Under the pieces are notes generated by a model. It had not been told where the DNA came from and searched no databases. It saw nothing but the letters and a program-made list of their open reading frames with translations. The position numbers and the translations under genes were made by a program. Shown piece by piece: positions 1-64,000 of a DNA stretch of 64,000 nt (within the stretch, counting starts at the first letter, position 1; every line of letters begins with the position of its first letter). Source of the stretch: Gammaproteobacteria bacterium (lineage in GTDB: Bacteria; Pseudomonadota; Gammaproteobacteria; Pseudomonadales; Azotimanducaceae); the NCBI GenBank assembly GCA_009840305.1, contig VXNY01000008.1:1-64000 (forward strand), in the 5' to 3' direction.

Positions 1-2
1 GC

Positions 3-689
3 TCAACCGCAGCATTTCGCAAGACACCTCGAAGTAAACTCGGAACTTTTTATCCTATGATTTGGTTGCGCGAAGGGAAACGTGACACGTCAATGGTACT
101 TGAACCTGATTTCGAAGGCGTGGTTCAAAACGAAGCCCGACTTCAAAATGTTTGGTCGACACGTTCTTGGGCTCACTTTGGCTCGAACATTCGAGTAAAC
201 TCTCAAGCACTAGCGGCTTGTTTTACGGAAGATGAATCGTTGGGGGGTAGTGGTTGGCCGAATGTCAAATTTGGCGATCGTCTCATGGAAACCGCGTTCG
301 TCTTATGGAGTAATTCAACATTAGGACTGTTGTTGACTTGGTATTTTGGACCTAGACAATATGCTGGTCGTGTTCGACACGGACTGGAAACTTATGCTCA
401 CGTACCAACACTAAATGTACGACAACTGGGGAAAGATCAACTTAATGCCTTCCTAAATGTATTTGAGGAATTTAAACTACTGAACATGATGCCTATGCAC
501 TTAGCTTATAGAGACCCTGTAAGAATTCGGCTTGATAAAGTCGTGCTGGTGGATTGTTTGGGCTTAGACGAAGGAGTTCTCGAGCCATTGGATGTTTTAA
601 GAAAGCGATGGTGCGGAGAACCGACAGTCTATGCAAATCGGCAAGATGGAATTGAGCGTGACAGTAAAGAACCCGATTGTACTATCTGA
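3..689 (+). CDS. C-terminal part of a probable DNA methyltransferase (5' end outside window)
   Basis: The frame is open from the window edge, so the ATG at 57 is probably internal and the gene starts upstream. What is visible resembles the C-terminal target-recognition part of large N-6 adenine DNA methylases: a VLWSNSTLGLLL stretch, then a tail of the form LDKVVLVDCLGLDEGVLE followed by RKRWCGEPTVYAN. I know this tail from SAM-dependent methylases of restriction and defence loci. The SAM-binding and NPPF/Y motifs would lie outside the window and are not seen. No restriction subunit follows; the next gene encodes a secreted protein on the same strand 141 bp away. The family call rests on remembered similarity of the tail only. 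Confidence 0.5.
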   Translation, partial: STAAFRKTPRSKLGTFYPMIWLREGKRDTSMVLEPDFEGVVQNEARLQNVWSTRSWAHFGSNIRVNSQALAACFTEDESLGGSGWPNVKFGDRLMETAFVLWSNSTLGLLLTWYFGPRQYAGRVRHGLETYAHVPTLNVRQLGKDQLNAFLNVFEEFKLLNMMPMHLAYRDPVRIRLDKVVLVDCLGLDEGVLEPLDVLRKRWCGEPTVYANRQDGIERDSKEPDCTI

Positions 690-830
690 CATATTCAGAC
701 GGGAGTTAATGACTATTCAATCACTGAGGGAATGATTAGAGGTGAGACGTAAAACCGAACTTGCGTGAATCTCATGACGTTTTGGGCTATCATTTACTTG
801 AACTAAGACCGTTTTGCGAGTTAATCGAAA

Positions 831-3227
831 ATGGCCCAAAAAACGTTGAAGTTTTTCGTAGTGCTTTTTTGCTCATACGTTCTCGGTGTATCAAGCACCA
901 CCCAGGACGAAACTAACACTTCGATTTCAGTTCTGATTTCACGCGGGTTTGATAACAACCCGGTGTGGGTCGGTGTATTGCCTGGGGACGAATCCGATCA
1001 CTCCATCCAATGGTCGTATGCAAATACACCATCTTTCTCGGTTGAGTTCGCCAATTCGAAAATTCCGGAGAAAGTGGTCATATTGAAGCGAGATTCTGTT
1101 CCGGTCATTCAGTCTTTAGCACCCGAATCGACACATAACGGTATCACTGTTGAATTTTCGAAAGGCGAGACAGTTTCTGGGAGCGTAGTCTCGGTCAAAG
1201 AAGGTTCACTCATATCAGAGGGTCTAGTTAAGCTTCGTTTTGACGAAAAGCTTGATATACCTCTACCGGAAGACAGCTCTGTGTTTGTGTGGAGGCTTGA
1301 GGAAAACGGTACGTTTAAGATTCAAGGTCTTCCAGCGGGAGAACACACAGTGACTGTCTTAGCCCCAGGATATATGCCCGCTGAGCAAAAAATGCTTGTG
1401 GAAACCGAGGGCACACCGCCAATGCTCCGATTTCAGTTAATGAAGGCGACATATATATACGGTAGTATTGTGGATCACGAGTACGAATCAAAGGTCGAAG
1501 GAACTTTTGAAGTTTCAGTGACACCGCCTGAGAGTCAAACTACATCAATTGAGACTGAATTTGACGATGATCTCAATTTCAAGCTCGGTCCATTTGCTGA
1601 AGGTGCGGCACTCAAGTTGGTAGCACGGACTGAAAACGAGTTAAGATCGCGTCCTACTGAAGTGATCGCACCAGCCGACGATCTTCAGATAAATGTATTT
1701 CAATGGATTCGTGTATTGGGTTCGGTAATGGATCGAGAAACTGAACGTCCCATTCCCGAGTTCAAATTGCTCTCAGGTAGAGCATCGCGCCATGAACTCA
1801 GTATAGAATCCAAGAACGGTCAATTCGATGTAGATATTTGTCATGACCATCCTCACTTCATAGTGTTCGTTGTCGCATCAGGTTATTCTCTTTGGGCTAG
1901 TGAAAGAATCAATATTAAAAAGGTCAACAACAACGAAGTGGACTACGGAGTCATAATGTTGGAACCGGTTTATACAGTTCAGGGTCGAGTCTTAGACAAA
2001 ATGACTTTAGAACCAATTGACAGTGCCGAAGTATTTCGCGATGACAGTAGACTTGTCGGACGATCTGCTCGCGATGTCATGATGTTGAGGTGGAACAATT
2101 GGCACTTCAGAACGCAGACGGATGGAAATGGAGAGTTTCAGTTGGATGGCTTCCCTGCAGGGGGAGGTGGAATCCTCGTAAGAGCATCAGGTTACGTTGG
2201 CGAAATTCGGACCATCGAATCCGTCGATACACCCCTAGAGTTTCTATTAGAACTAACCGGTTCAATAAGTGGTCAAGTGGTTTCACAGGAAGGAGCCCCA
2301 GTTGAAGCGATGATCAATTTTGCGGGCGGTGGGATAAGGACTGAAGATGGCAATTTTCATTTCAACGTTGGGGCGGGAACTCATCGTTATTGGGCAGAAG
2401 CTGAGTTGGGTACTTCTCCGGTGGTGGAAGTAACCGTTGAGAACGGTGAATCGGTTGATGGAGTTCGTTTGGTCATCGAAGTGATTGGTCGCGTGAATGG
2501 GAGTGTCGAAGGCTTATTGAATGAGGAAACCGTTCATGTTTGGGTAGATGGTGTCTCGAGCAGTGGAAAGGCTGGTTTGACTAACGGAAATTTTGAATTG
2601 ACGGGCGTGCCGACAGGTCATCATTTAGTGAAAAGTAGAACCAGTCTCGGTAGGGAGTTGAATGAATCCGTTGTCATTGATGAAACAAAAGAAGGGTACG
2701 TAGAGCTTATCTTTAATGGTACTTCTTCGGTATCCGGCCGAGTGCTATCGAATTCTATTGGTTTAGCGGATCTTAGCGTTCTCGCACTACCGTTTGACCC
2801 GTCGTTGCCCCAAGTACGAGGCAGAACGATTAGAGATGGTTCCTATCGCCTAGAAGGACTGATTAATGGTGACTATCACGTAGAGATACCGATGCATGAT
2901 TTCACTCAGGAAATTACGGTTAACGGAGATTCCTACTTTGATTTTCATGTTCACGCAAATCGCCTTTCTGGACATGTTAGAGGGGATTCGTCAATCAAAG
3001 GTGCGATAGTTCGATTGCGTAGTGTGTCTGAAGAAGAGAAAATCTCATTTTGGACCAATGTGCGGGAAGATGGTTCCTATCTAATCAAGGGCATCCCAAA
3101 CGATTCTTACACGCTACAGATTACACATCTCGACAACGTAGCGATCTCTCAACAAATTGATATTTTTGACGAAGATGTTAAACTCAATTTGAAAATAGGG
3201 GAAACGAGTAAAGCCTTTGAAGACTGA
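831..3227 (+). CDS. secreted protein with tandem carboxypeptidase-regulatory-like (beta-sandwich) domains
   Basis: A 798-residue protein with an N-terminal signal peptide (residues 1-22, hydrophobic FFVVLFCSYVLGVSS) and no further membrane segment. The mature part is a chain of beta-sandwich modules of about 80-100 residues. Each carries a G.V.....P...A.V motif and a G.F...GLP.G.Y/H.V signature, for example at 155-180, 430-450 and 660-690. This is the pattern of CarboxypepD_reg / CnaB-like domains, which are structural and non-catalytic. No peptidase domain is present. The stop overlaps the start of the next gene by 11 bases, so the two are probably cotranscribed and translationally coupled. 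The role is unknown; a periplasmic or surface scaffold is the natural guess. Confidence 0.7.
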   Translation: MAQKTLKFFVVLFCSYVLGVSSTTQDETNTSISVLISRGFDNNPVWVGVLPGDESDHSIQWSYANTPSFSVEFANSKIPEKVVILKRDSVPVIQSLAPESTHNGITVEFSKGETVSGSVVSVKEGSLISEGLVKLRFDEKLDIPLPEDSSVFVWRLEENGTFKIQGLPAGEHTVTVLAPGYMPAEQKMLVETEGTPPMLRFQLMKATYIYGSIVDHEYESKVEGTFEVSVTPPESQTTSIETEFDDDLNFKLGPFAEGAALKLVARTENELRSRPTEVIAPADDLQINVFQWIRVLGSVMDRETERPIPEFKLLSGRASRHELSIESKNGQFDVDICHDHPHFIVFVVASGYSLWASERINIKKVNNNEVDYGVIMLEPVYTVQGRVLDKMTLEPIDSAEVFRDDSRLVGRSARDVMMLRWNNWHFRTQTDGNGEFQLDGFPAGGGGILVRASGYVGEIRTIESVDTPLEFLLELTGSISGQVVSQEGAPVEAMINFAGGGIRTEDGNFHFNVGAGTHRYWAEAELGTSPVVEVTVENGESVDGVRLVIEVIGRVNGSVEGLLNEETVHVWVDGVSSSGKAGLTNGNFELTGVPTGHHLVKSRTSLGRELNESVVIDETKEGYVELIFNGTSSVSGRVLSNSIGLADLSVLALPFDPSLPQVRGRTIRDGSYRLEGLINGDYHVEIPMHDFTQEITVNGDSYFDFHVHANRLSGHVRGDSSIKGAIVRLRSVSEEEKISFWTNVREDGSYLIKGIPNDSYTLQITHLDNVAISQQIDIFDEDVKLNLKIGETSKAFED

Positions 3228-5028
3228 GTCGTTCCAATCGCTTCGGAATGTCTGTGGTGTGCTGCTTATCGTAATCGGTACATTTACTTTTGGATTTATG
3301 GTCGCTCTCTTGAGTCTAAGTCAAGATTCGGAGGAACGACGCTCAGACAGAAATGAATTCAGATCTGATACCGCACAGTACACAACTACAAAAGCGTCAG
3401 CGCCAACGTTACAGCTGATTGAGAATCAGACAAACAAAGACTCGCATTTCGATCGTCGGCATACGCTACACAATCTTTTCGCGAAAGCCAATTCACAAGA
3501 ACTCGAACTCTATTTCTCGCAATCAAAGAATCTGGTCAGTCTAAATTTCTTGCGAGTAGTGCAGGATCAGCTCATTCAACGATGGTCAGTACTAGATCCA
3601 CAGAAGGCACTCAGTTTGGTCATAGAAGAATTCACCGCAGAAAGACAAATCCATTTGGTTCAACTGGTATTTAAGGAGTGGTCGCGTTCGAACTTGTCTA
3701 ATGCGATAAAACATGCCCAACAGCTCGATAACAATCTCATTGATGTCGTCGTCGACAGCATGGTTACCTCTCGAGAAGATCTTTCTGTTGAGCAACGACG
3801 TGATATCGCTCGCGAATTGAAACGTGAATGGCGCGCAATTGAAATACTGCGGCACGAGAACTCTGAAGCAGTCATCAAAGCTCCCGCCCAAGAGTGGGCA
3901 GCATTTGTACGCGAGCAGCGAGACACACTTAGCAGTCTCGATGAAGCTCAACTACGCATGATGGGCTACATAGCTTTATCTTGGGTCACCCTCGAAGGTA
4001 CAACCGTAATGGCTCATTTGCGTGAAGAATTGCCACGAACGACCTCGTTGTTGGCGACAACTGAATTTGTTGCTCGAGAGCTAATGGAAACCCAACCTGA
4101 CAAAGCGTTGGAGCTAGTCGTTTTTGCCGCTAGTATAGATCACGACCTAGGGTACCAAGATCTCGCGATTGAACTAATTGGTTCGTGGGCAGGCAATAGT
4201 CTAGATCAAGCTCTGGACGCGACACTCGAGATCGAAGCTGAGTCTTTACGGTGGGAGTTGCAGAAAAAAGCTTTAGAAGCTGCTGCTGAAATAGATGTTT
4301 TCAGTCTTTTAAGTAGTCTCGAGAGACTTCCGGAACACCTACGAGACCGTGCCTATGCATTAGCAATAGCGGAAATAGCAAAGAAATCTCCTGAATCCGC
4401 GGCGGAAATGTTGCCCAATGTTTCCAAACTTGAAGAACGAAAGCTCGTCACGGAAGCAATCGTAAAACGATGGGCGCTGAAGGACATTGATGCTACTATT
4501 CGATGGATAGAGACTACCTCAAAGTTACCAATCGATCGAAATAAGCTGAAGGAAACCGCTTTTCAAGAACTTGTAGCACTTGATTGGCGTTTAGCTTTTG
4601 AAACAGCACTATCACTTCCTGTCAATTCCAAAGGTGCTGGATGGGAAGGCACTGTTGTTCAATGGCTCGCGAACCGTAATTCAGATTTAGCAGAGTCTTT
4701 GTTAGTGAGGGTACGACCTGGACCAGGAAGAGTTGAAGCGTTTGACGGCATCATTTTCAATGCGCTGCACGACCGCGATTACCACCGAGCTTTGGAAGTT
4801 TTCTTGCAACTCTGTGAACTTGAAGAACACTCAGATCAAAGTATATTTCTCATGCCGCTGACCCTCACGGTGCCAGATCTCGTTTTATCATCGATCGACA
4901 AAATTGCATCCAGACGAGCAAAGGTCGAAGTCGCAGATTGGCTCATCTACGAATATGCGAACACTGATATGTTTACACCAGAAGAAATGAAACGTATTAG
5001 GCAAATCGCAAGTTTAGGAAAGGAATAG
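3217..5028 (+). CDS. membrane-anchored helical-repeat protein (W-x-x-x-D-P repeats), copy 1
   Basis: A 603-residue protein with one N-terminal transmembrane helix (about residues 13-34) and a large extracytoplasmic part. The rest is all-helical with a recurring unit of about 31-34 residues that starts W-x-x-x-D-P-x-x-A-L, for example WSVLDPQKAL near 125. This resembles TPR/HEAT-type scaffolds. The start is TTG at 3217, inside the end of the upstream gene; it was chosen because it gives a short basic tail before the helix. Three paralogues lie in the window (5294, 41954 and 44019). No catalytic motif is visible. The function is unknown; the architecture suggests protein-protein interaction in the envelope. 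Confidence 0.7.
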   Translation: MKTESFQSLRNVCGVLLIVIGTFTFGFMVALLSLSQDSEERRSDRNEFRSDTAQYTTTKASAPTLQLIENQTNKDSHFDRRHTLHNLFAKANSQELELYFSQSKNLVSLNFLRVVQDQLIQRWSVLDPQKALSLVIEEFTAERQIHLVQLVFKEWSRSNLSNAIKHAQQLDNNLIDVVVDSMVTSREDLSVEQRRDIARELKREWRAIEILRHENSEAVIKAPAQEWAAFVREQRDTLSSLDEAQLRMMGYIALSWVTLEGTTVMAHLREELPRTTSLLATTEFVARELMETQPDKALELVVFAASIDHDLGYQDLAIELIGSWAGNSLDQALDATLEIEAESLRWELQKKALEAAAEIDVFSLLSSLERLPEHLRDRAYALAIAEIAKKSPESAAEMLPNVSKLEERKLVTEAIVKRWALKDIDATIRWIETTSKLPIDRNKLKETAFQELVALDWRLAFETALSLPVNSKGAGWEGTVVQWLANRNSDLAESLLVRVRPGPGRVEAFDGIIFNALHDRDYHRALEVFLQLCELEEHSDQSIFLMPLTLTVPDLVLSSIDKIASRRAKVEVADWLIYEYANTDMFTPEEMKRIRQIASLGKE

Positions 5029-5293
5029 GAGTCGATGATCGCTTCCTGCCATACTAATCTTAGTGCCGAGTCGAACCATGAGTTCAGAAATAACAACAAT
5101 GTTGCTAATAGCAACTCGTACGAGACTCTATTTCAACAACTCAAGAACAGAACAAGAATGTCAGAAGCAATTTGCCTGGAAAACAGGCTCTCTTTGCAGC
5201 ACTAACTGATGATTCAATCAAGATCAGATCATCAATGAAAGTTCGAGTACATTCTGTCCTCCGAACGAAATATCAATCATCCATCTATCTGGT

Positions 5294-7129
5294 ATGACAG
5301 TGTCAAATCATAAGCTATCAAAACCACTGCTTGGTGTATTAGTATCCGTCATAGCACTCACCGCGTTCGTCCTTGGATTCGTTACCCAATACTTTGTGTC
5401 CCCCTTTTTCCAAACAACACCTTCCGTCTCTAATGAGGATCAAGAAATATCAATTGGTCAAATCAGAGATGTCGAAGAATTAAGTACACAACGTGTTATA
5501 CCGTCTTTATTGGATCTCGAAGACCCAGTTCAATTTCGCGATCACTTTGACCGAACCGGAACTCTTCTTGATCTACTAGTTCTTGCAGACAGAGACTCAC
5601 TTCAAGAATATTTTGCCGAATCCAAAAACATAACCGCCCATCATTTTCGAAAAGAAGTTCAGACATCGATCATTCAACGACTGTCAGTGATTGATCCTAG
5701 GACTGCTCTCTCAGTAGTCCAAGAACAATTTAGCGGTATTGAACAACAATCTTTCTTAACCACAATATTCGCCGAGTGGTCTGTGGTCAATCTGCAGGAA
5801 GCAATTGCTGAAGCGACAGGTCTGGAGAGCGAACAGAAAGAGATAGTCATTGCCAGCATGATACGTTCGCGAGATGATTTGACTGTGGAGGAACGACGCG
5901 ACATTGCGCGACAGTGTAACAGTGATTGGGTCGCGATAAATTTACTTAGCGACGGAAGTGAAGAGAGCATTTTTGCTGATCCAGAACAAGAGTGGCTTAC
6001 CTTCATTGAAGACAATCGAGATCATTTTTCGAATCTCAGCGGTACACAGACACAAGCGTTAGGGCACATACTGCTTGCCTGGATAGAGCGCGATGGTCTA
6101 AAGATGTTAGATCCAGCGCTTGCTATTTTGCCACCAAAAGTTTCGTTATTAGAGACCATCACATTTGTCACCGATCAACTAATGGACAGTACGCCTTCGT
6201 TGGCTTTGCATCTCTCGTTGGAGATGGTAGCTAAAGATGATCAAAACCATGGATTTCGATATTTAGCAAGAAGTATTGCTGGACGATGGGCAGAATTTGA
6301 ACCACGCCGAGCGTTAGAAGCGACGGTCAACGTACCTGGCCGAGCGTTGCGAGGAATGTTGCAACGTAGCGTATCGCACCAATGGGCTAGGCTTGATCCG
6401 GACGCATTGCTCGGCATCGTCGATTCTCTACCAGATGAAATACAGGTTTTGGTTCGTCAGTACGCGTTGATTGCGATCGCGGCATCGCAGCCAGAAAGTG
6501 TTGTTAGCATGCTAAGTGACTTTTCAATTCGCAAAGATAGAGATGTAGTTGCAAGAGCCATAGCGGTAAACTGGGCAAAAACAGATGTTGCCAAGTTATT
6601 TGAGTGGATTGACACCGACAGTAACGTTAGCCACATTCAAGATGAACTTTATCGAACAGTGTTTAACCAATTGGCGCGCTCCAATCCGGTATTAGGTGTG
6701 CAGGAAGCGTTGGCTCGACCCGAAGCCAACGACGGCGAGGGATGGGAGTCTACCGTCATCATACGGCTAGTAATTTTGGGCGAGGTAGATACAGCCGTCA
6801 AATTGTTACCGCAAGTGCGTTCAGGGATCACTAGAGTGATGGCGTATCGAAAGGTTATTGAACACCTCATTGACGAGCAGTACGATACAAAATTAGCCGT
6901 GGATCTTTTTCTTCAATTGGGCCAAAATGAAGTCACCAAAGTTCGGTATTTAGCTAGTAAACTTACAAAAGTTGCACCTCAGCATTTATACGAAGAACTT
7001 GACAATATAGAACCTAAACGCATTCGTGATTTTGTAGCGGGGGCGCTGTATTCTCACAATCGACACAAAGGGACTTTTACCGCGCAAGAATTACAGGTTC
7101 TTGAAGCGATTATCCAGAATGAAAACTGA
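5294..7129 (+). CDS. membrane-anchored helical-repeat protein (W-x-x-x-D-P repeats), copy 2
   Basis: A 611-residue paralogue of the preceding gene with the same plan: short basic N-terminus, one transmembrane helix (about residues 11-36) and an all-helical extracytoplasmic part. Repeats such as LSVIDPRTALSVV, WAEFEPRRALEA, WARLDPDALLGIV and WAKTDVAKLFEWI follow each other at about 31-34 residues. The conserved block with EERRDIAR near 200 is shared almost word for word with copy 1 (SVEQRRDIARE), so the two arose by tandem duplication. They are separated by 265 bp in which I see no gene. ATG start at 5294. No enzyme motif is visible and the function is unknown. Confidence 0.7.
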   Translation: MTVSNHKLSKPLLGVLVSVIALTAFVLGFVTQYFVSPFFQTTPSVSNEDQEISIGQIRDVEELSTQRVIPSLLDLEDPVQFRDHFDRTGTLLDLLVLADRDSLQEYFAESKNITAHHFRKEVQTSIIQRLSVIDPRTALSVVQEQFSGIEQQSFLTTIFAEWSVVNLQEAIAEATGLESEQKEIVIASMIRSRDDLTVEERRDIARQCNSDWVAINLLSDGSEESIFADPEQEWLTFIEDNRDHFSNLSGTQTQALGHILLAWIERDGLKMLDPALAILPPKVSLLETITFVTDQLMDSTPSLALHLSLEMVAKDDQNHGFRYLARSIAGRWAEFEPRRALEATVNVPGRALRGMLQRSVSHQWARLDPDALLGIVDSLPDEIQVLVRQYALIAIAASQPESVVSMLSDFSIRKDRDVVARAIAVNWAKTDVAKLFEWIDTDSNVSHIQDELYRTVFNQLARSNPVLGVQEALARPEANDGEGWESTVIIRLVILGEVDTAVKLLPQVRSGITRVMAYRKVIEHLIDEQYDTKLAVDLFLQLGQNEVTKVRYLASKLTKVAPQHLYEELDNIEPKRIRDFVAGALYSHNRHKGTFTAQELQVLEAIIQNEN

Positions 7130-7290
7130 CGGGCTTGCACTAGGCAAAGAGGACTAGGGATTAGCACTATTACGATGAGAATTTGACTAATTGCTAAAGC
7201 TATGCTAAAAACAGCATCGCCCGCCGACAGTCTGCGGAATGTATCTAGAAGTAGAGGAAATTCTTCCCCAGCAAATTATTAATCACAAAT

Positions 7291-9045
7291 TTATTCTGCT
7301 GATTCTTCTTGCCAGCGAGTTGCGAGCACTTTCTCAAGCTCGGCGGTAGGTAAATCAAGTTGTACGATACATCCCTCGGTATCGATTAAGAACTTTTTAG
7401 GTATGTAATTGACACCATATGCAGTTGCCATCGGTGCTTGCCATCCTTTCAATTCGCCATCGTCCGCCGCATCGATCACATCAATCCATGGTAGATCATT
7501 TTCTTCAAAACCAGTTTTCCAATCTTCGAGGGTGCTGTCGATAGAAACTGTAATAATTTCAAAACCTTCGTTTTGATACTTCGAATACATCTCTTTCAGA
7601 GCAGGAAAGCTGTCGACGCAAGGACCGCACCAAGAAGCCCAAAAGTCGACTAACACTAGCTCGTTTGCTTTCAAGACGTTGTGCAGCGACACCGCTTCAC
7701 CTTCGAGATTATCAAGCGTAAACGGCGGCGCGAGTTGGCCCGGAACGACCGTTCCTTCGTTTTGTATTACTGAGATTCGTTGAACAACTTCTTCTATCTG
7801 TGGTGTGATGTGTAGCGCAACAAATTCTTCGCTGAATCGGGGTTCTAATTCCTTAAGTGCTGCAAGTTTTTGTTCATCGCGGTCGTATCCAAAAGGATCG
7901 AGTTGAAATGCCATCCATGCCAAGATTAGGTCGTCCGTGTTTCGCATGGTTGGTAAGAGTAACTCAATTCGTTTATCTGCAATTTGTTGGTGCAGTTCTT
8001 CGATACGCTCATAACCGGCTGGATAGCGTGAAGTACTACCAGTATCGGCTGCTACAGTAGACAAATCGACGTGTTGACACTCAGCAGCTGGTGGATTATT
8101 GGTTGCAAACGTAAGAGTGGGTGTTTCTTCAAGCTCTTCATCGGATTCTGCTATGTCTACCTCTAACTCTGGATTTGGTTCGTCGGTAGATTCAAGCGAC
8201 TCTTCAAGTTCAGCATAAGCCAGCCGTTGTTGTTCAAGTATTTGTAGGTATTCCGGATCGTTCACCCAACTAGTGACCAACTGAGTATGAAGCCCTTCTC
8301 GATCAGCGGATATAACGATCGCTTCTGTATTCTCAACTTGTTCGATACTGTAATTGAATCCGGGTTCAAATATTCCTTGTATCAGCGTGATCATGGAATA
8401 ACTATTGAATTCCTCAATCCACATAGAAAACAGCGTTGGTTTGTCGAGATCCCCTTCGAAGGAGAACTTACCGTCGTCGAGTAGAACGGGACCGTACGAC
8501 GTGTATTCGGTAGTGCCATCAAGTTCATAAGTTCTTCCATAAACTCGCACCATTGTTAACTCAGGGTGATAGTCTCTAAACTGTTTCAGGTCTCCAGAAA
8601 ACGTAAATTTGCGTTCGGGATCGGTCGACCGATGATCCGAGCCTTTCAAATAGGCTACCTGGGAGTCCGCGGTGTCGAGAAATTCGAACTCAATCTTCGA
8701 ATTTGGTTGCAATAAAAAATTAAATGAGCCAATTACATCCTCATCTTTCAAGACATTGAGTTTAACAGGCAATGCGAGATCTATCGTTCCTCGCAGCTTA
8801 ATCTTGCGTTGTTTGAATGCACCCGAAGTAATCTCCATCTGTGGTGAGTCTTCGGCTCCATCGACTTCATCGGATTCAACCGTTACACGAAGCTCGTGTT
8901 CGGTAGTAGGTTCATCGGCGACATAAACTATTTCGCCAGTAATGATGAATGAGTTTTTTTGAGGCCCGGCATCGCTAAACATTTGACAACCTGAGATGGC
9001 CAAAGTGAGAACGAGCAGACTCAAAAAGGTTAGTAGTTTCTTCAT
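7291..9045 (-). CDS. TlpA-like thioredoxin lipoprotein with DUF4369-like N-terminal region
   Basis: A 584-residue lipoprotein. The signal peptide MKKLLTFLSLLVLTLAISGC ends in a lipobox with the lipidated cysteine at 20. The middle (about 30-260) is a beta-rich region like the DUF4369 domain of Bacteroidetes TlpA proteins, followed by an acidic linker. The C-terminal 140 residues are a TlpA/AhpC-type thioredoxin fold with WASWCGPC (cysteines about 473 and 476) and a cis-proline at NYIPKKFLID. The family makes periplasmic thiol-disulfide oxidoreductases. The ATG at 9045 is preferred over an upstream in-frame start at 9081 because AGGA lies 8 bases before it and the signal peptide then begins correctly. 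It is a paralogue of the gene at 25060. Substrate unknown. Confidence 0.82.
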   Translation of the reverse strand: MKKLLTFLSLLVLTLAISGCQMFSDAGPQKNSFIITGEIVYVADEPTTEHELRVTVESDEVDGAEDSPQMEITSGAFKQRKIKLRGTIDLALPVKLNVLKDEDVIGSFNFLLQPNSKIEFEFLDTADSQVAYLKGSDHRSTDPERKFTFSGDLKQFRDYHPELTMVRVYGRTYELDGTTEYTSYGPVLLDDGKFSFEGDLDKPTLFSMWIEEFNSYSMITLIQGIFEPGFNYSIEQVENTEAIVISADREGLHTQLVTSWVNDPEYLQILEQQRLAYAELEESLESTDEPNPELEVDIAESDEELEETPTLTFATNNPPAAECQHVDLSTVAADTGSTSRYPAGYERIEELHQQIADKRIELLLPTMRNTDDLILAWMAFQLDPFGYDRDEQKLAALKELEPRFSEEFVALHITPQIEEVVQRISVIQNEGTVVPGQLAPPFTLDNLEGEAVSLHNVLKANELVLVDFWASWCGPCVDSFPALKEMYSKYQNEGFEIITVSIDSTLEDWKTGFEENDLPWIDVIDAADDGELKGWQAPMATAYGVNYIPKKFLIDTEGCIVQLDLPTAELEKVLATRWQEESAE

Positions 9046-9226
9046 AATAGTTTTCCTACAGTAGGGGGAGGGAAGCGACACAGGACCAATTCCGACTAAT
9101 CAGATTGTGAAGGTCTCTTTCGGTTGCTAGTTGTTGAATTCAATCGACACGGTTCGCGAAGACAACTCAGTTAAGAATTACCGCTAGCATTTTACAGCCA
9201 GCGGAGCAGTGCATCTCGAAGGTCAA

Positions 9227-10606
9227 TCAGACGAGAAATCCAAGGGGGGCGTCCCTACTTTCCGGTGAGTAGAAATTCCTGACCGCTGGAAGCACTTCGT
9301 CGAGATCACTTGGTGCTACTCCAAGCCACAAAGCTAACTCTGCGAAATATTGCTCTACCGAGGTTGTCGGGATGTAGATGCCTCGTCCCACATCTAAAGG
9401 ACTCGACCCTGAAAGTTCTGGATACGTTCCGTACATCGAACCTCCGTTGACTGCACTCCCCATCACTAGGTGATGTCCACCCCAACCATGATCAGAGCCC
9501 TGACCGTTGGAAGTGAGCGTGCGACCAAAATCAGATATCGTAAAAGTTACCACATTGTCGAACTCGCCGAGTTCCTGCAACGCAGACCTAAATTCACCTA
9601 AGCCATTACTCAGAATGGGTAGCATGGACTCTTGATATCCGACCACATTGAAATGGTGATCCCAGCCACCGTACTGTACGAAAAATGTTTGTCGACCCTG
9701 TCCTAGAACTCTTCGAGCTCCGATAACACGAGCAATCTGTTTTAGTGTTGTCGAGAAGTTGTTGTCCGAAAACTCGGTCACGAATTCTGGAGTAGAACGT
9801 ATTGCATTGACAAACTTATCTCGATTGTCCATTGCTCCTTTCAATCTTCGAGAATACTCACGCCGGAGCATATTCTCCTCTTCGACACCAAGTAAGTCTC
9901 GAATGACGTCATGTAAATTGATCCCGTTAGATCGAAATTCGGGGAATGACCAAACGGTGTTTGCGCCATCGCCGCGATTGGTAATCGTGAAAGGACTCAC
10001 TTTTGCGCCGGTTTGAAATAGGTTGGTTCCAGCTAAAGAAATGTTCATTGACAATCCAGTCGCCGGATTAGGATCAAGAAGGTCGGCCATTCTTCCACCC
10101 CATCCGTACGAAGAAGACCGGTGGTACGAAATCGCCGATTGCCATTGCGCTATCTGATCTGAGTGTGAAAACAGTCCAATCGGTAACTTTGCTGTCTTTG
10201 CTCGTATGGATTTTGCGTCCACAGGTTCGATCATCGTGCCAACGTTAGCGACAAAAGCAAGATCTCCAGCCTCGTAAATTTGTCGAACTGCTTCCATTCC
10301 CGAGTGTAGTGCATAACTGCGACCTTCACTCGACAGCTTAGATAAAGGCAGCAGAGAACCGTAATCAAGTGCAAGATCGGATCGAATTTTTTCGTATTCG
10401 TCGTATTGATCATGGTCGTACGGTAAGAGCATGTTGTACGAATCATTACCACCCGCTAACAAAATGCAGACTAGCGCTTTGTACCCGTCTGTTGTCGATG
10501 CCGCGACACTACGGGTCAGACCAAGGGTTAGAGCAGTTGTTGACGCCGTCGCCGCGGCAACGCCCAGTCCGCAACTATGCGTCAAGAATCGTCTGCGATT
10601 CAACAC
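9227..10606 (-). CDS. DUF1501 family exported protein
   Basis: A 459-residue member of DUF1501, a family with an alkaline-phosphatase/sulfatase-like fold and no assigned reaction. The N-terminus has a Tat-type signal (MLNRRRFLTHSCGLGV followed by an alanine-rich stretch), so it is probably exported folded. Family landmarks include VCILLAGGNDSYNMLLPYD (about 45-63), GLFSHSDQIAQWQS (about 143-156), GGWDHH (about 309-314) and SDFGRTLTSNGQGSDHGWGG (about 345-364). The start is GTG at 10606 with a strong GGAGG 8 bases upstream inside the end of the preceding gene; the two genes are 3 bases apart. DUF1501 genes regularly follow a DUF1800 gene, as here, so the two products probably act together. Confidence 0.9.
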   Translation of the reverse strand: MLNRRRFLTHSCGLGVAAATASTTALTLGLTRSVAASTTDGYKALVCILLAGGNDSYNMLLPYDHDQYDEYEKIRSDLALDYGSLLPLSKLSSEGRSYALHSGMEAVRQIYEAGDLAFVANVGTMIEPVDAKSIRAKTAKLPIGLFSHSDQIAQWQSAISYHRSSSYGWGGRMADLLDPNPATGLSMNISLAGTNLFQTGAKVSPFTITNRGDGANTVWSFPEFRSNGINLHDVIRDLLGVEEENMLRREYSRRLKGAMDNRDKFVNAIRSTPEFVTEFSDNNFSTTLKQIARVIGARRVLGQGRQTFFVQYGGWDHHFNVVGYQESMLPILSNGLGEFRSALQELGEFDNVVTFTISDFGRTLTSNGQGSDHGWGGHHLVMGSAVNGGSMYGTYPELSGSSPLDVGRGIYIPTTSVEQYFAELALWLGVAPSDLDEVLPAVRNFYSPESRDAPLGFLV

Positions 10607-10609
10607 AAC

Positions 10610-12373
10610 TCAATCCTCCACAGCACTGTCAGGTGAAATCAAGATTAGATAGATCGCGATTTGTGTTCGCTCCTTAACGTCATCGACGTTGTCAAGGACA
10701 TCTTTAACAATATTCTTTGTTGCTTGGCTTAGTTGTCCTTGCGTTAGCACAATGTCTAATCGTTTAATAAGATCATCTGGTTCTGTAGCTAGTTCTTCGT
10801 ACTCGCTTAAGTCGATACGTGGAACTTCGAAGTGGGGACGAAATGTATGGAATAGCTGGTTTTCGTTGAAGATCGCGAGTCCAATATAGTTTGTAATTCC
10901 AATTACCGTAGTTGAGGTAGTGATTTGAAACTCGGGTGCAACCATGTTGTTGTCCAAAATCTCACCAACGGGTGAGTAGTCTGGTTGATAGAAATTGAAT
11001 ACGCTAGGTGAAGCGAGTGGATGCTGCTTAGCGAAAAGTTCCAGCCAATACCCCGTGTTGTAATATTCACCGGAATCTGACGTGTAATTAAAAATGCGCG
11101 CCAGTGAAACCATGCGAACCACCGGTTCTTTGAGCCGTCCAAACGTCTGAGACCATGTACCGATTTCCGCTTCAGGATCGAAAAAAATCGCTCGAAGCAC
11201 AGCCTTCATATCACCGCGAGGACTCCCTGTTTCGCCATTGAATGCTCGAGCTACACGTTCGACATATTCAGGAGACGGATTGGAAGTTACCAAACGTTGA
11301 ATTAACTGTTTGCAAAAGAACGGACCAACGTTCGGGTGGTTGAACAACACGTCAATAGCAGCTTCGACATCGTCCATCCCAGGCTGACCCGCTGGTACCA
11401 CTGTCCCATCTATGAGCACTTTTTCACCGGGCTCATGACGGTTCTCGTACATGATCATCGGTAAACTGAATACCTCGGCGTCCGTATGATCGAAGTAACG
11501 ACGTCCCCAATAATGTCCTTCTCCAGCATATGTCAGTCCAGTAAATATCTTCGCCATCTCGCGAATGTCATCGTTGTCATAAGTTGGAATGGGTTCTCCA
11601 TTGGCGTCGAGTTTTAAAGTACCATCGATGTTCAACTCATACAATCCGATCGAAAATAACTGCATGACTTCTCTTGCGAAATTCTCGTCCGGGAATCTAT
11701 TTCGTGCTGGATTGGCTTTCCGGTTGTTTGCGTGACTGAGGTAATGTCCCATCGCAGGAGACAGAGCGACACCTTTCAACAAATCTCGAAAATTGCCAAA
11801 GGCATTTTCTAGAAGGAGATCGTAAAAAGAGGTCAAGGAGTAGGGAGTGAGTCTGAGTACTATCGCTCGGTCAGAAACGACGAAGAATTGACTGAGTGAG
11901 TAGGCAACACGTTGGCGCACAACATCCTCTGCAGTCATGGTTTGTTGCCACCAAGCGAATCTGTGGATTACTGTTCGAAGTTTGAGCGGGTTCCTAACGA
12001 ACTCGTCCCATTCGCCAGCGGCTTGTCGTGTGATTAGATCTTCAGCGATTGGTTTGTGGAGCGTCGGAGGAATATTGAACTGCTCTTCAAGCCAGAGATA
12101 ACGCCTCTTGTTCGCTATTTTCTCAATCTCTTCATAGCGCAATCCGAAAGTGGATTGACTCGCGAAACGCGATGCTTCGTTTAGTTCGTAATCGGAGACT
12201 GTTTCACCGGGATCTATCCCTGGATCAATGTCTCCATCGCCGTCCCCGATGCCACTGATGGCTATACCTGTAAACAATACCCCGCCCACGCACATAAACT
12301 TTAACGGGAGAACCAATTTACTATTGAACCCCGAAAGTTTCTGTCTGATGGATCTTATGCGTGCTGTGAGCAT
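10610..12373 (-). CDS. DUF1800 family exported protein
   Basis: A 587-residue DUF1800 protein, first gene of a two-gene operon with the DUF1501 gene. A basic N-terminus and a hydrophobic segment (about 20-45) look like a signal peptide or anchor, followed by an Asp/Gly-rich DGDGDIDPGIDPG linker that could bind calcium. The family landmarks are present: ASRFASQSTFG near 70, RQRVAYSLSQFFVVSD near 155-170 and PDENFAREVMQLFSIGLYEL near 230. The family is widespread in environmental bacteria, always near DUF1501 genes, and has no proven biochemical role. ATG start. The 309 bp in front contain two AT-rich palindromes that may be operator sites. Confidence 0.9.
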   Translation of the reverse strand: MLTARIRSIRQKLSGFNSKLVLPLKFMCVGGVLFTGIAISGIGDGDGDIDPGIDPGETVSDYELNEASRFASQSTFGLRYEEIEKIANKRRYLWLEEQFNIPPTLHKPIAEDLITRQAAGEWDEFVRNPLKLRTVIHRFAWWQQTMTAEDVVRQRVAYSLSQFFVVSDRAIVLRLTPYSLTSFYDLLLENAFGNFRDLLKGVALSPAMGHYLSHANNRKANPARNRFPDENFAREVMQLFSIGLYELNIDGTLKLDANGEPIPTYDNDDIREMAKIFTGLTYAGEGHYWGRRYFDHTDAEVFSLPMIMYENRHEPGEKVLIDGTVVPAGQPGMDDVEAAIDVLFNHPNVGPFFCKQLIQRLVTSNPSPEYVERVARAFNGETGSPRGDMKAVLRAIFFDPEAEIGTWSQTFGRLKEPVVRMVSLARIFNYTSDSGEYYNTGYWLELFAKQHPLASPSVFNFYQPDYSPVGEILDNNMVAPEFQITTSTTVIGITNYIGLAIFNENQLFHTFRPHFEVPRIDLSEYEELATEPDDLIKRLDIVLTQGQLSQATKNIVKDVLDNVDDVKERTQIAIYLILISPDSAVED

Positions 12374-12682
12374 TACGTAACCAACCTTCGTGTTTGTTTA
12401 CGCAGTATTTAGCAATTGTAAATCATTTACTATGATTTTTTCAAAAAAATCATTGGGAAAAGAAGCCTTCAATCGCATAGGTCTGCGATTTGATGGGAAA
12501 TGTTTTGATTGACTGTTTCTGAGCTGAGCTTCTCTTTAGAGACCTTTTATCCGACTTAATTAAATGTGTATTTCAGGTCGCTATGTAGACTAGGTTTGTT
12601 ATCGGTCACGACAAGTATAATCTAGAAGAGCAGAGTCGTCCGAATCTTGGGCGAATCACAAGCTACTTAAGCGAGAGCGTCG
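12374..12682. other. divergent intergenic region
   Basis: A gap between the minus-strand DUF1800 gene and the plus-strand AbiEii-like gene. It must hold promoters in both directions. Apart from the palindromes at 12418-12453 I see no gene or RNA. Confidence 0.6.
12418..12453. promoter_or_regulatory. two adjacent palindromes upstream of the DUF1800 operon
   Basis: GTAAATCATTTAC (12418-12430) is a perfect inverted repeat around a central C. One base later ATGATTTTTT, a CA spacer and AAAAAATCAT (12432-12453) form a perfect 10-bp inverted repeat. They lie 45-80 bp upstream of the DUF1800 start, where operators sit. The bound protein is unknown, and a cruciform-prone AT-rich tract is the alternative. 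Confidence 0.4.
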
Positions 12683-13429
12683 TTGTCGTTCAATCGAATC
12701 AACATCTGCAATCTCTTCATGTTAAACCTTTCCTACAACTGCTCGAAAACCCTTCAATTAATACTCGAACTCCTTGATGGAATTGCTCCACGAAGCTCAT
12801 TTCTTTTAGGAGGAGGCACTGTCTTAGAAGCTCGATGGCATCATCGATTGAGCACTGGCGTCTCCCTTTTCACAAGCGAGAAGTGTATGGCAGAGTCTAT
12901 CGACGCATTCATCCAATTAGCAAGGTCTGAGACAAGTGTCTGTGGAGGAATTTGCATCGAGCAGCTTTTCGTAGGGACAGGGGTTCTTGGTAGCACGTCG
13001 TACGGAGAGTTTAGTATTTTTGGAAACCCGAACGTATTCGCAGACGCACGCACCGAAGAGGAGATTAAAGGGACTGGAGTCTTTGCTCAAAGCACTCCAG
13101 AAATTCTCTTAAGGAAAATTCGTGCACGCATGCTTCGAACTGCTTTGTACTATTCAAGAGACGCCTACGATGTAGTTGTTGCAACGTTGTACGCTCCTAA
13201 TGAATTAAAACTTGTACTTGACAATCTAAACCCTTTGGAAACGGAATCCCTCGAATTCGACAGACACCGTACTGACTTGCAGATTAGAGATCTAGAGGAT
13301 TTGATCCAACCGAAGTTTCCTCAAATCGTGGACAATCTTCAGTCCTTCCTGTTTGATGTTTTGACTAGGAGGTTCCATCGCGAGGACTTGCTAAACATTT
13401 TGGACTTAGATCAGGAGTTCCCACATTGA
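12683..13429 (+). CDS. AbiEii/AbiGii-like nucleotidyltransferase with degenerate catalytic motif
   Basis: A 248-residue protein whose N-terminal third matches the start of AbiEii-type nucleotidyltransferases (toxins of type IV toxin-antitoxin systems): LLGGGTVLEARWHHRLSTGVSLF at 41-63, split here only for description. In the family the block reads GG-T-L...R..HR.S.DIDLF, where the two Asp bind metal. Here those positions are Gly59 and Ser61, so nucleotidyl transfer looks impaired. The start is uncertain: TTG 12683 gives the longest product, and ATG 12719 (MLNLSYNCSK) is an alternative; neither has a clear ribosome site. The next gene begins inside its stop codon. AbiE systems normally put the antitoxin first; here the partner is downstream. 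Confidence 0.6.
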   Translation: MSFNRINICNLFMLNLSYNCSKTLQLILELLDGIAPRSSFLLGGGTVLEARWHHRLSTGVSLFTSEKCMAESIDAFIQLARSETSVCGGICIEQLFVGTGVLGSTSYGEFSIFGNPNVFADARTEEEIKGTGVFAQSTPEILLRKIRARMLRTALYYSRDAYDVVVATLYAPNELKLVLDNLNPLETESLEFDRHRTDLQIRDLEDLIQPKFPQIVDNLQSFLFDVLTRRFHREDLLNILDLDQEFPH

Positions 13430-13908
13430 ATTCCTTTGTAAAACACCACGGACTCTCAGAGTCCATGAAGACTTGGGAAAAAGAGAGTGGTTTGAAAGCC
13501 GAATGGCTGTTGAACCGAGTACCTATTGACGTATTACCCCTCGAAGACTTCGATCTACCCTCGAATCACCTTCGTCCGAAACGATTAGATTGGGGAATGA
13601 ATCTCCTACAAGGTCAAATCAGCAATCACATGGCTGGAATTAGAAGTAAATTTACAACCGAAGAAGTGGTCGAGATGATGAAGAATCCCTCGGCACTCTC
13701 TTCGCGTCAGGTATCCTACCTTCGTGAGTTGATCAATCACTGTAGTCCTTGGATTCTTAAATTGCTTTCAAATTCATTAGGGCTAACGATCTACGAATGG
13801 GCTCGTGTGATGGGCATTTGCGAAATTAATAACCGACGACTCGCGGAGTGGATTAACTCATACGTTCCCGAGTACGAAGTCTCCTTTTATTGGAAACGGA
13901 TCTGGTAA
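13426..13908 (+). CDS. unknown protein coupled to the AbiEii-like gene
   Basis: A 160-residue soluble, mainly helical protein with no signal peptide. It starts at TTG 13426, overlapping the upstream stop in a TTGA arrangement, so the two proteins are almost certainly made together. The second half (about 70-150) has a pattern compatible with a helix-turn-helix: RQVSYLRELINHCSPWILKL, then LGLTIYEWARVMGICEINNR, where the last stretch resembles the turn and recognition helix of a regulator. I do not recognise the family. By position it could be the antitoxin or regulator of the upstream protein, but this is inference. Confidence 0.55.
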   Translation: MNSFVKHHGLSESMKTWEKESGLKAEWLLNRVPIDVLPLEDFDLPSNHLRPKRLDWGMNLLQGQISNHMAGIRSKFTTEEVVEMMKNPSALSSRQVSYLRELINHCSPWILKLLSNSLGLTIYEWARVMGICEINNRRLAEWINSYVPEYEVSFYWKRIW

Positions 13909-13971
13909 TATACTAGGTTGTTGACACGAGAATTGCGTTGATTTAGCAACCTTTAAAACATAAGAAACTTC

Positions 13972-14682
13972 ATGTACTTGAAACTTTTGCTAATCGGCAC
14001 TCTAGGATTACTCGCTAACAGTATGAGCGCGCAAAACCTATCTGGGACCTACGAATTTCCGGAGCCATACGGGTTGGAAGGGGGTACATACATAGTCCAG
14101 CTCAACAAAGATGAGGAAGGAAATTACTCAGTGAGTCTGACGATTTCAGAAATCGATTACAAAGGCAAGAATGTCATGGTTAGCGAGAATCGGTTCACCT
14201 TTGAGATTGAACCTCCACCGCCACTCGGAACAGATATTCAGATAACTCAGTTTTGGAAAATTCAAATCGCAGATGGCGAAGCGAACTTGTCTATAGATTA
14301 TGAAATTGGTGGTGAAAGTGAGTCAATCTCTGTTAAAGGTAGGCTTGTTTTGAACCTTGAGGGCACGTATGAATTTCCACCGCCGAAAGGTTTACCAGAA
14401 GATACAATTAGTGTTCAACTTATGAGAGACGAAGAGAACAATATTGCTGTTACTGTTACTGTCGGGGATGACACAATCAAGGCAAACAATATTGTAGTCG
14501 GTGAGGACCAGTTTTCTTTCGATACCGAAGTTGATACTCCAATTGGAAACATGAGTCAAACATTTAAGATCAAAGTATCAGATACTGACGCTACACTTTC
14601 AATAGTCGTCGACGTTGATGGACAGAGCGAATTGATGACACTCAAGGGGATGCTCATCGACGAGAAGACCGACTCAGAGTAG
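13972..14682 (+). CDS. secreted two-repeat beta protein (SGTYEFPPP family), copy 1
   Basis: A 236-residue protein with a signal peptide (MYLKLLLIGTLGLLANSMSAQ) and two tandem repeats of about 105 residues. Both repeats begin (L)SGTYEFPxPxGL or EGTYEFPPPKGL, continue with V-Q-L-x-(K/R)-D-E-E-x-N, a beta-rich core, a DQFSFDTEVDTP-type strand, and end with a MTLKG strand. The repeats are rich in alternating hydrophobic residues and acidic loops, consistent with small beta barrels or sandwiches. It is closely related to the gene at 16419 and more distantly to that at 46384. No family is recognised. It lies beside a secreted metallopeptidase gene. Confidence 0.65.
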   Translation: MYLKLLLIGTLGLLANSMSAQNLSGTYEFPEPYGLEGGTYIVQLNKDEEGNYSVSLTISEIDYKGKNVMVSENRFTFEIEPPPPLGTDIQITQFWKIQIADGEANLSIDYEIGGESESISVKGRLVLNLEGTYEFPPPKGLPEDTISVQLMRDEENNIAVTVTVGDDTIKANNIVVGEDQFSFDTEVDTPIGNMSQTFKIKVSDTDATLSIVVDVDGQSELMTLKGMLIDEKTDSE

Positions 14683-15230
14683 TTAGCGATTCAACCAGCC
14701 CGAGCCTTGCGATACTAAACAAATCTAGTCGATTAAAGTATTTTGTTTTAGTCAAGCCGATAGTACTTTTATGATGTGCGAATTTTTGCTTAGAACCTGA
14801 ACTACTCCGTAAGGTTTAACAATCTCACCAACAATCGAATACCTGTTGCTTCAACCAGAGCTGACTCTAGTAAGAGGGTTCTCATTGTACGATCCTCAAT
14901 CTGAGGTAACTTCGCACTATCTATGTCTTATTGTCTTCGACGTCTTGAGCTGAATCTAACATCGAGATCTTCTGGGAGTGCGATCTGTTGTCCTCTAAAC
15001 TCGTGCGTGCGGTTTAACTGAAAGTGTTCTACCCAACCGTGCAACTCAATGAAAAAAATTGTTGTCACATAACTGTCATAATTCGTGCCAATTCAGTTCG
15101 GTAAAGCGTCTACAAAAACAGGCAGAGCGTGAAGATTCAGTTCTTCTAAGCACATACATTCGTGGTATCCTGCGGCATCATTCTTGCATGGTACTAACAC
15201 ATTCAACTTTCGATTGGAAAGGAGCTAATA
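14683..15230. other. 548-bp intergenic region without recognised gene
   Basis: Both strands contain only short frames without family resemblance. The last 20 bases hold the strong AAAGGAG ribosome site of the next gene. No RNA gene or repeat was recognised. Confidence 0.5.
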
Positions 15231-16085
15231 ATGAAGAAGGGCAGACAATGGATAGTAGCATGCTTTGTGCTAGTGTCTTCTTTCGCTGTCTTTGCAGAAG
15301 TAATCGTACCTAATGTAGTAGGAGACCCCTATGAAGAGGGCCGGGAGTATTTAACTATTGAAGGCTTCAAAGTCTATGTACTACCGGTCCAACAGTATTC
15401 GTGGCGAGGATACACACTCGAACAACGAGAAGATGAACGTCTTCGAGCGATCCGCAAAGTGACCGCGCAATTAAAAGTAGCTGTATCACTTCTTCCGCCA
15501 GACCCGATTAACGAGTTGCGTACTAGGGTTATTTTGTACATGGACGACACTTGTGAATACGGAAACGAAAGAACTATCGGTAAGACTGTTAGAACTGGAA
15601 AAGTTTATTACTCAACACTTGCGAGCACAGACGGTTCTAACCGTAAATTAGGCCAGGTGACTATTCGGTGTTATTCTTCATTCGTTCACGAATATCCTTA
15701 CAAAGGGATCGTGTTACACGAGCTTGCACACGCGTGGCACGATCTATTTGTACCTAACGGCTTTGAAAATTACAAGATCAAAACTCAGTATAAGTGGTCT
15801 AAAGAGTGTTTACACCCACAGCAAAAGTCCTATTGGAAAACCAATGCTGGCGAGTTCTTCGCGGAAATGTCCTGTTCGTTCTTTTTTCGCAGTAGAGATG
15901 TACCGCACACAGATATGGCTATGAGTGAAAAGAATAAGACTTTAGTACGTTCGGCATGGCAAGATCCACCTAAGTTAGATGAATTCCATCCATCAGCAGG
16001 GAGTTGTCCAGACGAGTCTCCATTGTCGTTGAATGAGGGGGACGAGATTATTGACAGGAAAAGGGGTTTTATCGCGGCTCATTAA
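15231..16085 (+). CDS. secreted HExxH zinc metallopeptidase-like protein
   Basis: A 284-residue protein with a signal peptide (residues 1-22, ending FAVFAE) and a gluzincin-type zinc site. HELAH at 163-167 (in GIVLHELAHAWHD) supplies two histidines and the catalytic glutamate. A glutamate in TNAGEFFAE (204-212) is the likely third ligand. The layout, with an N-terminal beta region, a long helix with LRAIRKVTAQL, then the HELAH helix and an EFFAE...F.R.D segment, matches a family of secreted metallopeptidases common in environmental bacteria but not characterised as far as I know. AAAGGAG lies 7 bases before the ATG. It is flanked by two paralogous small secreted proteins, which might be substrates or inhibitors; that is speculation. 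Confidence 0.75.
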   Translation: MKKGRQWIVACFVLVSSFAVFAEVIVPNVVGDPYEEGREYLTIEGFKVYVLPVQQYSWRGYTLEQREDERLRAIRKVTAQLKVAVSLLPPDPINELRTRVILYMDDTCEYGNERTIGKTVRTGKVYYSTLASTDGSNRKLGQVTIRCYSSFVHEYPYKGIVLHELAHAWHDLFVPNGFENYKIKTQYKWSKECLHPQQKSYWKTNAGEFFAEMSCSFFFRSRDVPHTDMAMSEKNKTLVRSAWQDPPKLDEFHPSAGSCPDESPLSLNEGDEIIDRKRGFIAAH

Positions 16086-16418
16086 TCGACAGGTGTAAAA
16101 CCATCGCTCCATGACGAGAGCACGACTCCGTCGAATACTTCTGAAGATTTTTGCACTGTATTTTGGTGAACCAACGTGCATGAATCGAGTGTGCATAAAC
16201 TCAGTAAGAAGAAGTTCGCTACAACGTGTATCATTCCCGTTGTGAAGTGAAGCTACGGCAAGCGAGGGTCGACAACGCTTGCACCAATTCAGAAAGTAGT
16301 GGAAAATCCTTCGCGGAACACCAACACTTTCAAACTTTACCGCGCTCTGAGCCCGAACTTCCATTATGAAATTTACGCGAGTCAAGCAACTCCCACAACC
16401 AAGAGGAACAAGTTAAAT
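16086..16418. other. 333-bp intergenic region without recognised gene
   Basis: Frames crossing this stretch have no family resemblance. An upstream in-frame start at 16299 would add 40 residues that destroy the signal peptide of the next gene, so I treat this as untranslated. Confidence 0.5.
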
Positions 16419-17114
16419 ATGAAACTTATGTTGTTAGTTACGATTCTGTTATTAGCTTTTCTTTCAATTGCTGAAGAGCTTTCGGGGACCTATGAATTTC
16501 CACCGCCCGACGGGTTGGAAGGAGATTCAGCGATTATCCAACTAGACAAAGATGAGGAAGGAAATTATTTATCGCAAGTAACAGTGGGAGAGGAAACCAT
16601 TGAAGGTACAAATATCGTCATAGGTGAGAATCAGTTTTCCTTCGATATAGTAGTCGAGACTCCAGATGGAGATATGTTGCAAGTCTATACAGTTAAACTT
16701 GACGAAGATGAATTCACACTGTCCATACTGTCCGAACTTGGTGACCTCAGCCAATCTATTTCTCTCAAAGGCACGCGACTCAAAGAAATAGAAGGTACTT
16801 ATTCATTTCCACCAGAAGGGGTTCGAGGCGACACTACCACAATCCACCTTGCGAAAGACGATGATAACAAGTTCTCTGTTGTGGTTACAGTTGGAGATGA
16901 GACATTCGAGGCAGAAAATGTCGTAGTCAGCGGGGATCAGTTTTCTTTTGACACAGAAGTGAAGACGCAAGTTGGAGAAATGTCCCAAGCTTGGAAAGTT
17001 GAAGTAGCAGACGATGAAGTCACCTTGTCGGTACTAGCAGATGTTGGTGGTCAAAGTGAATCGATGACACTAAAAGGCAATCGAGTCGACGAGCAAGGTG
17101 AGTCAGCGAACTAG
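16419..17114 (+). CDS. secreted two-repeat beta protein (SGTYEFPPP family), copy 2
   Basis: A 231-residue paralogue of the gene at 13972. The ATG at 16419 gives a clean signal peptide (MKLMLLVTILLLAFLSIAEE); a longer frame begins at 16299 but has no signal-like start. AGAGG lies 12 bases upstream. Two repeats follow: LSGTYEFPPPDGLEGD...IQLDKDEEGNY and EGTYSFPPEGVRGD...IHLAKDDDNKF, each ending in a SLKG or TLKG strand. The second repeat shares DQFSFDTEVKTQ and SESMTLKG with copy 1. The two copies bracket the metallopeptidase gene. Exported to the periplasm or medium; role unknown. Confidence 0.65.
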   Translation: MKLMLLVTILLLAFLSIAEELSGTYEFPPPDGLEGDSAIIQLDKDEEGNYLSQVTVGEETIEGTNIVIGENQFSFDIVVETPDGDMLQVYTVKLDEDEFTLSILSELGDLSQSISLKGTRLKEIEGTYSFPPEGVRGDTTTIHLAKDDDNKFSVVVTVGDETFEAENVVVSGDQFSFDTEVKTQVGEMSQAWKVEVADDEVTLSVLADVGGQSESMTLKGNRVDEQGESAN

Positions 17115-17243
17115 TGCGACTAACACGAAAATAGTGTAAGTTATCCACCGACACGGGCGCTTTAAATTTCTGCAGTTGTTTAAAAAGTAATGGGATAACT
17201 CAGAGAGTAATCCTCTTAGCACACGCATATCACCCGACGGTAG

Positions 17244-18620
17244 CTAGTTGATCAGCTCGAGTTCCATTGCAGTGCGTTCAAATTGATCAACTATTTCTAA
17301 CATCGGACCTGAAATCAACTCTTCGACGTAGAGTTCGTTGATTACCGTTCGACAAATGTGGGATTCATCGGACTGTTCTTGATCTTCAGATTCATGTAGA
17401 GTAAGGTTGGATTCATCGTACGGAGGTTTACAAAGATGTTGGACTAATAAATCCCAGTTCAACTCGGTCTGAGTCTGTCTTATGTCCGCTAGTAACTGAA
17501 ACGTTTGAAGAAAACGCTCTACACTCGGTGCTTTTTTAAACTGCAATTCTTTCCAGGAGCGACTCGAGAAAATGCCCTTAAACCTCCCAAACCCGCTTCC
17601 ATGTTCCAAGTAAACTATCGACGAACTAGGAATGAAATAACCTTGAGTCAACCCTGCGGCTTCGTCGCCTAACCGAGCGGCTAGTTCGATGAGCGTCGCT
17701 ACTGTACCTTTCAGTCTCATTGGATTGTCTATCGACACGAGCAATTTAATGAGATCAGGATTCAGTTTCGTGCTGAGTTGCAGATCAGGAGGTAGTTCTG
17801 CACACTTCTTTTCGATCCACTCACCTTCAAGTGCTTGTTTCCACATGAACCGATCTTGCTCCAATGTAAAGTTTGCACTATCCCAGTAATGAGTGAGTGG
17901 ACGCTGACTCACTCCGTTGTGAAAGCAGTATCGGTTAATTAATGCGTAATTCATTATCGAATCAGAATGACAGGATTCATTCAGCGCCCAGTTTGACTCG
18001 CTGTTGTGTTGCAATATGCACTCTGGACGGTCCAGCGCGTCTTGAACTCGGCTGAAATCGCCCTCGGGATCGGTAAATATTCGTCCGAAAGTCAGTGGCT
18101 TCTCTAACTCAATAAATGCAAACGACCCCTTATTGTCTCCCGCACCCCAAAGATAAGGATTGATGTCAGTGATGTGGTTATCCAACGCAGTTCGACATTC
18201 TTCAGATTCTGTAAAGAAGGATGCTAATTCGTCATTCGCGTCCCAAAGACTGTGCGGCCAGTGAAAGTCGTCATTCAGTACCGCTGCATGGAAAGGTACA
18301 AACTGATCGAAGCCACACGCATCTTCAAGCGAGACTACCGAAGACTCCAGATTAGGAGCATCGAACGGTTGGGGAATCATGTTCGGTGATTCCACCTCAA
18401 TTGCTTGCGATACATACCTCTGCAACTCTAAGTCAGAATTGCTATCTGTACTTTCAGACGGAGTATCGACGCCGGTGTTTGCACGAGAGAAATATAAGAG
18501 TGCTAAGCTCACCATGACTAGCGCGAGCGCGATTCCTCCTGCCCAGTACCAAAGATGCAGCCGCGGTTTAAGTTTTGTATGTCTTTGTTTTTGTAAGCTC
18601 CTACGATCGCGAACAATCAT
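17244..18620 (-). CDS. membrane-anchored protein of unknown family
   Basis: A 458-residue protein with a strongly basic N-terminus, one transmembrane helix (about 24-45) and an extracytoplasmic part of about 410 residues. That part has at least six cysteines (for example in EECRTAL, RPECILQ, NESCHSD, NRYCFHN and KKCAELPP), which suggests disulfide bonds in the periplasm. No known domain or catalytic motif was recognised. ATG start at 18620. The downstream neighbours on the same strand are unrelated; the two genes upstream (18696 and 19372) also encode envelope proteins. Confidence 0.6.
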   Translation of the reverse strand: MIVRDRRSLQKQRHTKLKPRLHLWYWAGGIALALVMVSLALLYFSRANTGVDTPSESTDSNSDLELQRYVSQAIEVESPNMIPQPFDAPNLESSVVSLEDACGFDQFVPFHAAVLNDDFHWPHSLWDANDELASFFTESEECRTALDNHITDINPYLWGAGDNKGSFAFIELEKPLTFGRIFTDPEGDFSRVQDALDRPECILQHNSESNWALNESCHSDSIMNYALINRYCFHNGVSQRPLTHYWDSANFTLEQDRFMWKQALEGEWIEKKCAELPPDLQLSTKLNPDLIKLLVSIDNPMRLKGTVATLIELAARLGDEAAGLTQGYFIPSSSIVYLEHGSGFGRFKGIFSSRSWKELQFKKAPSVERFLQTFQLLADIRQTQTELNWDLLVQHLCKPPYDESNLTLHESEDQEQSDESHICRTVINELYVEELISGPMLEIVDQFERTAMELELIN

Positions 18621-18695
18621 AGTCGTCTATTCTTACTTGATTAGAGCGTTCGATGAAAGCAGACTCACGGTCTGTGTGCCAAATGTCCCGCACAC

Positions 18696-19202
18696 CTAAG
18701 AATCCGCCCCAGTTGAATTCAAACTCTCTTTCTTTTTTATGAATGGTGCCAGCAATCGGACCGAGATGTAACAAATTACAAAACTAAACAGAGTCACTAA
18801 TATGCCGTTTATATATGTTCCCTGTTGAAACGACGAATTCCAAAACAAAACTGCTATCAAATCTCTAATCATCGTGCTGAAACCCGCTATGAGGGAGAAT
18901 AGTCCAGATGTGAGTACCGGATGTTTACAGAAACTATTGTCAATGCGACGATCCCAATTATTTTTAACTTCCTTAAACCGACTAAATATCACGTAAAGCA
19001 CAAATGTCAAGAGAGGAATGTACTCTAAACTACTTGTACTAAGCCACCAATCATTAAAAAGCTTTCGGTTAATTGGATACGTCAACAACTCACCGACCAT
19101 GATGAGAAATCCCATGAACAATGCGGTGAACACCGCCGTGACCAGAGGTTGTTGTGTACAGAAGCGTTCTAACCAACCTAATTCTTGAGAGGATTTGTCC
19201 AT
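18696..19202 (-). CDS. four-helix membrane protein with internal duplication
   Basis: A 168-residue protein with four predicted membrane helices (about 19-42, 58-76, 96-117 and 130-152). The first and third helix regions are similar: FCTQQPLVTAVFTALFMGFL near 14 and FCKHPVLTSGLFSLIAGFS near 91. This points to duplication of a two-helix unit. No family was recognised and no charged pocket suggests a transporter class. ATG start. Confidence 0.55.
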   Translation of the reverse strand: MDKSSQELGWLERFCTQQPLVTAVFTALFMGFLIMVGELLTYPINRKLFNDWWLSTSSLEYIPLLTFVLYVIFSRFKEVKNNWDRRIDNSFCKHPVLTSGLFSLIAGFSTMIRDLIAVLFWNSSFQQGTYINGILVTLFSFVICYISVRLLAPFIKKKESLNSTGADS

Positions 19203-19371
19203 CGATCTCGACCATTCACAATTGGTGTTGAGTCAGAGTAATTTTATGACTATTCTTTTGGCTCACGAGCCGCCAATCCGCACTTTGATCGCGCGACTGA
19301 CTATGAGATAGCGCGTCCCCAAGCCACGTAGGCATGTCGCGACTATCGAAGCTGTCGTATCCTGAACTACC

Positions 19372-20157
19372 TCATCCTTCGTCTTCTATTTCGGTCATGT
19401 CCGTAGTCGATGTCTCCCCGTTTTCTTCTAAAGCACTGACGTTTTCACCGTACTCCGATTCTAGAAAGCGTTCCAATTCAATCGGAAAGATGTGCGTGTG
19501 AAGAATACAGCCGTTTGTATCCACTAGGTATGATCGTGGTAGTCCACGCAATCGGAAAGCTTTGGAAGTAGGCCCGACTAAACCTTGGGCGTTAATCTCT
19601 CCAACGTCAATCCAAGGAAGTTTGTGCTCTTCTAACGACTCTTCCCATTGTTCGTGAGTAATGTCCGTGCAGACAGATACGATTTCAAACTTTTCATCTT
19701 CATACGTAGAGTAAATCTCTTTTAACTTTGGAAATTGGGCGATGCACGGTCCGCAAGCGGTTGCCCAGAAGTCTATAACTACGTAGTCGTTTTCAGCGAG
19801 TACTTCATACAAATTTACTTCGTCACCATCGACGCGAGGAAGTGTGAAGTCGGGAATCTTGTCCTTCGGTCTGAGTTTGCGGTCGCCCGTCATATTTCTA
19901 AAGAATTTTGGTAGTCGGGCAGGTTTTTCTAAGGTTGTCACATCTTTGCAACTCGTCGCTTTAGTTACATTAACCTCCTTATGGTCATCTGTATTTTCTA
20001 AAGATGAATTTGTCAGAGAAACCAAGGTCTCTAAGTCGGACGACATATTTGCGCTCGCGTAAGAATTGGTTGCCGGAGAGGCTTGTCCGCATAACACGAA
20101 CAATAGTGTCAACAGCATCAATGTACTGAATGCGAGCGTTCTTATATTGTTTTTCAA
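19372..20157 (-). CDS. secreted TlpA-like thioredoxin-fold protein
   Basis: A 261-residue protein with a signal peptide (MKNNIRTLAFSTLMLLTLLF..., cleavage near 26) and a TlpA/AhpC-type thioredoxin domain from about 90 to 245. The active site is FWATACGPC; the CGPC pair is kept, but the usual Trp just before the first Cys is Ala. The cis-proline is in RGLPRSYLVD. The acidic tail ends EDEG. The start is TTG at 20157, with AGG about 8 bases upstream, chosen because it yields the complete signal peptide. It is probably a periplasmic disulfide reductase or isomerase; the partner is unknown. Confidence 0.75.
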   Translation of the reverse strand: MKNNIRTLAFSTLMLLTLLFVLCGQASPATNSYASANMSSDLETLVSLTNSSLENTDDHKEVNVTKATSCKDVTTLEKPARLPKFFRNMTGDRKLRPKDKIPDFTLPRVDGDEVNLYEVLAENDYVVIDFWATACGPCIAQFPKLKEIYSTYEDEKFEIVSVCTDITHEQWEESLEEHKLPWIDVGEINAQGLVGPTSKAFRLRGLPRSYLVDTNGCILHTHIFPIELERFLESEYGENVSALEENGETSTTDMTEIEDEG

Positions 20158-20353
20158 TTTTTTCGCCTAGCTGTGTTCAGGAATTTAAGAGGTACACAGC
20201 CCATCATGGACCTATGCAAGCGAGTGTTGAGACTAGACCGTATATTTACCTGACAACGATCATAACAGTACATATGTTATTCGACTCTTATATCACTGGT
20301 GGATGAATAGGAACCTTGTTGTCAAACAAAGGAGGTTGTAGTGATCTGCGATA

Positions 20354-23300
20354 CTAGTGCTCTTCCTCTTCTAGAGTCCATTTGATGGCGTCGCCGATCG
20401 TATTACCATCCGATAGAGGTGTTATCACTACATCAACCGTTCCTATGTCCAAGTCGAACAGTCCAAGATCGTTCCACCCTGAGTTTGCTTCTTGAGGTTT
20501 AAATTCAATCGTATTTGAGAGTCCCAAGTTTTTGATTTCCAATTGAACGTTGGCTAGCCAAAAGCCCCTTGACATCGAGTAAATTGAACCTAGACCAGGA
20601 CTATGCCTCGAACGGTAAATCTTCCTCTTGATCGCCGGCATGTGAAATTCAAGCTTCCACTTCCCAGGTTTGGGTATATTCGCCGAATAAGTCAACTGTG
20701 TCTGTTCGCCACGCTGGAAATTAATCACGTGAGTGTGTCGATACATCCCATAACTTGTTGCCTCCGAATCCCTGTACCATAGAACTGAATCGAAGACGTC
20801 TTTTTCTAAACTGTCGGCCGCGTCATCTAATTGCAACAAGCCATGGTCCGTCTCAAGTTCAGTGTCGTAGCCTCCAAATAAATATGTGACCCACTTCGGA
20901 AACAGTGGTTTTTTGAGAGCATCTGCGCCACCGATAACTGAGAACCCAGCATCCAAATCATCGACTATGATTGATTCGTGTTCGCGAGGATTCCAATCGA
21001 CTTCTGCGATATAGGGTAAATTCATTGAAGTCGTCGGAATGTCATCGTCATGCTTTGGAATGTTCACACTCAATGGTTGTCGATTGTGAGAAAAGTAGGG
21101 GTGCACCAACACTTCTCTAGGATGATCAGTCGACTGGATTGCAACTTGCAGTGTCGATCGGTTCGGTACTCGTAGAGGCGCTAACTCTTGAAATCCTAAC
21201 TCCCCCTCTTCACCAAAGGAGACCTTCACGAAACCATCGACTGCTTCATCATTACTTATGAAAAAGCTTGACTGGTAAACTGGTTCATCGGAGTCGGGAC
21301 TTTCGAGTCTTTCCAATATAGAACGTTCGACCACAAAACCGGGTACGTCAGCACTATGCAGCCAATTACCCATTAGATCTCTAAAGTCCACACCTGCGCC
21401 CAATGCCGTGTTGTGAAAATCTTCCTCAGTGTAAGTCAAACCACGATATACCGCGATCAAGTCTCTCAAGAAAGAACCGACGTCGTCCTCGTCGACGACC
21501 TCTAGTATCAAGTTTTTCAATGCGTCAACTTTGAGAATTAGGGCATGGTACGAGTTCTTTGCATCTTGTTCAAAATCTAAACTAGAGAGGGGGGTGGTAA
21601 GAGCGTGTTCCCAAACAGAAGGTCGGTTGCTAAAGTGCTCGCGCCAAGCTAGCTGTTCTAGACGTGCTCTGGCACCAAAAGAGCCACCGAACCACACCAC
21701 AGAGTTCAGCATCTCAGACACTCGATTTCCTTCCATTGCCGAGTGGATCGAAAAGTATCCGTCTTTACCGATGACGAGTTCGTTTGCAATCTCACCTACC
21801 AAGTATTCCATGGCTACCGCTCCTGAACCTATTGGTTTTGCTTGATGGCTAACCAAATTGCGGCCTAGGTTGAGGAAAGGATTTGTACCCTCAAAATCGT
21901 TTTCGAAAAAGTCCTGCAACAGTTGTAGAATGAAAGCACTAAGCTTCTCTTCGTCTTCAGTCAGCTCTGGGAGTTGGGAATTGATTGCGTAGTCAAATCG
22001 AGCGATTGATAGACCTGACTCTCTGAACATTTGAATGCCAGGTGGTGAATACACACTTTCCATACTCCAACCACCGCCGTACGTTCTCAATGGGAGGGGA
22101 ACCTCAACGAAGGACAAAGTATCGTAAGGATAACTGAGACCCAAAGCATTCGCTTGGTTTAGTCGTTCCTCAATCCATTCTTTCAGAGCGGGAACGACCG
22201 GATCCAAGATCTTTAAATTTTGGGCGTGTTTCTTGCTGATCAGTAGTTCAAACTTGGTATCTTTAATCACAAGTGTTCGTTGTTCAAAGTTTGATGCGAC
22301 TAAAGCGACTTCTGAGACTGGGTTCTTCGGATTGAATCGATACTGCGTTCTCCGATTTTCTTCCGTGAGAGCACGTGATCCAGGACCTGCGACAATCCAG
22401 TTATTAGGCACAGTTACCTGAAGATCGATATTGAAGAAATCTTGTGGGCGCGTTTCCCCATTGGATTTACCAAATACCGCGCCCGAAGATGGCAACCAAC
22501 TCACGCCTGGTACTAGAGCAACGAAACCGGGATGAAAGATGTACGACTTGGTACCAAATTGTCGTGCCGCTAATGCTTGCGTGAAGTTCATGTCTTTCCA
22601 AGTTAACGAACTATCTAAATACGTAAACATGGGATCGGGGACACCTTTCGCGACCAGTCTTATTTCCGCGCCGGTTGTACCCGTACCGTTCATGGATACT
22701 AAAAGTAAGCCATCTTCGAATTCATAGTCTTGAGTCTGTTCTCCATTGAGCTCAAGAGTGTCGACTGTGTATCCAGGATTGAGTGAAAATAACCATTTGT
22801 CGTCAGATTCGCTAGGGGTAGGCGAAATGCTCAGTTCTAGATCAAGTCGTACTGATCGACCTGGGAAAATTTCGATCAAACCGGTGATTAATTCAATGTT
22901 TGTCTCGGAATGCGTTTGGAACTGTTTGTGAAGTAAAGCCCACTCGTCCACCTGTTTCAGTTCAAGCAATTTGGAATTAGTTAGAGCGTAGACTCCGAAT
23001 ATCGCAATGACAATCGCTGAGCATCCTGTGATAGCAAAAAACTGCTGTTCTTGCAGTTTTGCCTGTCTCGGATACAGTACCGAAGTGAGTCCGAGCAATC
23101 CTATCGTCAACAGGATGACATACAAGCGGTTGATTACGACATCGACATCGAAAAATTGAGGTGCGATCGCAGAGGGTAGGGAATCGACACCGGTATAAGT
23201 TGCTAAAGCCGACGCGAGATAAAAGGGAATTCGACTACTGAAATAGTAATACCCGAGCACCAATACCAACATTATTAGCACGACCAACATTCGATATCGA

Positions 23301-23842
23301 ACTATTACGGCGACTAACATGGTCAGTGCGCCCCAAAAAAGTAGGTTGGGAAGTAAATCCCAAAACAGAAATGCCGCGACACTAACGGGTTCTATTGCCG
23401 AACCGAATCCAAAGTTGAAAGTTTCAGCTATCAGTCCATAACAGCACATGAGAACGATCAAAGTTATTGCCGGAACTGCGAATAACATTACGATTCCGAA
23501 CAATCGACCGGTGAGTAACTCAAGATTCGTCATCGGTCGCACATCGATGGTTTCTCCTATGCGATCTCTTACATCTCGTTGCCGAATGTCAAAAGCAAGA
23601 AAGACGATTCCAAACGTAAAGATCAGTAAGGTCATTCTGCCAATTTGCGATATCGCGAAATGCGGACCCAGCACTCCAGCAGAAGCAGAAAGGTACGATG
23701 CGAACATGTGTGCTAACGACAGAAACAACCACGTAAATGAACCACAAATAACGGTGGCTGCTACCATTACCCAAGTTCGTGCTAACCGTCTACACGATCT
23801 TATTTCTGCACATGCAATTGACCAAAGTCTCGAAACACTCAT
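20354..23842 (-). CDS. ABC-2 permease / degenerate M1 peptidase / golvesin-like fusion, copy 1
   Basis: A 1162-residue membrane protein. Residues 1-290 are an ABC-2 type permease with six or more helices and the conserved FDIRQRDVRDRIGETIDVRPM loop (65-90, two short pieces). Residues about 310-880 resemble an M1 (gluzincin) aminopeptidase, including YGGGWSMESVYSPPG, the equivalent of the M1 substrate loop. Where M1 enzymes have HExxHQWWGHQ this protein reads LNLGRNLVSHQ, so zinc binding should be lost. The last 180 residues, from IIVDDLDAGFSV to DAIKWTLEEEEH, look like a golvesin/xanthan-lyase type beta domain. No ABC ATPase lies nearby. It is transcribed divergently from the thioredoxin-fold gene at 24020. 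Confidence 0.72.
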   Translation of the reverse strand: MSVSRLWSIACAEIRSCRRLARTWVMVAATVICGSFTWLFLSLAHMFASYLSASAGVLGPHFAISQIGRMTLLIFTFGIVFLAFDIRQRDVRDRIGETIDVRPMTNLELLTGRLFGIVMLFAVPAITLIVLMCCYGLIAETFNFGFGSAIEPVSVAAFLFWDLLPNLLFWGALTMLVAVIVRYRMLVVLIMLVLVLGYYYFSSRIPFYLASALATYTGVDSLPSAIAPQFFDVDVVINRLYVILLTIGLLGLTSVLYPRQAKLQEQQFFAITGCSAIVIAIFGVYALTNSKLLELKQVDEWALLHKQFQTHSETNIELITGLIEIFPGRSVRLDLELSISPTPSESDDKWLFSLNPGYTVDTLELNGEQTQDYEFEDGLLLVSMNGTGTTGAEIRLVAKGVPDPMFTYLDSSLTWKDMNFTQALAARQFGTKSYIFHPGFVALVPGVSWLPSSGAVFGKSNGETRPQDFFNIDLQVTVPNNWIVAGPGSRALTEENRRTQYRFNPKNPVSEVALVASNFEQRTLVIKDTKFELLISKKHAQNLKILDPVVPALKEWIEERLNQANALGLSYPYDTLSFVEVPLPLRTYGGGWSMESVYSPPGIQMFRESGLSIARFDYAINSQLPELTEDEEKLSAFILQLLQDFFENDFEGTNPFLNLGRNLVSHQAKPIGSGAVAMEYLVGEIANELVIGKDGYFSIHSAMEGNRVSEMLNSVVWFGGSFGARARLEQLAWREHFSNRPSVWEHALTTPLSSLDFEQDAKNSYHALILKVDALKNLILEVVDEDDVGSFLRDLIAVYRGLTYTEEDFHNTALGAGVDFRDLMGNWLHSADVPGFVVERSILERLESPDSDEPVYQSSFFISNDEAVDGFVKVSFGEEGELGFQELAPLRVPNRSTLQVAIQSTDHPREVLVHPYFSHNRQPLSVNIPKHDDDIPTTSMNLPYIAEVDWNPREHESIIVDDLDAGFSVIGGADALKKPLFPKWVTYLFGGYDTELETDHGLLQLDDAADSLEKDVFDSVLWYRDSEATSYGMYRHTHVINFQRGEQTQLTYSANIPKPGKWKLEFHMPAIKRKIYRSRHSPGLGSIYSMSRGFWLANVQLEIKNLGLSNTIEFKPQEANSGWNDLGLFDLDIGTVDVVITPLSDGNTIGDAIKWTLEEEEH

Positions 23843-24019
23843 GTATTTACTTCCTTATACCACAGTTTCGCCCACCTTTACACTATTCGTCGTCCCAACG
23901 ACTTGAACGACCAAATAATCGTGGTTCGAGGGTTGCCTAGTTTCGGTGAAGACGAATTTTATTAGTCTTATGTGATCTCGAAATCGAGCATGACATTGTG
24001 ATAAACTGAGGCAAGATTC

Positions 24020-25063
24020 GTGCCAACTGAACTCTTTACAGAATACAATAAAAAGAGAGGAACAACTTGGAATTGGGAATTGAATCGATTATTACAGTGT
24101 GCTGTTGTCGCACTAACGTTCATGTCTGTACCAACACTAGGTTCAGAGCCAATTGAAATACCGTCTGCAGTTGATTATTTCGAGGGAACAATTGAGGACG
24201 CTATTGAGAACGCAAAAGAAGAAGATCAGCGTCTCCTTGTGTATTTTTACACTCTTGATTGTGCTTCCTGCGAGTACATGTACGAAGAGTTTCAAGGCAT
24301 ATATGTTGGGTACTTTTTGAACGACCGATTTATTAACTTTAAGGTTGATGCCAACGACGAAGAATCCAATGGACCTGACACCGCTTCAAGATTTAGTGTA
24401 GATTCTTATCCGACCTTGTTGATTCTCGACCACGATGGTGAGGTAATGCACCGAATCACGAGAGCGATGGAAGGAAGTGTCCTCAAGAATACTATTCGCT
24501 GGGTGACTGGCGAAACCAAATATCCAATGGCCGACGATGACGCTAAGTACGAGGGTGGCGAACGCGATCCGGTATTTGTTCAGCAATATTTACTGGATGC
24601 GCGGACTGTATTACCGAAGAATTTAGACGTAAATGACTTACATATGAAAGCTTGGGGGGAGGCTCACGACAAATACACAGCAATAACCCAAGAATATCTG
24701 GCTAGCCGGGGATCGGAAGACTTAATAAATGAACGCGATTTTTTGATTGTCAAAGCCTATAGTAAATTTTTGGATGACCCGGGTATCAAACTAGTACTGG
24801 ATCACTTTGATGCTTATGTAATAGTCACCTCGATGGAACAGGTAAGTGCAACTGTACTCGCTGTCGCGTCGGATACTGCTGTTGTCAAGGCTCTCGAAGG
24901 AGATGAGACGTATCTTGATGTTATTGACGCGTTAGAAGAAGAGCCTCTGAAAAAAGCTGCGGATTGGCAACGAAGTATCCATCCAGCAAGTTGGTATCTA
25001 CCGGAAAATCAGCATGAACGACTGAAAGAGATTTTTGATGTCATGAGAGGAGAGGCTGACTAA
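24020..25063 (+). CDS. secreted thioredoxin-fold protein (CASC), copy 1
   Basis: A 347-residue protein. Residues about 50-165 form a thioredoxin fold of the DUF255/thioredoxin_7 kind: FEGTIEDAIENAKEEDQRLL, VYFYTLDCASC, then RFINFKVDANDEES and the cis-proline in SYPTLLILD. The CxxC pair (CASC) is intact. The remainder is helical, TPR-like. The start is uncertain: GTG 24020 gives the longest product, while TTG 24080 (MNRLLQCAVVALTFMSVPTLGS) would leave a normal signal peptide. The gene is divergent from the permease fusion 177 bp away, and its stop overlaps the stop of the convergent TlpA gene. It is a paralogue of the gene at 30734, which has the same divergent context. Confidence 0.68.
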   Translation: MPTELFTEYNKKRGTTWNWELNRLLQCAVVALTFMSVPTLGSEPIEIPSAVDYFEGTIEDAIENAKEEDQRLLVYFYTLDCASCEYMYEEFQGIYVGYFLNDRFINFKVDANDEESNGPDTASRFSVDSYPTLLILDHDGEVMHRITRAMEGSVLKNTIRWVTGETKYPMADDDAKYEGGERDPVFVQQYLLDARTVLPKNLDVNDLHMKAWGEAHDKYTAITQEYLASRGSEDLINERDFLIVKAYSKFLDDPGIKLVLDHFDAYVIVTSMEQVSATVLAVASDTAVVKALEGDETYLDVIDALEEEPLKKAADWQRSIHPASWYLPENQHERLKEIFDVMRGEAD

Positions 25064-26766
25064 TCTTCTTCGTCTTGACGGTTTGTTTCACCAAAGTGAT
25101 CCACCAGAAGACTCTTCAGTTCATCTGGTGTAACATCTCTTTCCAAAATCTCCCCCTTGGAATCTAGCAGGAATTCTGTAGGAATCGACTGAATTCCGTA
25201 TGCAACCGGTGTATCAGCTAAAAAGCCATGCAAATCACCGACGTTTATCCCTGATACATCATGTTTTTCGGACCCTTTCTTCCAATCGTCATATGAATCG
25301 TCAATGGATACAAACACGATTTCGAATCCCTTGTCTCGATATTCGGCATGCAATTTATTTAATTTGGGTAACTTGTCAATACAGGGTACACACCACGATG
25401 CCCAAAAATTTACCAGTACTACTTCATTACTAGCAAGAATGTCATACAGGGCAACTTCATCGCCCTCCAAATTCGCAAGGGTGAAATCGGGTGCCGATTG
25501 ACCTTCGACGATAGACTCGGCATTTGTTGCCTTATTGAGCTGCTTCTCTAAAGCGTCTCTCTGCGGTACAACTCGCCGCGAAAAGACGTCTTCTTTAAGT
25601 ACGCTAGCAAGTGTATACCAGTTTTCCAATTTACGACTGTATTCCATCCAAGCAAGGGCACCAATTTCCATGGCGAGTAGTGACGCCATAGGATCTTCTA
25701 AATTTTGTGCTATTGATGTCAGAGCAGTAAATTCGATTTTTTGCAATTCTGTATATACATCGTACGGCTCCCTAAAAGGCTGTTCGTCTGTGCCAGCGGT
25801 CTCGGTATCTTCCTCTTCAGTATGGGAATGGGTTGTGTTTGGAGGTGCCGCATTCTCGATCGCATGGGCGTACTCTTCCATTTTGGCAAGATATTCCTCG
25901 CTGTTTTGCCAGCTCTCAATCACTGTAGCGTGCAGACTATTCTTATTTTGAGAATTGGCAAGTAAAGGGGACGCAAAGTTCCCGGGAGCAAATGAGCTAG
26001 AGGTCGCGCTCGGCGAAATCTCTATTTGAGCACCTGGCTCCACCACGACGCTGACGAGTCCAAAATACGTATAGTCAAAAGTGCTGACTCCAATATCGAC
26101 TAGAAACGGTTCGCCGGCTATTCCTTCGATAAAGAACTTACCATCGTCCAGTAGCAGTTCTGTTACTGACAAAAGACTAACAGACTTCGGATTCTCTGAA
26201 TGAATTTCGATTTCGGCGAGTGCTAATGTGAGATTCTGGTCACTGATCGAACTAAGATCGCCGGTGATCTTAAATTTGTCGCTGTCGTCTCCAAGCATTC
26301 TTGAAACCCCTGATAGAAGCAATCGGTCTTCAAGGTCGTCGGACTCAAAGTCCAACAATACAAAAGTCGGATTTGTCTCTGAATCTAGAAGGGCTGTGTG
26401 CAGTCTCATTGGCTCTTCGTTTCCGCGGGACACGAATATGTCAATTGGGGTCGGCCACTGTTTCACGTTTCCCTCTAAGACAATCTTGTCATCTGTGAAC
26501 GTACCCGAAGCTATGGTGACTTCTTCGGTCGGTCCCTCGTTGCGTGTAATGACGACGGATATCTCCTGTTGGTTTTCTGCTTTGAGTTCTTCAGATGATT
26601 GATCTGAACCTGAATCATCATTTGCGTCCACGTCGGTAACGTTTGCTCCTGACGACACAAAGATCCTTTCCCCTGTTATGGTAAATTTCGTGGATTCGGT
26701 GTTGAATCCACATCCAACAAGTATCACACACGCGACCAGCGTCGTTATTCCAAATAGAATTTTCAT
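25060..26766 (-). CDS. TlpA-like thioredoxin lipoprotein with DUF4369-like N-terminal region
   Basis: A 568-residue lipoprotein, paralogue of the gene at 7291. MKILFGITTLVACVILVGC gives a lipobox with cysteine 19. The mature start TKFTITGERIFV matches KNSFIITGEIVYV of the paralogue. A long beta-rich middle region is followed by a linker and a C-terminal thioredoxin domain with FWASWCVPC (cysteines about 459 and 462) and cis-proline SIPTEFLLD. The ATG at 26766 is preferred over the ATG two codons earlier because GAGGG then sits 6 bases upstream. It lies between the two permease-fusion units, convergent with the plus-strand thioredoxin gene and overlapping its stop. Probably a periplasmic thiol reductase anchored in a membrane. 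Confidence 0.82.
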   Translation of the reverse strand: MKILFGITTLVACVILVGCGFNTESTKFTITGERIFVSSGANVTDVDANDDSGSDQSSEELKAENQQEISVVITRNEGPTEEVTIASGTFTDDKIVLEGNVKQWPTPIDIFVSRGNEEPMRLHTALLDSETNPTFVLLDFESDDLEDRLLLSGVSRMLGDDSDKFKITGDLSSISDQNLTLALAEIEIHSENPKSVSLLSVTELLLDDGKFFIEGIAGEPFLVDIGVSTFDYTYFGLVSVVVEPGAQIEISPSATSSSFAPGNFASPLLANSQNKNSLHATVIESWQNSEEYLAKMEEYAHAIENAAPPNTTHSHTEEEDTETAGTDEQPFREPYDVYTELQKIEFTALTSIAQNLEDPMASLLAMEIGALAWMEYSRKLENWYTLASVLKEDVFSRRVVPQRDALEKQLNKATNAESIVEGQSAPDFTLANLEGDEVALYDILASNEVVLVNFWASWCVPCIDKLPKLNKLHAEYRDKGFEIVFVSIDDSYDDWKKGSEKHDVSGINVGDLHGFLADTPVAYGIQSIPTEFLLDSKGEILERDVTPDELKSLLVDHFGETNRQDEED

Positions 26767-26950
26767 TTCCATCCCTCACATCTCCATCATTGATACAGAT
26801 CGCTCATATCGACAGCGATGTCGAAGTTTACTGATTGTGTTTACCAAAGTCAAAAATTTTTGTGTGTGAGACTCACTGGATTCAGTGTCAATCGATGATC
26901 CCACGCGCAAGAAATAAGAATGAGCGCGTAAGATCTTTCGTCTCAAGTGA

Positions 26951-29900
26951 TCATTCATCGGGAACCTTTGTCCACCGGATCGCATCAGCAAACATCAGAC
27001 CAGGAGACGCCGTACCCAAAACTTGCACGGTAACCGTTCCAGCCTTCAAATTTAACTCTTCGACAAAGTTCCAACCCTTCGTGACTTCTTTGGAATTCGT
27101 GTCGAATGATAGATTCCAAACATTTTCAGCATCGTGGACTCTTAGTTTATAGGTGAGTCTTGAAAAATCATTCGCTTCGTTCCATTCGACTGGTAGATGG
27201 TATTCCAGAGTCCAAGTCGTTGAAATTGGAAGCTCCGCAACAAAACTAACCCTGCCAGGTGGTTTTAACTTTGGAACCCATGCAATCGCGGTTGTTTTTC
27301 GATGTCGACCGTACGATCCAGCCCCGAGTCTTCGGTGCCAAACCTCTTGGGGCATGTTAAAAAACGCATCTGTATACACTGCGAGCCCTTTATCAACTTC
27401 AAAAATTCTTAAGTCACGCCTTGAAAACCAGTTCTTTGGAGTTACAGAAATGTAAAGTTTAGATCCTGCATCTGGTTGCGAGATTGAGAAATCTTCATCT
27501 AAATCATCGACGATAATTTGCTCATTTGTGATTGGAAACCAGTCTGAATCTTCCAAGAATGGACGAGGAGCAAAGAGCCTTAGATCTTCAATGTTTGAAT
27601 CAGTGCGGATCACAAAGGGCTTGCGGTCCAATGATAGCCCCGGAACAACTTGAATTTGTCGCAACTCGTAGGGAGTGGTAATGTTTATTCTTGTAGATGA
27701 GTTTGCGTCGATTTGGATACCAGCAGTTTCGATCCAGTGTGTCCAATAGAGGTCCGCTGCCGAAGACTGTGTCGGATATGTCAATTGAATTACTCCGTCA
27801 ACTGGTTGTACATTACGAACAACAACTGTAGTTTGAAACTGCGGAGATCCTGTTTCGTCATCTGCCAACTGCGCAATTGTCAAAGGCGACACGACGTATC
27901 CTGGTAAGTCTGACCCTGTTAACCAACTGGTTAGACAAGGTTCGATTTGAATACCATTGAGCTTGGCGGACTCGACTAGATCCGCAAGCGAATAGGTGTT
28001 TCCAGTAAATTGATTACGAAACTCGGTTAACCAAGAGTTCAATCGCTCTTCATCATTTATCAATTTCAATCCGCGAGCAATTTTCCTTGCTTTCAACAGT
28101 ATGGGTTCAAGCTTCTTCTGACGGTTGTCGGAATTTAGTAGATCGTACAATCCTTGTCGCTCGATGGAGTTCCATATCGCCGTTCGAGAACCAAAATATT
28201 GTTCTTGTAAACGAGCTCTCGAGACAGAGCTATACTTCGAAAACCAAGTAATATCTGAGGGCATTAATAGAGATAGGTCTGCGACATGAAGTGTTGAATA
28301 AATCGAAAACGGATCAATCGACGGTGCTATTAGAGCCAATACGACTTCATCCAGAACCTCAGCAAACTCGCCGGTAGCTGAGGTGTGGTGCGACCAGTAT
28401 CTCTCCGCAATACCTAAAAAAGGATTGTCGGTCCCTAGTGCACGATTAAAGTACGATATAAAGACTAAAAAGTGAAGGTCACGCTGAGCTTCTTCAAAAC
28501 CAAAAGACTGTGTAGGAATTTGTTCAGAATACAACCGTTCGATATTTACCTTCGGGAAACCACGTTCTTTCAGGAGTCCAATTTCCGGTAATGAACTAAG
28601 AGACTTCATGCGCAATCCCCCACCTACGGTTCTTAAACGATCAGGTACTTCAACCAAATTTAGAGTATTGGTAGGTAGACTTAATTCGAAATCTGTAAAT
28701 TGCAATAGAAGGAGTTCGACATGCTTCTGGAATGTTGTATGCAATTCCTCTTGCCAAAATTGCAAATTTTGCGTGTGTTTTTTGTGCAAATGAAGATTGA
28801 AGGTCATCCCTCCAGCGACCAAAGTAGCACGTTCGAACTGCGATGCGAACAAATTGATCTCGGATGTGGCATACTCCGGATTGACCTGATACAAGGAACT
28901 CTTGTCTGATTCACTCTTAACTCTTGTTCCAGCTGCTACCAGCTGCCAGGTCTTCGGCGTTAGCTCAATCGTTAGGTCTACGTTGAAAAAGTCATTTCCT
29001 CGTCGGACTTTTTTCGACGAGTTTCTAAGCGATCCAGCGGCGGGGTACCAATGCACACCCGCCATCAATGCTACATATCCCTTGTCGTATACAGACCCGT
29101 CCTTCCCCAATAACTCGACAGCTTGTGTTGGTGCTTTGGGATCGGACAAATAATCTATCGCAGAGTTGATATAGCCGAATCGTGGGTCAGGCACACCTCG
29201 GGCAACGATGCGTAGTCGGTGGATTACGTCTTCGTTTGAACTATCTCCTCTCTCTACCTTCAGCAAACCGTTTCGAAAAGAGTGTTTTGCATGCTGATCA
29301 TCGAGCATCAAGTCTTGAATTTTCATTGAAGGATTGAAGGTAAAAGTGAGCTTTTCAGTAGCTTCGGCTTTCAACAACAATTCCAAATCGACGAACAGTG
29401 AAGTCTTAGGGTTGATGTGCACGGAGCCACTGATGTCGAGTATGTCAATGCTCCCTTCTGAAGTTTGCGACTCGTGCACTTCACGCCACTTGGCAGGTTC
29501 CACGTAGTAGTGTTGTACGACTCCCCAAGCTACAGAACCGTACAGAACGCCACTTAGTGCTAAGAGTCCCGAGCCAAGAGCATTTTTGAAAGTCACTGAC
29601 AAACCGTCAATCTGTCGGAACAATGTAGCAAATACAAGCAACGCTCCAGCAAAAGCGAGACTTGCTAATCGTGCACCCATCGTCGCTAGAGAGGCAAACT
29701 GAGGTGAAATCTCGGATATAAAGAGTGAGTCGTTGGAAGAGGCTGACAGAATGGCTAGAAACGAGTAGGGAGATTCTGACACGACGATTGACCATCCTGT
29801 CATTAGTGCGAAACCCAAAATTAACACACCTATTCGAAATCGTACGACGCTGGTTAAGAGCACCAATACTGAGCACCAGACAACAAAGGAGACTGGAGCG

Positions 29901-30415
29901 TCGAGCAGAAGAAGATTCAACATAGAATGCATTTGGAAAGGTTCGGAAAATTGCCATTCCGTCCAATCGCAAGTCAGTCCTATTCCGTGCAATGCTCCAA
30001 CGATTAAGCATGTGGCGATCCATAACAAAACTGACACGCTAAGGATCCTTCCCACAAGATACTCAATACTTGTTACTGGTTTCGATCTCAATACTTCCTC
30101 AATTCGATCTCTAGCATTCCGTTGCGAAGCGTCGAGCAACAGTACAAGAGTACCAAGTTGAAATACCAAGACCACATAGGGAGAAATGTTGCCTAGCAGG
30201 AAACGAGGAGTCGCGATACCGAACGAAGGAGAGTAAATCGCGCCACCTTGTAGGTAGATGCACGAAAATAAGTACCCAACGAATGCGAACAGAAAAAGAC
30301 TTGCGCACAAGATCCAAAATCGCATCCTACGACGAGTGGTTCGTAACTCGGATTTACATACGGCCAGAACTCTGTGTGTTGAATCGAGGAGTGATCTCGG
30401 CTTGCTTATAAACAT
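26951..30415 (-). CDS. ABC-2 permease / degenerate M1 peptidase / golvesin-like fusion, copy 2
   Basis: A 1154-residue paralogue of the protein encoded at 20354 with the same three parts. The N-terminal 290 residues are an ABC-2 permease with DASQRNARDRIEEVLRSKPV in the first loop. The M1-like part runs from about 310 to 870 and contains VGGGLRMKSLSSLPEIG. The C-terminal golvesin-like domain runs from IIVDDLDEDFSI to FADAIRWTKVPDE. The zinc-site position reads LGIAERYWSHH in place of HExxHQWWGHQ, again without the metal ligands. The two copies differ widely in sequence, so the duplication is old. ATG start; no ABC ATPase nearby. The next gene upstream is the divergent thioredoxin-fold gene at 30734. 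Confidence 0.72.
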   Translation of the reverse strand: MFISKPRSLLDSTHRVLAVCKSELRTTRRRMRFWILCASLFLFAFVGYLFSCIYLQGGAIYSPSFGIATPRFLLGNISPYVVLVFQLGTLVLLLDASQRNARDRIEEVLRSKPVTSIEYLVGRILSVSVLLWIATCLIVGALHGIGLTCDWTEWQFSEPFQMHSMLNLLLLDAPVSFVVWCSVLVLLTSVVRFRIGVLILGFALMTGWSIVVSESPYSFLAILSASSNDSLFISEISPQFASLATMGARLASLAFAGALLVFATLFRQIDGLSVTFKNALGSGLLALSGVLYGSVAWGVVQHYYVEPAKWREVHESQTSEGSIDILDISGSVHINPKTSLFVDLELLLKAEATEKLTFTFNPSMKIQDLMLDDQHAKHSFRNGLLKVERGDSSNEDVIHRLRIVARGVPDPRFGYINSAIDYLSDPKAPTQAVELLGKDGSVYDKGYVALMAGVHWYPAAGSLRNSSKKVRRGNDFFNVDLTIELTPKTWQLVAAGTRVKSESDKSSLYQVNPEYATSEINLFASQFERATLVAGGMTFNLHLHKKHTQNLQFWQEELHTTFQKHVELLLLQFTDFELSLPTNTLNLVEVPDRLRTVGGGLRMKSLSSLPEIGLLKERGFPKVNIERLYSEQIPTQSFGFEEAQRDLHFLVFISYFNRALGTDNPFLGIAERYWSHHTSATGEFAEVLDEVVLALIAPSIDPFSIYSTLHVADLSLLMPSDITWFSKYSSVSRARLQEQYFGSRTAIWNSIERQGLYDLLNSDNRQKKLEPILLKARKIARGLKLINDEERLNSWLTEFRNQFTGNTYSLADLVESAKLNGIQIEPCLTSWLTGSDLPGYVVSPLTIAQLADDETGSPQFQTTVVVRNVQPVDGVIQLTYPTQSSAADLYWTHWIETAGIQIDANSSTRINITTPYELRQIQVVPGLSLDRKPFVIRTDSNIEDLRLFAPRPFLEDSDWFPITNEQIIVDDLDEDFSISQPDAGSKLYISVTPKNWFSRRDLRIFEVDKGLAVYTDAFFNMPQEVWHRRLGAGSYGRHRKTTAIAWVPKLKPPGRVSFVAELPISTTWTLEYHLPVEWNEANDFSRLTYKLRVHDAENVWNLSFDTNSKEVTKGWNFVEELNLKAGTVTVQVLGTASPGLMFADAIRWTKVPDE

Positions 30416-30733
30416 TTCTTTCTTAACCGTGGGCTACTTGTACAAGGCAATATCTTCTCAATTTCATCGCTTCAATTTTAGGGGCACCAATTAAGAACAA
30501 GTTGTTACGGTCGGTTGAAGTTGGGACCGAAAAACAGGGAAAAGGCTGATGTAGCTCTCAGATTTTTACACTATCTTATTGTGCGTTTTTAGCTGTAGAT
30601 CAAGAGTCCACATGTTGGCAAATCGATGTAGTTTGCTTACTGCCGAAAAAGATACAATCCAATTAATCTCCATCACGTGAATCTAATACTCTTTGCGATC
30701 ACCAGCTTTCTTACATTCGGAGCGTTTTAACTC
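30416..30733. other. divergent intergenic region of unit 2
   Basis: 318 bp between the second permease fusion and its divergent thioredoxin-fold gene. It should hold both promoters. I see no gene and no strong repeat; a short CGGTC/GACCG pair occurs near 30510-30530. Confidence 0.5.
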
Positions 30734-32125
30734 ATGAACTCGTCAAAGGTTCAAACAAATTCTTTCTTGATAGCTATTTCGTCGTTGATATTGATAGCGT
30801 GTTCGAATTTACATGGACAACAGGAAGAAAACGAACCCGAAAATACACCAACAGATACCACGAAAACCTCTAGCGAAGGGGTAGAGTTCTTCCACGGCAC
30901 GTTTGAAGACGCTCTTGCGTACGCCGCGCAAACCGAAAAGTTGGTCTTCGTTTATGCTTACGATTACAGCGGGCGTGGTGCAAACATCGTAATGGAGGAC
31001 GCTGTGTTTCCATTACCGAACATAGGCAAGTACATCAACGAGCGATTTGTCAGCGTTAAGTTCGATCTAAATGACGAAGAATTGAATGGATCTGCGATCG
31101 CGACACGGTATAAATTTAGTATTCCTCCAACGTTTCTAATTCTGGATTCTGAGGGTCGTGAAGTAGGCCGCGCGCAGGACAGGTATGGTGCGTTACCAAA
31201 CCAATTCTTGTCAATGATCAGTCGCGTGCTTGGAGAATCCTCATCCACGATTGACGAGATGCAAGCTAAATACGACTCTGGTGAACGTTCTTCAGAGTTT
31301 GTTCAAGAGTTTTTGATGCAAGCAATTGTCGAACGAGCCCTTCTAAATATCGATTCTGAAGAGAACACTCAGGTCTGGTTCGAAGAATCTGCGAAGTACA
31401 GGAATATTGCAAGAGGGTATTTTGCAAGTAAATCTCATTCAGAACTAATCAATGAAATCGATGCTCATTTAGTCATGTACTATTGGGATGGAATGCCACG
31501 TGGGGATGCACTCGTCGAATTTGTAATGGACCATTTCGAAGAATTTCTTGCAGTGTCGTCCGTATCCTCATTAACGCAATTCACACTGTTCGCAACCTGG
31601 TCTGCGGCAGGTGCTGCTGCCCAAGCTGGCGACGAAAATTACTCGGAGTACATTGATGCCCTCGAGGATTATCCACTAAACAAAGCCGTGGAATATGTAC
31701 GTCATCGTTTTCCTTCTAGTAATTTTCTCCCAGATCGGATGAAAGCAGATTTCAAACCGATATTTCTTGCCGGGAAACAGGATTGGGACGGATATTACGA
31801 CCTTTACAAGAAAAAGTTAGAAGAAGGGGCAGACGACACCCTTGGTACAGAATTGATATGGGCCATGATTCAGTTAAGCAGTTCCGACAACGTGAAACAT
31901 CACGATTTAGCAATCGAATTAGGGCAGCGCGGATTCGAAAAAGATAAGAACGATCCCTATACCGCTGCTACCTACATCCAGTACTTAGTCATATTGGAGA
32001 AACCGGATGAAGCCAAGCGAGTCGCGGAGGAATATCGTTTGAGACTATCGGAATCGGAAGCTGATGAAGCAAATCTTACGATATTCAATGAAAGCACCGA
32101 AATGTTTCTGAATGAGAGTAACTAG
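30734..32125 (+). CDS. thioredoxin-fold lipoprotein without CxxC, copy 2
   Basis: A 463-residue paralogue of the gene at 24020. The signal sequence ends in a lipobox (SLILIAC, cysteine 23). The thioredoxin-like region (about 50-165) keeps the frame of the paralogue: FHGTFEDALAYAAQTEKLVF, then RFVSVKFDLNDEELNG and SIPPTFLILD with the cis-proline. Where copy 1 has TLDCASC, this protein has YDYSGRGAN, so the redox cysteines are gone. The C-terminal 120 residues are helical and TPR-like (LAIELGQRGFEKDKNDPYT). It is divergent from permease fusion copy 2. A redox-inactive binding or chaperone role is the reasonable inference. Confidence 0.68.
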   Translation: MNSSKVQTNSFLIAISSLILIACSNLHGQQEENEPENTPTDTTKTSSEGVEFFHGTFEDALAYAAQTEKLVFVYAYDYSGRGANIVMEDAVFPLPNIGKYINERFVSVKFDLNDEELNGSAIATRYKFSIPPTFLILDSEGREVGRAQDRYGALPNQFLSMISRVLGESSSTIDEMQAKYDSGERSSEFVQEFLMQAIVERALLNIDSEENTQVWFEESAKYRNIARGYFASKSHSELINEIDAHLVMYYWDGMPRGDALVEFVMDHFEEFLAVSSVSSLTQFTLFATWSAAGAAAQAGDENYSEYIDALEDYPLNKAVEYVRHRFPSSNFLPDRMKADFKPIFLAGKQDWDGYYDLYKKKLEEGADDTLGTELIWAMIQLSSSDNVKHHDLAIELGQRGFEKDKNDPYTAATYIQYLVILEKPDEAKRVAEEYRLRLSESEADEANLTIFNESTEMFLNESN

Positions 32126-32570
32126 TTCTCTTCAGTAGTTTCCTAGAGAGGATGATGCCACGTCCCGCAGAAGTCCTTGAGCCGGGTAGTACCATCAGCA
32201 TTAAGCGATTGCAATTAGGCTCGAGCGTTTTCTAAAAGACTTGAAAAATAACTGGATTGAACCAACGGAGGAAGTCTCGCAGCACGACTAATTGCTACGA
32301 AAACTCATGTTCCTACTATTTACCAAACAACATAGGCAAATTTTCGCCATATAAAGAGTTTTCCCTCGGCCTTACGATCGGGAACAATTGGCTGTTAAAG
32401 CTTTTTCGAAAAGTGTGAGTAAGCGCTCAGATAGCTCGGGGTTCGTTGTCTTTGCCGTAGTCATAATCGGACTCGAGCGTGAAGAGGGTCAGTGATGCGA
32501 AAAGTGAGTCGTGGATGTTTAACACGTCGCAAAACTACGATATGTGTTGTCGTGTTTATAAGAACCAGTC
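32126..32570. other. 445-bp intergenic region without recognised gene
   Basis: It lies between a plus-strand and a minus-strand gene that converge. A 30-codon minus-strand frame (32372-32464) has an ATG but no clear ribosome site and no recognised family. No terminator hairpin with a T-run was found. Confidence 0.4.
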
Positions 32571-34001
32571 TTAGATTGGTGTCAGTGCCTTCGATCCATT
32601 AAGGACAACTAGGTCAAGGGTTCGTTGTACGTCATCCCAAGTAGTAGTATGATTCAGGATACACATCCTAAGCGAAAATTTCCCTTTCAACGTTGTTGAG
32701 GAGACAAATGCTAACTCGTCCCAGAACAAGTGCGCTAATACTTTCCGATTGATCTCGTCCAAACTTTGCTCATCCTCTCGACCGTCATTAACCCTAAAAC
32801 ACACAATCCCTAGCGATACCGGTGTTATTAACTCCAGAACTGGGCTTGACTCGACATAGGCTGCAGCGCGATTTGCTAAGTCCAACCCACGCTGGATTGC
32901 TGCTCGAAACGGAGCTAAACCGAAAATTTGCACGGACATCCAGATTTTTAAAGCCCGAGGTGAACGGCTTAGTTGTAAGCCGCGGTCCGAGAAATTGGGG
33001 TGGTTCGCTCCCCAAATGGTGTCCTGTAGTGCATCATGGCGGATAGCGAACGCATTGTTTAGATGCTGACCATTTTTCACGATGAGCGCACCGGCTTCAA
33101 ATGGTTGAAAAAACCACTTATGGGCGTCGATTCCGATGGAGTCCGCACGATTGATGCCTTCAAGTTTCACTTTGCCGTCATCGGTGAGCAAAGCGAATCC
33201 GCCGTAAGCGGCGTCTACGTGCAACCATATGTCTTCACTTTCGCAATAGTCAGCTAGAGCTATTAATGGATCAATGGAACCCGTGCTGGTAGTACCTGCG
33301 TTTGCACAGACAGCTACAACGTGTAGCCCATTGGCTTTGTCCTCCGAGATTTGCCGACGTAAAGCACTCACATCCATTTGAAATCTGTCATCGGTGTCGA
33401 TGAGGCGAATGTGTTCCCGCCTTACTCCGGCGATCAAAGCGGCCCTAATTAACGCACTGTGACTTTGGTTGCTCATATAAATTACCGGTCTCGATGGGTG
33501 TCCAGCGGCTTCTCGAGCAGCTACTATCGCTTCCACGCTTGCAGCTGAACCCCCAGAGGTCATCAATCCACCAGCGGATTCAGGGTAGCCAATCCAATTT
33601 CGTATCCAATCTATAACAACTAGTTCCAAGTGGCTAGTACCGCTTGAAACGAGCCAAGAGCACGTGTTTATGTTGAAACCCGACGCAAGGAAATCAGCTA
33701 AGATCCCTGGCCAAGTTGGCGAAGAAGGTACAAATCCAAAGAATCGAGGATGATCTAGTTGTGCCCCGTACGGCAATACGTCCCGAGCTACTTGTTCCAA
33801 AACTTCTTCCGCTACTCGGCCGTTTTCTGGCGGCGGACCGTCGAATTCTCTTGCAAGGATTTCCCGAAATTCGCCGTCCCAAGCCTTAGCACTGTCCATC
33901 GCTCCGATACGTTCAATCAGAATGTCTGCTGCTTTTGACGCGAGTTGTCGCATCTGTTGTGGTGACATTTCAAGTTCAGACTGCTTGTCAGAATCTTCCA
34001 T
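32571..34001 (-). CDS. group II PLP-dependent decarboxylase (aromatic-amino-acid/glutamate decarboxylase family)
   Basis: A 476-residue cytoplasmic enzyme of the fold-type I group II decarboxylases. Landmarks are LMTSGGSAASVEAIVAAR (PLP phosphate region), NQSHSAL (stacking histidine), HVDAAYGGFALL (aspartate that binds the pyridine nitrogen) and DAHKWFFQP with the PLP lysine at about 295. The sequence is nearest to tyrosine/DOPA/tryptophan-type decarboxylases, but the substrate cannot be decided from it. The ATG at 34001 is preferred over the in-frame TTG at 34016 because GGAG precedes it by 5 bases. It stands alone, with no transporter beside it that would suggest an acid-resistance pair. 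Confidence 0.88.
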   Translation of the reverse strand: MEDSDKQSELEMSPQQMRQLASKAADILIERIGAMDSAKAWDGEFREILAREFDGPPPENGRVAEEVLEQVARDVLPYGAQLDHPRFFGFVPSSPTWPGILADFLASGFNINTCSWLVSSGTSHLELVVIDWIRNWIGYPESAGGLMTSGGSAASVEAIVAAREAAGHPSRPVIYMSNQSHSALIRAALIAGVRREHIRLIDTDDRFQMDVSALRRQISEDKANGLHVVAVCANAGTTSTGSIDPLIALADYCESEDIWLHVDAAYGGFALLTDDGKVKLEGINRADSIGIDAHKWFFQPFEAGALIVKNGQHLNNAFAIRHDALQDTIWGANHPNFSDRGLQLSRSPRALKIWMSVQIFGLAPFRAAIQRGLDLANRAAAYVESSPVLELITPVSLGIVCFRVNDGREDEQSLDEINRKVLAHLFWDELAFVSSTTLKGKFSLRMCILNHTTTWDDVQRTLDLVVLNGSKALTPI

Positions 34002-34047
34002 GAGTGCTCCGTTCAATGAAATTCGCAGGAAAGTCCTTTTTGAAAGA

Positions 34048-34191
34048 ATGAGTCGAACAACGTTGACATGTCTCTTACTTTCAGGCTTCGTTTGGGCGTA
34101 TGGGTTGCTCAGTCATTGGTTGTTTCGCGACCGAGTTCATATCAAAAATGATAATCCAAACACTCTAAACTTCAAAGAACTCACCCCGTAA
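34048..34191 (+). CDS. possible small single-pass membrane protein
   Basis: A 47-residue frame beginning ATG 34048 with one hydrophobic helix (TTLTCLLLSGFVWAYGLLSH) and a polar, basic tail. The ribosome site is weak (GAAAGA adjacent to the start). It sits in the divergent region between the PLP decarboxylase and the ATPase gene. It could be chance; the long hydrophobic stretch is the only support. Confidence 0.25.
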   Translation: MSRTTLTCLLLSGFVWAYGLLSHWLFRDRVHIKNDNPNTLNFKELTP

Positions 34192-34343
34192 GACGAATGT
34201 GATCTGATACAGTTGTTGATCTACGGTAGAAGTTTAAAACATGAACGATGGTCTCTACGAATAAAAAGACTACATTGCTGTGAAAGTCTGTATCGAGAGA
34301 AACACAGGACACGCCAAAAAGCACGATTAGCATTGACGTTAAA

Positions 34344-34397
34344 TTAGAAGTCTAAACGCAAACGTAATTTACATTTAGACGTCTAAATGTAAAATAC
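34344..34397. promoter_or_regulatory. two phased palindromic operator-like sites
   Basis: TTAGAAGTCTAA (34344-34355) and TTAGACGTCTAA (34375-34386) are copies of one dyad, TTAGA-NN-TCTAA. Their centres are 31 bp apart, close to three helical turns. The second is the core of a longer palindrome: ACATTTAGAC/GTCTAAATGT is perfect, and with flanks GTAATTT/AAAATAC it reaches 34 bp with a single mismatched pair (34364-34397). Together with its place over the promoter this looks like a repressor binding region. Confidence 0.6.
34368..34395 (+). promoter_or_regulatory. putative promoter of the ATPase gene, giving a leaderless mRNA
   Basis: TTTACA (34368-34373), a 16-base spacer and TAAAAT (34390-34395) fit a sigma-70 promoter. 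Transcription would begin near 34402, the ATG itself, and no ribosome site precedes the ATG. The spacer is filled by the second palindrome. Confidence 0.45.
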
Positions 34398-34401
34398 ATT
34401 T

Positions 34402-35541
34402 ATGATTGAACGAAAATATTGGCTTCGTAAGATCGAGCAATCTTGGAAAAAAAGCTCGATCGTTTGGTTAGCTGGTGTCCGTCGAGTTGGCAAAACAACT
34501 CTGGCTCAAATGTTGTCATCACAGTCTGTTCTATACTTGAACTGTGACCTTCCTTCGGTACAAAGAGAGCTTGAAGATCCCGAAACATTTCTAAATTCTA
34601 TTTCTCGGGGAGCAATCGTTATCTTTGACGAAGTGCACCGTTTGTCAGATCCTTCCACAGTGTTGAAATTAGCGGCAGATACCCGAGCTGATTTGCGGGT
34701 GTTGGCCACCGGTTCATCCACATTACTTGCTACAAGAAAGTTCCGTGACTCTTTAACCGGAAGAAAGAGAGTCATTCAGCTGACTCCAATTTTGTGGTCG
34801 GAGTGCATTTCAACTTTTGATGTTAAGGACCTCGACCATCGTCTATTGCACGGTGGACTACCGCAAGCCTTGCTCTCCAGCGTGAAGGAACCAGAATTTT
34901 TCTCTGAGTGGATAGACAGCTTGTATGCGCGTGATATACAAGAACTTTTTAGTATAAGAAATCGAGTGGGTTTTCTCTCGCTACTTCGAATATTGTTACG
35001 ACAGAGTGGCGGACAATTAGACTACACCAAGCTAGCACGACTCACAGAACTCAGTCGACCAACAGTGAAAAGCTACGTTGAGGCGTTGCAAGTTGCATGT
35101 GTTGTTCACTTAGTTCCACCCCTTGGTGGTTCGTCAAGCCCAAGAGAAATTGTGAGCCGACCAAAGTGTTACTGTTTTGATACCGGATTTGTGACTCACG
35201 AGAAGGGATGGGACAGAGTTCGTGTTGAAGATCGTGGCATACTTTGGGAACACTTAATCCTAGACTTGCTCATGTCGCAGTTTCGATCAGAACAAGTCTT
35301 CTACTGGCGAGACAAGTCCAATAGAGAAATTGACTTTGTCGTTCGAACCCAAGCGAACGAGTACCATGCGATCGAGTGTAAGGTTGAACCAGATTCCTTT
35401 TCCTCAAAGTCGTTAGCAGAGTTCCGAACCTGGTATCCATCTGGCCGAAATTTTGTCGTTAGCCCACATACTTCTCGAGAATTCCGTCGAAGTTATCACG
35501 ACATAACAGTGACTTTTTTGCGGGATACTACAAGCATCTAA
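34402..35541 (+). CDS. AAA+ ATPase with DUF4143 C-terminal domain
   Basis: A 379-residue protein of the AAA_14/DUF4143 family. Walker A is GVRRVGKTT (25-33), Walker B IVIFDEVH (72-79) and the sensor region LATGSS (101-106). A winged-helix region follows (about 205-240: YTKLARLTELSRPTVKSYVE). The C-terminal domain has the nuclease-fold signature of DUF4143 (EIDFVV at 309-314 and AIECK at 323-327), although nuclease activity is not established for the family. These proteins are common in bacteria and archaea with poorly defined roles. The start is ATG 34402, 5 bases after the operator palindrome, with no ribosome site. The winged helix makes autoregulation possible. It may or may not belong to the conjugative fragment that follows. 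Confidence 0.85.
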   Translation: MIERKYWLRKIEQSWKKSSIVWLAGVRRVGKTTLAQMLSSQSVLYLNCDLPSVQRELEDPETFLNSISRGAIVIFDEVHRLSDPSTVLKLAADTRADLRVLATGSSTLLATRKFRDSLTGRKRVIQLTPILWSECISTFDVKDLDHRLLHGGLPQALLSSVKEPEFFSEWIDSLYARDIQELFSIRNRVGFLSLLRILLRQSGGQLDYTKLARLTELSRPTVKSYVEALQVACVVHLVPPLGGSSSPREIVSRPKCYCFDTGFVTHEKGWDRVRVEDRGILWEHLILDLLMSQFRSEQVFYWRDKSNREIDFVVRTQANEYHAIECKVEPDSFSSKSLAEFRTWYPSGRNFVVSPHTSREFRRSYHDITVTFLRDTTSI

Positions 35542-35627
35542 TCTTTAATTCGCTACACTCGATGTGTTAATACACGGTTGAGAATTGATTTAAACGCACC
35601 AAAATCCGTCCCAAAGATTCACTATCG

Positions 35628-36665
35628 ATGCTTCGAGGGATGTCGTCCATACAAATTAAATCGGTACTACGAAGATTTCTACTACCACTATTCTTTGCCG
35701 GATTTATCGGCTCTACCGTATCTGCTAAACTAAATTCGGTTCAAATCACAGATCAAACCCTAAAAGCTGTCGATTCCTGTCTAAAGTGGAAAGTCATAGG
35801 TACATGTACGTGGCTGCACTGTGATCTTTTCGGTTGTCGGGTTCGAGTTTCTCTGAAGATTGGTCATTATCGACCTGATCTCGTGGTTTCAGTCTATCCG
35901 ACAATAGAGTCTCATCCGTGGAATGAGGTCAAGACGGTAGTCAAAACCGCGTTTAGTCAAATCAAACACACACTACCAGAGAGTATTCGGAACGTTATAG
36001 AAGGGAATGCCTTGGAGCCTGGACACAGCTCGAAACATATTTCGAGAAATCTGCGATTATTTGAAAGCGATGTTATCGGACACCCACTGCTAGATTTACC
36101 AGCAAGTTACGCAGATTACTTTTGTACTTCCCACACTATTCCACTTATTCCGTATTACAGTTCTTTACTAGATATCCTCGCGTGGAGAAATCCAGAATTC
36201 GAGAACCTCAACTTAATAAATTCAATTCCAGGTAGACGCGAAATTGGTCGTTGGCCACTGTTCACTTGGGGTTCAGTTTATCCTCGATGTGGTTGGACCA
36301 ATCAGCCAAGCCCACCAAAAGCTGCCGCCGTCATTGCACAACGTGCCGGCGATATCGCGGTCAATGGCGGATTATTGCGTGTAAGAATTCCGATAGGTAG
36401 GTCTGCCGGTCATCAGAAGCGCTGGGGACCTCCTGCGCTCAGAGAAACGAACGGAAGCACTGGAACATGGCAAATGATTCATCCCCAAAAGGAGAGTTCG
36501 TGTGAAGCGTTCGGTACGAACGATCTCTGGTCAATAACAGGTTGGGGTGGTGGTAAAGTAGATAGGAAAAACGCTTATCTCTGGGTGCTGTGGCGTCCGT
36601 ATAAGTGTTGCGCCAAGAGGGGACAAGTTTTCCTCGGTTCTGATGACGTCCACGGGTACCCATGA
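35628..36665 (+). CDS. integrating conjugative element protein, TraU-like (TIGR03756 / PFL_4710 type)
   Basis: A 345-residue exported protein with a signal peptide (FLLPLFFAGFIGSTVSA). The mature start, with DSCLKWKVIGTCTWLHC and GCRVRVSLKIGHYRPDLVVS, is typical of TraU-like proteins of GI-type ICEs, where many cysteines form disulfides. In F-type transfer systems TraU takes part in mating-pair formation and DNA transfer. The start may be ATG 35628 or ATG 35640 (MSSIQIKS); the former is kept. The stop overlaps the next start by 4 bases. The gene order matches the PFL_4710-PFL_4711-TraG order known from ICEclc-like elements. Confidence 0.8.
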   Translation: MLRGMSSIQIKSVLRRFLLPLFFAGFIGSTVSAKLNSVQITDQTLKAVDSCLKWKVIGTCTWLHCDLFGCRVRVSLKIGHYRPDLVVSVYPTIESHPWNEVKTVVKTAFSQIKHTLPESIRNVIEGNALEPGHSSKHISRNLRLFESDVIGHPLLDLPASYADYFCTSHTIPLIPYYSSLLDILAWRNPEFENLNLINSIPGRREIGRWPLFTWGSVYPRCGWTNQPSPPKAAAVIAQRAGDIAVNGGLLRVRIPIGRSAGHQKRWGPPALRETNGSTGTWQMIHPQKESSCEAFGTNDLWSITGWGGGKVDRKNAYLWVLWRPYKCCAKRGQVFLGSDDVHGYP

Positions 36666-38002
36666 ATCAGTTGAAGACTTTTATCTGTGTAGTTGGCGTA
36701 CTCTTTTTGTCCATACACGCAACTGCACCACCAGCCCCACCTGAAGATAGCCTGTGGTACTACGAGATCGGTGGTGCGAAACCAGTGTCAGCTCCTGCTA
36801 ATCCAAGAGTCCACAGTACAACGATTGGGGGAAGTGCGAAGTTGGGTCTTGGATATAGTTGTTTGAAATTCGATCCCGTTACGGCTGTAACCGATACGCT
36901 GAATCAAGTTAAAGACGGGACCGAAAACATGCTCAATGCAATGACGCAGGCGGCTACGGGCGCGATCGCATCGTTACCTGCCATGATTTTACAACGTGCT
37001 AATCCAGGTTTATATGACCTTTTTCAAAACGCTCTAGTACGTGCTGAGCTAACCGTGGACCTCGCTACTAAATCGTGTGAACAAATGGAGAACGCGATCG
37101 CAAACAACAAGAATCCTTACGAAGATTTAGTAGTACTATCAAAAGGCAATGACTGGAAAGTACAGATGGGAGTAGGGGGTGGGAGCGTGATTGCAGCTAA
37201 TGAAGCAGTTGCCCAAGCAAACGGAGCAAACGGTTTACCTTGGATCGATGGAAGTGCTGGTGGAGACGGACAAGATCCCTTGGCATTGACTGAAGATATC
37301 ACACGAGCGGGTTTCAATGTACAGATGAATCGCTCGCCAAGTGCACAAGGTGCAGTAGCCGCCGATCCAGATCAACGTCTAACGCTCATTTGGAACGATC
37401 CAAGTGCGGCAGCCGATTGGTTAGTTGATGTGGTTGGTGAACATAACGTGACTACTTGTGAAGGATGCGAAAAATCGACCATACCCGGCAACGGGCTAGG
37501 GCCAGTCTTGGAACAAGAGAAAAGAAATCTCACAACTGTCTTAGAGTCAATAGTCTCGGGAAGTCAAACCCCTACGCTCTCAAACTTAGAGAGAGTTTCA
37601 GCACCTGGGATAGCCATTACTCGAGACGTTATCGAGAGTATCAACACGTTGCCCGTTACCGAGCAGCAGATTGTGATCGATCGTTTAGTCGCTGAGATTG
37701 CGGTCGCGCGTACTGTGGAGAAAGCCTTTATCGCACGTAGGTTAGTGAAGTCGGGAAGTTCAATACCTGAAGTACAAGCAAATCCAGTAGCGCGCGAGCA
37801 CGTACAGCAAGTAGTACGAGAACTTGACTCCGAAATCGATCGACTGGCGTTCGAGGCACGGATAAGAAAAGATCTAGTGTCGAATACCGCAACCAATTTA
37901 CTTAAACGGCATGATTCAAGGGAGAAAGCTTCGTTGACCGTTCCCGAAAGTAATAGCCGCGATCCTTATCCCCTAATTGACGGACGTGTCGAAAGTCCTT
38001 AA
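36662..38002 (+). CDS. integrating conjugative element protein (TIGR03755 / PFL_4711 type)
   Basis: A 446-residue exported protein with a signal peptide (MNQLKTFICVVGVLFLSIHA). Regions such as YYEIGGAKPVSAPAN, GLGYSCLKFDPVTAV and MLNAMTQAATGAIASLPAMI agree with the PFL_4711 family, found beside the TraU-like gene in ICE transfer regions. The C-terminal 150 residues are helical. Its likely place is the periplasmic part of the conjugation apparatus. ATGA overlap with the upstream gene and 26-base overlap with the next, so it belongs to one operon. Confidence 0.78.
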   Translation: MNQLKTFICVVGVLFLSIHATAPPAPPEDSLWYYEIGGAKPVSAPANPRVHSTTIGGSAKLGLGYSCLKFDPVTAVTDTLNQVKDGTENMLNAMTQAATGAIASLPAMILQRANPGLYDLFQNALVRAELTVDLATKSCEQMENAIANNKNPYEDLVVLSKGNDWKVQMGVGGGSVIAANEAVAQANGANGLPWIDGSAGGDGQDPLALTEDITRAGFNVQMNRSPSAQGAVAADPDQRLTLIWNDPSAAADWLVDVVGEHNVTTCEGCEKSTIPGNGLGPVLEQEKRNLTTVLESIVSGSQTPTLSNLERVSAPGIAITRDVIESINTLPVTEQQIVIDRLVAEIAVARTVEKAFIARRLVKSGSSIPEVQANPVAREHVQQVVRELDSEIDRLAFEARIRKDLVSNTATNLLKRHDSREKASLTVPESNSRDPYPLIDGRVESP

Positions 38003-38351
38003 ACGACGCGCATTTACGAAATTAGGATTACTGATTGCGTTATTTGTTGGCGTAGCAGTATCAATTCTGTTGGTTACAGTTGATGGTACCGCGGTGGACT
38101 CTTGGCCGAATTGGTTGGTAGTGAACCACTGGTTAACGACCCTTGTCAGAGTTGGGCTCTTCGTTGTAGTTTTCGTTGTTTTTTACTCGGTACGAAAACG
38201 AGCAATTCACAACTCGGAACAAACCGGAAGTGCTGCAAAAAAAGCGCGGCTACATGCTCGCGTTCGACAACTCTTACTTTGGTTCTTCATTGTTGAATTA
38301 CTGTTTGGACAAGCATTGCTGCCTCGTGTTTTGGAGGTGTTCTTTTCGTGA
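37977..38351 (+). CDS. small membrane protein of the ICE transfer operon
   Basis: A 124-residue protein with three membrane helices (about 17-36, 52-74 and 98-116) and a basic cytoplasmic loop (VRKRAIHN). A protein of this size and topology lies between the PFL_4711 and TraG genes in related elements. The start is TTG 37977 or GTG 37986 (MSKVLKRRAF); both overlap the upstream gene. The stop overlaps the TraG start by 4 bases. Confidence 0.6.
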   Translation: MTDVSKVLKRRAFTKLGLLIALFVGVAVSILLVTVDGTAVDSWPNWLVVNHWLTTLVRVGLFVVVFVVFYSVRKRAIHNSEQTGSAAKKARLHARVRQLLLWFFIVELLFGQALLPRVLEVFFS

Positions 38352-39898
38352 GTGTCGACAGCTATCTTGAACTGTATTCGACCATGTTCGGTTGGATGTT
38401 TTATGGTGTCGTCTGGGATGTACTCGTAGCGACCGGTATCGTGTATCTACCGTTTCTTGGAATAGTTATAGATTATTGGCGAAAACCGGCGTCAGAAGCA
38501 CCGCACAATGTGTCGAGCGGAATTTCTTTGCGGAAAATGGAACATGAACTACTACTAGCTCTCGTCGTTGTCGTTTTCGCTGGTCAACCTGTTGGTCTCA
38601 CGCCGTTTATCGCTACTACTTTGAGTTACACGCCCCCACCGACTGTCAACAATCCTAATCCACCAACTGTAGATTTTTCCAACTCACAAAGCACGTTCGG
38701 AACCACGGGGTTTGGTGACGCGGTCGATACTGTAGACGTTCCAATGTGGTGGTATGCAGTTATTGCATTTTCGTCGGGGTTCAATCATGCGGTCGTTGAA
38801 GGACTACCAAGAGCGAGTGAAATTCGCCAATTGTCGCAACTATCTCGGCTCGCAACGATAGAAGATCCACGACTAAGGCAAGAAGTATCAGAGTTTTACT
38901 CTGCCTGTTATGTGCCGGCGCGTTCTAAATTTCTCGCCGAACAACCGTCATCGACTGCAGTCGACAATTTACTCAGGCGCTATGGTAACGCTGATACTGA
39001 CTGGATCGGTTCACACGTTTATCGTGACATTTCAGGATACTATGATTCATTACGGGCGCGAACACCGGTAAGTGGGTGGGCGTACGTTCCCAGTCGAGAT
39101 ATCGAATACGACGTGGCCAACCCGCCTTCCAACGGGCGACCTTATTGCACTCAATGGTGGGGACACGTTCAACAGGGCCTACGAGCCAAACTGGTCGACG
39201 CTGCAGACACTAGTGCTCCCGGTTTCGCTACACTGTTTTACAACCTTGCACCCGCTCTAGCAACTGAACGCCAGCTCGATCTAATTGCGCGTACAGTCCT
39301 ACTACACACGCCAAAAAGTTGGACTAGCAACGATTTGTCAGCAGGCAATCAATCAACAACGGGGATGCTCGGTCAAATTGAAAGTTTTGCCAAGGGCCTG
39401 TTATATATTGTGGGCGCGTTTTCCACTGCGGCAGTATTCAGCGTGATAGTCACTGGAATTATCGCGGTTGCACCGATGATTCAAGCTATGATCCTGTTAG
39501 GTATCTATTCGCTTCTTCCTTTAATTGTCGTGTTTTCTCGATATTCATTCACAATCATGATTACCGGTGCACTCGCAATATTTGGGGTGAAGTTTTGGAC
39601 CGTCCTCTGGTATCTCGCGCAGTGGATTGATCAGAACATGTTTACCGCAATGTATCCCGACACGAACCTATTATTTGAAGTATTGACGAATTCGGGAGAA
39701 CACACAACCAAACGCGTGATGCTTAATGTTATTACCTCATGTCTATACATTGGGTTGCCTTTATTGTGGAGTTCAATGCTGGGTTGGACTGGGATCGCTA
39801 TCGGACATTCTTTAGACAGCGCGACCGCGCCGTTCGGACAACATACTCGTGGTGAACCACGACGTATCGGATCGTTTCGAATGAAGAAGGCGAGTTGA
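38348..39898 (+). CDS. conjugal transfer protein with TraG N-terminal-like domain
   Basis: A 516-residue multi-pass membrane protein. N-terminal helices (about 12-40, 77-98 and 130-150) are followed by a long soluble part and a C-terminal cluster of helices (about 345-430 and 455-475). This agrees with the TraG_N family of ICE and F-like systems, involved in mating-pair stabilisation and pilus assembly. The start is GTG 38348, in a GTGA overlap with the upstream stop. Its own stop lies in the TTGA start of the integrase gene. Full family length for the ICE type, not truncated. Confidence 0.75.
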   Translation: MSVDSYLELYSTMFGWMFYGVVWDVLVATGIVYLPFLGIVIDYWRKPASEAPHNVSSGISLRKMEHELLLALVVVVFAGQPVGLTPFIATTLSYTPPPTVNNPNPPTVDFSNSQSTFGTTGFGDAVDTVDVPMWWYAVIAFSSGFNHAVVEGLPRASEIRQLSQLSRLATIEDPRLRQEVSEFYSACYVPARSKFLAEQPSSTAVDNLLRRYGNADTDWIGSHVYRDISGYYDSLRARTPVSGWAYVPSRDIEYDVANPPSNGRPYCTQWWGHVQQGLRAKLVDAADTSAPGFATLFYNLAPALATERQLDLIARTVLLHTPKSWTSNDLSAGNQSTTGMLGQIESFAKGLLYIVGAFSTAAVFSVIVTGIIAVAPMIQAMILLGIYSLLPLIVVFSRYSFTIMITGALAIFGVKFWTVLWYLAQWIDQNMFTAMYPDTNLLFEVLTNSGEHTTKRVMLNVITSCLYIGLPLLWSSMLGWTGIAIGHSLDSATAPFGQHTRGEPRRIGSFRMKKAS

Positions 39899-40761
39899 AG
39901 CGTCTGGATTATCAATTGAAACAACTCGTTTACCACAACCGAGACGGGAGTTTCGCGACCCAAGCGGCTCGAAAAAAGCACTTAAAACGGTTTGCGCGTG
40001 AACTATGTATGTTGGGATTTAACCAAATGCATGTTCGTTCCTTAAAGCTTAAGCACGTTCATGCTCTCATCAATTATTGGCAGAGAACGGGTCACTCAAT
40101 CGGTACACAAAAGAACGCATTAGCCTATTTACGATGGTGGGCACGTAAGATTGGAAAGGACGAGATGATTCCCAAGTCCAACAATGAACTCTTGATAGGC
40201 AAGAGAAATTTGCTTCCAACTAAGTCCAAGGCCCAGTATTTCACGAGAAATATACTCAGGAAGATATCGAACCAGTACATGCGTTTGAGCATTGAACTAC
40301 AGCAAGAGTTTGGACTGCGTCAGGAAGAGAGTTTGAAGTTCCGACCCTCCTACGCTGATCGAGGGTCACACATTGAACTCAAAGGTTCGTGGACCAAGGG
40401 TGGTCGAAAACGTTCAATTCCAGTAGTTTCTGATGAACAACGTGATCTCATCGACCGAATCCACGCAATCGCTGATCAAGGTTCGTTGATCCCAAAAGAA
40501 CATTCATTAAAAACATGGAAGAGTAAATATCAATGGGTGTTAACAAATCTAGGGTTAAAAAATCTCCACGGATTAAGACACGGATATGCACAGCGCCGCT
40601 ATCGCGATCTCGCTGGGTTTGAGCCAGTATTCGCTGGAGGACCGAAAAGGACAGCATTAGATTCGGAGCAACGAATAATTGACGTACAAGCACGACTTCA
40701 AGTGAGTCACGAGCTCGGACACAATCGAATCGAGATTACGGATGTATATTTGGGCCGATAG
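39895..40761 (+). CDS. tyrosine recombinase / integrase-domain protein
   Basis: A 288-residue site-specific recombinase. The N-terminal part (1-105) is a SAM-like DNA-binding domain. The catalytic part has the full set of residues: Arg142 (EFGLRQEES), Lys168 (WTKGGRKR), His225/Arg228 (LHGLRHGYA), His276 (LGHNR) and Tyr285 (DVYLG). It resembles the 'integrase domain' family rather than classic phage integrases. The start is TTG 39895, overlapping the TraG stop in TTGA, so it is translated from the transfer operon. This is an unusual place for an integrase. An inverted repeat CCGATA/TATCGG spans its stop codon. Confidence 0.82.
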   Translation: MKRLDYQLKQLVYHNRDGSFATQAARKKHLKRFARELCMLGFNQMHVRSLKLKHVHALINYWQRTGHSIGTQKNALAYLRWWARKIGKDEMIPKSNNELLIGKRNLLPTKSKAQYFTRNILRKISNQYMRLSIELQQEFGLRQEESLKFRPSYADRGSHIELKGSWTKGGRKRSIPVVSDEQRDLIDRIHAIADQGSLIPKEHSLKTWKSKYQWVLTNLGLKNLHGLRHGYAQRRYRDLAGFEPVFAGGPKRTALDSEQRIIDVQARLQVSHELGHNRIEITDVYLGR

Positions 40762-40891
40762 AACATTTACTTATCGGTAGACATTGATCCCCCCACTGAC
40801 GTTGGACTCGCTACTTCAAATCTGTAGCATATCTTCCCAATTCGACGAATTACCTAACCTCGTTTTTTTTTGCACTCTTCCGTGAACAAAT

Positions 40892-41920
40892 ATGGATCGT
40901 AAGTTAAACCGCGCACTCGCTAAGTCATTTGAAGGGATAGATGTACAGAAACGAGTAGACCGTCTTGCCGACTGGCAAACCAGAGCAGCGAACTCTTCAC
41001 CAGTTGATTACGACCATGTTGACACGGTGAACGACTTCTACGACGTTTCGACGGAGTTAGCTAGATGGGGCTGGCATGAGTCGTTTCATTTCGCTCCGAT
41101 GAAAAAAGGAGAGTCTTTGAACGACGCGATCGTACGTCATGAGCGATTCATGATGGATAAGCTGCAACTAGACTCGACCAAGACAGTGCTGGATGTTGGG
41201 TGTGGAATTGGAGGACCAATGCGACACGTAGCACGTACGACTGGTGCCCGCGTACTTGGCATTAACATCAATGAACATCAGATCGAAGTAGGGCAGGAAT
41301 TGAACCAAAAAGCGAAGCTCGATCACTTGACCGAATTTTCTCGATGTGACTTCATGGATATGAGCGTGCTCCAACCAAATTCCTATGATGCTGTCTATGC
41401 TATCGAATCTACTGCTCATGCTCCCGACAAAGTTGGCGCGTACGACCAGATATTTCGCGTCTTAAAACCCGGTGCCTACTTTTGGGGTCAAGAGACCATA
41501 CTAACAGATAAATTTAGTGCAGAAAACGCGGAACACCAAAGAGTTAAAGATCGATTAATGAGTACCATGGCGCTTTACGAAATTGGTTCGATCTCTGAAG
41601 TAAAGACAGCGCTCGAAAAAGTTGGGTTCACGGTTTCAGAGTGTGAAGACCTTGGACGACTTGATCCCGATTCTGTCCCATGGTACATGCCACTCACAGG
41701 AAAAGGGCAGTTTTTCCATGCATCTCGAACGAGTCCTGTTCGACGTGCCTATACCTTGATGACACTTAGGGTAGCAGAGGCTTTCCGTATCGTTCCAAAA
41801 GGTACGGCAGCCGCAACCAAATTGACTGCTGCTGTCGCTGATGCGAGTATTGAAGGAGGTAGAGCTGGAATCTTTTCAGTACTTGGGTGTTTTTTAGCGC
41901 AAAAACCCGAAATTGCTTGA
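40892..41920 (+). CDS. sterol C-24 methyltransferase homologue (Erg6/SMT family)
   Basis: A 342-residue SAM-dependent methyltransferase closely following the sterol methyltransferase pattern. It has FYDVSTELARWGWHESFHFA near 49-68, SAM motif I LDVGCGIGGP (100-109), YAIESTAHAP (169-178; YAIEATCHAP in yeast Erg6), and WYMPLTG (264-270) at the start of the SMT C-terminal domain, with the family's terminal F..LG.FLAQKP. SMTs methylate the side chain of sterols at C-24. Tocopherol and cycloartenol relatives are alternatives, but the complete SMT C-terminal region argues for a sterol-type substrate. ATG start without strong ribosome site. No sterol synthesis gene (squalene monooxygenase, oxidosqualene cyclase) lies in the window. 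Confidence 0.82.
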   Translation: MDRKLNRALAKSFEGIDVQKRVDRLADWQTRAANSSPVDYDHVDTVNDFYDVSTELARWGWHESFHFAPMKKGESLNDAIVRHERFMMDKLQLDSTKTVLDVGCGIGGPMRHVARTTGARVLGININEHQIEVGQELNQKAKLDHLTEFSRCDFMDMSVLQPNSYDAVYAIESTAHAPDKVGAYDQIFRVLKPGAYFWGQETILTDKFSAENAEHQRVKDRLMSTMALYEIGSISEVKTALEKVGFTVSECEDLGRLDPDSVPWYMPLTGKGQFFHASRTSPVRRAYTLMTLRVAEAFRIVPKGTAAATKLTAAVADASIEGGRAGIFSVLGCFLAQKPEIA

Positions 41921-41953
41921 AAGTTTGAGGACTACTGTCTCAACTCACGTTAA

Positions 41954-43906
41954 TCATTGCGAAGGAGCTCTATAACGCCGAAATCGTCCGTCCATTATCA
42001 TCAGTTGAAAATCCTTTTGCACCTGCTCTCTTTCTTCTTCGGTCATATTTTCTAAATTGTTTAATCTCGCAAATTGTGCCGATTCCGATCCGCGTCGTCC
42101 GGTCTCCGAGTTGTAGTCTGCAGGTAGAAACCGCTTAACGTATGACACTTGTTCTTTTGACAAAACATTCCTTCCAACATTGAACCTGATAAGATCCATG
42201 GCCGCGCGATACTTTGCGTCCGTTGAAGGGAGTTCGTCCATTCTAGCAACCAATGATTTTGGATCGGAGTAAGCCCACTCGTTGACAACCAGATTGTAGT
42301 ACATATCTCGACTCTCTTCTGGCAATTGTTCTCCCAGTGCTAATGCTCGATCTATGTCATTGTTACTCACTAGTGCTCGACCTACGGCTATAGAACTGAA
42401 ACTCTTGGTGTATCCTTCTCGAACCGGTGCCAGCATACTCAGGGCCCTTTCGATATCGGTTCGAGCTACTTCTGCGATTACGGTGGCCTCCAAACCCAGA
42501 CCCATCGAGTCGACGGGTTGATCAAGTGCTGTTTGCAACGCTAGCTCGGGGTTTTCTGCGGCAAGACGACGAAGTATTGTGTTAAGCACTTCACGTTGCA
42601 ACGAAGCACCAGCGAATTCGTGAGCTAATGCCCAATTCAACGCGTCAAGAGCGTTTTTGTCAGCCCAATGAATAGCCAATTCCATCGTTAGTTCAAACTT
42701 TAAAAACTCGTCTGATATCTCAGCTAAATACTGCGCCGAATCTTCTGGTGCTGTCCTCATAAGCGTGCGAATAGCGTGTTCCTCGGCATGTACTCGAAGG
42801 TTTTCAGGTATGAGATCAAAATTATCGAACAAGTCTTTGGGATCATAGTTAGCCCAAGCGGTGACAAAATGTTCTAGCATTTGACGACGTGCTCTTGGTG
42901 ATTCAACTAAAGAAATTGATTCAAACGCGTCTTTAGGATCGATACTCGCCCAAGCTCTAGCGATCGTTTCCATAGCAAGCTCACGCATTTCACCTTCAAA
43001 ATTCAGTACTTGTTGCAACGTCGAATGGGGATCGGCGAGTATGGCTTGTTGGAGTACAGATCCTAGTACTACCTTCTTAAGAATGGGATCAGTTAAAGAT
43101 TCGTCGATTTGAGCAATCGCCTCCAAACCCGATTGATTCACCAATGTTTGCGCCAGTCGTATCAGTGATGCGGTCTGAGCGACATTTGACTGATCGTCCG
43201 CGACTAATTTTTGCCATTCATCCGCAACCGACTCCGCGAATGTACCTTGTTCAAATTCATCCAAGTCAATCTGAAACTTCTCGGTTAAAGCTTGCTTTTC
43301 GTCAATTGAGAGTGTGTGTTGAGAGTCAAGTATGCCCTGCAATGCAGCATACTGCCTGGATTGTTCGAGAGTCTTTGCGTGGGTTATTGCTTCATTCAAA
43401 TCTAATTGGGACCATTCGACGAAAACGCTAGTGATCAATGGATTGTGGCGGTCGTCTGACAATTGATCAATAGTTGTCAGAGCTAATTTAGGATCTAGAG
43501 TCGTGAACCGTCGAATGATTGCAGTTTGAGTGGTGTGTTGTAAAGATTCTGATCCTATATTCTTCGATTGTTCGAGTAGCTTAGTCAGCAAACTCGTGTC
43601 GGCAGAGAGCAGCAAACTATACAGCGCTTCGGTTCGCTCGAAAGCACTTGGTGCTAGACTTAAAAACTTGAGAAGGCCTAAGTCCGACTCTCGAGTACGA
43701 GAACTGGTGGAACTTGGGTTCTTGAGCTCAGCTTGAGAACGATCTGCATCCGCGACCGAGGTTTGGTGCGAGAAACTCTCATTGGTTGAGTCACTCTTCA
43801 TAGTATTGAGACCAACAAGGACACTAAGCGTTGCTACGATGCCTAAGACACTCCCGGTTATAACTAGTACGATGGTACGAATTCGATTTGTTTTTAGGGA
43901 ACTCAT
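41954..43906 (-). CDS. membrane-anchored helical-repeat protein (W-x-x-x-D-P repeats), copy 3
   Basis: A 650-residue protein with a basic N-terminus, one membrane helix (about 9-32) and an extracytoplasmic chain of helical repeats: WASIDPKDAFESIS, WANYDPKDLFDNFD, HWADKNALDALNWAL, WAYSDPKSLVARMD. The conserved repeat spacing of about 31-34 residues, and blocks such as PVDSMGLGLEATVIAEV against PVNSKGAGWEGTVVQWL of copy 1, show common descent with the genes at 3217, 5294 and 44019. The C-terminus is charged and partly disordered. It is second of a minus-strand pair. Function unknown; probably an envelope interaction scaffold. Confidence 0.7.
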   Translation of the reverse strand: MSSLKTNRIRTIVLVITGSVLGIVATLSVLVGLNTMKSDSTNESFSHQTSVADADRSQAELKNPSSTSSRTRESDLGLLKFLSLAPSAFERTEALYSLLLSADTSLLTKLLEQSKNIGSESLQHTTQTAIIRRFTTLDPKLALTTIDQLSDDRHNPLITSVFVEWSQLDLNEAITHAKTLEQSRQYAALQGILDSQHTLSIDEKQALTEKFQIDLDEFEQGTFAESVADEWQKLVADDQSNVAQTASLIRLAQTLVNQSGLEAIAQIDESLTDPILKKVVLGSVLQQAILADPHSTLQQVLNFEGEMRELAMETIARAWASIDPKDAFESISLVESPRARRQMLEHFVTAWANYDPKDLFDNFDLIPENLRVHAEEHAIRTLMRTAPEDSAQYLAEISDEFLKFELTMELAIHWADKNALDALNWALAHEFAGASLQREVLNTILRRLAAENPELALQTALDQPVDSMGLGLEATVIAEVARTDIERALSMLAPVREGYTKSFSSIAVGRALVSNNDIDRALALGEQLPEESRDMYYNLVVNEWAYSDPKSLVARMDELPSTDAKYRAAMDLIRFNVGRNVLSKEQVSYVKRFLPADYNSETGRRGSESAQFARLNNLENMTEEEREQVQKDFQLMIMDGRFRRYRAPSQ

Positions 43907-44018
43907 CTCTAGCTCTCCGACATTACTCTAGGGTGAATGTGTATTTGACTAACAATTATCGGTAGTTTGATCATGGACTGCGCGGCTTGACCCGAATACA
44001 GTAGAAGCTGCGTACATC

Positions 44019-45923
44019 TCATTCTTCCTTCCTCTCTTCTTGTTGTACTGGGTTGATAAAGATTAGTTGTACCTGTTCATCAAACCATTCGCTGGACATC
44101 TGTCTCATTTCTCTCGTACGGCTATAAGGATCGACATAGCCTTCAGGCAAAAACTTTCCAACTTGTTCCATCTGCGCCGAACTTAGTGCCTTTGTATCGT
44201 TGTTGTATCGTACAAGTCCTTTCGCTGCTTGATCCTTCAATTGATCAGAGGGTAGCTCGTCCAAGGCTTCAAATAGTGTCTCTGGGTTGGTCATTGCCCA
44301 TTGATACATTAACGAACCGTTGTAGTTTCGACGGCGAATATCGCCCAATCTTTGTCCAAGTGCGAGCGCGCGATCATACTGGCCATCACGTATCATTGCA
44401 CGACCGACCTCACTATAAGCATGAGTGATTGTTAAGCCTTCGCGTCGGATGTCTGACAGCATCGCGAGAGCTTTGTCGATATCTGTTTCGACCAAGTGCT
44501 GAATGACGGTAACTTCCATACCTCGGTAGTTTGCTCCACGTAACACGATCGGTTGGTCTCGTGCAGTTTGAAAGGCAAGTTCAGGGTCCTTGATCGCTAA
44601 ACTAGCCAACACGATCATCAACGTTTCAGCTTGCTGAACATCGGTTGTGAATTCTTCGTTAAGAACCCAATCCAGCGCGGCATGAGGATCCTGTTCGGAC
44701 CAATTAGTAGCAATCTCTTTGGCGAGCTTGATCCTGAGATTGTCGTCTTCTATATCAGAGAGAAACGATACTGCTTCTTCCGGCGATATACGTGCGATCG
44801 CTAGCATTGCTTCCTCTTTAGCCATGGCGCGGAGGTGCTCGGGTACGAATGCTAGTGCTTCAAGCAGAGCGTTTGGATCGTTTTCGGCCCAAGCTGTTAA
44901 CACGCTTTCCTGGAGCAATGTGAGAGTCTTACCACTCTCCATGGTTGAAATTTCCGCTAAAGCCGCCTGGGGATCGATTCGAGCCCAAACTTCAGCGATA
45001 GTCCGGAGAGCAAGTTCCCGAGAATCGCTGGTAAGCTGTAAAGCTTCAATCAAAGCTGCACGCGGGTCGTCTTGGGCGATTCGGTGCAACGCTGACATGA
45101 TGACAGCATCACGAACGACTGTATCTGTGAGTGATTCACTAATTTGATCAATCACTGAAATTCCTTCCTGCAAGAGCCACTCTGATGCGACCTGAATGAG
45201 AAATTCTGTTTGTGCGAGGTTTGGCTGACTGTCGGAAACGATACGGCTCCAAGCTAACGCGGCATCTTCGAAGGCTGAGAATGCAACGGCTTCTGCAAGA
45301 TAGGTCACCGCGTATGCTTCCTGATTTAAATCCTTCGCTATCTCCAACATCAAGTCATCAGAATGTTTGTGTCTAGCTAACAAAATCCCATGTACTGCAG
45401 CGTGTTTCAAAGTAGGATCAAGTTCCAAAGCTAGGTTCTTTGCCTTGTTTAAATCGGAAAGTGATAATTCCTCAAAAACTGCAGTTATTAAGTTTTGCTG
45501 TCGACTCATTGGCAGGGCGTGAACTTGATCGAGGGCAATTTGTGCATTCAAGGAAGCCAACTTTTGAACTATTACATTTTCGGTCGTACGACGTAGGGAA
45601 GGGGGCTCAAGTTCTTGGGATTCTTCCAAATACTCGATGACACTAGATTCGGAGGCATTCATTAACAATCCGAATAACGCTGTTTTTCTTTCAAAGTCTG
45701 TCTCAAATTGCAAGATATCTTCGAGCTCTTTGGGAGCATCGCTCGAACCCGTTGTCCCAGACTTGCTCTCGATAATATTCGAAGGGATACCTGCGCGCCA
45801 ATCCGTAGCACTATCACCTTTGAAGAAAGGTAGAAGGAAAACGACCGCAAGGGTCGCAGCACTCCCCACAATAGCTCCTCCGATCAACGCGGAGATGGTT
45901 TTAGTTTGGTTTGATTTAAACAT
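44019..45923 (-). CDS. membrane-anchored helical-repeat protein (W-x-x-x-D-P repeats), copy 4
   Basis: A 634-residue paralogue, 112 bp upstream of copy 3 on the same strand. The N-terminus has one helix (about 9-33). Repeats include WARIDPQAALAEIS, WAENDPNALLEALAFVPE, WSEQDPHAALDWVL and WAMTNPETLFEALDELPS. The penultimate segment (DIDKALAMLSDIRREGLT) parallels DIERALSMLAPVREGYT of copy 3, so this pair is a tandem duplication separate from the pair at 3217/5294. ATG start. No catalytic residues were recognised. Confidence 0.7.
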   Translation of the reverse strand: MFKSNQTKTISALIGGAIVGSAATLAVVFLLPFFKGDSATDWRAGIPSNIIESKSGTTGSSDAPKELEDILQFETDFERKTALFGLLMNASESSVIEYLEESQELEPPSLRRTTENVIVQKLASLNAQIALDQVHALPMSRQQNLITAVFEELSLSDLNKAKNLALELDPTLKHAAVHGILLARHKHSDDLMLEIAKDLNQEAYAVTYLAEAVAFSAFEDAALAWSRIVSDSQPNLAQTEFLIQVASEWLLQEGISVIDQISESLTDTVVRDAVIMSALHRIAQDDPRAALIEALQLTSDSRELALRTIAEVWARIDPQAALAEISTMESGKTLTLLQESVLTAWAENDPNALLEALAFVPEHLRAMAKEEAMLAIARISPEEAVSFLSDIEDDNLRIKLAKEIATNWSEQDPHAALDWVLNEEFTTDVQQAETLMIVLASLAIKDPELAFQTARDQPIVLRGANYRGMEVTVIQHLVETDIDKALAMLSDIRREGLTITHAYSEVGRAMIRDGQYDRALALGQRLGDIRRRNYNGSLMYQWAMTNPETLFEALDELPSDQLKDQAAKGLVRYNNDTKALSSAQMEQVGKFLPEGYVDPYSRTREMRQMSSEWFDEQVQLIFINPVQQEERKEE

Positions 45924-46383
45924 AGTTAAGTACTCCCGTAGGAATAATAGACGAGATCCACGAGCCCATTCAATTGATTCTAAGCGGTTGAATCATTAAA
46001 TTGGGTTAATAATCAAGTCTTTGTGGTAATGAAATTCAAGCTCTCTGGGGTATTCGCGCGATCCGAGGTTTGTCCTTGGCGTAGGTTGACGTTTTCGTCA
46101 GCGGTTGGGTCTATTCCTTCGCTGTCAGTTTCAGTCCAGATAGGCAAAGTGAAAGACACCATAGAAAGTTTAAGTAGCGCTAGGCTTTGATGAAGCTTCA
46201 TCGGTCTTGATTTAGTCGAATCAGTTCGACTTAAGTGTTCTGTTGGGACGCATCTTTAGATACTTTAAGATCGAATATAGTTTCTCCGAGGAAACAACTA
46301 AACCAGTTAAAATCAAGCAATCCCCTGTAGAGTCAACTGTGTTGGACAGTGACGTAGTAGCCAAGCGAACGAGGAGTAATGAA
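45924..46383. other. 460-bp divergent intergenic region
   Basis: It lies between the minus-strand helical-repeat pair and a plus-strand secreted protein. A 62-codon minus-strand frame (46013-46201) starts with a hydrophobic MKLHQSLALLKLSMVSF but lacks a ribosome site. GAGGAG at the right end serves the next gene. Confidence 0.45.
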
Positions 46384-47196
46384 ATGGAAAGTAGTTTGCA
46401 TCGAATCTTGTGTGGTATTAGCTTCGTTGTTTTAGTCGCTTCAGCCTCTATCTTCGCAGAAGTTGAAGGTACATATATATTGGAAGACAGTGAAGAGAGT
46501 CGATTTAAGTGGAAACAGCCCGAATTAACTATCAAAACTGATGGCGAAGGAGGGTATTCAGCTGTGTTAACCGACAGTTCCGGCGAAGTTTTGCTCGAAT
46601 CCGCGGAAATCGAAGTAGACGGGCAACAATTCACTGCCATTTTTACTTTGTCGAGCGATCTAGGGGATCTCGAAATCACGTATGTAGGTGAACTCGAAAA
46701 CGGTAACTTAACTGGTACCATAACTGAGTCCATGTTCGGAACGGAGGTCAAGCTCGTCGGAACACTCAAGACGGAGGACGAACCTTCACGCCCTAAGGAG
46801 GACCAAGTCGGGTCTGATAGTGAGTCCGAGGTTAGTGTCTCCTCTGAATCTCAGTCCATCAATCCAAAAATTGTCGGAACATATATCTTGGATAGTAAGT
46901 CTTTTTCAAGAAAACCAGAGTTGACAATAGAGTTAGACACAGATGGAGAATACTCGGCAACATTGGTCGCCAGCAAAGTCACAGAAACTGACGATGTTGA
47001 AGGGGAAGATAACGAATTTAGTGCCACGTTTACGATTTCGACAAACATGGGTGATATGGATATCACATACGCAGGTAGAGTCGAGAAGGATAGGTTATCT
47101 GGTACCATAACTGAGTCAATGTTTGGCACCGAAGTCGAATTGGCCGGTAAATTGAAGAAAGAAGGCAAAACCAATACTACGCTTGATTCTGACTAA
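46384..47196 (+). CDS. secreted two-repeat beta protein, divergent member
   Basis: A 270-residue protein. ATG 46384 is chosen over a longer frame from 46243 because GAGGAG precedes it by 7 bases and a proper signal peptide (MESSLHRILCGISFVV...FAE) results. Two repeats of about 100 residues follow, (E/V)GTYIL...PELTI, a central beta region, then D-L/M-x-I-T-Y and the nearly identical end GTITESMFGTEV(K/E)L. An acidic Ser-rich linker separates them. The GTY start and the repeat length link it to the proteins encoded at 13972 and 16419. Role unknown. Confidence 0.65.
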   Translation: MESSLHRILCGISFVVLVASASIFAEVEGTYILEDSEESRFKWKQPELTIKTDGEGGYSAVLTDSSGEVLLESAEIEVDGQQFTAIFTLSSDLGDLEITYVGELENGNLTGTITESMFGTEVKLVGTLKTEDEPSRPKEDQVGSDSESEVSVSSESQSINPKIVGTYILDSKSFSRKPELTIELDTDGEYSATLVASKVTETDDVEGEDNEFSATFTISTNMGDMDITYAGRVEKDRLSGTITESMFGTEVELAGKLKKEGKTNTTLDSD

Positions 47197-47375
47197 GCCG
47201 CTAAACCCTGATTTAACTGATTAGGAGTTTCGTCTTTCACAAGTCCGAGCTAGCAACCCTTCGGTGTATTCGAAGCGTAGAACTTCGTATTTAGAAGCCT
47301 GGTCATTGGGAAAGCTAAAGAGTCTTTTGTACAAATTCACCGAATTCGTGGTGACCGACTATTCCTAACAAGGCG

Positions 47376-48254
47376 GTGAACCAAAGAAGAAGTGCGTTTC
47401 GTCGCTTTCGCGATCGGATCGCCAGTAGGGAAGTTGTAATAAGATTTCTAAAAAGGATCGGGAAGATCGTAGGCGTGACCTATTTAGTGATCTGTACGTT
47501 GTTATGGGGAATCCAAGGCCATTTCATCTTCCACCCGGTGACCGTTGATTGGGAACCACATCATACGACAGAAGAGTATGAGATCGTTGTTGATGAGTCA
47601 GCAGGTATCAAATCTCGAGGTTATATCTTAAATTCGAAATTTCCTGGTCCGGTGATACTCTTTTTTACGGGAAATGCTGGTGATGCACTTAGCTATGCAC
47701 ATTTATTTAGCGAGCTGGAAGTTCCTTCGGTGTTGTCAAATTACCGTGGCTACGGTAAGAGCGACGGTAAACCTTCAGAGAAGACACTGCTTGCCGATGC
47801 AAAGATCACATTGCAAATGGTGCGCGAGCGATTTCCAGATCGCTCCATAATATTAATGGGTCATAGTTTGGGAAGTGCGGTTGCGATCAGAACCTCTGAT
47901 TCGAACATTGCTGGGTTGATTTTGATCAGTCCGTTTCGATCGTTAGCGCATGTAGCAAATCGTAGCTTACTGCGATTAGTACCCGTGCATTTACTTATGC
48001 GTCACAAGTTTGACACTCGCGCAAGTCTCGATAGTGTTCCCAAAAAAGTGCTAGTTCTTTACTCTAAGAAGGATTGGGCTATACCAGCTAAGGAGACGAA
48101 GCAAGTACTCAAACGAATCGCCCATGCGGACATCATCGTCGACCAAGTAGGTCACAACACGATCTTTTGGAACAATCTACTGTCTATTCGTCAATGGTTG
48201 GAACAGAATTTCGAATACTCGATCAACCATCTATTTCAAATCGATGAAGACTGA
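47376..48254 (+). CDS. alpha/beta hydrolase, membrane-anchored (BEM46-like)
   Basis: A 292-residue protein with a basic N-terminus and one membrane helix (about 30-47), followed by an alpha/beta-hydrolase domain. Visible features are the oxyanion region FFTGNAGD, SNYRGYGKSDGKPSE, the nucleophile elbow MGHSLGS, the acid in YSKKDWAIPA and the histidine in VGHNTI. This is the pattern of YqiA/BEM46-type serine hydrolases, whose substrates are mostly unknown. GTG start at 47376 with AAGG close by. It stands alone on the plus strand, converging with the next gene. Confidence 0.85.
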   Translation: MNQRRSAFRRFRDRIASREVVIRFLKRIGKIVGVTYLVICTLLWGIQGHFIFHPVTVDWEPHHTTEEYEIVVDESAGIKSRGYILNSKFPGPVILFFTGNAGDALSYAHLFSELEVPSVLSNYRGYGKSDGKPSEKTLLADAKITLQMVRERFPDRSIILMGHSLGSAVAIRTSDSNIAGLILISPFRSLAHVANRSLLRLVPVHLLMRHKFDTRASLDSVPKKVLVLYSKKDWAIPAKETKQVLKRIAHADIIVDQVGHNTIFWNNLLSIRQWLEQNFEYSINHLFQIDED

Positions 48255-48288
48255 TTCTGTCAACAAACCAAATCTGAACTTGACAGTG

Positions 48289-49365
48289 TTAGGGGTCAGA
48301 TTCCGTCTCTGAGTCAAGAATCCATTTAGACCAGGCTTCAACATCACGTTCAAAGTCTTCATTGCTAATGGTTGTTAGGAACTGATGAGCTGATTCCGTA
48401 AAGCCGTCATGATCTACTCCAACAGAATCTAGTATCAGTTTCGGTTTTTCTCGCACAATTTCCCGCGCGAATTTTGAATCGATCTCGGTTGCTACTAATG
48501 CGTCCAACGTGCGGTTGAACTCCCATGGATTCGTTCCACCCAATATTGCCAACAGAGTCTCTCGAACTTTCGACCATTGGACTGGGACAGCTTTTTCGGC
48601 TCGAACCAACCCTTCAAGTAGTTTACCAGCTACATCTCGTACTTGTCTAGCGGGATCGATCAAAGATTCCGCTAATGCGTGCCACGATACTTCTTTCTCG
48701 TGAAAGTGAGCAAGGACAATCGTCGCTACGAACCTAGCGGACCAGGACTCTGTTCTCTCGTGCACCTGTAGTGCTAATTCGTGATCTGAGTTGTGGTCGA
48801 GTTCATCAATAAATTTTGACACCAAGTCAAACGACTCGGCGTTTGCCCCAAACATTTCAGCAAATTCGTGCGAGGTCTCCAACACTTCTTCATCTGAAAG
48901 TTCGGTAAGCTGAATAGCCGTCTCTGGTTCTGCAAGCAGATAACCTACGTACGCAGCGACTGAAACCTTCTGGGCATTGTCCTCCACGGCTGTCTGCAAT
49001 TCCTGCCAGGTTTCGGGTAGCTCAGGGTTTTCGCTTCCTACTGTACGGTAACGAACATATTCACTTTTCTCCACTCCAATTACTACTGTGTGCATTTCCA
49101 TAGCCCCGTCTTCGCTCTGCTTGATGAAACCAAAGGCAGCTGCAGCAGGAAACTTGAGCTCGCTTATCATCACCGCCGCGCATGCATGAAATGGTTTGTC
49201 AGGGTCAGTCTCTTGAATTGCTTTATACAACTCGGAAGGTGTCCACTCTTCTAATCCGATGAATTCGACCGGACCTCTCGGTCCATCTAACACCTCTGCA
49301 GTAACGTGCGTTAACGTAGTGAGGTAGAAGATAACACTACCAATCAACAAAAATCTTCTCAACAT
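48289..49365 (-). CDS. secreted helical protein of unknown family
   Basis: A 358-residue protein with a signal peptide (MLRRFLLIGSVIFYLTTLTHVTAE). An N-terminal mixed region (24-130) is followed by helices with a HEAT-like look (SARFVATIVLAHFHEKEVSWHAL, then VRDVAGKLLEGLVRAEK). No catalytic motif was recognised. ATG start. It converges with the hydrolase gene 34 bp away. A role in the periplasm as an adaptor is possible but not shown by the sequence. Confidence 0.55.
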   Translation of the reverse strand: MLRRFLLIGSVIFYLTTLTHVTAEVLDGPRGPVEFIGLEEWTPSELYKAIQETDPDKPFHACAAVMISELKFPAAAAFGFIKQSEDGAMEMHTVVIGVEKSEYVRYRTVGSENPELPETWQELQTAVEDNAQKVSVAAYVGYLLAEPETAIQLTELSDEEVLETSHEFAEMFGANAESFDLVSKFIDELDHNSDHELALQVHERTESWSARFVATIVLAHFHEKEVSWHALAESLIDPARQVRDVAGKLLEGLVRAEKAVPVQWSKVRETLLAILGGTNPWEFNRTLDALVATEIDSKFAREIVREKPKLILDSVGVDHDGFTESAHQFLTTISNEDFERDVEAWSKWILDSETESDP

Positions 49366-49794
49366 GCTAAAGTTCTCTTTGAAATAAACGGGAAGTGCGA
49401 ACAGATGTGTTCATACTAGACTGTAGATTTTAGTCTGTGTTCACGGTACTCTTTCACGGTCGAAGTTACACTCTTACAAACTTTGTACGCTCCCTAGACT
49501 AAGTAGAAACGTATTCGGCTGAATTCGATTTCAAATCCTTGGATTGAGCGTGTGTTCTACTGGAAGTAAACAGGACAGAACCATTCTTAGATTTCCTGCA
49601 AAGTTCTAACGAATATTTAGTGAATTGATGCCCCACAAACAAGTTTTCTCTGCTCACCGAGCTCGATTGAAGAGTCTATGAGTACTGCCGATAGACTGTT
49701 GGTTCCAACTTCGGTGCATAAAGCGTCGACTTACTTGAACCGGAACAAAATTTGCTTTGATCATCTTACAATTTGCGTTTACGGAGCGAAATTG
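49366..49794. other. divergent intergenic region
   Basis: About 430 bp between divergent genes. The plus-strand frame of the next gene is open from ATG 49678, so the part after 49678 might be translated. Nothing else was recognised. Confidence 0.4.
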
Positions 49795-50571
49795 ATGCGT
49801 ATTTCAAAACAGCGAAAACTGAGGAAGCAAATTAGATTAGCAACATTCAACCAATCGGCCGTCACAATGTTTTTAAACCTTCTATTGCGAAGAACCGGTT
49901 TGGTAACTAATAAAAACGTGACCGCGATTGCTACCACAATTGCACTATCAGCCTGTTCGATCTTTTTGATTTCCTGCGCGCAACAAAACACTCCACTTCA
50001 GCCAGTACTAGGTTGCGAACATGTTTCGCTGGACGATTTCTTACCTGGCATTACCACAAAAGAAAAATCGTACCGGCGCGAACAGCAACGGAACGACAAG
50101 AAGCTGGTTCCGGGTCAGAAAGTGTCAGATTTTTCTCTCGTAGATTTAGATGGAGAAAAGGTCTCTTTGTTTGACGTACTTCAAGAGAAAAATACTGTGC
50201 TCATCGACTTTTGGGCATCTTGGTGTGGACCGTGTGTCGCGAGCTTCCCGAAATTAAAAGAATTACGCGCTAATCACGGACAAGACGGATTTGAAGTCGT
50301 TGCGATATCGATCGACAGTACCCACGAAGAGTGGGCTGAAGGGTCAGAGAAGTATGAAATACCCTGGATCAACCTCGGTGAGTTGGAAAGCTGGGACGGG
50401 GAAGTGGCCACTTTGTACGGCGTTCACTTCATCCCGAAGAGCTACCTTATTGATAGTGAAGGTTGCATTCTCCAAAAAGACTTGCCCATAGACCTGTTGG
50501 AGAAAGTGGTAGTTAGCAGGTTTGACAAAGCGGATAGCGAAGAATCTTCGCTCCAAACTGATGGCGAATAA
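49795..50571 (+). CDS. TlpA-like thioredoxin lipoprotein, tandem copy 1
   Basis: The hydrophobic segment ATTIALSACSIFLISC ends in a lipobox, then GCEHVSLDDFLPG, a charged linker and a thioredoxin domain of about 150 residues with FWASWCGPC and cis-proline HFIPKSYLID. The start is doubtful. ATG 49795 has GGAG 8 bases upstream but gives a long 58-residue leader; ATG 49678 is longer still; ATG 49867 or GTG 49918 would give a normal leader without ribosome site. It is 15 bp upstream of a close paralogue, evidently a tandem duplication. Probably an outer- or inner-membrane-anchored thiol reductase. Confidence 0.78.
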   Translation: MRISKQRKLRKQIRLATFNQSAVTMFLNLLLRRTGLVTNKNVTAIATTIALSACSIFLISCAQQNTPLQPVLGCEHVSLDDFLPGITTKEKSYRREQQRNDKKLVPGQKVSDFSLVDLDGEKVSLFDVLQEKNTVLIDFWASWCGPCVASFPKLKELRANHGQDGFEVVAISIDSTHEEWAEGSEKYEIPWINLGELESWDGEVATLYGVHFIPKSYLIDSEGCILQKDLPIDLLEKVVVSRFDKADSEESSLQTDGE

Positions 50572-50586
50572 GCGAAAGAAGTTCCT

Positions 50587-51261
50587 ATGAAAAAGTTGCT
50601 GAGTCTTCTGGTGCTCGCTGTCATCACAGTGAGTCTTAGTTCCTGTGCACCAAACATTGTCGTACCGAACGAACCCGCAATCGGGTGTGAACACATTCCT
50701 CTAGACAACGTATTACCTGGCATTGGGAGCGAGCTTCCTCGAATATCCTCTCGAAATGAGCAATACAGAAACGACAAGCAACTCGTACCTGGTCAGAAAG
50801 TTGCAGACTTCACACTGACGAGTTTGGATGGAGAAGCTGTGTCGTTGTCCGATGTTCTACGTCAAAATGACATCGTACTGATCGATTTTTGGGCATCTTG
50901 GTGTGGACCGTGCATTGCAAGCTTCCCAAAATTTAAAGAACTTCGAGATACCTACGGACCAGAAGGATTCGAAATTGTTGCAATTTCGATTGACAGAGAA
51001 AGGGAAGATTGGGAAGACAGTTCAGCCGAGCACGAAATTCCATGGTTAAATCTTGGCGAGCTCGAAAGCTGGCATGGAGAGGTTGCAATTAAGTACGGTG
51101 TTCACTTCGTTCCCAAAAGCTATCTTGTTGACAGTAATGGCTGCATTCTTCAAAAGGATCTTCCGACCACATCGCTGGAAGAGGTGCTTAGCAGTCAATA
51201 TAGCAAAGACCCTGATATGGATTCTTCTGTTGAGACCGACACTGAAGAGAACTCGACTTAG
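50587..51261 (+). CDS. TlpA-like thioredoxin lipoprotein, tandem copy 2
   Basis: A 224-residue lipoprotein with MKKLLSLLVLAVITVSLSSC as signal and lipobox (cysteine 20). The mature part repeats that of the upstream gene: IGCEHIPLDNVLPGIGS, RNDKQLVPGQKVADFTL, FWASWCGPC and cis-proline HFVPKSYLVD. Gene and neighbour are separated by 15 bp and probably share a transcript. The well-formed leader shows what the upstream copy should look like. The acidic C-terminal tail is typical of the TlpA proteins of this window. Substrate unknown. Confidence 0.85.
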   Translation: MKKLLSLLVLAVITVSLSSCAPNIVVPNEPAIGCEHIPLDNVLPGIGSELPRISSRNEQYRNDKQLVPGQKVADFTLTSLDGEAVSLSDVLRQNDIVLIDFWASWCGPCIASFPKFKELRDTYGPEGFEIVAISIDREREDWEDSSAEHEIPWLNLGELESWHGEVAIKYGVHFVPKSYLVDSNGCILQKDLPTTSLEEVLSSQYSKDPDMDSSVETDTEENST

Positions 51262-51374
51262 CAGTTTCTTGTTTCTTCGAACCACATAGAAACTAACTCG
51301 TTCACATAAACTAATCGGTCGCATATTGTCTCACTGAGATTCGTGAAGGAGACCCTCTCGATAGAATTTTGAAT

Positions 51375-52382
51375 ATGAGAAGTCAAACACTTACCAGTTT
51401 CGTTATTGTGCTATCGACGTTCGCTTCTGCGTCAATACCTACACAACACGAACACGGACACGGACACGACGAAGTAGAAGCAACACCTATAGACCACACT
51501 CAGTTAGCAGGAGTGGAACTCTACGACTGGCTAGGTACTGATGGATACTACACTGAAGACTTTTCGAACGACGAATTGCAAAAATTGGTAGCAGAAGGGC
51601 TTGCGAGTGCGGATCCTGACATTGTTAATGCAACCATTGGTTCATTGTCTTGGTATGCGGTTCACTCGCTAACGCAAAGAGATGAATTGGGCAACCCACG
51701 ATTTGATCGTGGTTTGCAATCGGTGCCAGGATTAAAGCAATCTCTCATAGATGTTTGGCGCGCTAATAAAAACGAAGACACATATCCGCTGACTGAAGAA
51801 GATTTCGAAAATTCAGTCGAATATCGCAACGAGCAATTAGTACCAGTTCCGACTCTTGAATTCGCCTGGTCGTTTGTCCCTTCGATGCTAGCTGCACTGT
51901 TTCCAAAGGATCAGGAAGTCCACGAAGTTCTTTGGGACGGTTACGATCCTGAGAATCCAACGACTATGCTTGATTGGCTCAATCGGGGACGATTTACGAC
52001 AGAAAAGGCTACCAAATTACGTCTCGAACTATTGAACGCCACGGACGATCTTTCGCCTATTTATGCAGCTATTGGTCTAGGCTTCACCGAGTCCGCTGAC
52101 GCTCTTGCCGCGTTAGTTGACCGATTAGAAACAGACCCAGGAGATCGAGTACTATTAGCTCACCTAATAGATTCCATTGTTGCACATGGTGTCCGTGCAA
52201 TCCCACACCTCGATTTGCTCCGAAAAACTGCGCAAGAATTTGATCTACTTCCAGAGGAAGGCGAGACGCTGGTGCGCCCCGAAGGATATGGTATAAAGGC
52301 AGATATTGGGATTGAATATCGCACCCAGCAAGCGATTCGCAAGCTTGAAGACTTTGTGGAGAACGACTCAGAGGAAAGCTAA
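51375..52382 (+). CDS. secreted protein with His-rich N-terminus and HEAT-like helices
   Basis: A 335-residue protein with a signal peptide (RSQTLTSFVIVLSTFASAS) followed directly by HEHGHGHD, a likely metal-binding stretch. The remainder is helical; TTEKATKLRLELLNATDD and ADALAALVDRLETDPGDRVL are typical of HEAT-like repeats. ATG 51375 is used in place of the TTG two codons earlier. No enzyme motif was recognised. It follows the tandem TlpA genes on the same strand 113 bp later and ends 7 bp from the convergent helicase gene. Confidence 0.58.
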   Translation: MRSQTLTSFVIVLSTFASASIPTQHEHGHGHDEVEATPIDHTQLAGVELYDWLGTDGYYTEDFSNDELQKLVAEGLASADPDIVNATIGSLSWYAVHSLTQRDELGNPRFDRGLQSVPGLKQSLIDVWRANKNEDTYPLTEEDFENSVEYRNEQLVPVPTLEFAWSFVPSMLAALFPKDQEVHEVLWDGYDPENPTTMLDWLNRGRFTTEKATKLRLELLNATDDLSPIYAAIGLGFTESADALAALVDRLETDPGDRVLLAHLIDSIVAHGVRAIPHLDLLRKTAQEFDLLPEEGETLVRPEGYGIKADIGIEYRTQQAIRKLEDFVENDSEES

Positions 52383-52389
52383 GCGAAAC

Positions 52390-55300
52390 TTAGTCAGGCC
52401 GGATCCTCAATTTCCCGCGTCGTTCTTCGATCGTACCTAGGTTCAACATCTCTTCGATCGCGTGGTTCAAGCGTTCTGTGAGGCCAGGAGTTATTCGGTT
52501 AAAACCTAGTCGATTTCCAAGTACCTTGACACATTCGTCTCGGGAAACACTGATCCCCTCTTGCACTATAACTGCGACACCGGCACCTAATTCTCCTAGT
52601 GGGAGGTAGTCGTGCTTTCTAATCAGTGATAGCTCAACATCTGTTCGGTCGCGAAATTGACTCGTCTGGGTGAAATCCGGGGCAACATAGAAATGGTCTC
52701 CATCGCCTTGGGATTCGCGTATCGTGCCACCATCAAGAGAGTGTTGTATCGCCCGCGATAGTGCTTCTCGGATTCGGGAACCAGTTCGACCGACGTTCCA
52801 AAGTTTCACCACACGCGCCACAATGACATCTTGATGCACTGACCCTTCAATTTCAACGATTTTGATAACGAGGTTTGCGAGATCGTCTTGAGCAACTTCA
52901 TGAATGTCTAAACGAGCAGCAGAATTTGCCATTTCGCTCGAAAATACCGGCTCTACGTAAGCGATCACTCCATTCGCTTTCTCCGGAGCTCTGTCCCTGG
53001 CAGAGAATGTTCGTTCAATTGGCGACTGAGAATCAAACTCTGATTCTGGTTCTCTTAGCTGATTGTCGCCGGCTACTTCGGTGTGCTGAGCTATTACGAT
53101 CGCTGATAGCAATTTCTTTACTTCTGTGTCGCGGTTGTAAAACCAATCAGTACTCCAGATTCGATGAAATTTCCATCCTTTGCCTTCGAGCACCTGTTGT
53201 CGTAGCCGATCTCGTTCGCGAGCCCAGGCGGACGAGTGGTAGCGAGCACCATCACATTCAATTGCTAACACGTAGTCTTGAGACCGTTCTGGATGTCGAA
53301 CGGCAAGATCTATCTTAAACCCGGCTGAACCAACTTGCGCTTCAACGTCGTAGCCGTGAGAAAGTAGAACATTTGCTACATCGCGTTCAAAAGGACTATC
53401 CATATCTTCACCCGTTAACTGAGGAACGTCCATATCTCCAGTAGCCGCGTATTTGAGATAAGCCTTCAGAACTCGTGGTCCTTGATGCGCACTAACGTCT
53501 GAGCGAATGTCTTCGTAGGAAATAGACGCAAACACGGTACAGCGTTTCCGAGCACGAGTGAACAAAACGTTTAGTCGCCGCTCACCGCCCTGAGAAGATA
53601 CCGGACCAAAGTTTTGTCCGAAATATCCATCTTTATCCTTGCCATAACCGATTGAAATGAAGATGACGTCTCGTTCATCTCCTTGAACGTTCTCTAGGTT
53701 CTTCACGAAAAACGCTTCTTCCTTGGACTCTGCACAAAACTGATCGACATCAGGGTGCTCAGCCCGTAAAAATTCCATTTTGTTGTCAATCGTGTCTCGT
53801 TGCGCGACCGACAGTGCTACCACGCCAAGCGATTGTGCAGGATAGTTTTGAACGTGCGCAAGGACGTGTTCGCAAATCTCGTCAGCCTCAATGGGATTGT
53901 TTCTTTGTCGACCACGGTGATACACTCCATTAGTTCGAACGAAACTGAGCCCTAGCCCTTCATGTCCCGAGAATGGTGTAGGAGGGTAGGTTAGTTTTGC
54001 GTCGTAAAACTCGTGGTTCGATACTTCGATGAGTGAGGGATGCTCTGATCGATAGTGCCAACGCAGCATTGCACGTTCCATCGCTCGTGCGTCACACAGT
54101 GAAAGAATACTCTCCATATGAACTGCTTGGCTTCCCAAGCTAACATCTTCGTCTTCATCTATTTCATCTCCAGACACTTGTCGATCAAAGAACGAAGTAG
54201 GGGGCATCTGTTTTTGATCACCGACTACTACCATCTGTTTGCATCGCAAAACAGCACCCAGTGCTTCTGATGGTTTTATCTGGCTGGCTTCATCGATCAG
54301 CAAGAGATCAAACGCAAGCCGTCCCGGTTCGAGAAATTGGGCAACTGAAAGAGGGCTCATCAAAAACACTGGTTTAATTTGGACGATCGCGTCGCCAGCT
54401 TCTGACAAAAGTCTTCGAATGGGCATATGTCGCGACTTCTTGTTGATTTCTCCGCGAATCAAAGCAAGTTGTCCAGTTTGTCCTCGAGGAATTTTGAGGT
54501 AATGGTCGCGTGCGAGTTCTTGAGCCGCGAGATGTTGCAGTTCTGAGTCGAGTTCGACAAACTTCTTTACGTTGTTTGTTCGTTCAGCACCGTCTAATTC
54601 ACGAATACTCGGTTCTGCTTCTGCAATTCTGTAAAACACTGATTCCGCTCGTAGTAATCGAAAAATGTCAGCGATCTTGTCTACGGGTAAGACGTCTTTC
54701 GCGAGACATTCACGAACGATGCCTAAACCGCGTTCGTCTAGCTCATTGCCGAGCGATCGGAGCACATGGTAGCCATCAAGGCTGTCCATGTTTTGAGTCC
54801 AATATTCAAACTTCGACACAATTGTCGATATCGGTACTTGCGAAATTTCTTCATCAGAAAAGACGTTCTGCCAATCAATCTCTGCAAACTCTTTTAACTC
54901 CATTAACTTGTGCTGCAAATCTACGATTTGTTGCTTGAGAGCATCTGCTCTTGAACCATATTCACTATTGGGAGGATTTCCCTCTACTACCAGTTGCATT
55001 TCTTCGTATCGATTCGTAATATGAACGACGTTTCTAATCCAAATTAACGCTTCAAAAGTGCCTTGGACGTTAGTAGATTCCACCTGCCAGTTCAAATTGA
55101 AGAATGCTTGGCCAATGTTTGCCCTTTTAGATATTTCTGCTAGAACTTGCTCGTATTTAAAGAGATCTTCTGCGAGATCGACAAGGTACGCTATCTTTTT
55201 GTTATTTTCTTTAGATACGCTTAATACCTGCCGACGTGCTCGTTTGAATGCACCGTTAAACGATCGGAATACTGAATTGCCGTGTTTCTTGAGATCGTTG

Positions 55301-57129
55301 AGAGTAATCTCCCAAGACTGAGTGAAAGCGCCTGATACTACTCGCAGCTCCAATGAATTCTTAGATTGTTGAACTGTTTTGATATCTTGACATAACTTTA
55401 ATAGTGCTTCAAAATGTTCTTTTACTATTGCAGACTGAATAACAGAGTTTAGATCACTGGGTTGTTGTTCGAGAGCAGTCAGCAAATCAACGATCTTTTT
55501 GCAATCCTCAAGACTCGGCGCATCAAAAAGAGAACAACCTTTTATCGATGTTGAAGCAACGCTGTGGATTCCGTTTGCAGATTGCGACAGAGATACTAGC
55601 ATTTCTGACAGTCTTATCCTGTTTGCGGTATTCATTCGACGGTACACACCGCGCCATAGGTGTGTGTTTTCACGTCCGACTAACTGAACCTGTGCGATAA
55701 ATGCTTCAACTGCTTTAAGGTGATCTTCAAAAGTACGTTTACTCCACGTGTCAATTCCAACAATGGAAAAGTTCGGCGGCGGCGTACCTCGACCTAATAG
55801 TTCTGAAATTCGGCCCATCAGCAAATAGGGCGTATTCCCGGTTTGCTCATCCACTTTATGTAACAACGTCGTTGTTTGATTCAGTTCATCGCGTATTTGC
55901 TGAATTTCTTCGTACTTGTTTTGCGCTACTTCAACAGGTTCATGTAGCTCCATTGTCTTACGCAACTCTTGATAGAACTGGTTGCGATTACTCTTCTGCG
56001 AGTGTAGTTCCAAACAAAGCGGACCTAAACCGCTTCTTGCGAGTCTTTTGAAAACGACATCGAGCGCAGCACGTTTTTCTGCGATAAAGAGAATCCTTTT
56101 GCCTGCTTTCGCCATCACCGCAATCATGTTGGCAATGGTCTGGCTCTTACCCGTTCCTGGTGGCCCTTGAACTACTAAATTTCGTCCGTCTTTAACTGCC
56201 GTAATGACTTGAGTTTGTGAAGTATCAGCATCCAGAATATGCCCTAAGTCTTTGACTTGACTGTATTTTTTATCGAGATTCTCCATTTTGGCATGAATGG
56301 AAATTTGGGATCCAGCGGTTGTCTCACTTCCGGTTCCGAGCAACAATCGTTCTAATAATTGATTTCCAGCATCCGAGTCTGAGTCCTGTAGCTCAAGATC
56401 TCGTAGCATGCGAAATTTACCGAAGGAAAAGAAACCCAACACCATCCGATTCAATTGAACGTTCCAACGATCTTTCGTCGCGATAGTCTCTTCGACGCGG
56501 CGACAATAAGACCTAGGAGTTTCTTTCCCTTCCTCACCTAACTGTGGAAGTAATATGCCGAAGTCACTCTTTAGGAGACTTGTTAGCGATTGATTCGGTT
56601 CAATATCGTCATCTCGCCCCACAAGACTAAATTGAGAACGGACACTACTACGCTCTAAATCAACTGGTACGAGAATCAACGGACCGTAAAAGGGCCGTTC
56701 AGATTTCTCTGAATCAAAGTACTTTAGAAAACCTAGAGCGAGATAGAGAACGTTAATTCCTTGCTCTTCTTCGATCCGGCGAGTTTCCCGGTACAGAGAT
56801 AGAAGTTTCTTATGAAGCCCGTCAGGACTGAGCTTAGTCTGGAGTTTTGAATCTGTGTGTTTCTCCAACAGCGCACCTTCAACCTCATCCGGAATATACA
56901 CTTCTTGATCGGTATGTTCGGTAATCTCCGAATCAAGAGATAAGGGAAGAAAAGTAAACTTTTTTCGTTCATCCACTAAGCGATTGAACACTTGATTTGA
57001 CAATTCATCAACAATCTCTAAGTGTCGTGCTCGCGCAGAATCGAGTGGAGTATTGGTTAATGGATTGCGCTTTCCGATGTCAACTAGTTGTTGACGTTGG
57101 AGTGCTAGTGCTTCGTGTAGTTGACTAAT
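52390..57129 (-). CDS. large SF1 helicase with restriction-endonuclease-like domain (DUF4011/DUF3320 type)
   Basis: A cytoplasmic protein of about 1579 residues. In order: an N-terminal DUF4011-like region (LVDIGKRNPLTN and NVLYLALGFLKYF), Walker A GPPGTGKSQT (about 322), Walker B LLLIDEAS, motif III VVVGDQKQMPP, later SF1 motifs VQGDERDVIFIS and RRLNVLFTRARKRC, a nuclease-like domain (FKIDLAV...LAIECDGARYH), a DUF3320-like winged helix and a second winged helix. Such proteins are often found in defence loci. No ATG, GTG or TTG precedes TTG 57003 in frame, yet the conserved N-terminal motif lies upstream of it. ATT 57129, with AAGGA 6 bases before, is therefore proposed as the start. Confidence 0.82.
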   Translation of the reverse strand: MSQLHEALALQRQQLVDIGKRNPLTNTPLDSARARHLEIVDELSNQVFNRLVDERKKFTFLPLSLDSEITEHTDQEVYIPDEVEGALLEKHTDSKLQTKLSPDGLHKKLLSLYRETRRIEEEQGINVLYLALGFLKYFDSEKSERPFYGPLILVPVDLERSSVRSQFSLVGRDDDIEPNQSLTSLLKSDFGILLPQLGEEGKETPRSYCRRVEETIATKDRWNVQLNRMVLGFFSFGKFRMLRDLELQDSDSDAGNQLLERLLLGTGSETTAGSQISIHAKMENLDKKYSQVKDLGHILDADTSQTQVITAVKDGRNLVVQGPPGTGKSQTIANMIAVMAKAGKRILFIAEKRAALDVVFKRLARSGLGPLCLELHSQKSNRNQFYQELRKTMELHEPVEVAQNKYEEIQQIRDELNQTTTLLHKVDEQTGNTPYLLMGRISELLGRGTPPPNFSIVGIDTWSKRTFEDHLKAVEAFIAQVQLVGRENTHLWRGVYRRMNTANRIRLSEMLVSLSQSANGIHSVASTSIKGCSLFDAPSLEDCKKIVDLLTALEQQPSDLNSVIQSAIVKEHFEALLKLCQDIKTVQQSKNSLELRVVSGAFTQSWEITLNDLKKHGNSVFRSFNGAFKRARRQVLSVSKENNKKIAYLVDLAEDLFKYEQVLAEISKRANIGQAFFNLNWQVESTNVQGTFEALIWIRNVVHITNRYEEMQLVVEGNPPNSEYGSRADALKQQIVDLQHKLMELKEFAEIDWQNVFSDEEISQVPISTIVSKFEYWTQNMDSLDGYHVLRSLGNELDERGLGIVRECLAKDVLPVDKIADIFRLLRAESVFYRIAEAEPSIRELDGAERTNNVKKFVELDSELQHLAAQELARDHYLKIPRGQTGQLALIRGEINKKSRHMPIRRLLSEAGDAIVQIKPVFLMSPLSVAQFLEPGRLAFDLLLIDEASQIKPSEALGAVLRCKQMVVVGDQKQMPPTSFFDRQVSGDEIDEDEDVSLGSQAVHMESILSLCDARAMERAMLRWHYRSEHPSLIEVSNHEFYDAKLTYPPTPFSGHEGLGLSFVRTNGVYHRGRQRNNPIEADEICEHVLAHVQNYPAQSLGVVALSVAQRDTIDNKMEFLRAEHPDVDQFCAESKEEAFFVKNLENVQGDERDVIFISIGYGKDKDGYFGQNFGPVSSQGGERRLNVLFTRARKRCTVFASISYEDIRSDVSAHQGPRVLKAYLKYAATGDMDVPQLTGEDMDSPFERDVANVLLSHGYDVEAQVGSAGFKIDLAVRHPERSQDYVLAIECDGARYHSSAWARERDRLRQQVLEGKGWKFHRIWSTDWFYNRDTEVKKLLSAIVIAQHTEVAGDNQLREPESEFDSQSPIERTFSARDRAPEKANGVIAYVEPVFSSEMANSAARLDIHEVAQDDLANLVIKIVEIEGSVHQDVIVARVVKLWNVGRTGSRIREALSRAIQHSLDGGTIRESQGDGDHFYVAPDFTQTSQFRDRTDVELSLIRKHDYLPLGELGAGVAVIVQEGISVSRDECVKVLGNRLGFNRITPGLTERLNHAIEEMLNLGTIEERRGKLRIRPD

Positions 57130-57140
57130 ACTCTTTCCTT
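57130..57140 (-). promoter_or_regulatory. ribosome binding site deciding the helicase start
   Basis: On the minus strand AAGGA (57140-57136) is followed by six bases and ATT (57129-57127). The in-frame stop TAA lies just upstream and overlaps the AA of the AAGGA, so no earlier start is possible. Confidence 0.6.
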
Positions 57141-57419
57141 AAAGACTGAAGAGACCAAAATCATCTATTAACTAATACGGACGGAATCATCTACCCGTCG
57201 GAGACGGATTATTTTAAGAGGATGTACCAATTCGATTCGCTGTGATAGATCAATTGAATTTTTTGATTTCCTGCCACAATTTGTGCGAACGTCTTACTGT
57301 CTCAAGAACGAAATACAGTTCTTAACTTCAGTTAAAAAGAACCGATTGCACTACACGTGTCAGCGACTAGGACGTGTACCTGTTAAATTTCTTCGAGAGT
57401 TCAACACATATCTTAGCAC

Positions 57420-57448
57420 TTGAATACAAGGCAGATTTTGAGTATTCT
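57420..57448 (+). promoter_or_regulatory. gor: putative gor promoter
   Basis: TTGAAT (57420-57425), 17 bases, TATTCT (57443-57448): a fair sigma-70 match. It would give a leader of about 150 bases containing two hairpins. Confidence 0.35.
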
Positions 57449-57457
57449 TAACTCTGA

Positions 57458-57528
57458 GGCGGGTGTCGATTCCACCGCCCTATAAACGGGTAACGCGTTT
57501 CGTCTTCCCCATCTTTTTCCGTTACCCG
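57458..57528 (+). repeat. two hairpins in the putative gor leader
   Basis: Hairpin 1: GGCGGGTG (57458-57465) pairs with CACCGCC (57473-57479) around TCGATTC, with one bulged G. Hairpin 2: CGGGTAACG (57487-57495) pairs perfectly with CGTTACCCG (57520-57528) around 24 bases. No T-run follows, so they do not look like terminators. Confidence 0.45.
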
Positions 57529-57607
57529 GTCGGCACCTAGCTTCAACTTATTACTCTCCACCAACTCTTCCGTTTCGATAGACACGCCGACAGATAAGGA
57601 ATTAAAC

Positions 57608-58966
57608 ATTACTAAAAATTTTGACTTCGATCTCTTTGTAATCGGTGCTGGTTCTGGGGGTGTCAGAGCAGCTCGAATGGCTGCAGAATTTGGTGCGAGG
57701 ATCGGGATCGCCGAAGAGAAAAACCTCGGTGGTACATGCGTTAACGTTGGATGTGTACCTAAAAAGCTCTTGGTTTACGGTTCCCACTTTGCGGAAGAAT
57801 TCGCCGATGCTGTCGCGTACGGATGGAGTGTCGAAGAAACCAGCTTTGATTGGAAGTTGTTACGGGACAACAAAAACAAAGAAATCTTTAGACTAAATGG
57901 TGTCTACGAGAGTTTACTTCAAAATTCAAACGTTGAAATATTTTCATCTCACGCTGAATTCCACAATCATAACACTCTGACGATAAACGGCACTTGCGTT
58001 AGTGCAGAGAAAATTCTGATAGCGACGGGGTCTGCTCCCTTCGTTCCTCCGTTTGCTGGTTCCGAGTACGCTGTCACCTCAAACGATATGTTCCATTTGG
58101 ATCAGTTACCTAAGCGAATGACAGTGGTGGGAGGAGGGTACATTGCAGTGGAATTCGCGGGAATCATGAACGGACTTGGAGTAGATACTACGTTAGTGTA
58201 TCGCGGAAGCAAATTTCTTCGAGGATTTGATCAAGATATTCGCCGCATTGTTGTCCGCGAACTGGAGGAGAAAGGTATTCGATTGCAGTTTAACTCCACG
58301 ATTTCCAAAATCGAAAAACGCCGTAACAGGTTGGAACTGTCTTCGGATAAAGGTTCCACTCTATCGACTGATCTCGTTCTCTACGCTACTGGTCGAAAAC
58401 CCCACGTTCAAAGTTTAGGTTTAGACAATACGCAGATTCGGACTGGTGCAACTGGCGCGATCGAAGTAAATGATGTTTATCAGACCACTGTACCCAATGT
58501 CTTTGCTCTTGGCGATGTAATTGATCGAGCGCAGCTTACGCCTGTGGCTATTGCTGAAGGTATGGCATTCGCTCAGCGACAATTTAACCATAAGCCAGGA
58601 GTTGTAGACTATTCAGCAATTCCCACTTGTGTGTTTTGCCAACCAAACATCGGCACCGTAGGTCCTACGGAAGAGGAAGCGCGACATCTATATTCACAGA
58701 TCGAAGTCTTCGAGTCGTCATTTAAACCCATGAAACACACGATGACGGGGCGCAATGAAACGACTTACATGAAACTAATCGTGGACTTTAGCACTGACAA
58801 ACTCATCAGCGCACACATGGTGGGACCTGAAGCAGGTGAAATCATCCAAGGATTTGCAGTCGCTATCACCGCTGGCGCAACAAAGGCGGACATTGATCGC
58901 ACGATCGCGATCCATCCGACAACGGCAGAAGAATTCGTTACCATGCGAGATCCAAAGAGCTATTGA
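57608..58966 (+). CDS. gor: glutathione-disulfide reductase
   Basis: A 452-residue FAD enzyme that reduces GSSG with NADPH in the cytoplasm. It shows the FAD motif GAGSGG (13-18), the redox pair GGTCVNVGCVPKK (Cys44 and Cys49), the NADPH motif GGGYIAVEFAG followed by arginines in YRGSKFLRGFD, the second FAD motif ALGDV, and the catalytic His436 in HPTTAEE. The first ATG (57677) lies after the FAD motif, so it cannot be the start. No ATG, GTG or TTG occurs in frame back to the stop at 57491. ATT 57608, 7 bases after AAGGA, gives (M)TKNFDFDLFVIGAGSGG, the normal family N-terminus and length. Confidence 0.95.
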   Translation: MTKNFDFDLFVIGAGSGGVRAARMAAEFGARIGIAEEKNLGGTCVNVGCVPKKLLVYGSHFAEEFADAVAYGWSVEETSFDWKLLRDNKNKEIFRLNGVYESLLQNSNVEIFSSHAEFHNHNTLTINGTCVSAEKILIATGSAPFVPPFAGSEYAVTSNDMFHLDQLPKRMTVVGGGYIAVEFAGIMNGLGVDTTLVYRGSKFLRGFDQDIRRIVVRELEEKGIRLQFNSTISKIEKRRNRLELSSDKGSTLSTDLVLYATGRKPHVQSLGLDNTQIRTGATGAIEVNDVYQTTVPNVFALGDVIDRAQLTPVAIAEGMAFAQRQFNHKPGVVDYSAIPTCVFCQPNIGTVGPTEEEARHLYSQIEVFESSFKPMKHTMTGRNETTYMKLIVDFSTDKLISAHMVGPEAGEIIQGFAVAITAGATKADIDRTIAIHPTTAEEFVTMRDPKSY

Positions 58967-59042
58967 GTTTGCATATTTAGCTTCATCGTTATAAATCATT
59001 ACTTAGTACGAAACGAGAGTCACATTCGTAACGAGGCAATCT

Positions 59043-60746
59043 ATGAAGGAAACAAACGCTCCTACTATACAAGACACAATCAATAAGTTTTTGTCGATAT
59101 TCGGAGACTTTCTCGACCTACTAGACAGTTTCTTGGGTGGTCATCCTTGGTTTGCATTTGCACTGTTAGGTGTTGGAGTATGGTTTACGCTCTATTTAGG
59201 ATTACCGCAACTTCGCCATTTTCCACGAGCTTGGCGCATCCTGGCCGGGAAGGAGACGCCGGCAGACTCCCCAGGTGACACCACACACTTTCAAGCACTT
59301 TCGACCGCTCTGTCTGGAACCGTTGGTACTGGGAATATCGCAGGTGTCGCGTTAGCAATTTTTTGGGGCGGACCTGCTGCGATATTTTGGATGTGGGCGA
59401 CAGCATTTGTCGGTATGACTACAAAATTCGTCGAAGTGACGCTCTCGCACAAATATCGAATAAAAGACGACAAAGGAGAGATGGCAGGCGGTCCTATGTT
59501 CTACATGGAAAGACGCTTGAACTTGAAGTGGCTTGCGGTTATCTTTGCTGTGGCAACTATTTTTTGTACTTTAGGGAGCGGCAATTTACCGCAAATCAAT
59601 AGTATCGCGAAAGGCTTAGGTACTTCGTTTTCGATTCCCTATTGGACTACTGGTCTAGTACTAGCGATTATTCTGGGGTTAATCATCATCGGAGGTATCA
59701 AACGCATTGCGACGTTTGCATCATCCGTTGTACCTTTTATGGGAACAGTGTATGTGATCGGTGCAGTTACCGTGATCGCGACTCACTACGATCAAATTCT
59801 TCCGTCCTTAGGCTCGATATTTTCGTATGTATTCTCGGGGACTGCAGCGGTCGGAGGGTTCCTTGGAGCGAGTTTTGCGTTGGCTTTCACAAAAGGAGTG
59901 GGGCGAGGATTGTTTTCTAATGAAGCGGGACAAGGTTCCGCGCCTATTGCACATGCGAGCGCGAAAGGGGAGAGTCCAGTTTCCGAGGGGCTTGTTTCAT
60001 TACTGGAGCCTTTCATAGATACCCTCGTGATTTGCACGATAACCGCATTGGTAATCCTTGCTTCTGGTGTGTGGACACAGAAATACGAGAACGACTTTGA
60101 ACTCTCTTCTTTGGAAATTGTTCAAGGGTCTTTTGATTTTGACAACGAAGATCATAAAGCCGATCTCGTTCAATATCTAAACTCTAACGCGGGCTCAATC
60201 GAGCCCTTCGACGGTGTGTTGACTATCGCTGACGGAGTCATTCAAGACGATGATGTGACTGTGATTCACAATCGTTCTATCGCCGAAGAAGTAATGATTT
60301 ATTCAACCGAAGACGGGACACCACTTTCAGGAGAGATTTACGTTGTCGAAGGGCTTCCAAATCTACATAAAGCAGAGATGAAAGGGAAGTCTTTAATCCA
60401 CTCGGTTCCACTTACCGCAGAAGCATTCAGAACGAGTATTTTCGGTGATTTCGGACCACATATTGTTTCGTTAACACTAGTGTTCTTTGCTTTCACTACA
60501 GCTGTGGCATGGTCATATTACGGTGATCGTGCGATAGTCTATCTATTTGGTGTGAAATACCTTATGGCGTATCGCATAGCATACACTGTGATGTTCTTTA
60601 TAGGAGCTATGTTGGACACGACACTTGTATGGAAGATTTCGGCAGTCACGCTTATCTTCATGGCCTTGCCTAACTTAGTCGGAATTACGCTCTTGAGTAA
60701 GGAGATGAAAAATACGTCAAGGGAGTTCTTTACGAAGAGTCCTTAG
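59043..60746 (+). CDS. alanine/glycine:cation symporter family protein (AGCS)
   Basis: A 567-residue inner-membrane transporter, probably Na+-coupled uptake of alanine or glycine. Family landmarks are SGTVGTGNIAGVALAIFWGG, FVGMTTKFVEVTLSHKYR, GGPMFYMER, GRGLFSNEAGQGSAPIAHA and FAFTTAVAWSYYGDRA. The family is usually 440-500 residues. Here about 110 hydrophilic residues (about 350-460) are inserted between the helix LVICTITALVILASGVW and the helix before FAFTT; they lie on one side of the membrane and are beta-rich and acidic. GAGG lies 8 bases before ATG 59043. It is 76 bp downstream of gor on the same strand. Confidence 0.9.
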   Translation: MKETNAPTIQDTINKFLSIFGDFLDLLDSFLGGHPWFAFALLGVGVWFTLYLGLPQLRHFPRAWRILAGKETPADSPGDTTHFQALSTALSGTVGTGNIAGVALAIFWGGPAAIFWMWATAFVGMTTKFVEVTLSHKYRIKDDKGEMAGGPMFYMERRLNLKWLAVIFAVATIFCTLGSGNLPQINSIAKGLGTSFSIPYWTTGLVLAIILGLIIIGGIKRIATFASSVVPFMGTVYVIGAVTVIATHYDQILPSLGSIFSYVFSGTAAVGGFLGASFALAFTKGVGRGLFSNEAGQGSAPIAHASAKGESPVSEGLVSLLEPFIDTLVICTITALVILASGVWTQKYENDFELSSLEIVQGSFDFDNEDHKADLVQYLNSNAGSIEPFDGVLTIADGVIQDDDVTVIHNRSIAEEVMIYSTEDGTPLSGEIYVVEGLPNLHKAEMKGKSLIHSVPLTAEAFRTSIFGDFGPHIVSLTLVFFAFTTAVAWSYYGDRAIVYLFGVKYLMAYRIAYTVMFFIGAMLDTTLVWKISAVTLIFMALPNLVGITLLSKEMKNTSREFFTKSP

Positions 60747-60805
60747 GAGACCGGTCCCAGACTGTCGTTTGATCATACTATGATGACAAGACTCTGCGTG
60801 GAATA

Positions 60806-61390
60806 CTAAGGAGTTTCGTCCTCTGTTTCTTCTACGTCGTAGAGCTCTTGTCCCGAGTCTTCAAAAGGACAAACTACTCTTGCGTTTTCCGCATCGGCGC
60901 GCAGTGCGAGTAGAGTCTGCAATTCACCAAAAGTGGCTTTGAATTCGGGTGTGTTGTTCTCGAATTTCCTACGCATGACAATTGCAAAGCGGTTTGTTAG
61001 TCTCTCACATTGACCCTCAATGAAGTCATTCATGTGCGCAACCAGCGAACTGCCGCGTTCTTGGGGGTCAAGCATCTGAAAATCGTAGTATGAAATGATT
61101 TGCGCATTATTCACTGTGTGTGAATACACACCAAGCCAGTAGCCAAGTTCGACAAAATCCCACAATTCACTTTTGGAGATTGTCAATTCGTCTGTTCCTA
61201 CTTCGTTTTGGAATTTCTCAAACGCTTCATCCGATGCAATTTTCAATGCTTGCTCGTCTCGATCCATGTCATAACTCTTTAGGCGTTCAGGTATAACAGC
61301 TCCAATTAGCACCGTGCATACAACACCTAAAGCAAAAGCGCTAACCAGTAGGGATAGGTTGATGTGTTTTCGATTGCGGTTTGACTTCAT
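60806..61390 (-). CDS. single-pass membrane protein of unknown family
   Basis: A 194-residue protein with a basic N-terminus (MKSNRNRKH), one membrane helix (about 11-30) and a helical, acidic extracytoplasmic part with cysteines in EGQCERL and RVVCPFED. ATG start. No family was recognised. It converges with the symporter gene and lies downstream of the YbdK gene on the same strand. Confidence 0.55.
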   Translation of the reverse strand: MKSNRNRKHINLSLLVSAFALGVVCTVLIGAVIPERLKSYDMDRDEQALKIASDEAFEKFQNEVGTDELTISKSELWDFVELGYWLGVYSHTVNNAQIISYYDFQMLDPQERGSSLVAHMNDFIEGQCERLTNRFAIVMRRKFENNTPEFKATFGELQTLLALRADAENARVVCPFEDSGQELYDVEETEDETP

Positions 61391-61577
61391 GGATTGGTTC
61401 TCCTATGAATAGCCTGGAATCGAACCAGCGATGTCTTGTATGATTCCAGAGTCTACAAATAATGAATTTCAGGTCCTTTTGGACTTCTGCTAAGTTTGAT
61501 GTTCTAGCAATCTCGTTCTGTTCGTCGGCGATACTAGAGCATTGTCACGCATCGAATCGAAGTCCTCAAATCTAAAG

Positions 61578-62723
61578 CTAAGTGCCCTCCAGCGTATCCG
61601 CCACCACTTTATCGACTACCTCACACAAAGCCTCGTGAGAAGACTTACCGTTCAATTTCGCTAATCGGAACAGATCAAGTTGACGATCAGCTCCTGTACC
61701 ATTTTTCACGATTTCTCTTGCATGTTCAATGTCGCTGACACAGTCTAATGCTTCCGCATCCTCGTGCAGCTCTTTCAGTAATCGATTTAACACATCGTCA
61801 ATGTCTGTACGAGAAACCTCATTTGGATCAGCGAAAAAAGCAAAAGTCCCGTAGCGTTGTGCTTGAAAACGATTCTCAAAAATGATTTCAGTCATTATTT
61901 CGTCTGACACAAGTGCTCCGGCGGACTGTGTACGCATATATTTCCTAATCAGACAAGCATAGAGCGCTACGATGGTCATCGCATCATCAATACGCGTGCA
62001 CACGTCGCACACACGCAATTCGATTGTGGGATAGCTGTGTGAAGGTCGAATGTCCCACCAAACTTCACCAGAATTCGTTATGAATCCCCATCTTTGATAT
62101 TCCCGTTCAAGTGCCTTGAATTCTTCATAACTCGAAAACGCCTTTGGAATACCAGTTCGAGGCAAGCCACACAATATATTCATACGGGAACTCTTAAACC
62201 CAGTCTCGACTCCTTCTCGGAAGGGTGAGGAAGTAGAAAGCCCGAGAAAGAGTGGTAAATAATGTCGCACCACGTTCATTACTCGAATTCTCATGTCTGC
62301 ATCCCCAAAACCGGCGTGAATATGCATACCCCCGATCAGAAAACGTCGGATGATCTCTTGATAGAGCATAGCGAACGATTCGTACCGTTCTTTAGGTGAC
62401 GGTATCTGATCTTGCCAAGCCGCGAACGGATGTGTTGACATCGCAACGATTTCTGCACCATACTTTTTTGCAGTCGCAGAAATTAATCCACGTGTTTCAC
62501 ACAACGCTTGTCGGACTTCTGCAACAGAATGGCAAACTCGCGAGTTTGTTTCAATCTGCGTTCGTAGCATTTCACGCACGACCTTGTGGGGCACTGACTT
62601 GGTTTCACACTCGTCAAAGATTAATGGGTCTGGGTCAGATATCAGATCTCTAGTCTGAGGATCAATAAGAAATGCCTCTTCTTCGACACCAAGTGTTATG
62701 TTTAGATCAATGTTTTTTACCAT
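61578..62723 (-). CDS. YbdK-type carboxylate-amine ligase (glutamate-cysteine ligase family 2)
   Basis: A 381-residue enzyme of the GCS2 family. LGVEEEAFLIDP near the N-terminus is the family hallmark; IGGMHIHAGFGD, GLSTSSPF and PTIELRVCDVCT are further conserved blocks around the ATP/metal site. Escherichia coli YbdK ligates glutamate and cysteine weakly in vitro; the physiological product is not settled. ATG 62723 is preferred to the in-frame TTG 62738, with GGTGA 8 bases upstream. Its closeness to gor is suggestive of thiol metabolism but the genes are on opposite strands. Confidence 0.88.
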   Translation of the reverse strand: MVKNIDLNITLGVEEEAFLIDPQTRDLISDPDPLIFDECETKSVPHKVVREMLRTQIETNSRVCHSVAEVRQALCETRGLISATAKKYGAEIVAMSTHPFAAWQDQIPSPKERYESFAMLYQEIIRRFLIGGMHIHAGFGDADMRIRVMNVVRHYLPLFLGLSTSSPFREGVETGFKSSRMNILCGLPRTGIPKAFSSYEEFKALEREYQRWGFITNSGEVWWDIRPSHSYPTIELRVCDVCTRIDDAMTIVALYACLIRKYMRTQSAGALVSDEIMTEIIFENRFQAQRYGTFAFFADPNEVSRTDIDDVLNRLLKELHEDAEALDCVSDIEHAREIVKNGTGADRQLDLFRLAKLNGKSSHEALCEVVDKVVADTLEGT

Positions 62724-62825
62724 GCGGTCAGTCACCAAATAAACGTTGTTGCAAGAACGATGTGTACCGTTATAGGGGAGTTAGAAATAGTGTAGGGTAA
62801 TTCGAAATAGCTTTACTAAGTCACA

Positions 62826-64000
62826 TCACAACTCCGAGTCCGATTCTGCACTAACTGTCTCATCGTCTAGCTGTACTTTAAGTAACGCCAGAACTCGTTC
62901 GTGCATCATGATCGATGCCTTCACTGTCTTGATCTGCTCGGTAAAGTCCGTTTCCTCGTTGGTTTCCATTGCGTCTAGTGATTGCTTTGAACGGGAGTAC
63001 GATCTATTGACGTAATCGGAAACTGTTCCTCCATCCGGGTACTTGAGGGTTGCATCTGCGCCCTGTTCCAATAGGTACAAGACATTGTCTACATATCCGT
63101 AATAAGCAGCCCATTGAAGCGTTGAGTGCCCTGCGTCATCTTGAAGGTCCACGTCCCAACCAAGTTCGATGAATTTTTCCAACATGTCATTGTCCTGCTG
63201 TAGCACCACAGCTCTTCCGAGGGAAAAGTTTGAAGAATCTTGTTTGCTCAAATCTATGCCTGATGCCAACACCACCTTTGTGCAGTCGTTTTCTCCAAGT
63301 CTGTTGGAACGCATCATCGCGGTAACTAAGACTGAGTTGCCATCCGGATCGAGTCTGTTTACGACGTCAGGGTCGTCTTCAATCGCTAGTAAAAATTCTT
63401 CACATTTACCAAGACCAACTAAATCATGAGTACTGATTTCGGGGTCGAAAGTGAGAGTCAGTGCTATCAACTCGTTTTGCCGCACACTCGGACGATTTAG
63501 GATGAGAGACAGCGGCGTTTGCCCGTTCTCAAACTTCTGCGTCAGCAAATTGGGAACGCTTTCAAGCGCAGACTTCACAATCTCAAAGTCTCGACCCAGT
63601 ATGAAATACCTTCGAAATGCGTCTCCTTCAAGCATTTCTAATGTAATGTCGAATGCTGATTTTCCCTCGATCATACCATCCAGATAATCAACATAAATGG
63701 ACTTCGCTTGAGCGCCACCGACCCGATCTTCTTCCACACCATTGCGAAAGAACAGGATGTGTGGAATACCGTTGACTTTATACTCTCGGTAGACTTCGGG
63801 AGAATCGTCGATGTCTAGCTTGAATACTTTGACTTTACCTTCCATTTCTACCGCAAGTTCATCGATAATAGGATCTACTTCGCGACAAGGTACGCACCAT
63901 GTAGCTGTGAAGTCGACAAGTACTGGTGTGTCAGCTTGAAGCACTTCTTCGTCAAAATTTTCGGTCGTCACATAGGGTGTCTTACTGTCGCCGTACTTTT
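62826..64000 (-). CDS. thioredoxin-ankyrin protein (5' end probably outside window)
   Basis: The N-terminal 105 residues are a cytoplasmic-type thioredoxin with VDFTATWCVPC, DIDDSPEVYREYKVNGIPHI (cis-proline) and RVGGAQAKS. A helical linker and ankyrin repeats follow (PDGNSVLVTAMM, DDAGHSTLQWAAYYGYVDNV and LLEQGADATLKYPDGGT), then a charged tail. GTG 63971 is a possible start, but the frame stays open to the window edge (KYGDSKTPYVTTENFDEEV) and thioredoxins normally begin some residues before this point. I therefore treat it as 5'-incomplete. Ankyrin repeats suggest a protein partner. Confidence 0.8.
   Translation of the reverse strand, partial: KYGDSKTPYVTTENFDEEVLQADTPVLVDFTATWCVPCREVDPIIDELAVEMEGKVKVFKLDIDDSPEVYREYKVNGIPHILFFRNGVEEDRVGGAQAKSIYVDYLDGMIEGKSAFDITLEMLEGDAFRRYFILGRDFEIVKSALESVPNLLTQKFENGQTPLSLILNRPSVRQNELIALTLTFDPEISTHDLVGLGKCEEFLLAIEDDPDVVNRLDPDGNSVLVTAMMRSNRLGENDCTKVVLASGIDLSKQDSSNFSLGRAVVLQQDNDMLEKFIELGWDVDLQDDAGHSTLQWAAYYGYVDNVLYLLEQGADATLKYPDGGTVSDYVNRSYSRSKQSLDAMETNEETDFTEQIKTVKASIMMHERVLALLKVQLDDETVSAESDSEL

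Follow-up and report, generated by a model that had tools for sequence, protein, structure and literature searches.

ABC-2 type exporters of the NosFY type have a separate ATPase, and in the group II ECF transporters one ATPase is common to several membrane partners. The NCBI product name 'ABC transporter permease/M1 family aminopeptidase' presumably designates the same domain order as that of the large proteins described here. MsmK is a shared-ATPase importer (PMC4519317), the ECF transporters are importers (PMC10368641), and tripartite efflux is the subject of reviews (PMC8277102, PMC4446572). Judged by its titles, the literature retrieved holds nothing on an ABC permease/M1 fusion, golvesin or an RND-ABC chimera.

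The locus lies in a window of 64,000 nucleotides, the whole stretch of DNA that was analysed (positions 1 to 64,000 of contig VXNY01000008.1), from a gammaproteobacterium of the Azotimanducaceae. A preliminary description had placed there two divergent gene pairs and a TlpA gene between them, and all five genes are found in the ORF list at the positions it gave. The features are as follows.

20354..23842, (-) strand: FUS1 (fusion 1), ORF of 1162 aa; orphan ABC-2-like permease, M1-like pseudo-peptidase and golvesin-like C-terminus
22922..23842, (-) strand: FUS1 membrane part, residues 1-307; predicted N-terminal amphipathic helix and seven long helices, with a deduced topology
23522..23593, (-) strand: FUS1 residues 84-107, linking helices 2 and 3; putative ATPase-coupling loop
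21023..22921, (-) strand: FUS1 M1-peptidase-like ectodomain, residues ~308-940 (approximate borders), without HExxH
20357..21022, (-) strand: FUS1 golvesin-like C-terminal region, residues ~941-1162
24020..25063, (+) strand: TRX1, ORF of 347 aa; secreted thioredoxin-fold protein with the active-site CASC kept; PF00085 E 2.5e-6, over the cut-off
25060..26772, (-) strand: TlpA/ResA-type thiol-disulfide lipoprotein, ORF of 570 aa; PF00578 E 1.4e-18
26951..30415, (-) strand: FUS2 (fusion 2), ORF of 1154 aa; second orphan fusion, of a different clade from FUS1
30734..32125, (+) strand: TRX2, ORF of 463 aa; lipoprotein-like, with a thioredoxin-fold domain without CxxC and a helical-repeat domain
19372..20157, (-) strand: another TlpA/ResA-type gene (261 aa), located downstream of FUS1; PF00578 E 3.6e-14

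FUS1 and FUS2 are homologous (27% identity over almost the whole length, E 6.7e-119), and so are TRX1 and TRX2 (34% identity over residues 48-346, E 3.2e-43); the two divergent pairs do belong to the same two families, and the mirrored gene layout is therefore not due to chance. At the orthologous loci of same-genus genomes, the divergent FUS1/TRX1 layout is found in G005, G008, G009 and G013, and the FUS2/TRX2 layout in G002. Both TlpA/ResA-type genes carry an AhpC-TSA/Redoxin domain, and the family of the 570-aa protein is large, with 31 matching stretches in its own genome. The fusions at this locus are under purifying selection (dN/dS of 0.10-0.20 for FUS1 against four orthologues, synonymous sites being near saturation for G002, and of 0.26 for FUS2 in one pair). 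Three fusion copies of the locus are broken into several ORFs in relatives (both in G009, FUS2 in G013), so that some orphan fusions are dispensable.

The earlier reading of the two large proteins as a permease, a dead M1 peptidase and a golvesin-like end holds. The predicted structure of FUS1 (pLDDT 82.9, pTM 0.80) finds 5dll as its best Foldseek match (E 3.5e-16), and the 50 matches listed, with TM-scores of 0.3-0.5, are aminopeptidases or zinc metallopeptidases, which we take to be M1 enzymes. The ectodomain resembles the M1 aminopeptidases in its fold and differs from them by the absence of the HExxH zinc site at its position in 63/63 fusions of at least 1040 aa. The Pfam M1 model matches one of 25 paralogues, at E 0.12, ABC2_membrane_2 matches nine at E ≤ 1 (best 7.1e-5), and the golvesin-like PF25275 matches 18 at E ≤ 1 (best 1.3e-9). 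Below the cut-off lie the matches of FUS1 to PF25275 (E 0.045) and of FUS2 to PF12679 (E 0.083); FUS1 matches no ABC-2 membrane model. None of the NCBIfam models matches FUS1 or FUS2 at E ≤ 1, and a profile of the fusions, searched against the PDB sequences, gave a best E of only 0.97. One HEARH motif is present in L125 near residue 300, away from the M1 site.

The genome holds 26 fusion copies, which occupy about 3.5% of its 2.6 Mb of DNA. Within a single gammaproteobacterial family, the fusions have expanded in two genera or more: g1 (the genus of the window) and, separately, g321. The fusion counts in many-copy genomes are lower bounds, no more than 19 candidates having been scored in each, and one per-genome count includes split pieces; one genome survey scored only two fusion candidates per genome; and the longer of overlapping frames was kept, by which neighbours can be hidden, as were the ATPases of L140 and L146. 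The tblastn search of plasmids with the operon fusion of L121 gave no match.

One of the own copies stands in an operon formed by an ABC ATPase, the fusion, a membrane-fusion adaptor (HlyD_3, 9.3e-12) and an RND pump (ACR_tran, E 2.4e-194), the last two being the pump and adaptor typical of tripartite RND efflux. This operon is read in 17 of the 18 genus genomes, that of G001 being at a contig end, and is also present in other genera, where a second RND pump follows, terminating in an ABC ATPase domain of its own. A single close ATPase (60-100% identity) is found in 18/18 genus genomes, the next match reaching at most 41%. The preliminary description had noted no ABC ATPase nearby; this stands for the window's contig (C28), which carries none of the 41 ABC_tran matches of the genome, but the cognate ATPase gene adjoins the operon copy elsewhere in the genome, as in relatives. 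Like the ABC-2 exporters, the fusion has a predicted N-terminal amphipathic helix and a predicted cytoplasmic segment between helices 2 and 3, and one copy adjoins an ABC ATPase gene; it differs from them by its large pseudo-M1 and golvesin-like ectodomain and by the location of 25 of the 26 own copies outside the ATPase operon, one of these lying in tandem right next to the ATPase gene. An anti-phage defence system was considered and rejected: no PADLOC family matches the five window proteins at E ≤ 0.01, and the 17 ATPase-type families matched by the operon ATPase (best mad3, 3.4e-24) are taken as generic ATPase likeness.

The model towards which we lean slightly is that of a multiplied family of export permeases whose binding domains are inactive peptidases and which have one ATPase in common. 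FUS1 and FUS2 would be orphan members of a lineage-expanded ABC-2-type membrane protein family, each with a seven-helix membrane part, a cytoplasmic coupling loop and a periplasmic ectodomain, in which the dead M1 fold would likely be a peptide- or protein-binding module next to the golvesin-like one. The founding form would be the operon version with its ABC ATPase, adaptor and RND pump, in which the use of ATP at the permease would be coupled to the hand-over of the substrate to the adaptor/RND conduit in the direction of export. The conserved loop would let the extra copies dock on the single close ATPase, and perhaps also on the ABC domain carried by the RND pump; one motor would thus serve about 26 permeases with differing ectodomains and ligands.

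The putative coupling segment is conserved in the orphans. In the 25 own copies besides the operon copy, residues 84-107 are the best-conserved membrane segment, with a mean column conservation of 0.566 vs 0.424 for the membrane part; only 7 of 283 24-residue blocks of the membrane part reach this value, all of them overlapping the loop, and 66 of 1138 do so over the whole protein. These residues probably form a cytoplasmic ATPase-coupling segment, as judged from the predicted structure. The own-copy data comprise 25 of 26 rows, the copy with an internal stop (C27:245238) being missing, and the similarity of the loop is weak in the very divergent copies L013_12186 and L023. Among five segments of the ectodomain, conservation in the non-operon copies is lowest in the helical part 611-835 (0.369), as expected if the ligands of the copies differ.

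The evolutionary rate of the ATPase gives a second line of evidence. In g1, it evolves 2-4 times slower in many-copy than in few-copy lineages by two clocks. The ATPase/LolC divergence, LolC being unlinked, is 0.18 (0.12-0.24) and 0.20 (0.14-0.27) in the many-copy groups (6 and 3 genomes) and 0.43 (0.33-0.58) in the few-copy group (5 genomes), and RND1/LolC stays at 0.30-0.34 across the same groups; MFP/LolC is if anything higher in the many-copy groups (0.66-0.72 vs 0.51). Relative to RND1, the ATPase gives 0.47 and 0.49 in the many-copy groups vs 1.38 in the few-copy group; since other few-copy groups stand at 0.91-1.20, part of the contrast comes from this high few-copy value. When the second many-copy group includes G011, which has 5 matches, its ratio rises to 0.65, or to 0.93 by ML tree length. 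The replication in g321, assessed on the genomes with complete ATPase and RND1 (6 of 16, namely G572, G575, G579, G581, G585 and G586, being excluded), is weak: full-length ATPase/RND1 shows no clear difference (0.84 (0.63-1.06) vs 0.97 (0.76-1.21)), and only a post hoc cut to the first 220 columns hints at one, with overlapping intervals (0.56 (0.40-0.76) vs 0.83 (0.61-1.09)). The rate of the RND-borne ABC domain is of no help to the sharing case, because the internal control shifts as well. High expression of the ATPase could also be the source of the rate signal.

In a more general form, which we put forward tentatively and at somewhat less than even probability, this would be a new modular envelope transport system: one ABC ATPase and the RND-attached ATPase domain would drive about two dozen interchangeable permeases, which would bind their ligands through inactivated M1 ectodomains. 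Such an ABC-2/RND exporter, sharing its ATPase much as ECF transporters do, would have expanded in two or more genera. The proposed system would resemble MsmK and the ECF transporters by the combination of one ATPase with several membrane partners; it differs from them in that they import, whereas the fusions are ABC-2-like, have giant ectodomains and are associated with an RND operon. The EcfS/EcfT families are absent among the matches of the scanned fusions and operon members, and group II ECF transporters offer an analogy only, the fusion system not being a member.

The secreted thioredoxin-fold gene adjoining the fusion in the window is confirmed, but its pairing with the fusion as the system, claimed beforehand together with a neighbour-frequency check, did not survive that check. 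Among the own fusion copies, 2/26 face a thioredoxin-fold gene; of the 42 thioredoxin-fold genes counted in the taxonomic family, 10 have a fusion at a distance of at most 4 genes and 32 do not (42 of 43 places, the broken copy G008:C25:68860 falling below the 250-aa limit), and nine of the ten linked genes represent one locus in six genomes with a common flanking gene. With the ATPase partner found elsewhere, this rare neighbourhood therefore goes largely against the unit as described, and the thioredoxin-fold neighbours are peculiar to this locus rather than constant partners. The active-site CxxC is kept, at the aligned position, in 2/10 fusion-linked genes and in 30/32 elsewhere, the CVVC of L033_9666 belonging to its signal sequence; in both the TRX1 and TRX2 groups of the locus these cysteines have been lost, by different residues within TRX1. 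The proteins would be local accessory or chaperone-like factors whose redox chemistry is mostly lost.

It is possible, if rather unlikely, that they are periplasmic chaperone-like helpers of the adjacent fusion's ectodomain, recruited locally from redox-active relatives. In addition to the loss of the cysteines, the combination of a thioredoxin domain with a helical repeat, as in E. coli YbbN, is consistent with this role: YbbN (3qou) is the best PDB match of the TRX2 model (pLDDT 87.3), followed by DsbH-like entries. However, the resemblance to YbbN is weak (E 2.9e-4, with a query TM of 0.19), the TRX1-type proteins are devoid of the last part of the repeat, and dN/dS values of 0.27-0.40 (0.31-0.40 for TRX1) suggest a loose constraint. 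The locus proteins share the thioredoxin domain with YbbN, DsbH and DsbD-gamma and differ from them in being lipoprotein-like or secreted and, for TRX2, in lacking CxxC; the match of TRX2 to PF03190 (E 0.004) is below the cut-off.

That the orphans no longer transport and have become binding proteins of the pseudo-peptidase kind (as receptors, decoys or inhibitors), with a membrane part that is an anchor only, seems to us improbable, at about one chance in four. Their position away from the operon set, their lack of HExxH and the variability of their helical ectodomain segment would fit such a role, but an anchor would not need the coupling loop that is the best conserved of their membrane segments, and the ATPase is slowed in the many-copy lineages of g1.

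The last reading, a duplication of one divergent unit, is rejected by the tree. FUS1 and FUS2 are not sisters, as the preliminary description had supposed for the halves of such a unit; they fall in separate clades parted by copies without a thioredoxin neighbour (ORFs of less than 1040 aa left out, the longer open piece of C27:245238 kept), and forcing the seven intact locus copies, a group defined by location but picked after the tree had been seen, into one clade is rejected (p-AU 8.9e-7). A dedicated periplasmic thiol system composed of fusion, thioredoxin-fold protein and TlpA is accordingly very improbable and largely refuted: the mirrored layout is kept in relatives and thioredoxin-family matches occur only in fusion-bearing genomes (18/57 vs 0/149), but the naive Fisher value of 1e-11 counts related genomes, 8/10 linked thioredoxin-fold genes have lost the active-site CxxC, and the neighbourhood is as rare as described above.

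In conclusion, 26 copies of a giant membrane protein, alongside a single close ATPase, represent a striking allocation for a genome of 2.6 Mb. Could these permeases share a single motor? If so, ABC-2-type exporters can be modular like the ECF importers, the 26 variants would offer a natural set for mapping the specificity between permease and ATPase, and such orphan permeases would merit annotation with the motor they have in common. In the RND::ABC chimera of this system, two normally separate energy sources would be physically joined.

The five genes of the divergent arrangement are open reading frames at the positions that the preliminary description gave, and a shorter TlpA/ResA-type gene lies outside this set:

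20354-23842, minus strand, FUS1, a fusion of an ABC-2-like permease, an M1-like pseudo-peptidase and a golvesin-like end
24020-25063, plus strand, TRX1, the thioredoxin-fold gene facing FUS1
25060-26772, minus strand, TlpA/ResA-type gene between the two divergent pairs
26951-30415, minus strand, FUS2, the second fusion
30734-32125, plus strand, TRX2, the thioredoxin-fold gene facing FUS2
19372-20157, minus strand, shorter TlpA/ResA-type gene

FUS1 and FUS2 are homologues (27% identity), as are TRX1 and TRX2 (34%). The proposal that the locus is a duplicated divergent unit is rejected by the fusion tree (63 rows, quick method, midpoint root), in which FUS1 falls in a set of 14 rows with the ATPase-linked copies of two genomes of the same genus (G003 and G007), and FUS2 in a separate nine-row clade with five own-genome copies that have no thioredoxin-fold neighbour, one of them (L013_12186) a long branch. 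The seven intact locus copies were grouped by location, though only once the tree had been inspected; constraining them to one clade lowers the log-likelihood by 486 units (p-AU 8.9e-7). Both fusions are split into several ORFs in G009 (L036), and FUS2 in G013 (L034); the locus is therefore turning over, and orphan fusion copies, those outside the operon described below, get lost as well as gained.

The window also holds TraU and TraG_N domain genes (35628-36665 and 38348-39898), a portion or remnant of a conjugative element next to the fusions. It has several TlpA/ResA-type genes (7291-9081, 19372-20157, 25060-26772, 49678-50571 and 50587-51261); the 570-aa protein of 25060-26772 has 31 matching stretches in the genome and belongs to another expanded family. 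The gene at 7291-9081 neighbours adjoining DUF1501 and DUF1800 genes (9227-12373). Translations read by eye reveal repeated 'GTYEFPPP'-like segments in two proteins (13972-14682 and 16299-17114), and a helicase/endonuclease-like protein of 1537 aa (52390-57003) carries DUF4011, AAA and REase_MTES_1575 domains.

At E <= 1, Pfam recognizes the golvesin-like end in 18 of 25 own-genome paralogues and ABC2_membrane_2 in nine; the single match of FUS1 itself is golvesin (E 0.045, below cut-off). The AlphaFold2 model of FUS1, built from the 25 paralogues (mean pLDDT 82.9, pTM 0.80), starts with an amphipathic helix at its N-terminus, goes on with six long helices (two short ones sit between helices 2 and 3) and passes through a 45-residue helix to a beta, a helical and a second beta part; by the number of helices, the ectodomain would be periplasmic. 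Its best Foldseek match in the PDB is 5dll (E 3.5e-16; TM 0.3-0.5 in the matches), and each of the 50 rows shown is an aminopeptidase or zinc metallopeptidase, M1 by its title or known family. Of the fusions in the loci read, operon copies included, 63 reach 1040 aa, and not one of these has HExxH at the M1 site; a single one carries HEARH elsewhere, near residue 300. The dead state of the peptidase, as had been described, is thus more than a local degeneration in the window. That this order of domains is not new is suggested by the NCBI product name 'ABC transporter permease/M1 family aminopeptidase'.

The fusion had been described as having no ABC ATPase nearby, which holds for the window's contig, where none of the genome's 41 ABC_tran matches lies. 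As a statement on the family it fails, since another own-genome copy adjoins an ATPase gene:

L010 823-4392, second fusion copy, abutting the ATPase gene on its other side
L010 4474-5472, operon ABC ATPase
L010 5512-9090, operon fusion copy, between the ATPase and a membrane-fusion adaptor with an RND pump
L138 5085-9902 (G000:C27:555085-559902), RND::ABC pump, unlinked to the fusion operon

The order ATPase, fusion, adaptor, RND occurs in 17 of the 18 genomes of the genus (G000 and G002-G017; in G001 the stretch ends at a contig edge) and outside it in G445, G468, G522, G584, G568, G425, G571, G574 and G577, while G578 and G580 have ATPase and fusion on one contig and RND genes on another. 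Because of this spread, we infer that the operon form founded the family. Outside the genus a second RND follows the first, of about 1600 aa where its end was read, with a C-terminal ABC ATPase domain (ACR_tran + ABC_tran); in G369, an adaptor and two pumps stand with no ATPase match within the stretch read. Further RND::ABC pumps lie at L140-L143, L145, L146, L148, L149 and L152-L168. The operon ATPase has a single match of 60-100% identity in each of the 18 genomes of the genus (next <= 41%), the second-best lying in all 18 within an open frame of 1595-1628 aa; Walker A and LSGGM are present in the RND-borne domain in the 16 read. The own genome thus counts 26 fusions against a single close ATPase plus one RND-borne domain.

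These 26 copies, from 29 match stretches of which three are pieces of others, occupy about 3.5% (26 x ~3.5 kb) of a 2.62-Mb genome in 35 contigs; one has an internal stop, and runs of six (C27:170.8-192.7 kb) and three (C29:53-64 kb) occur. Within the taxonomic family, the fusion profile finds matches in 57 of 206 genomes, spread over 10 of 37 genera; across the class it matches 2 of 369 sampled genomes, the own genome being one of the two. Matches per genome range in the genus from at least 2-5 up to at least 12-21 (the own genome, with its 26 copies, scored 19 in this count), and in another genus, g321, from 1 to 26 when split pieces are counted. FUS1 orthologues 78-79% identical occur in three MAGs labelled OMG group, Gammaproteobacteria and Pseudomonadales, names that presumably come from sponge studies.

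Are the orphan copies still coupled to the ATPase? In the 25 non-operon copies, no membrane segment is better conserved than residues 84-107, which lie between helices 2 and 3 (0.566 vs 0.424 for the membrane part). Of the 283 membrane-part blocks of 24 residues, 7 reach this value, all overlapping the segment; over the whole protein, 66 of 1138 blocks reach it. dN/dS is 0.10-0.20 for FUS1 (four pairs), 0.26 for FUS2 (one pair), 0.20-0.22 for the operon fusion (three of four pairs computable) and 0.02-0.04 for the ATPase. The divergence of the ATPase relative to the operon pump (RND1) is 0.47 [0.30-0.67] and 0.49 [0.34-0.64] in the many-copy groups of the genus (six and three genomes) and 1.38 [1.05-1.86] in its few-copy group (five genomes), with intervals from site resampling that understate the uncertainty, the pairs sharing branches. 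Against the unlinked LolC gene, the ATPase gives 0.18 and 0.20 in the many-copy groups and 0.43 in the few-copy group, the adaptor 0.66 and 0.72 and then 0.51, and RND1 is flat (0.30-0.34). For the ratio of ATPase to RND1, adding G011 (five matches) lifts the second many-copy group to 0.65 (0.93 when ML tree lengths are compared), and few-copy groups outside the genus give 0.91 (g7), 0.97 (g321) and 1.20. The full-length contrast in g321 is weak (0.84 vs 0.97); it shows up only in the first 220 columns, a cut chosen afterwards, with 0.56 vs 0.83 and overlapping intervals. In the rate test of the RND-borne ABC domain, the internal control shifted too. Together, loop conservation, dN/dS and divergence ratios moderately support a shared motor.

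The two families are not regular neighbours, contrary to what the locus had suggested: a fusion lies within four genes of 10 of 42 thioredoxin-fold genes, so the link is local. Nine of the ten belong to six genomes (own, G002, G005, G008, G009, G013), the tenth to G014; a flanking decarboxylase gene common to the six, present in G002 and G013 as shorter ORFs only, makes theirs one locus. TRX2-query matches occur in 18 of the 206 family genomes, all within the 57 fusion-bearing ones (naive Fisher 1e-11, the genomes being related), and the own genome has three such genes. Seven of the 32 unlinked genes lie near TlpA-type genes, some stretches being cut by contig ends. At the aligned active-site position, 2 of 10 linked copies retain CxxC, against 30 of the 32 others (naive Fisher 1.5e-5); the two exceptions among the latter are a copy of G008, again at this locus, and the G002 relative of that copy (L103). 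TRX1 lost the first cysteine in G008 and the second in G005, G009 and G013, and the TRX2 group one or both; CxxC was therefore lost more than once. The TRX2 model (pLDDT 87.3) combines a thioredoxin domain with a helical repeat, E. coli YbbN being its best, though weak, structural match. For the thioredoxin-fold proteins, a role as local helpers is the best reading.

ABC-2 permeases, M1 folds, RND operons and shared ATPases are separately known, the last from MsmK (PMC4519317) and ECF transporters (PMC10368641); searches of open-licence papers yielded, by title, no description of their combination, of the family expansion or of the RND::ABC chimera. The model we propose is an ATP-driven exporter whose founding form would pass its substrate to the adaptor/RND conduit, the inactive M1 domain acting as a peptide- or protein-binding module; direction of transport, ligand and docking on the ATPase are putative. 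Paralogues with different ectodomains would draw on one ATPase.
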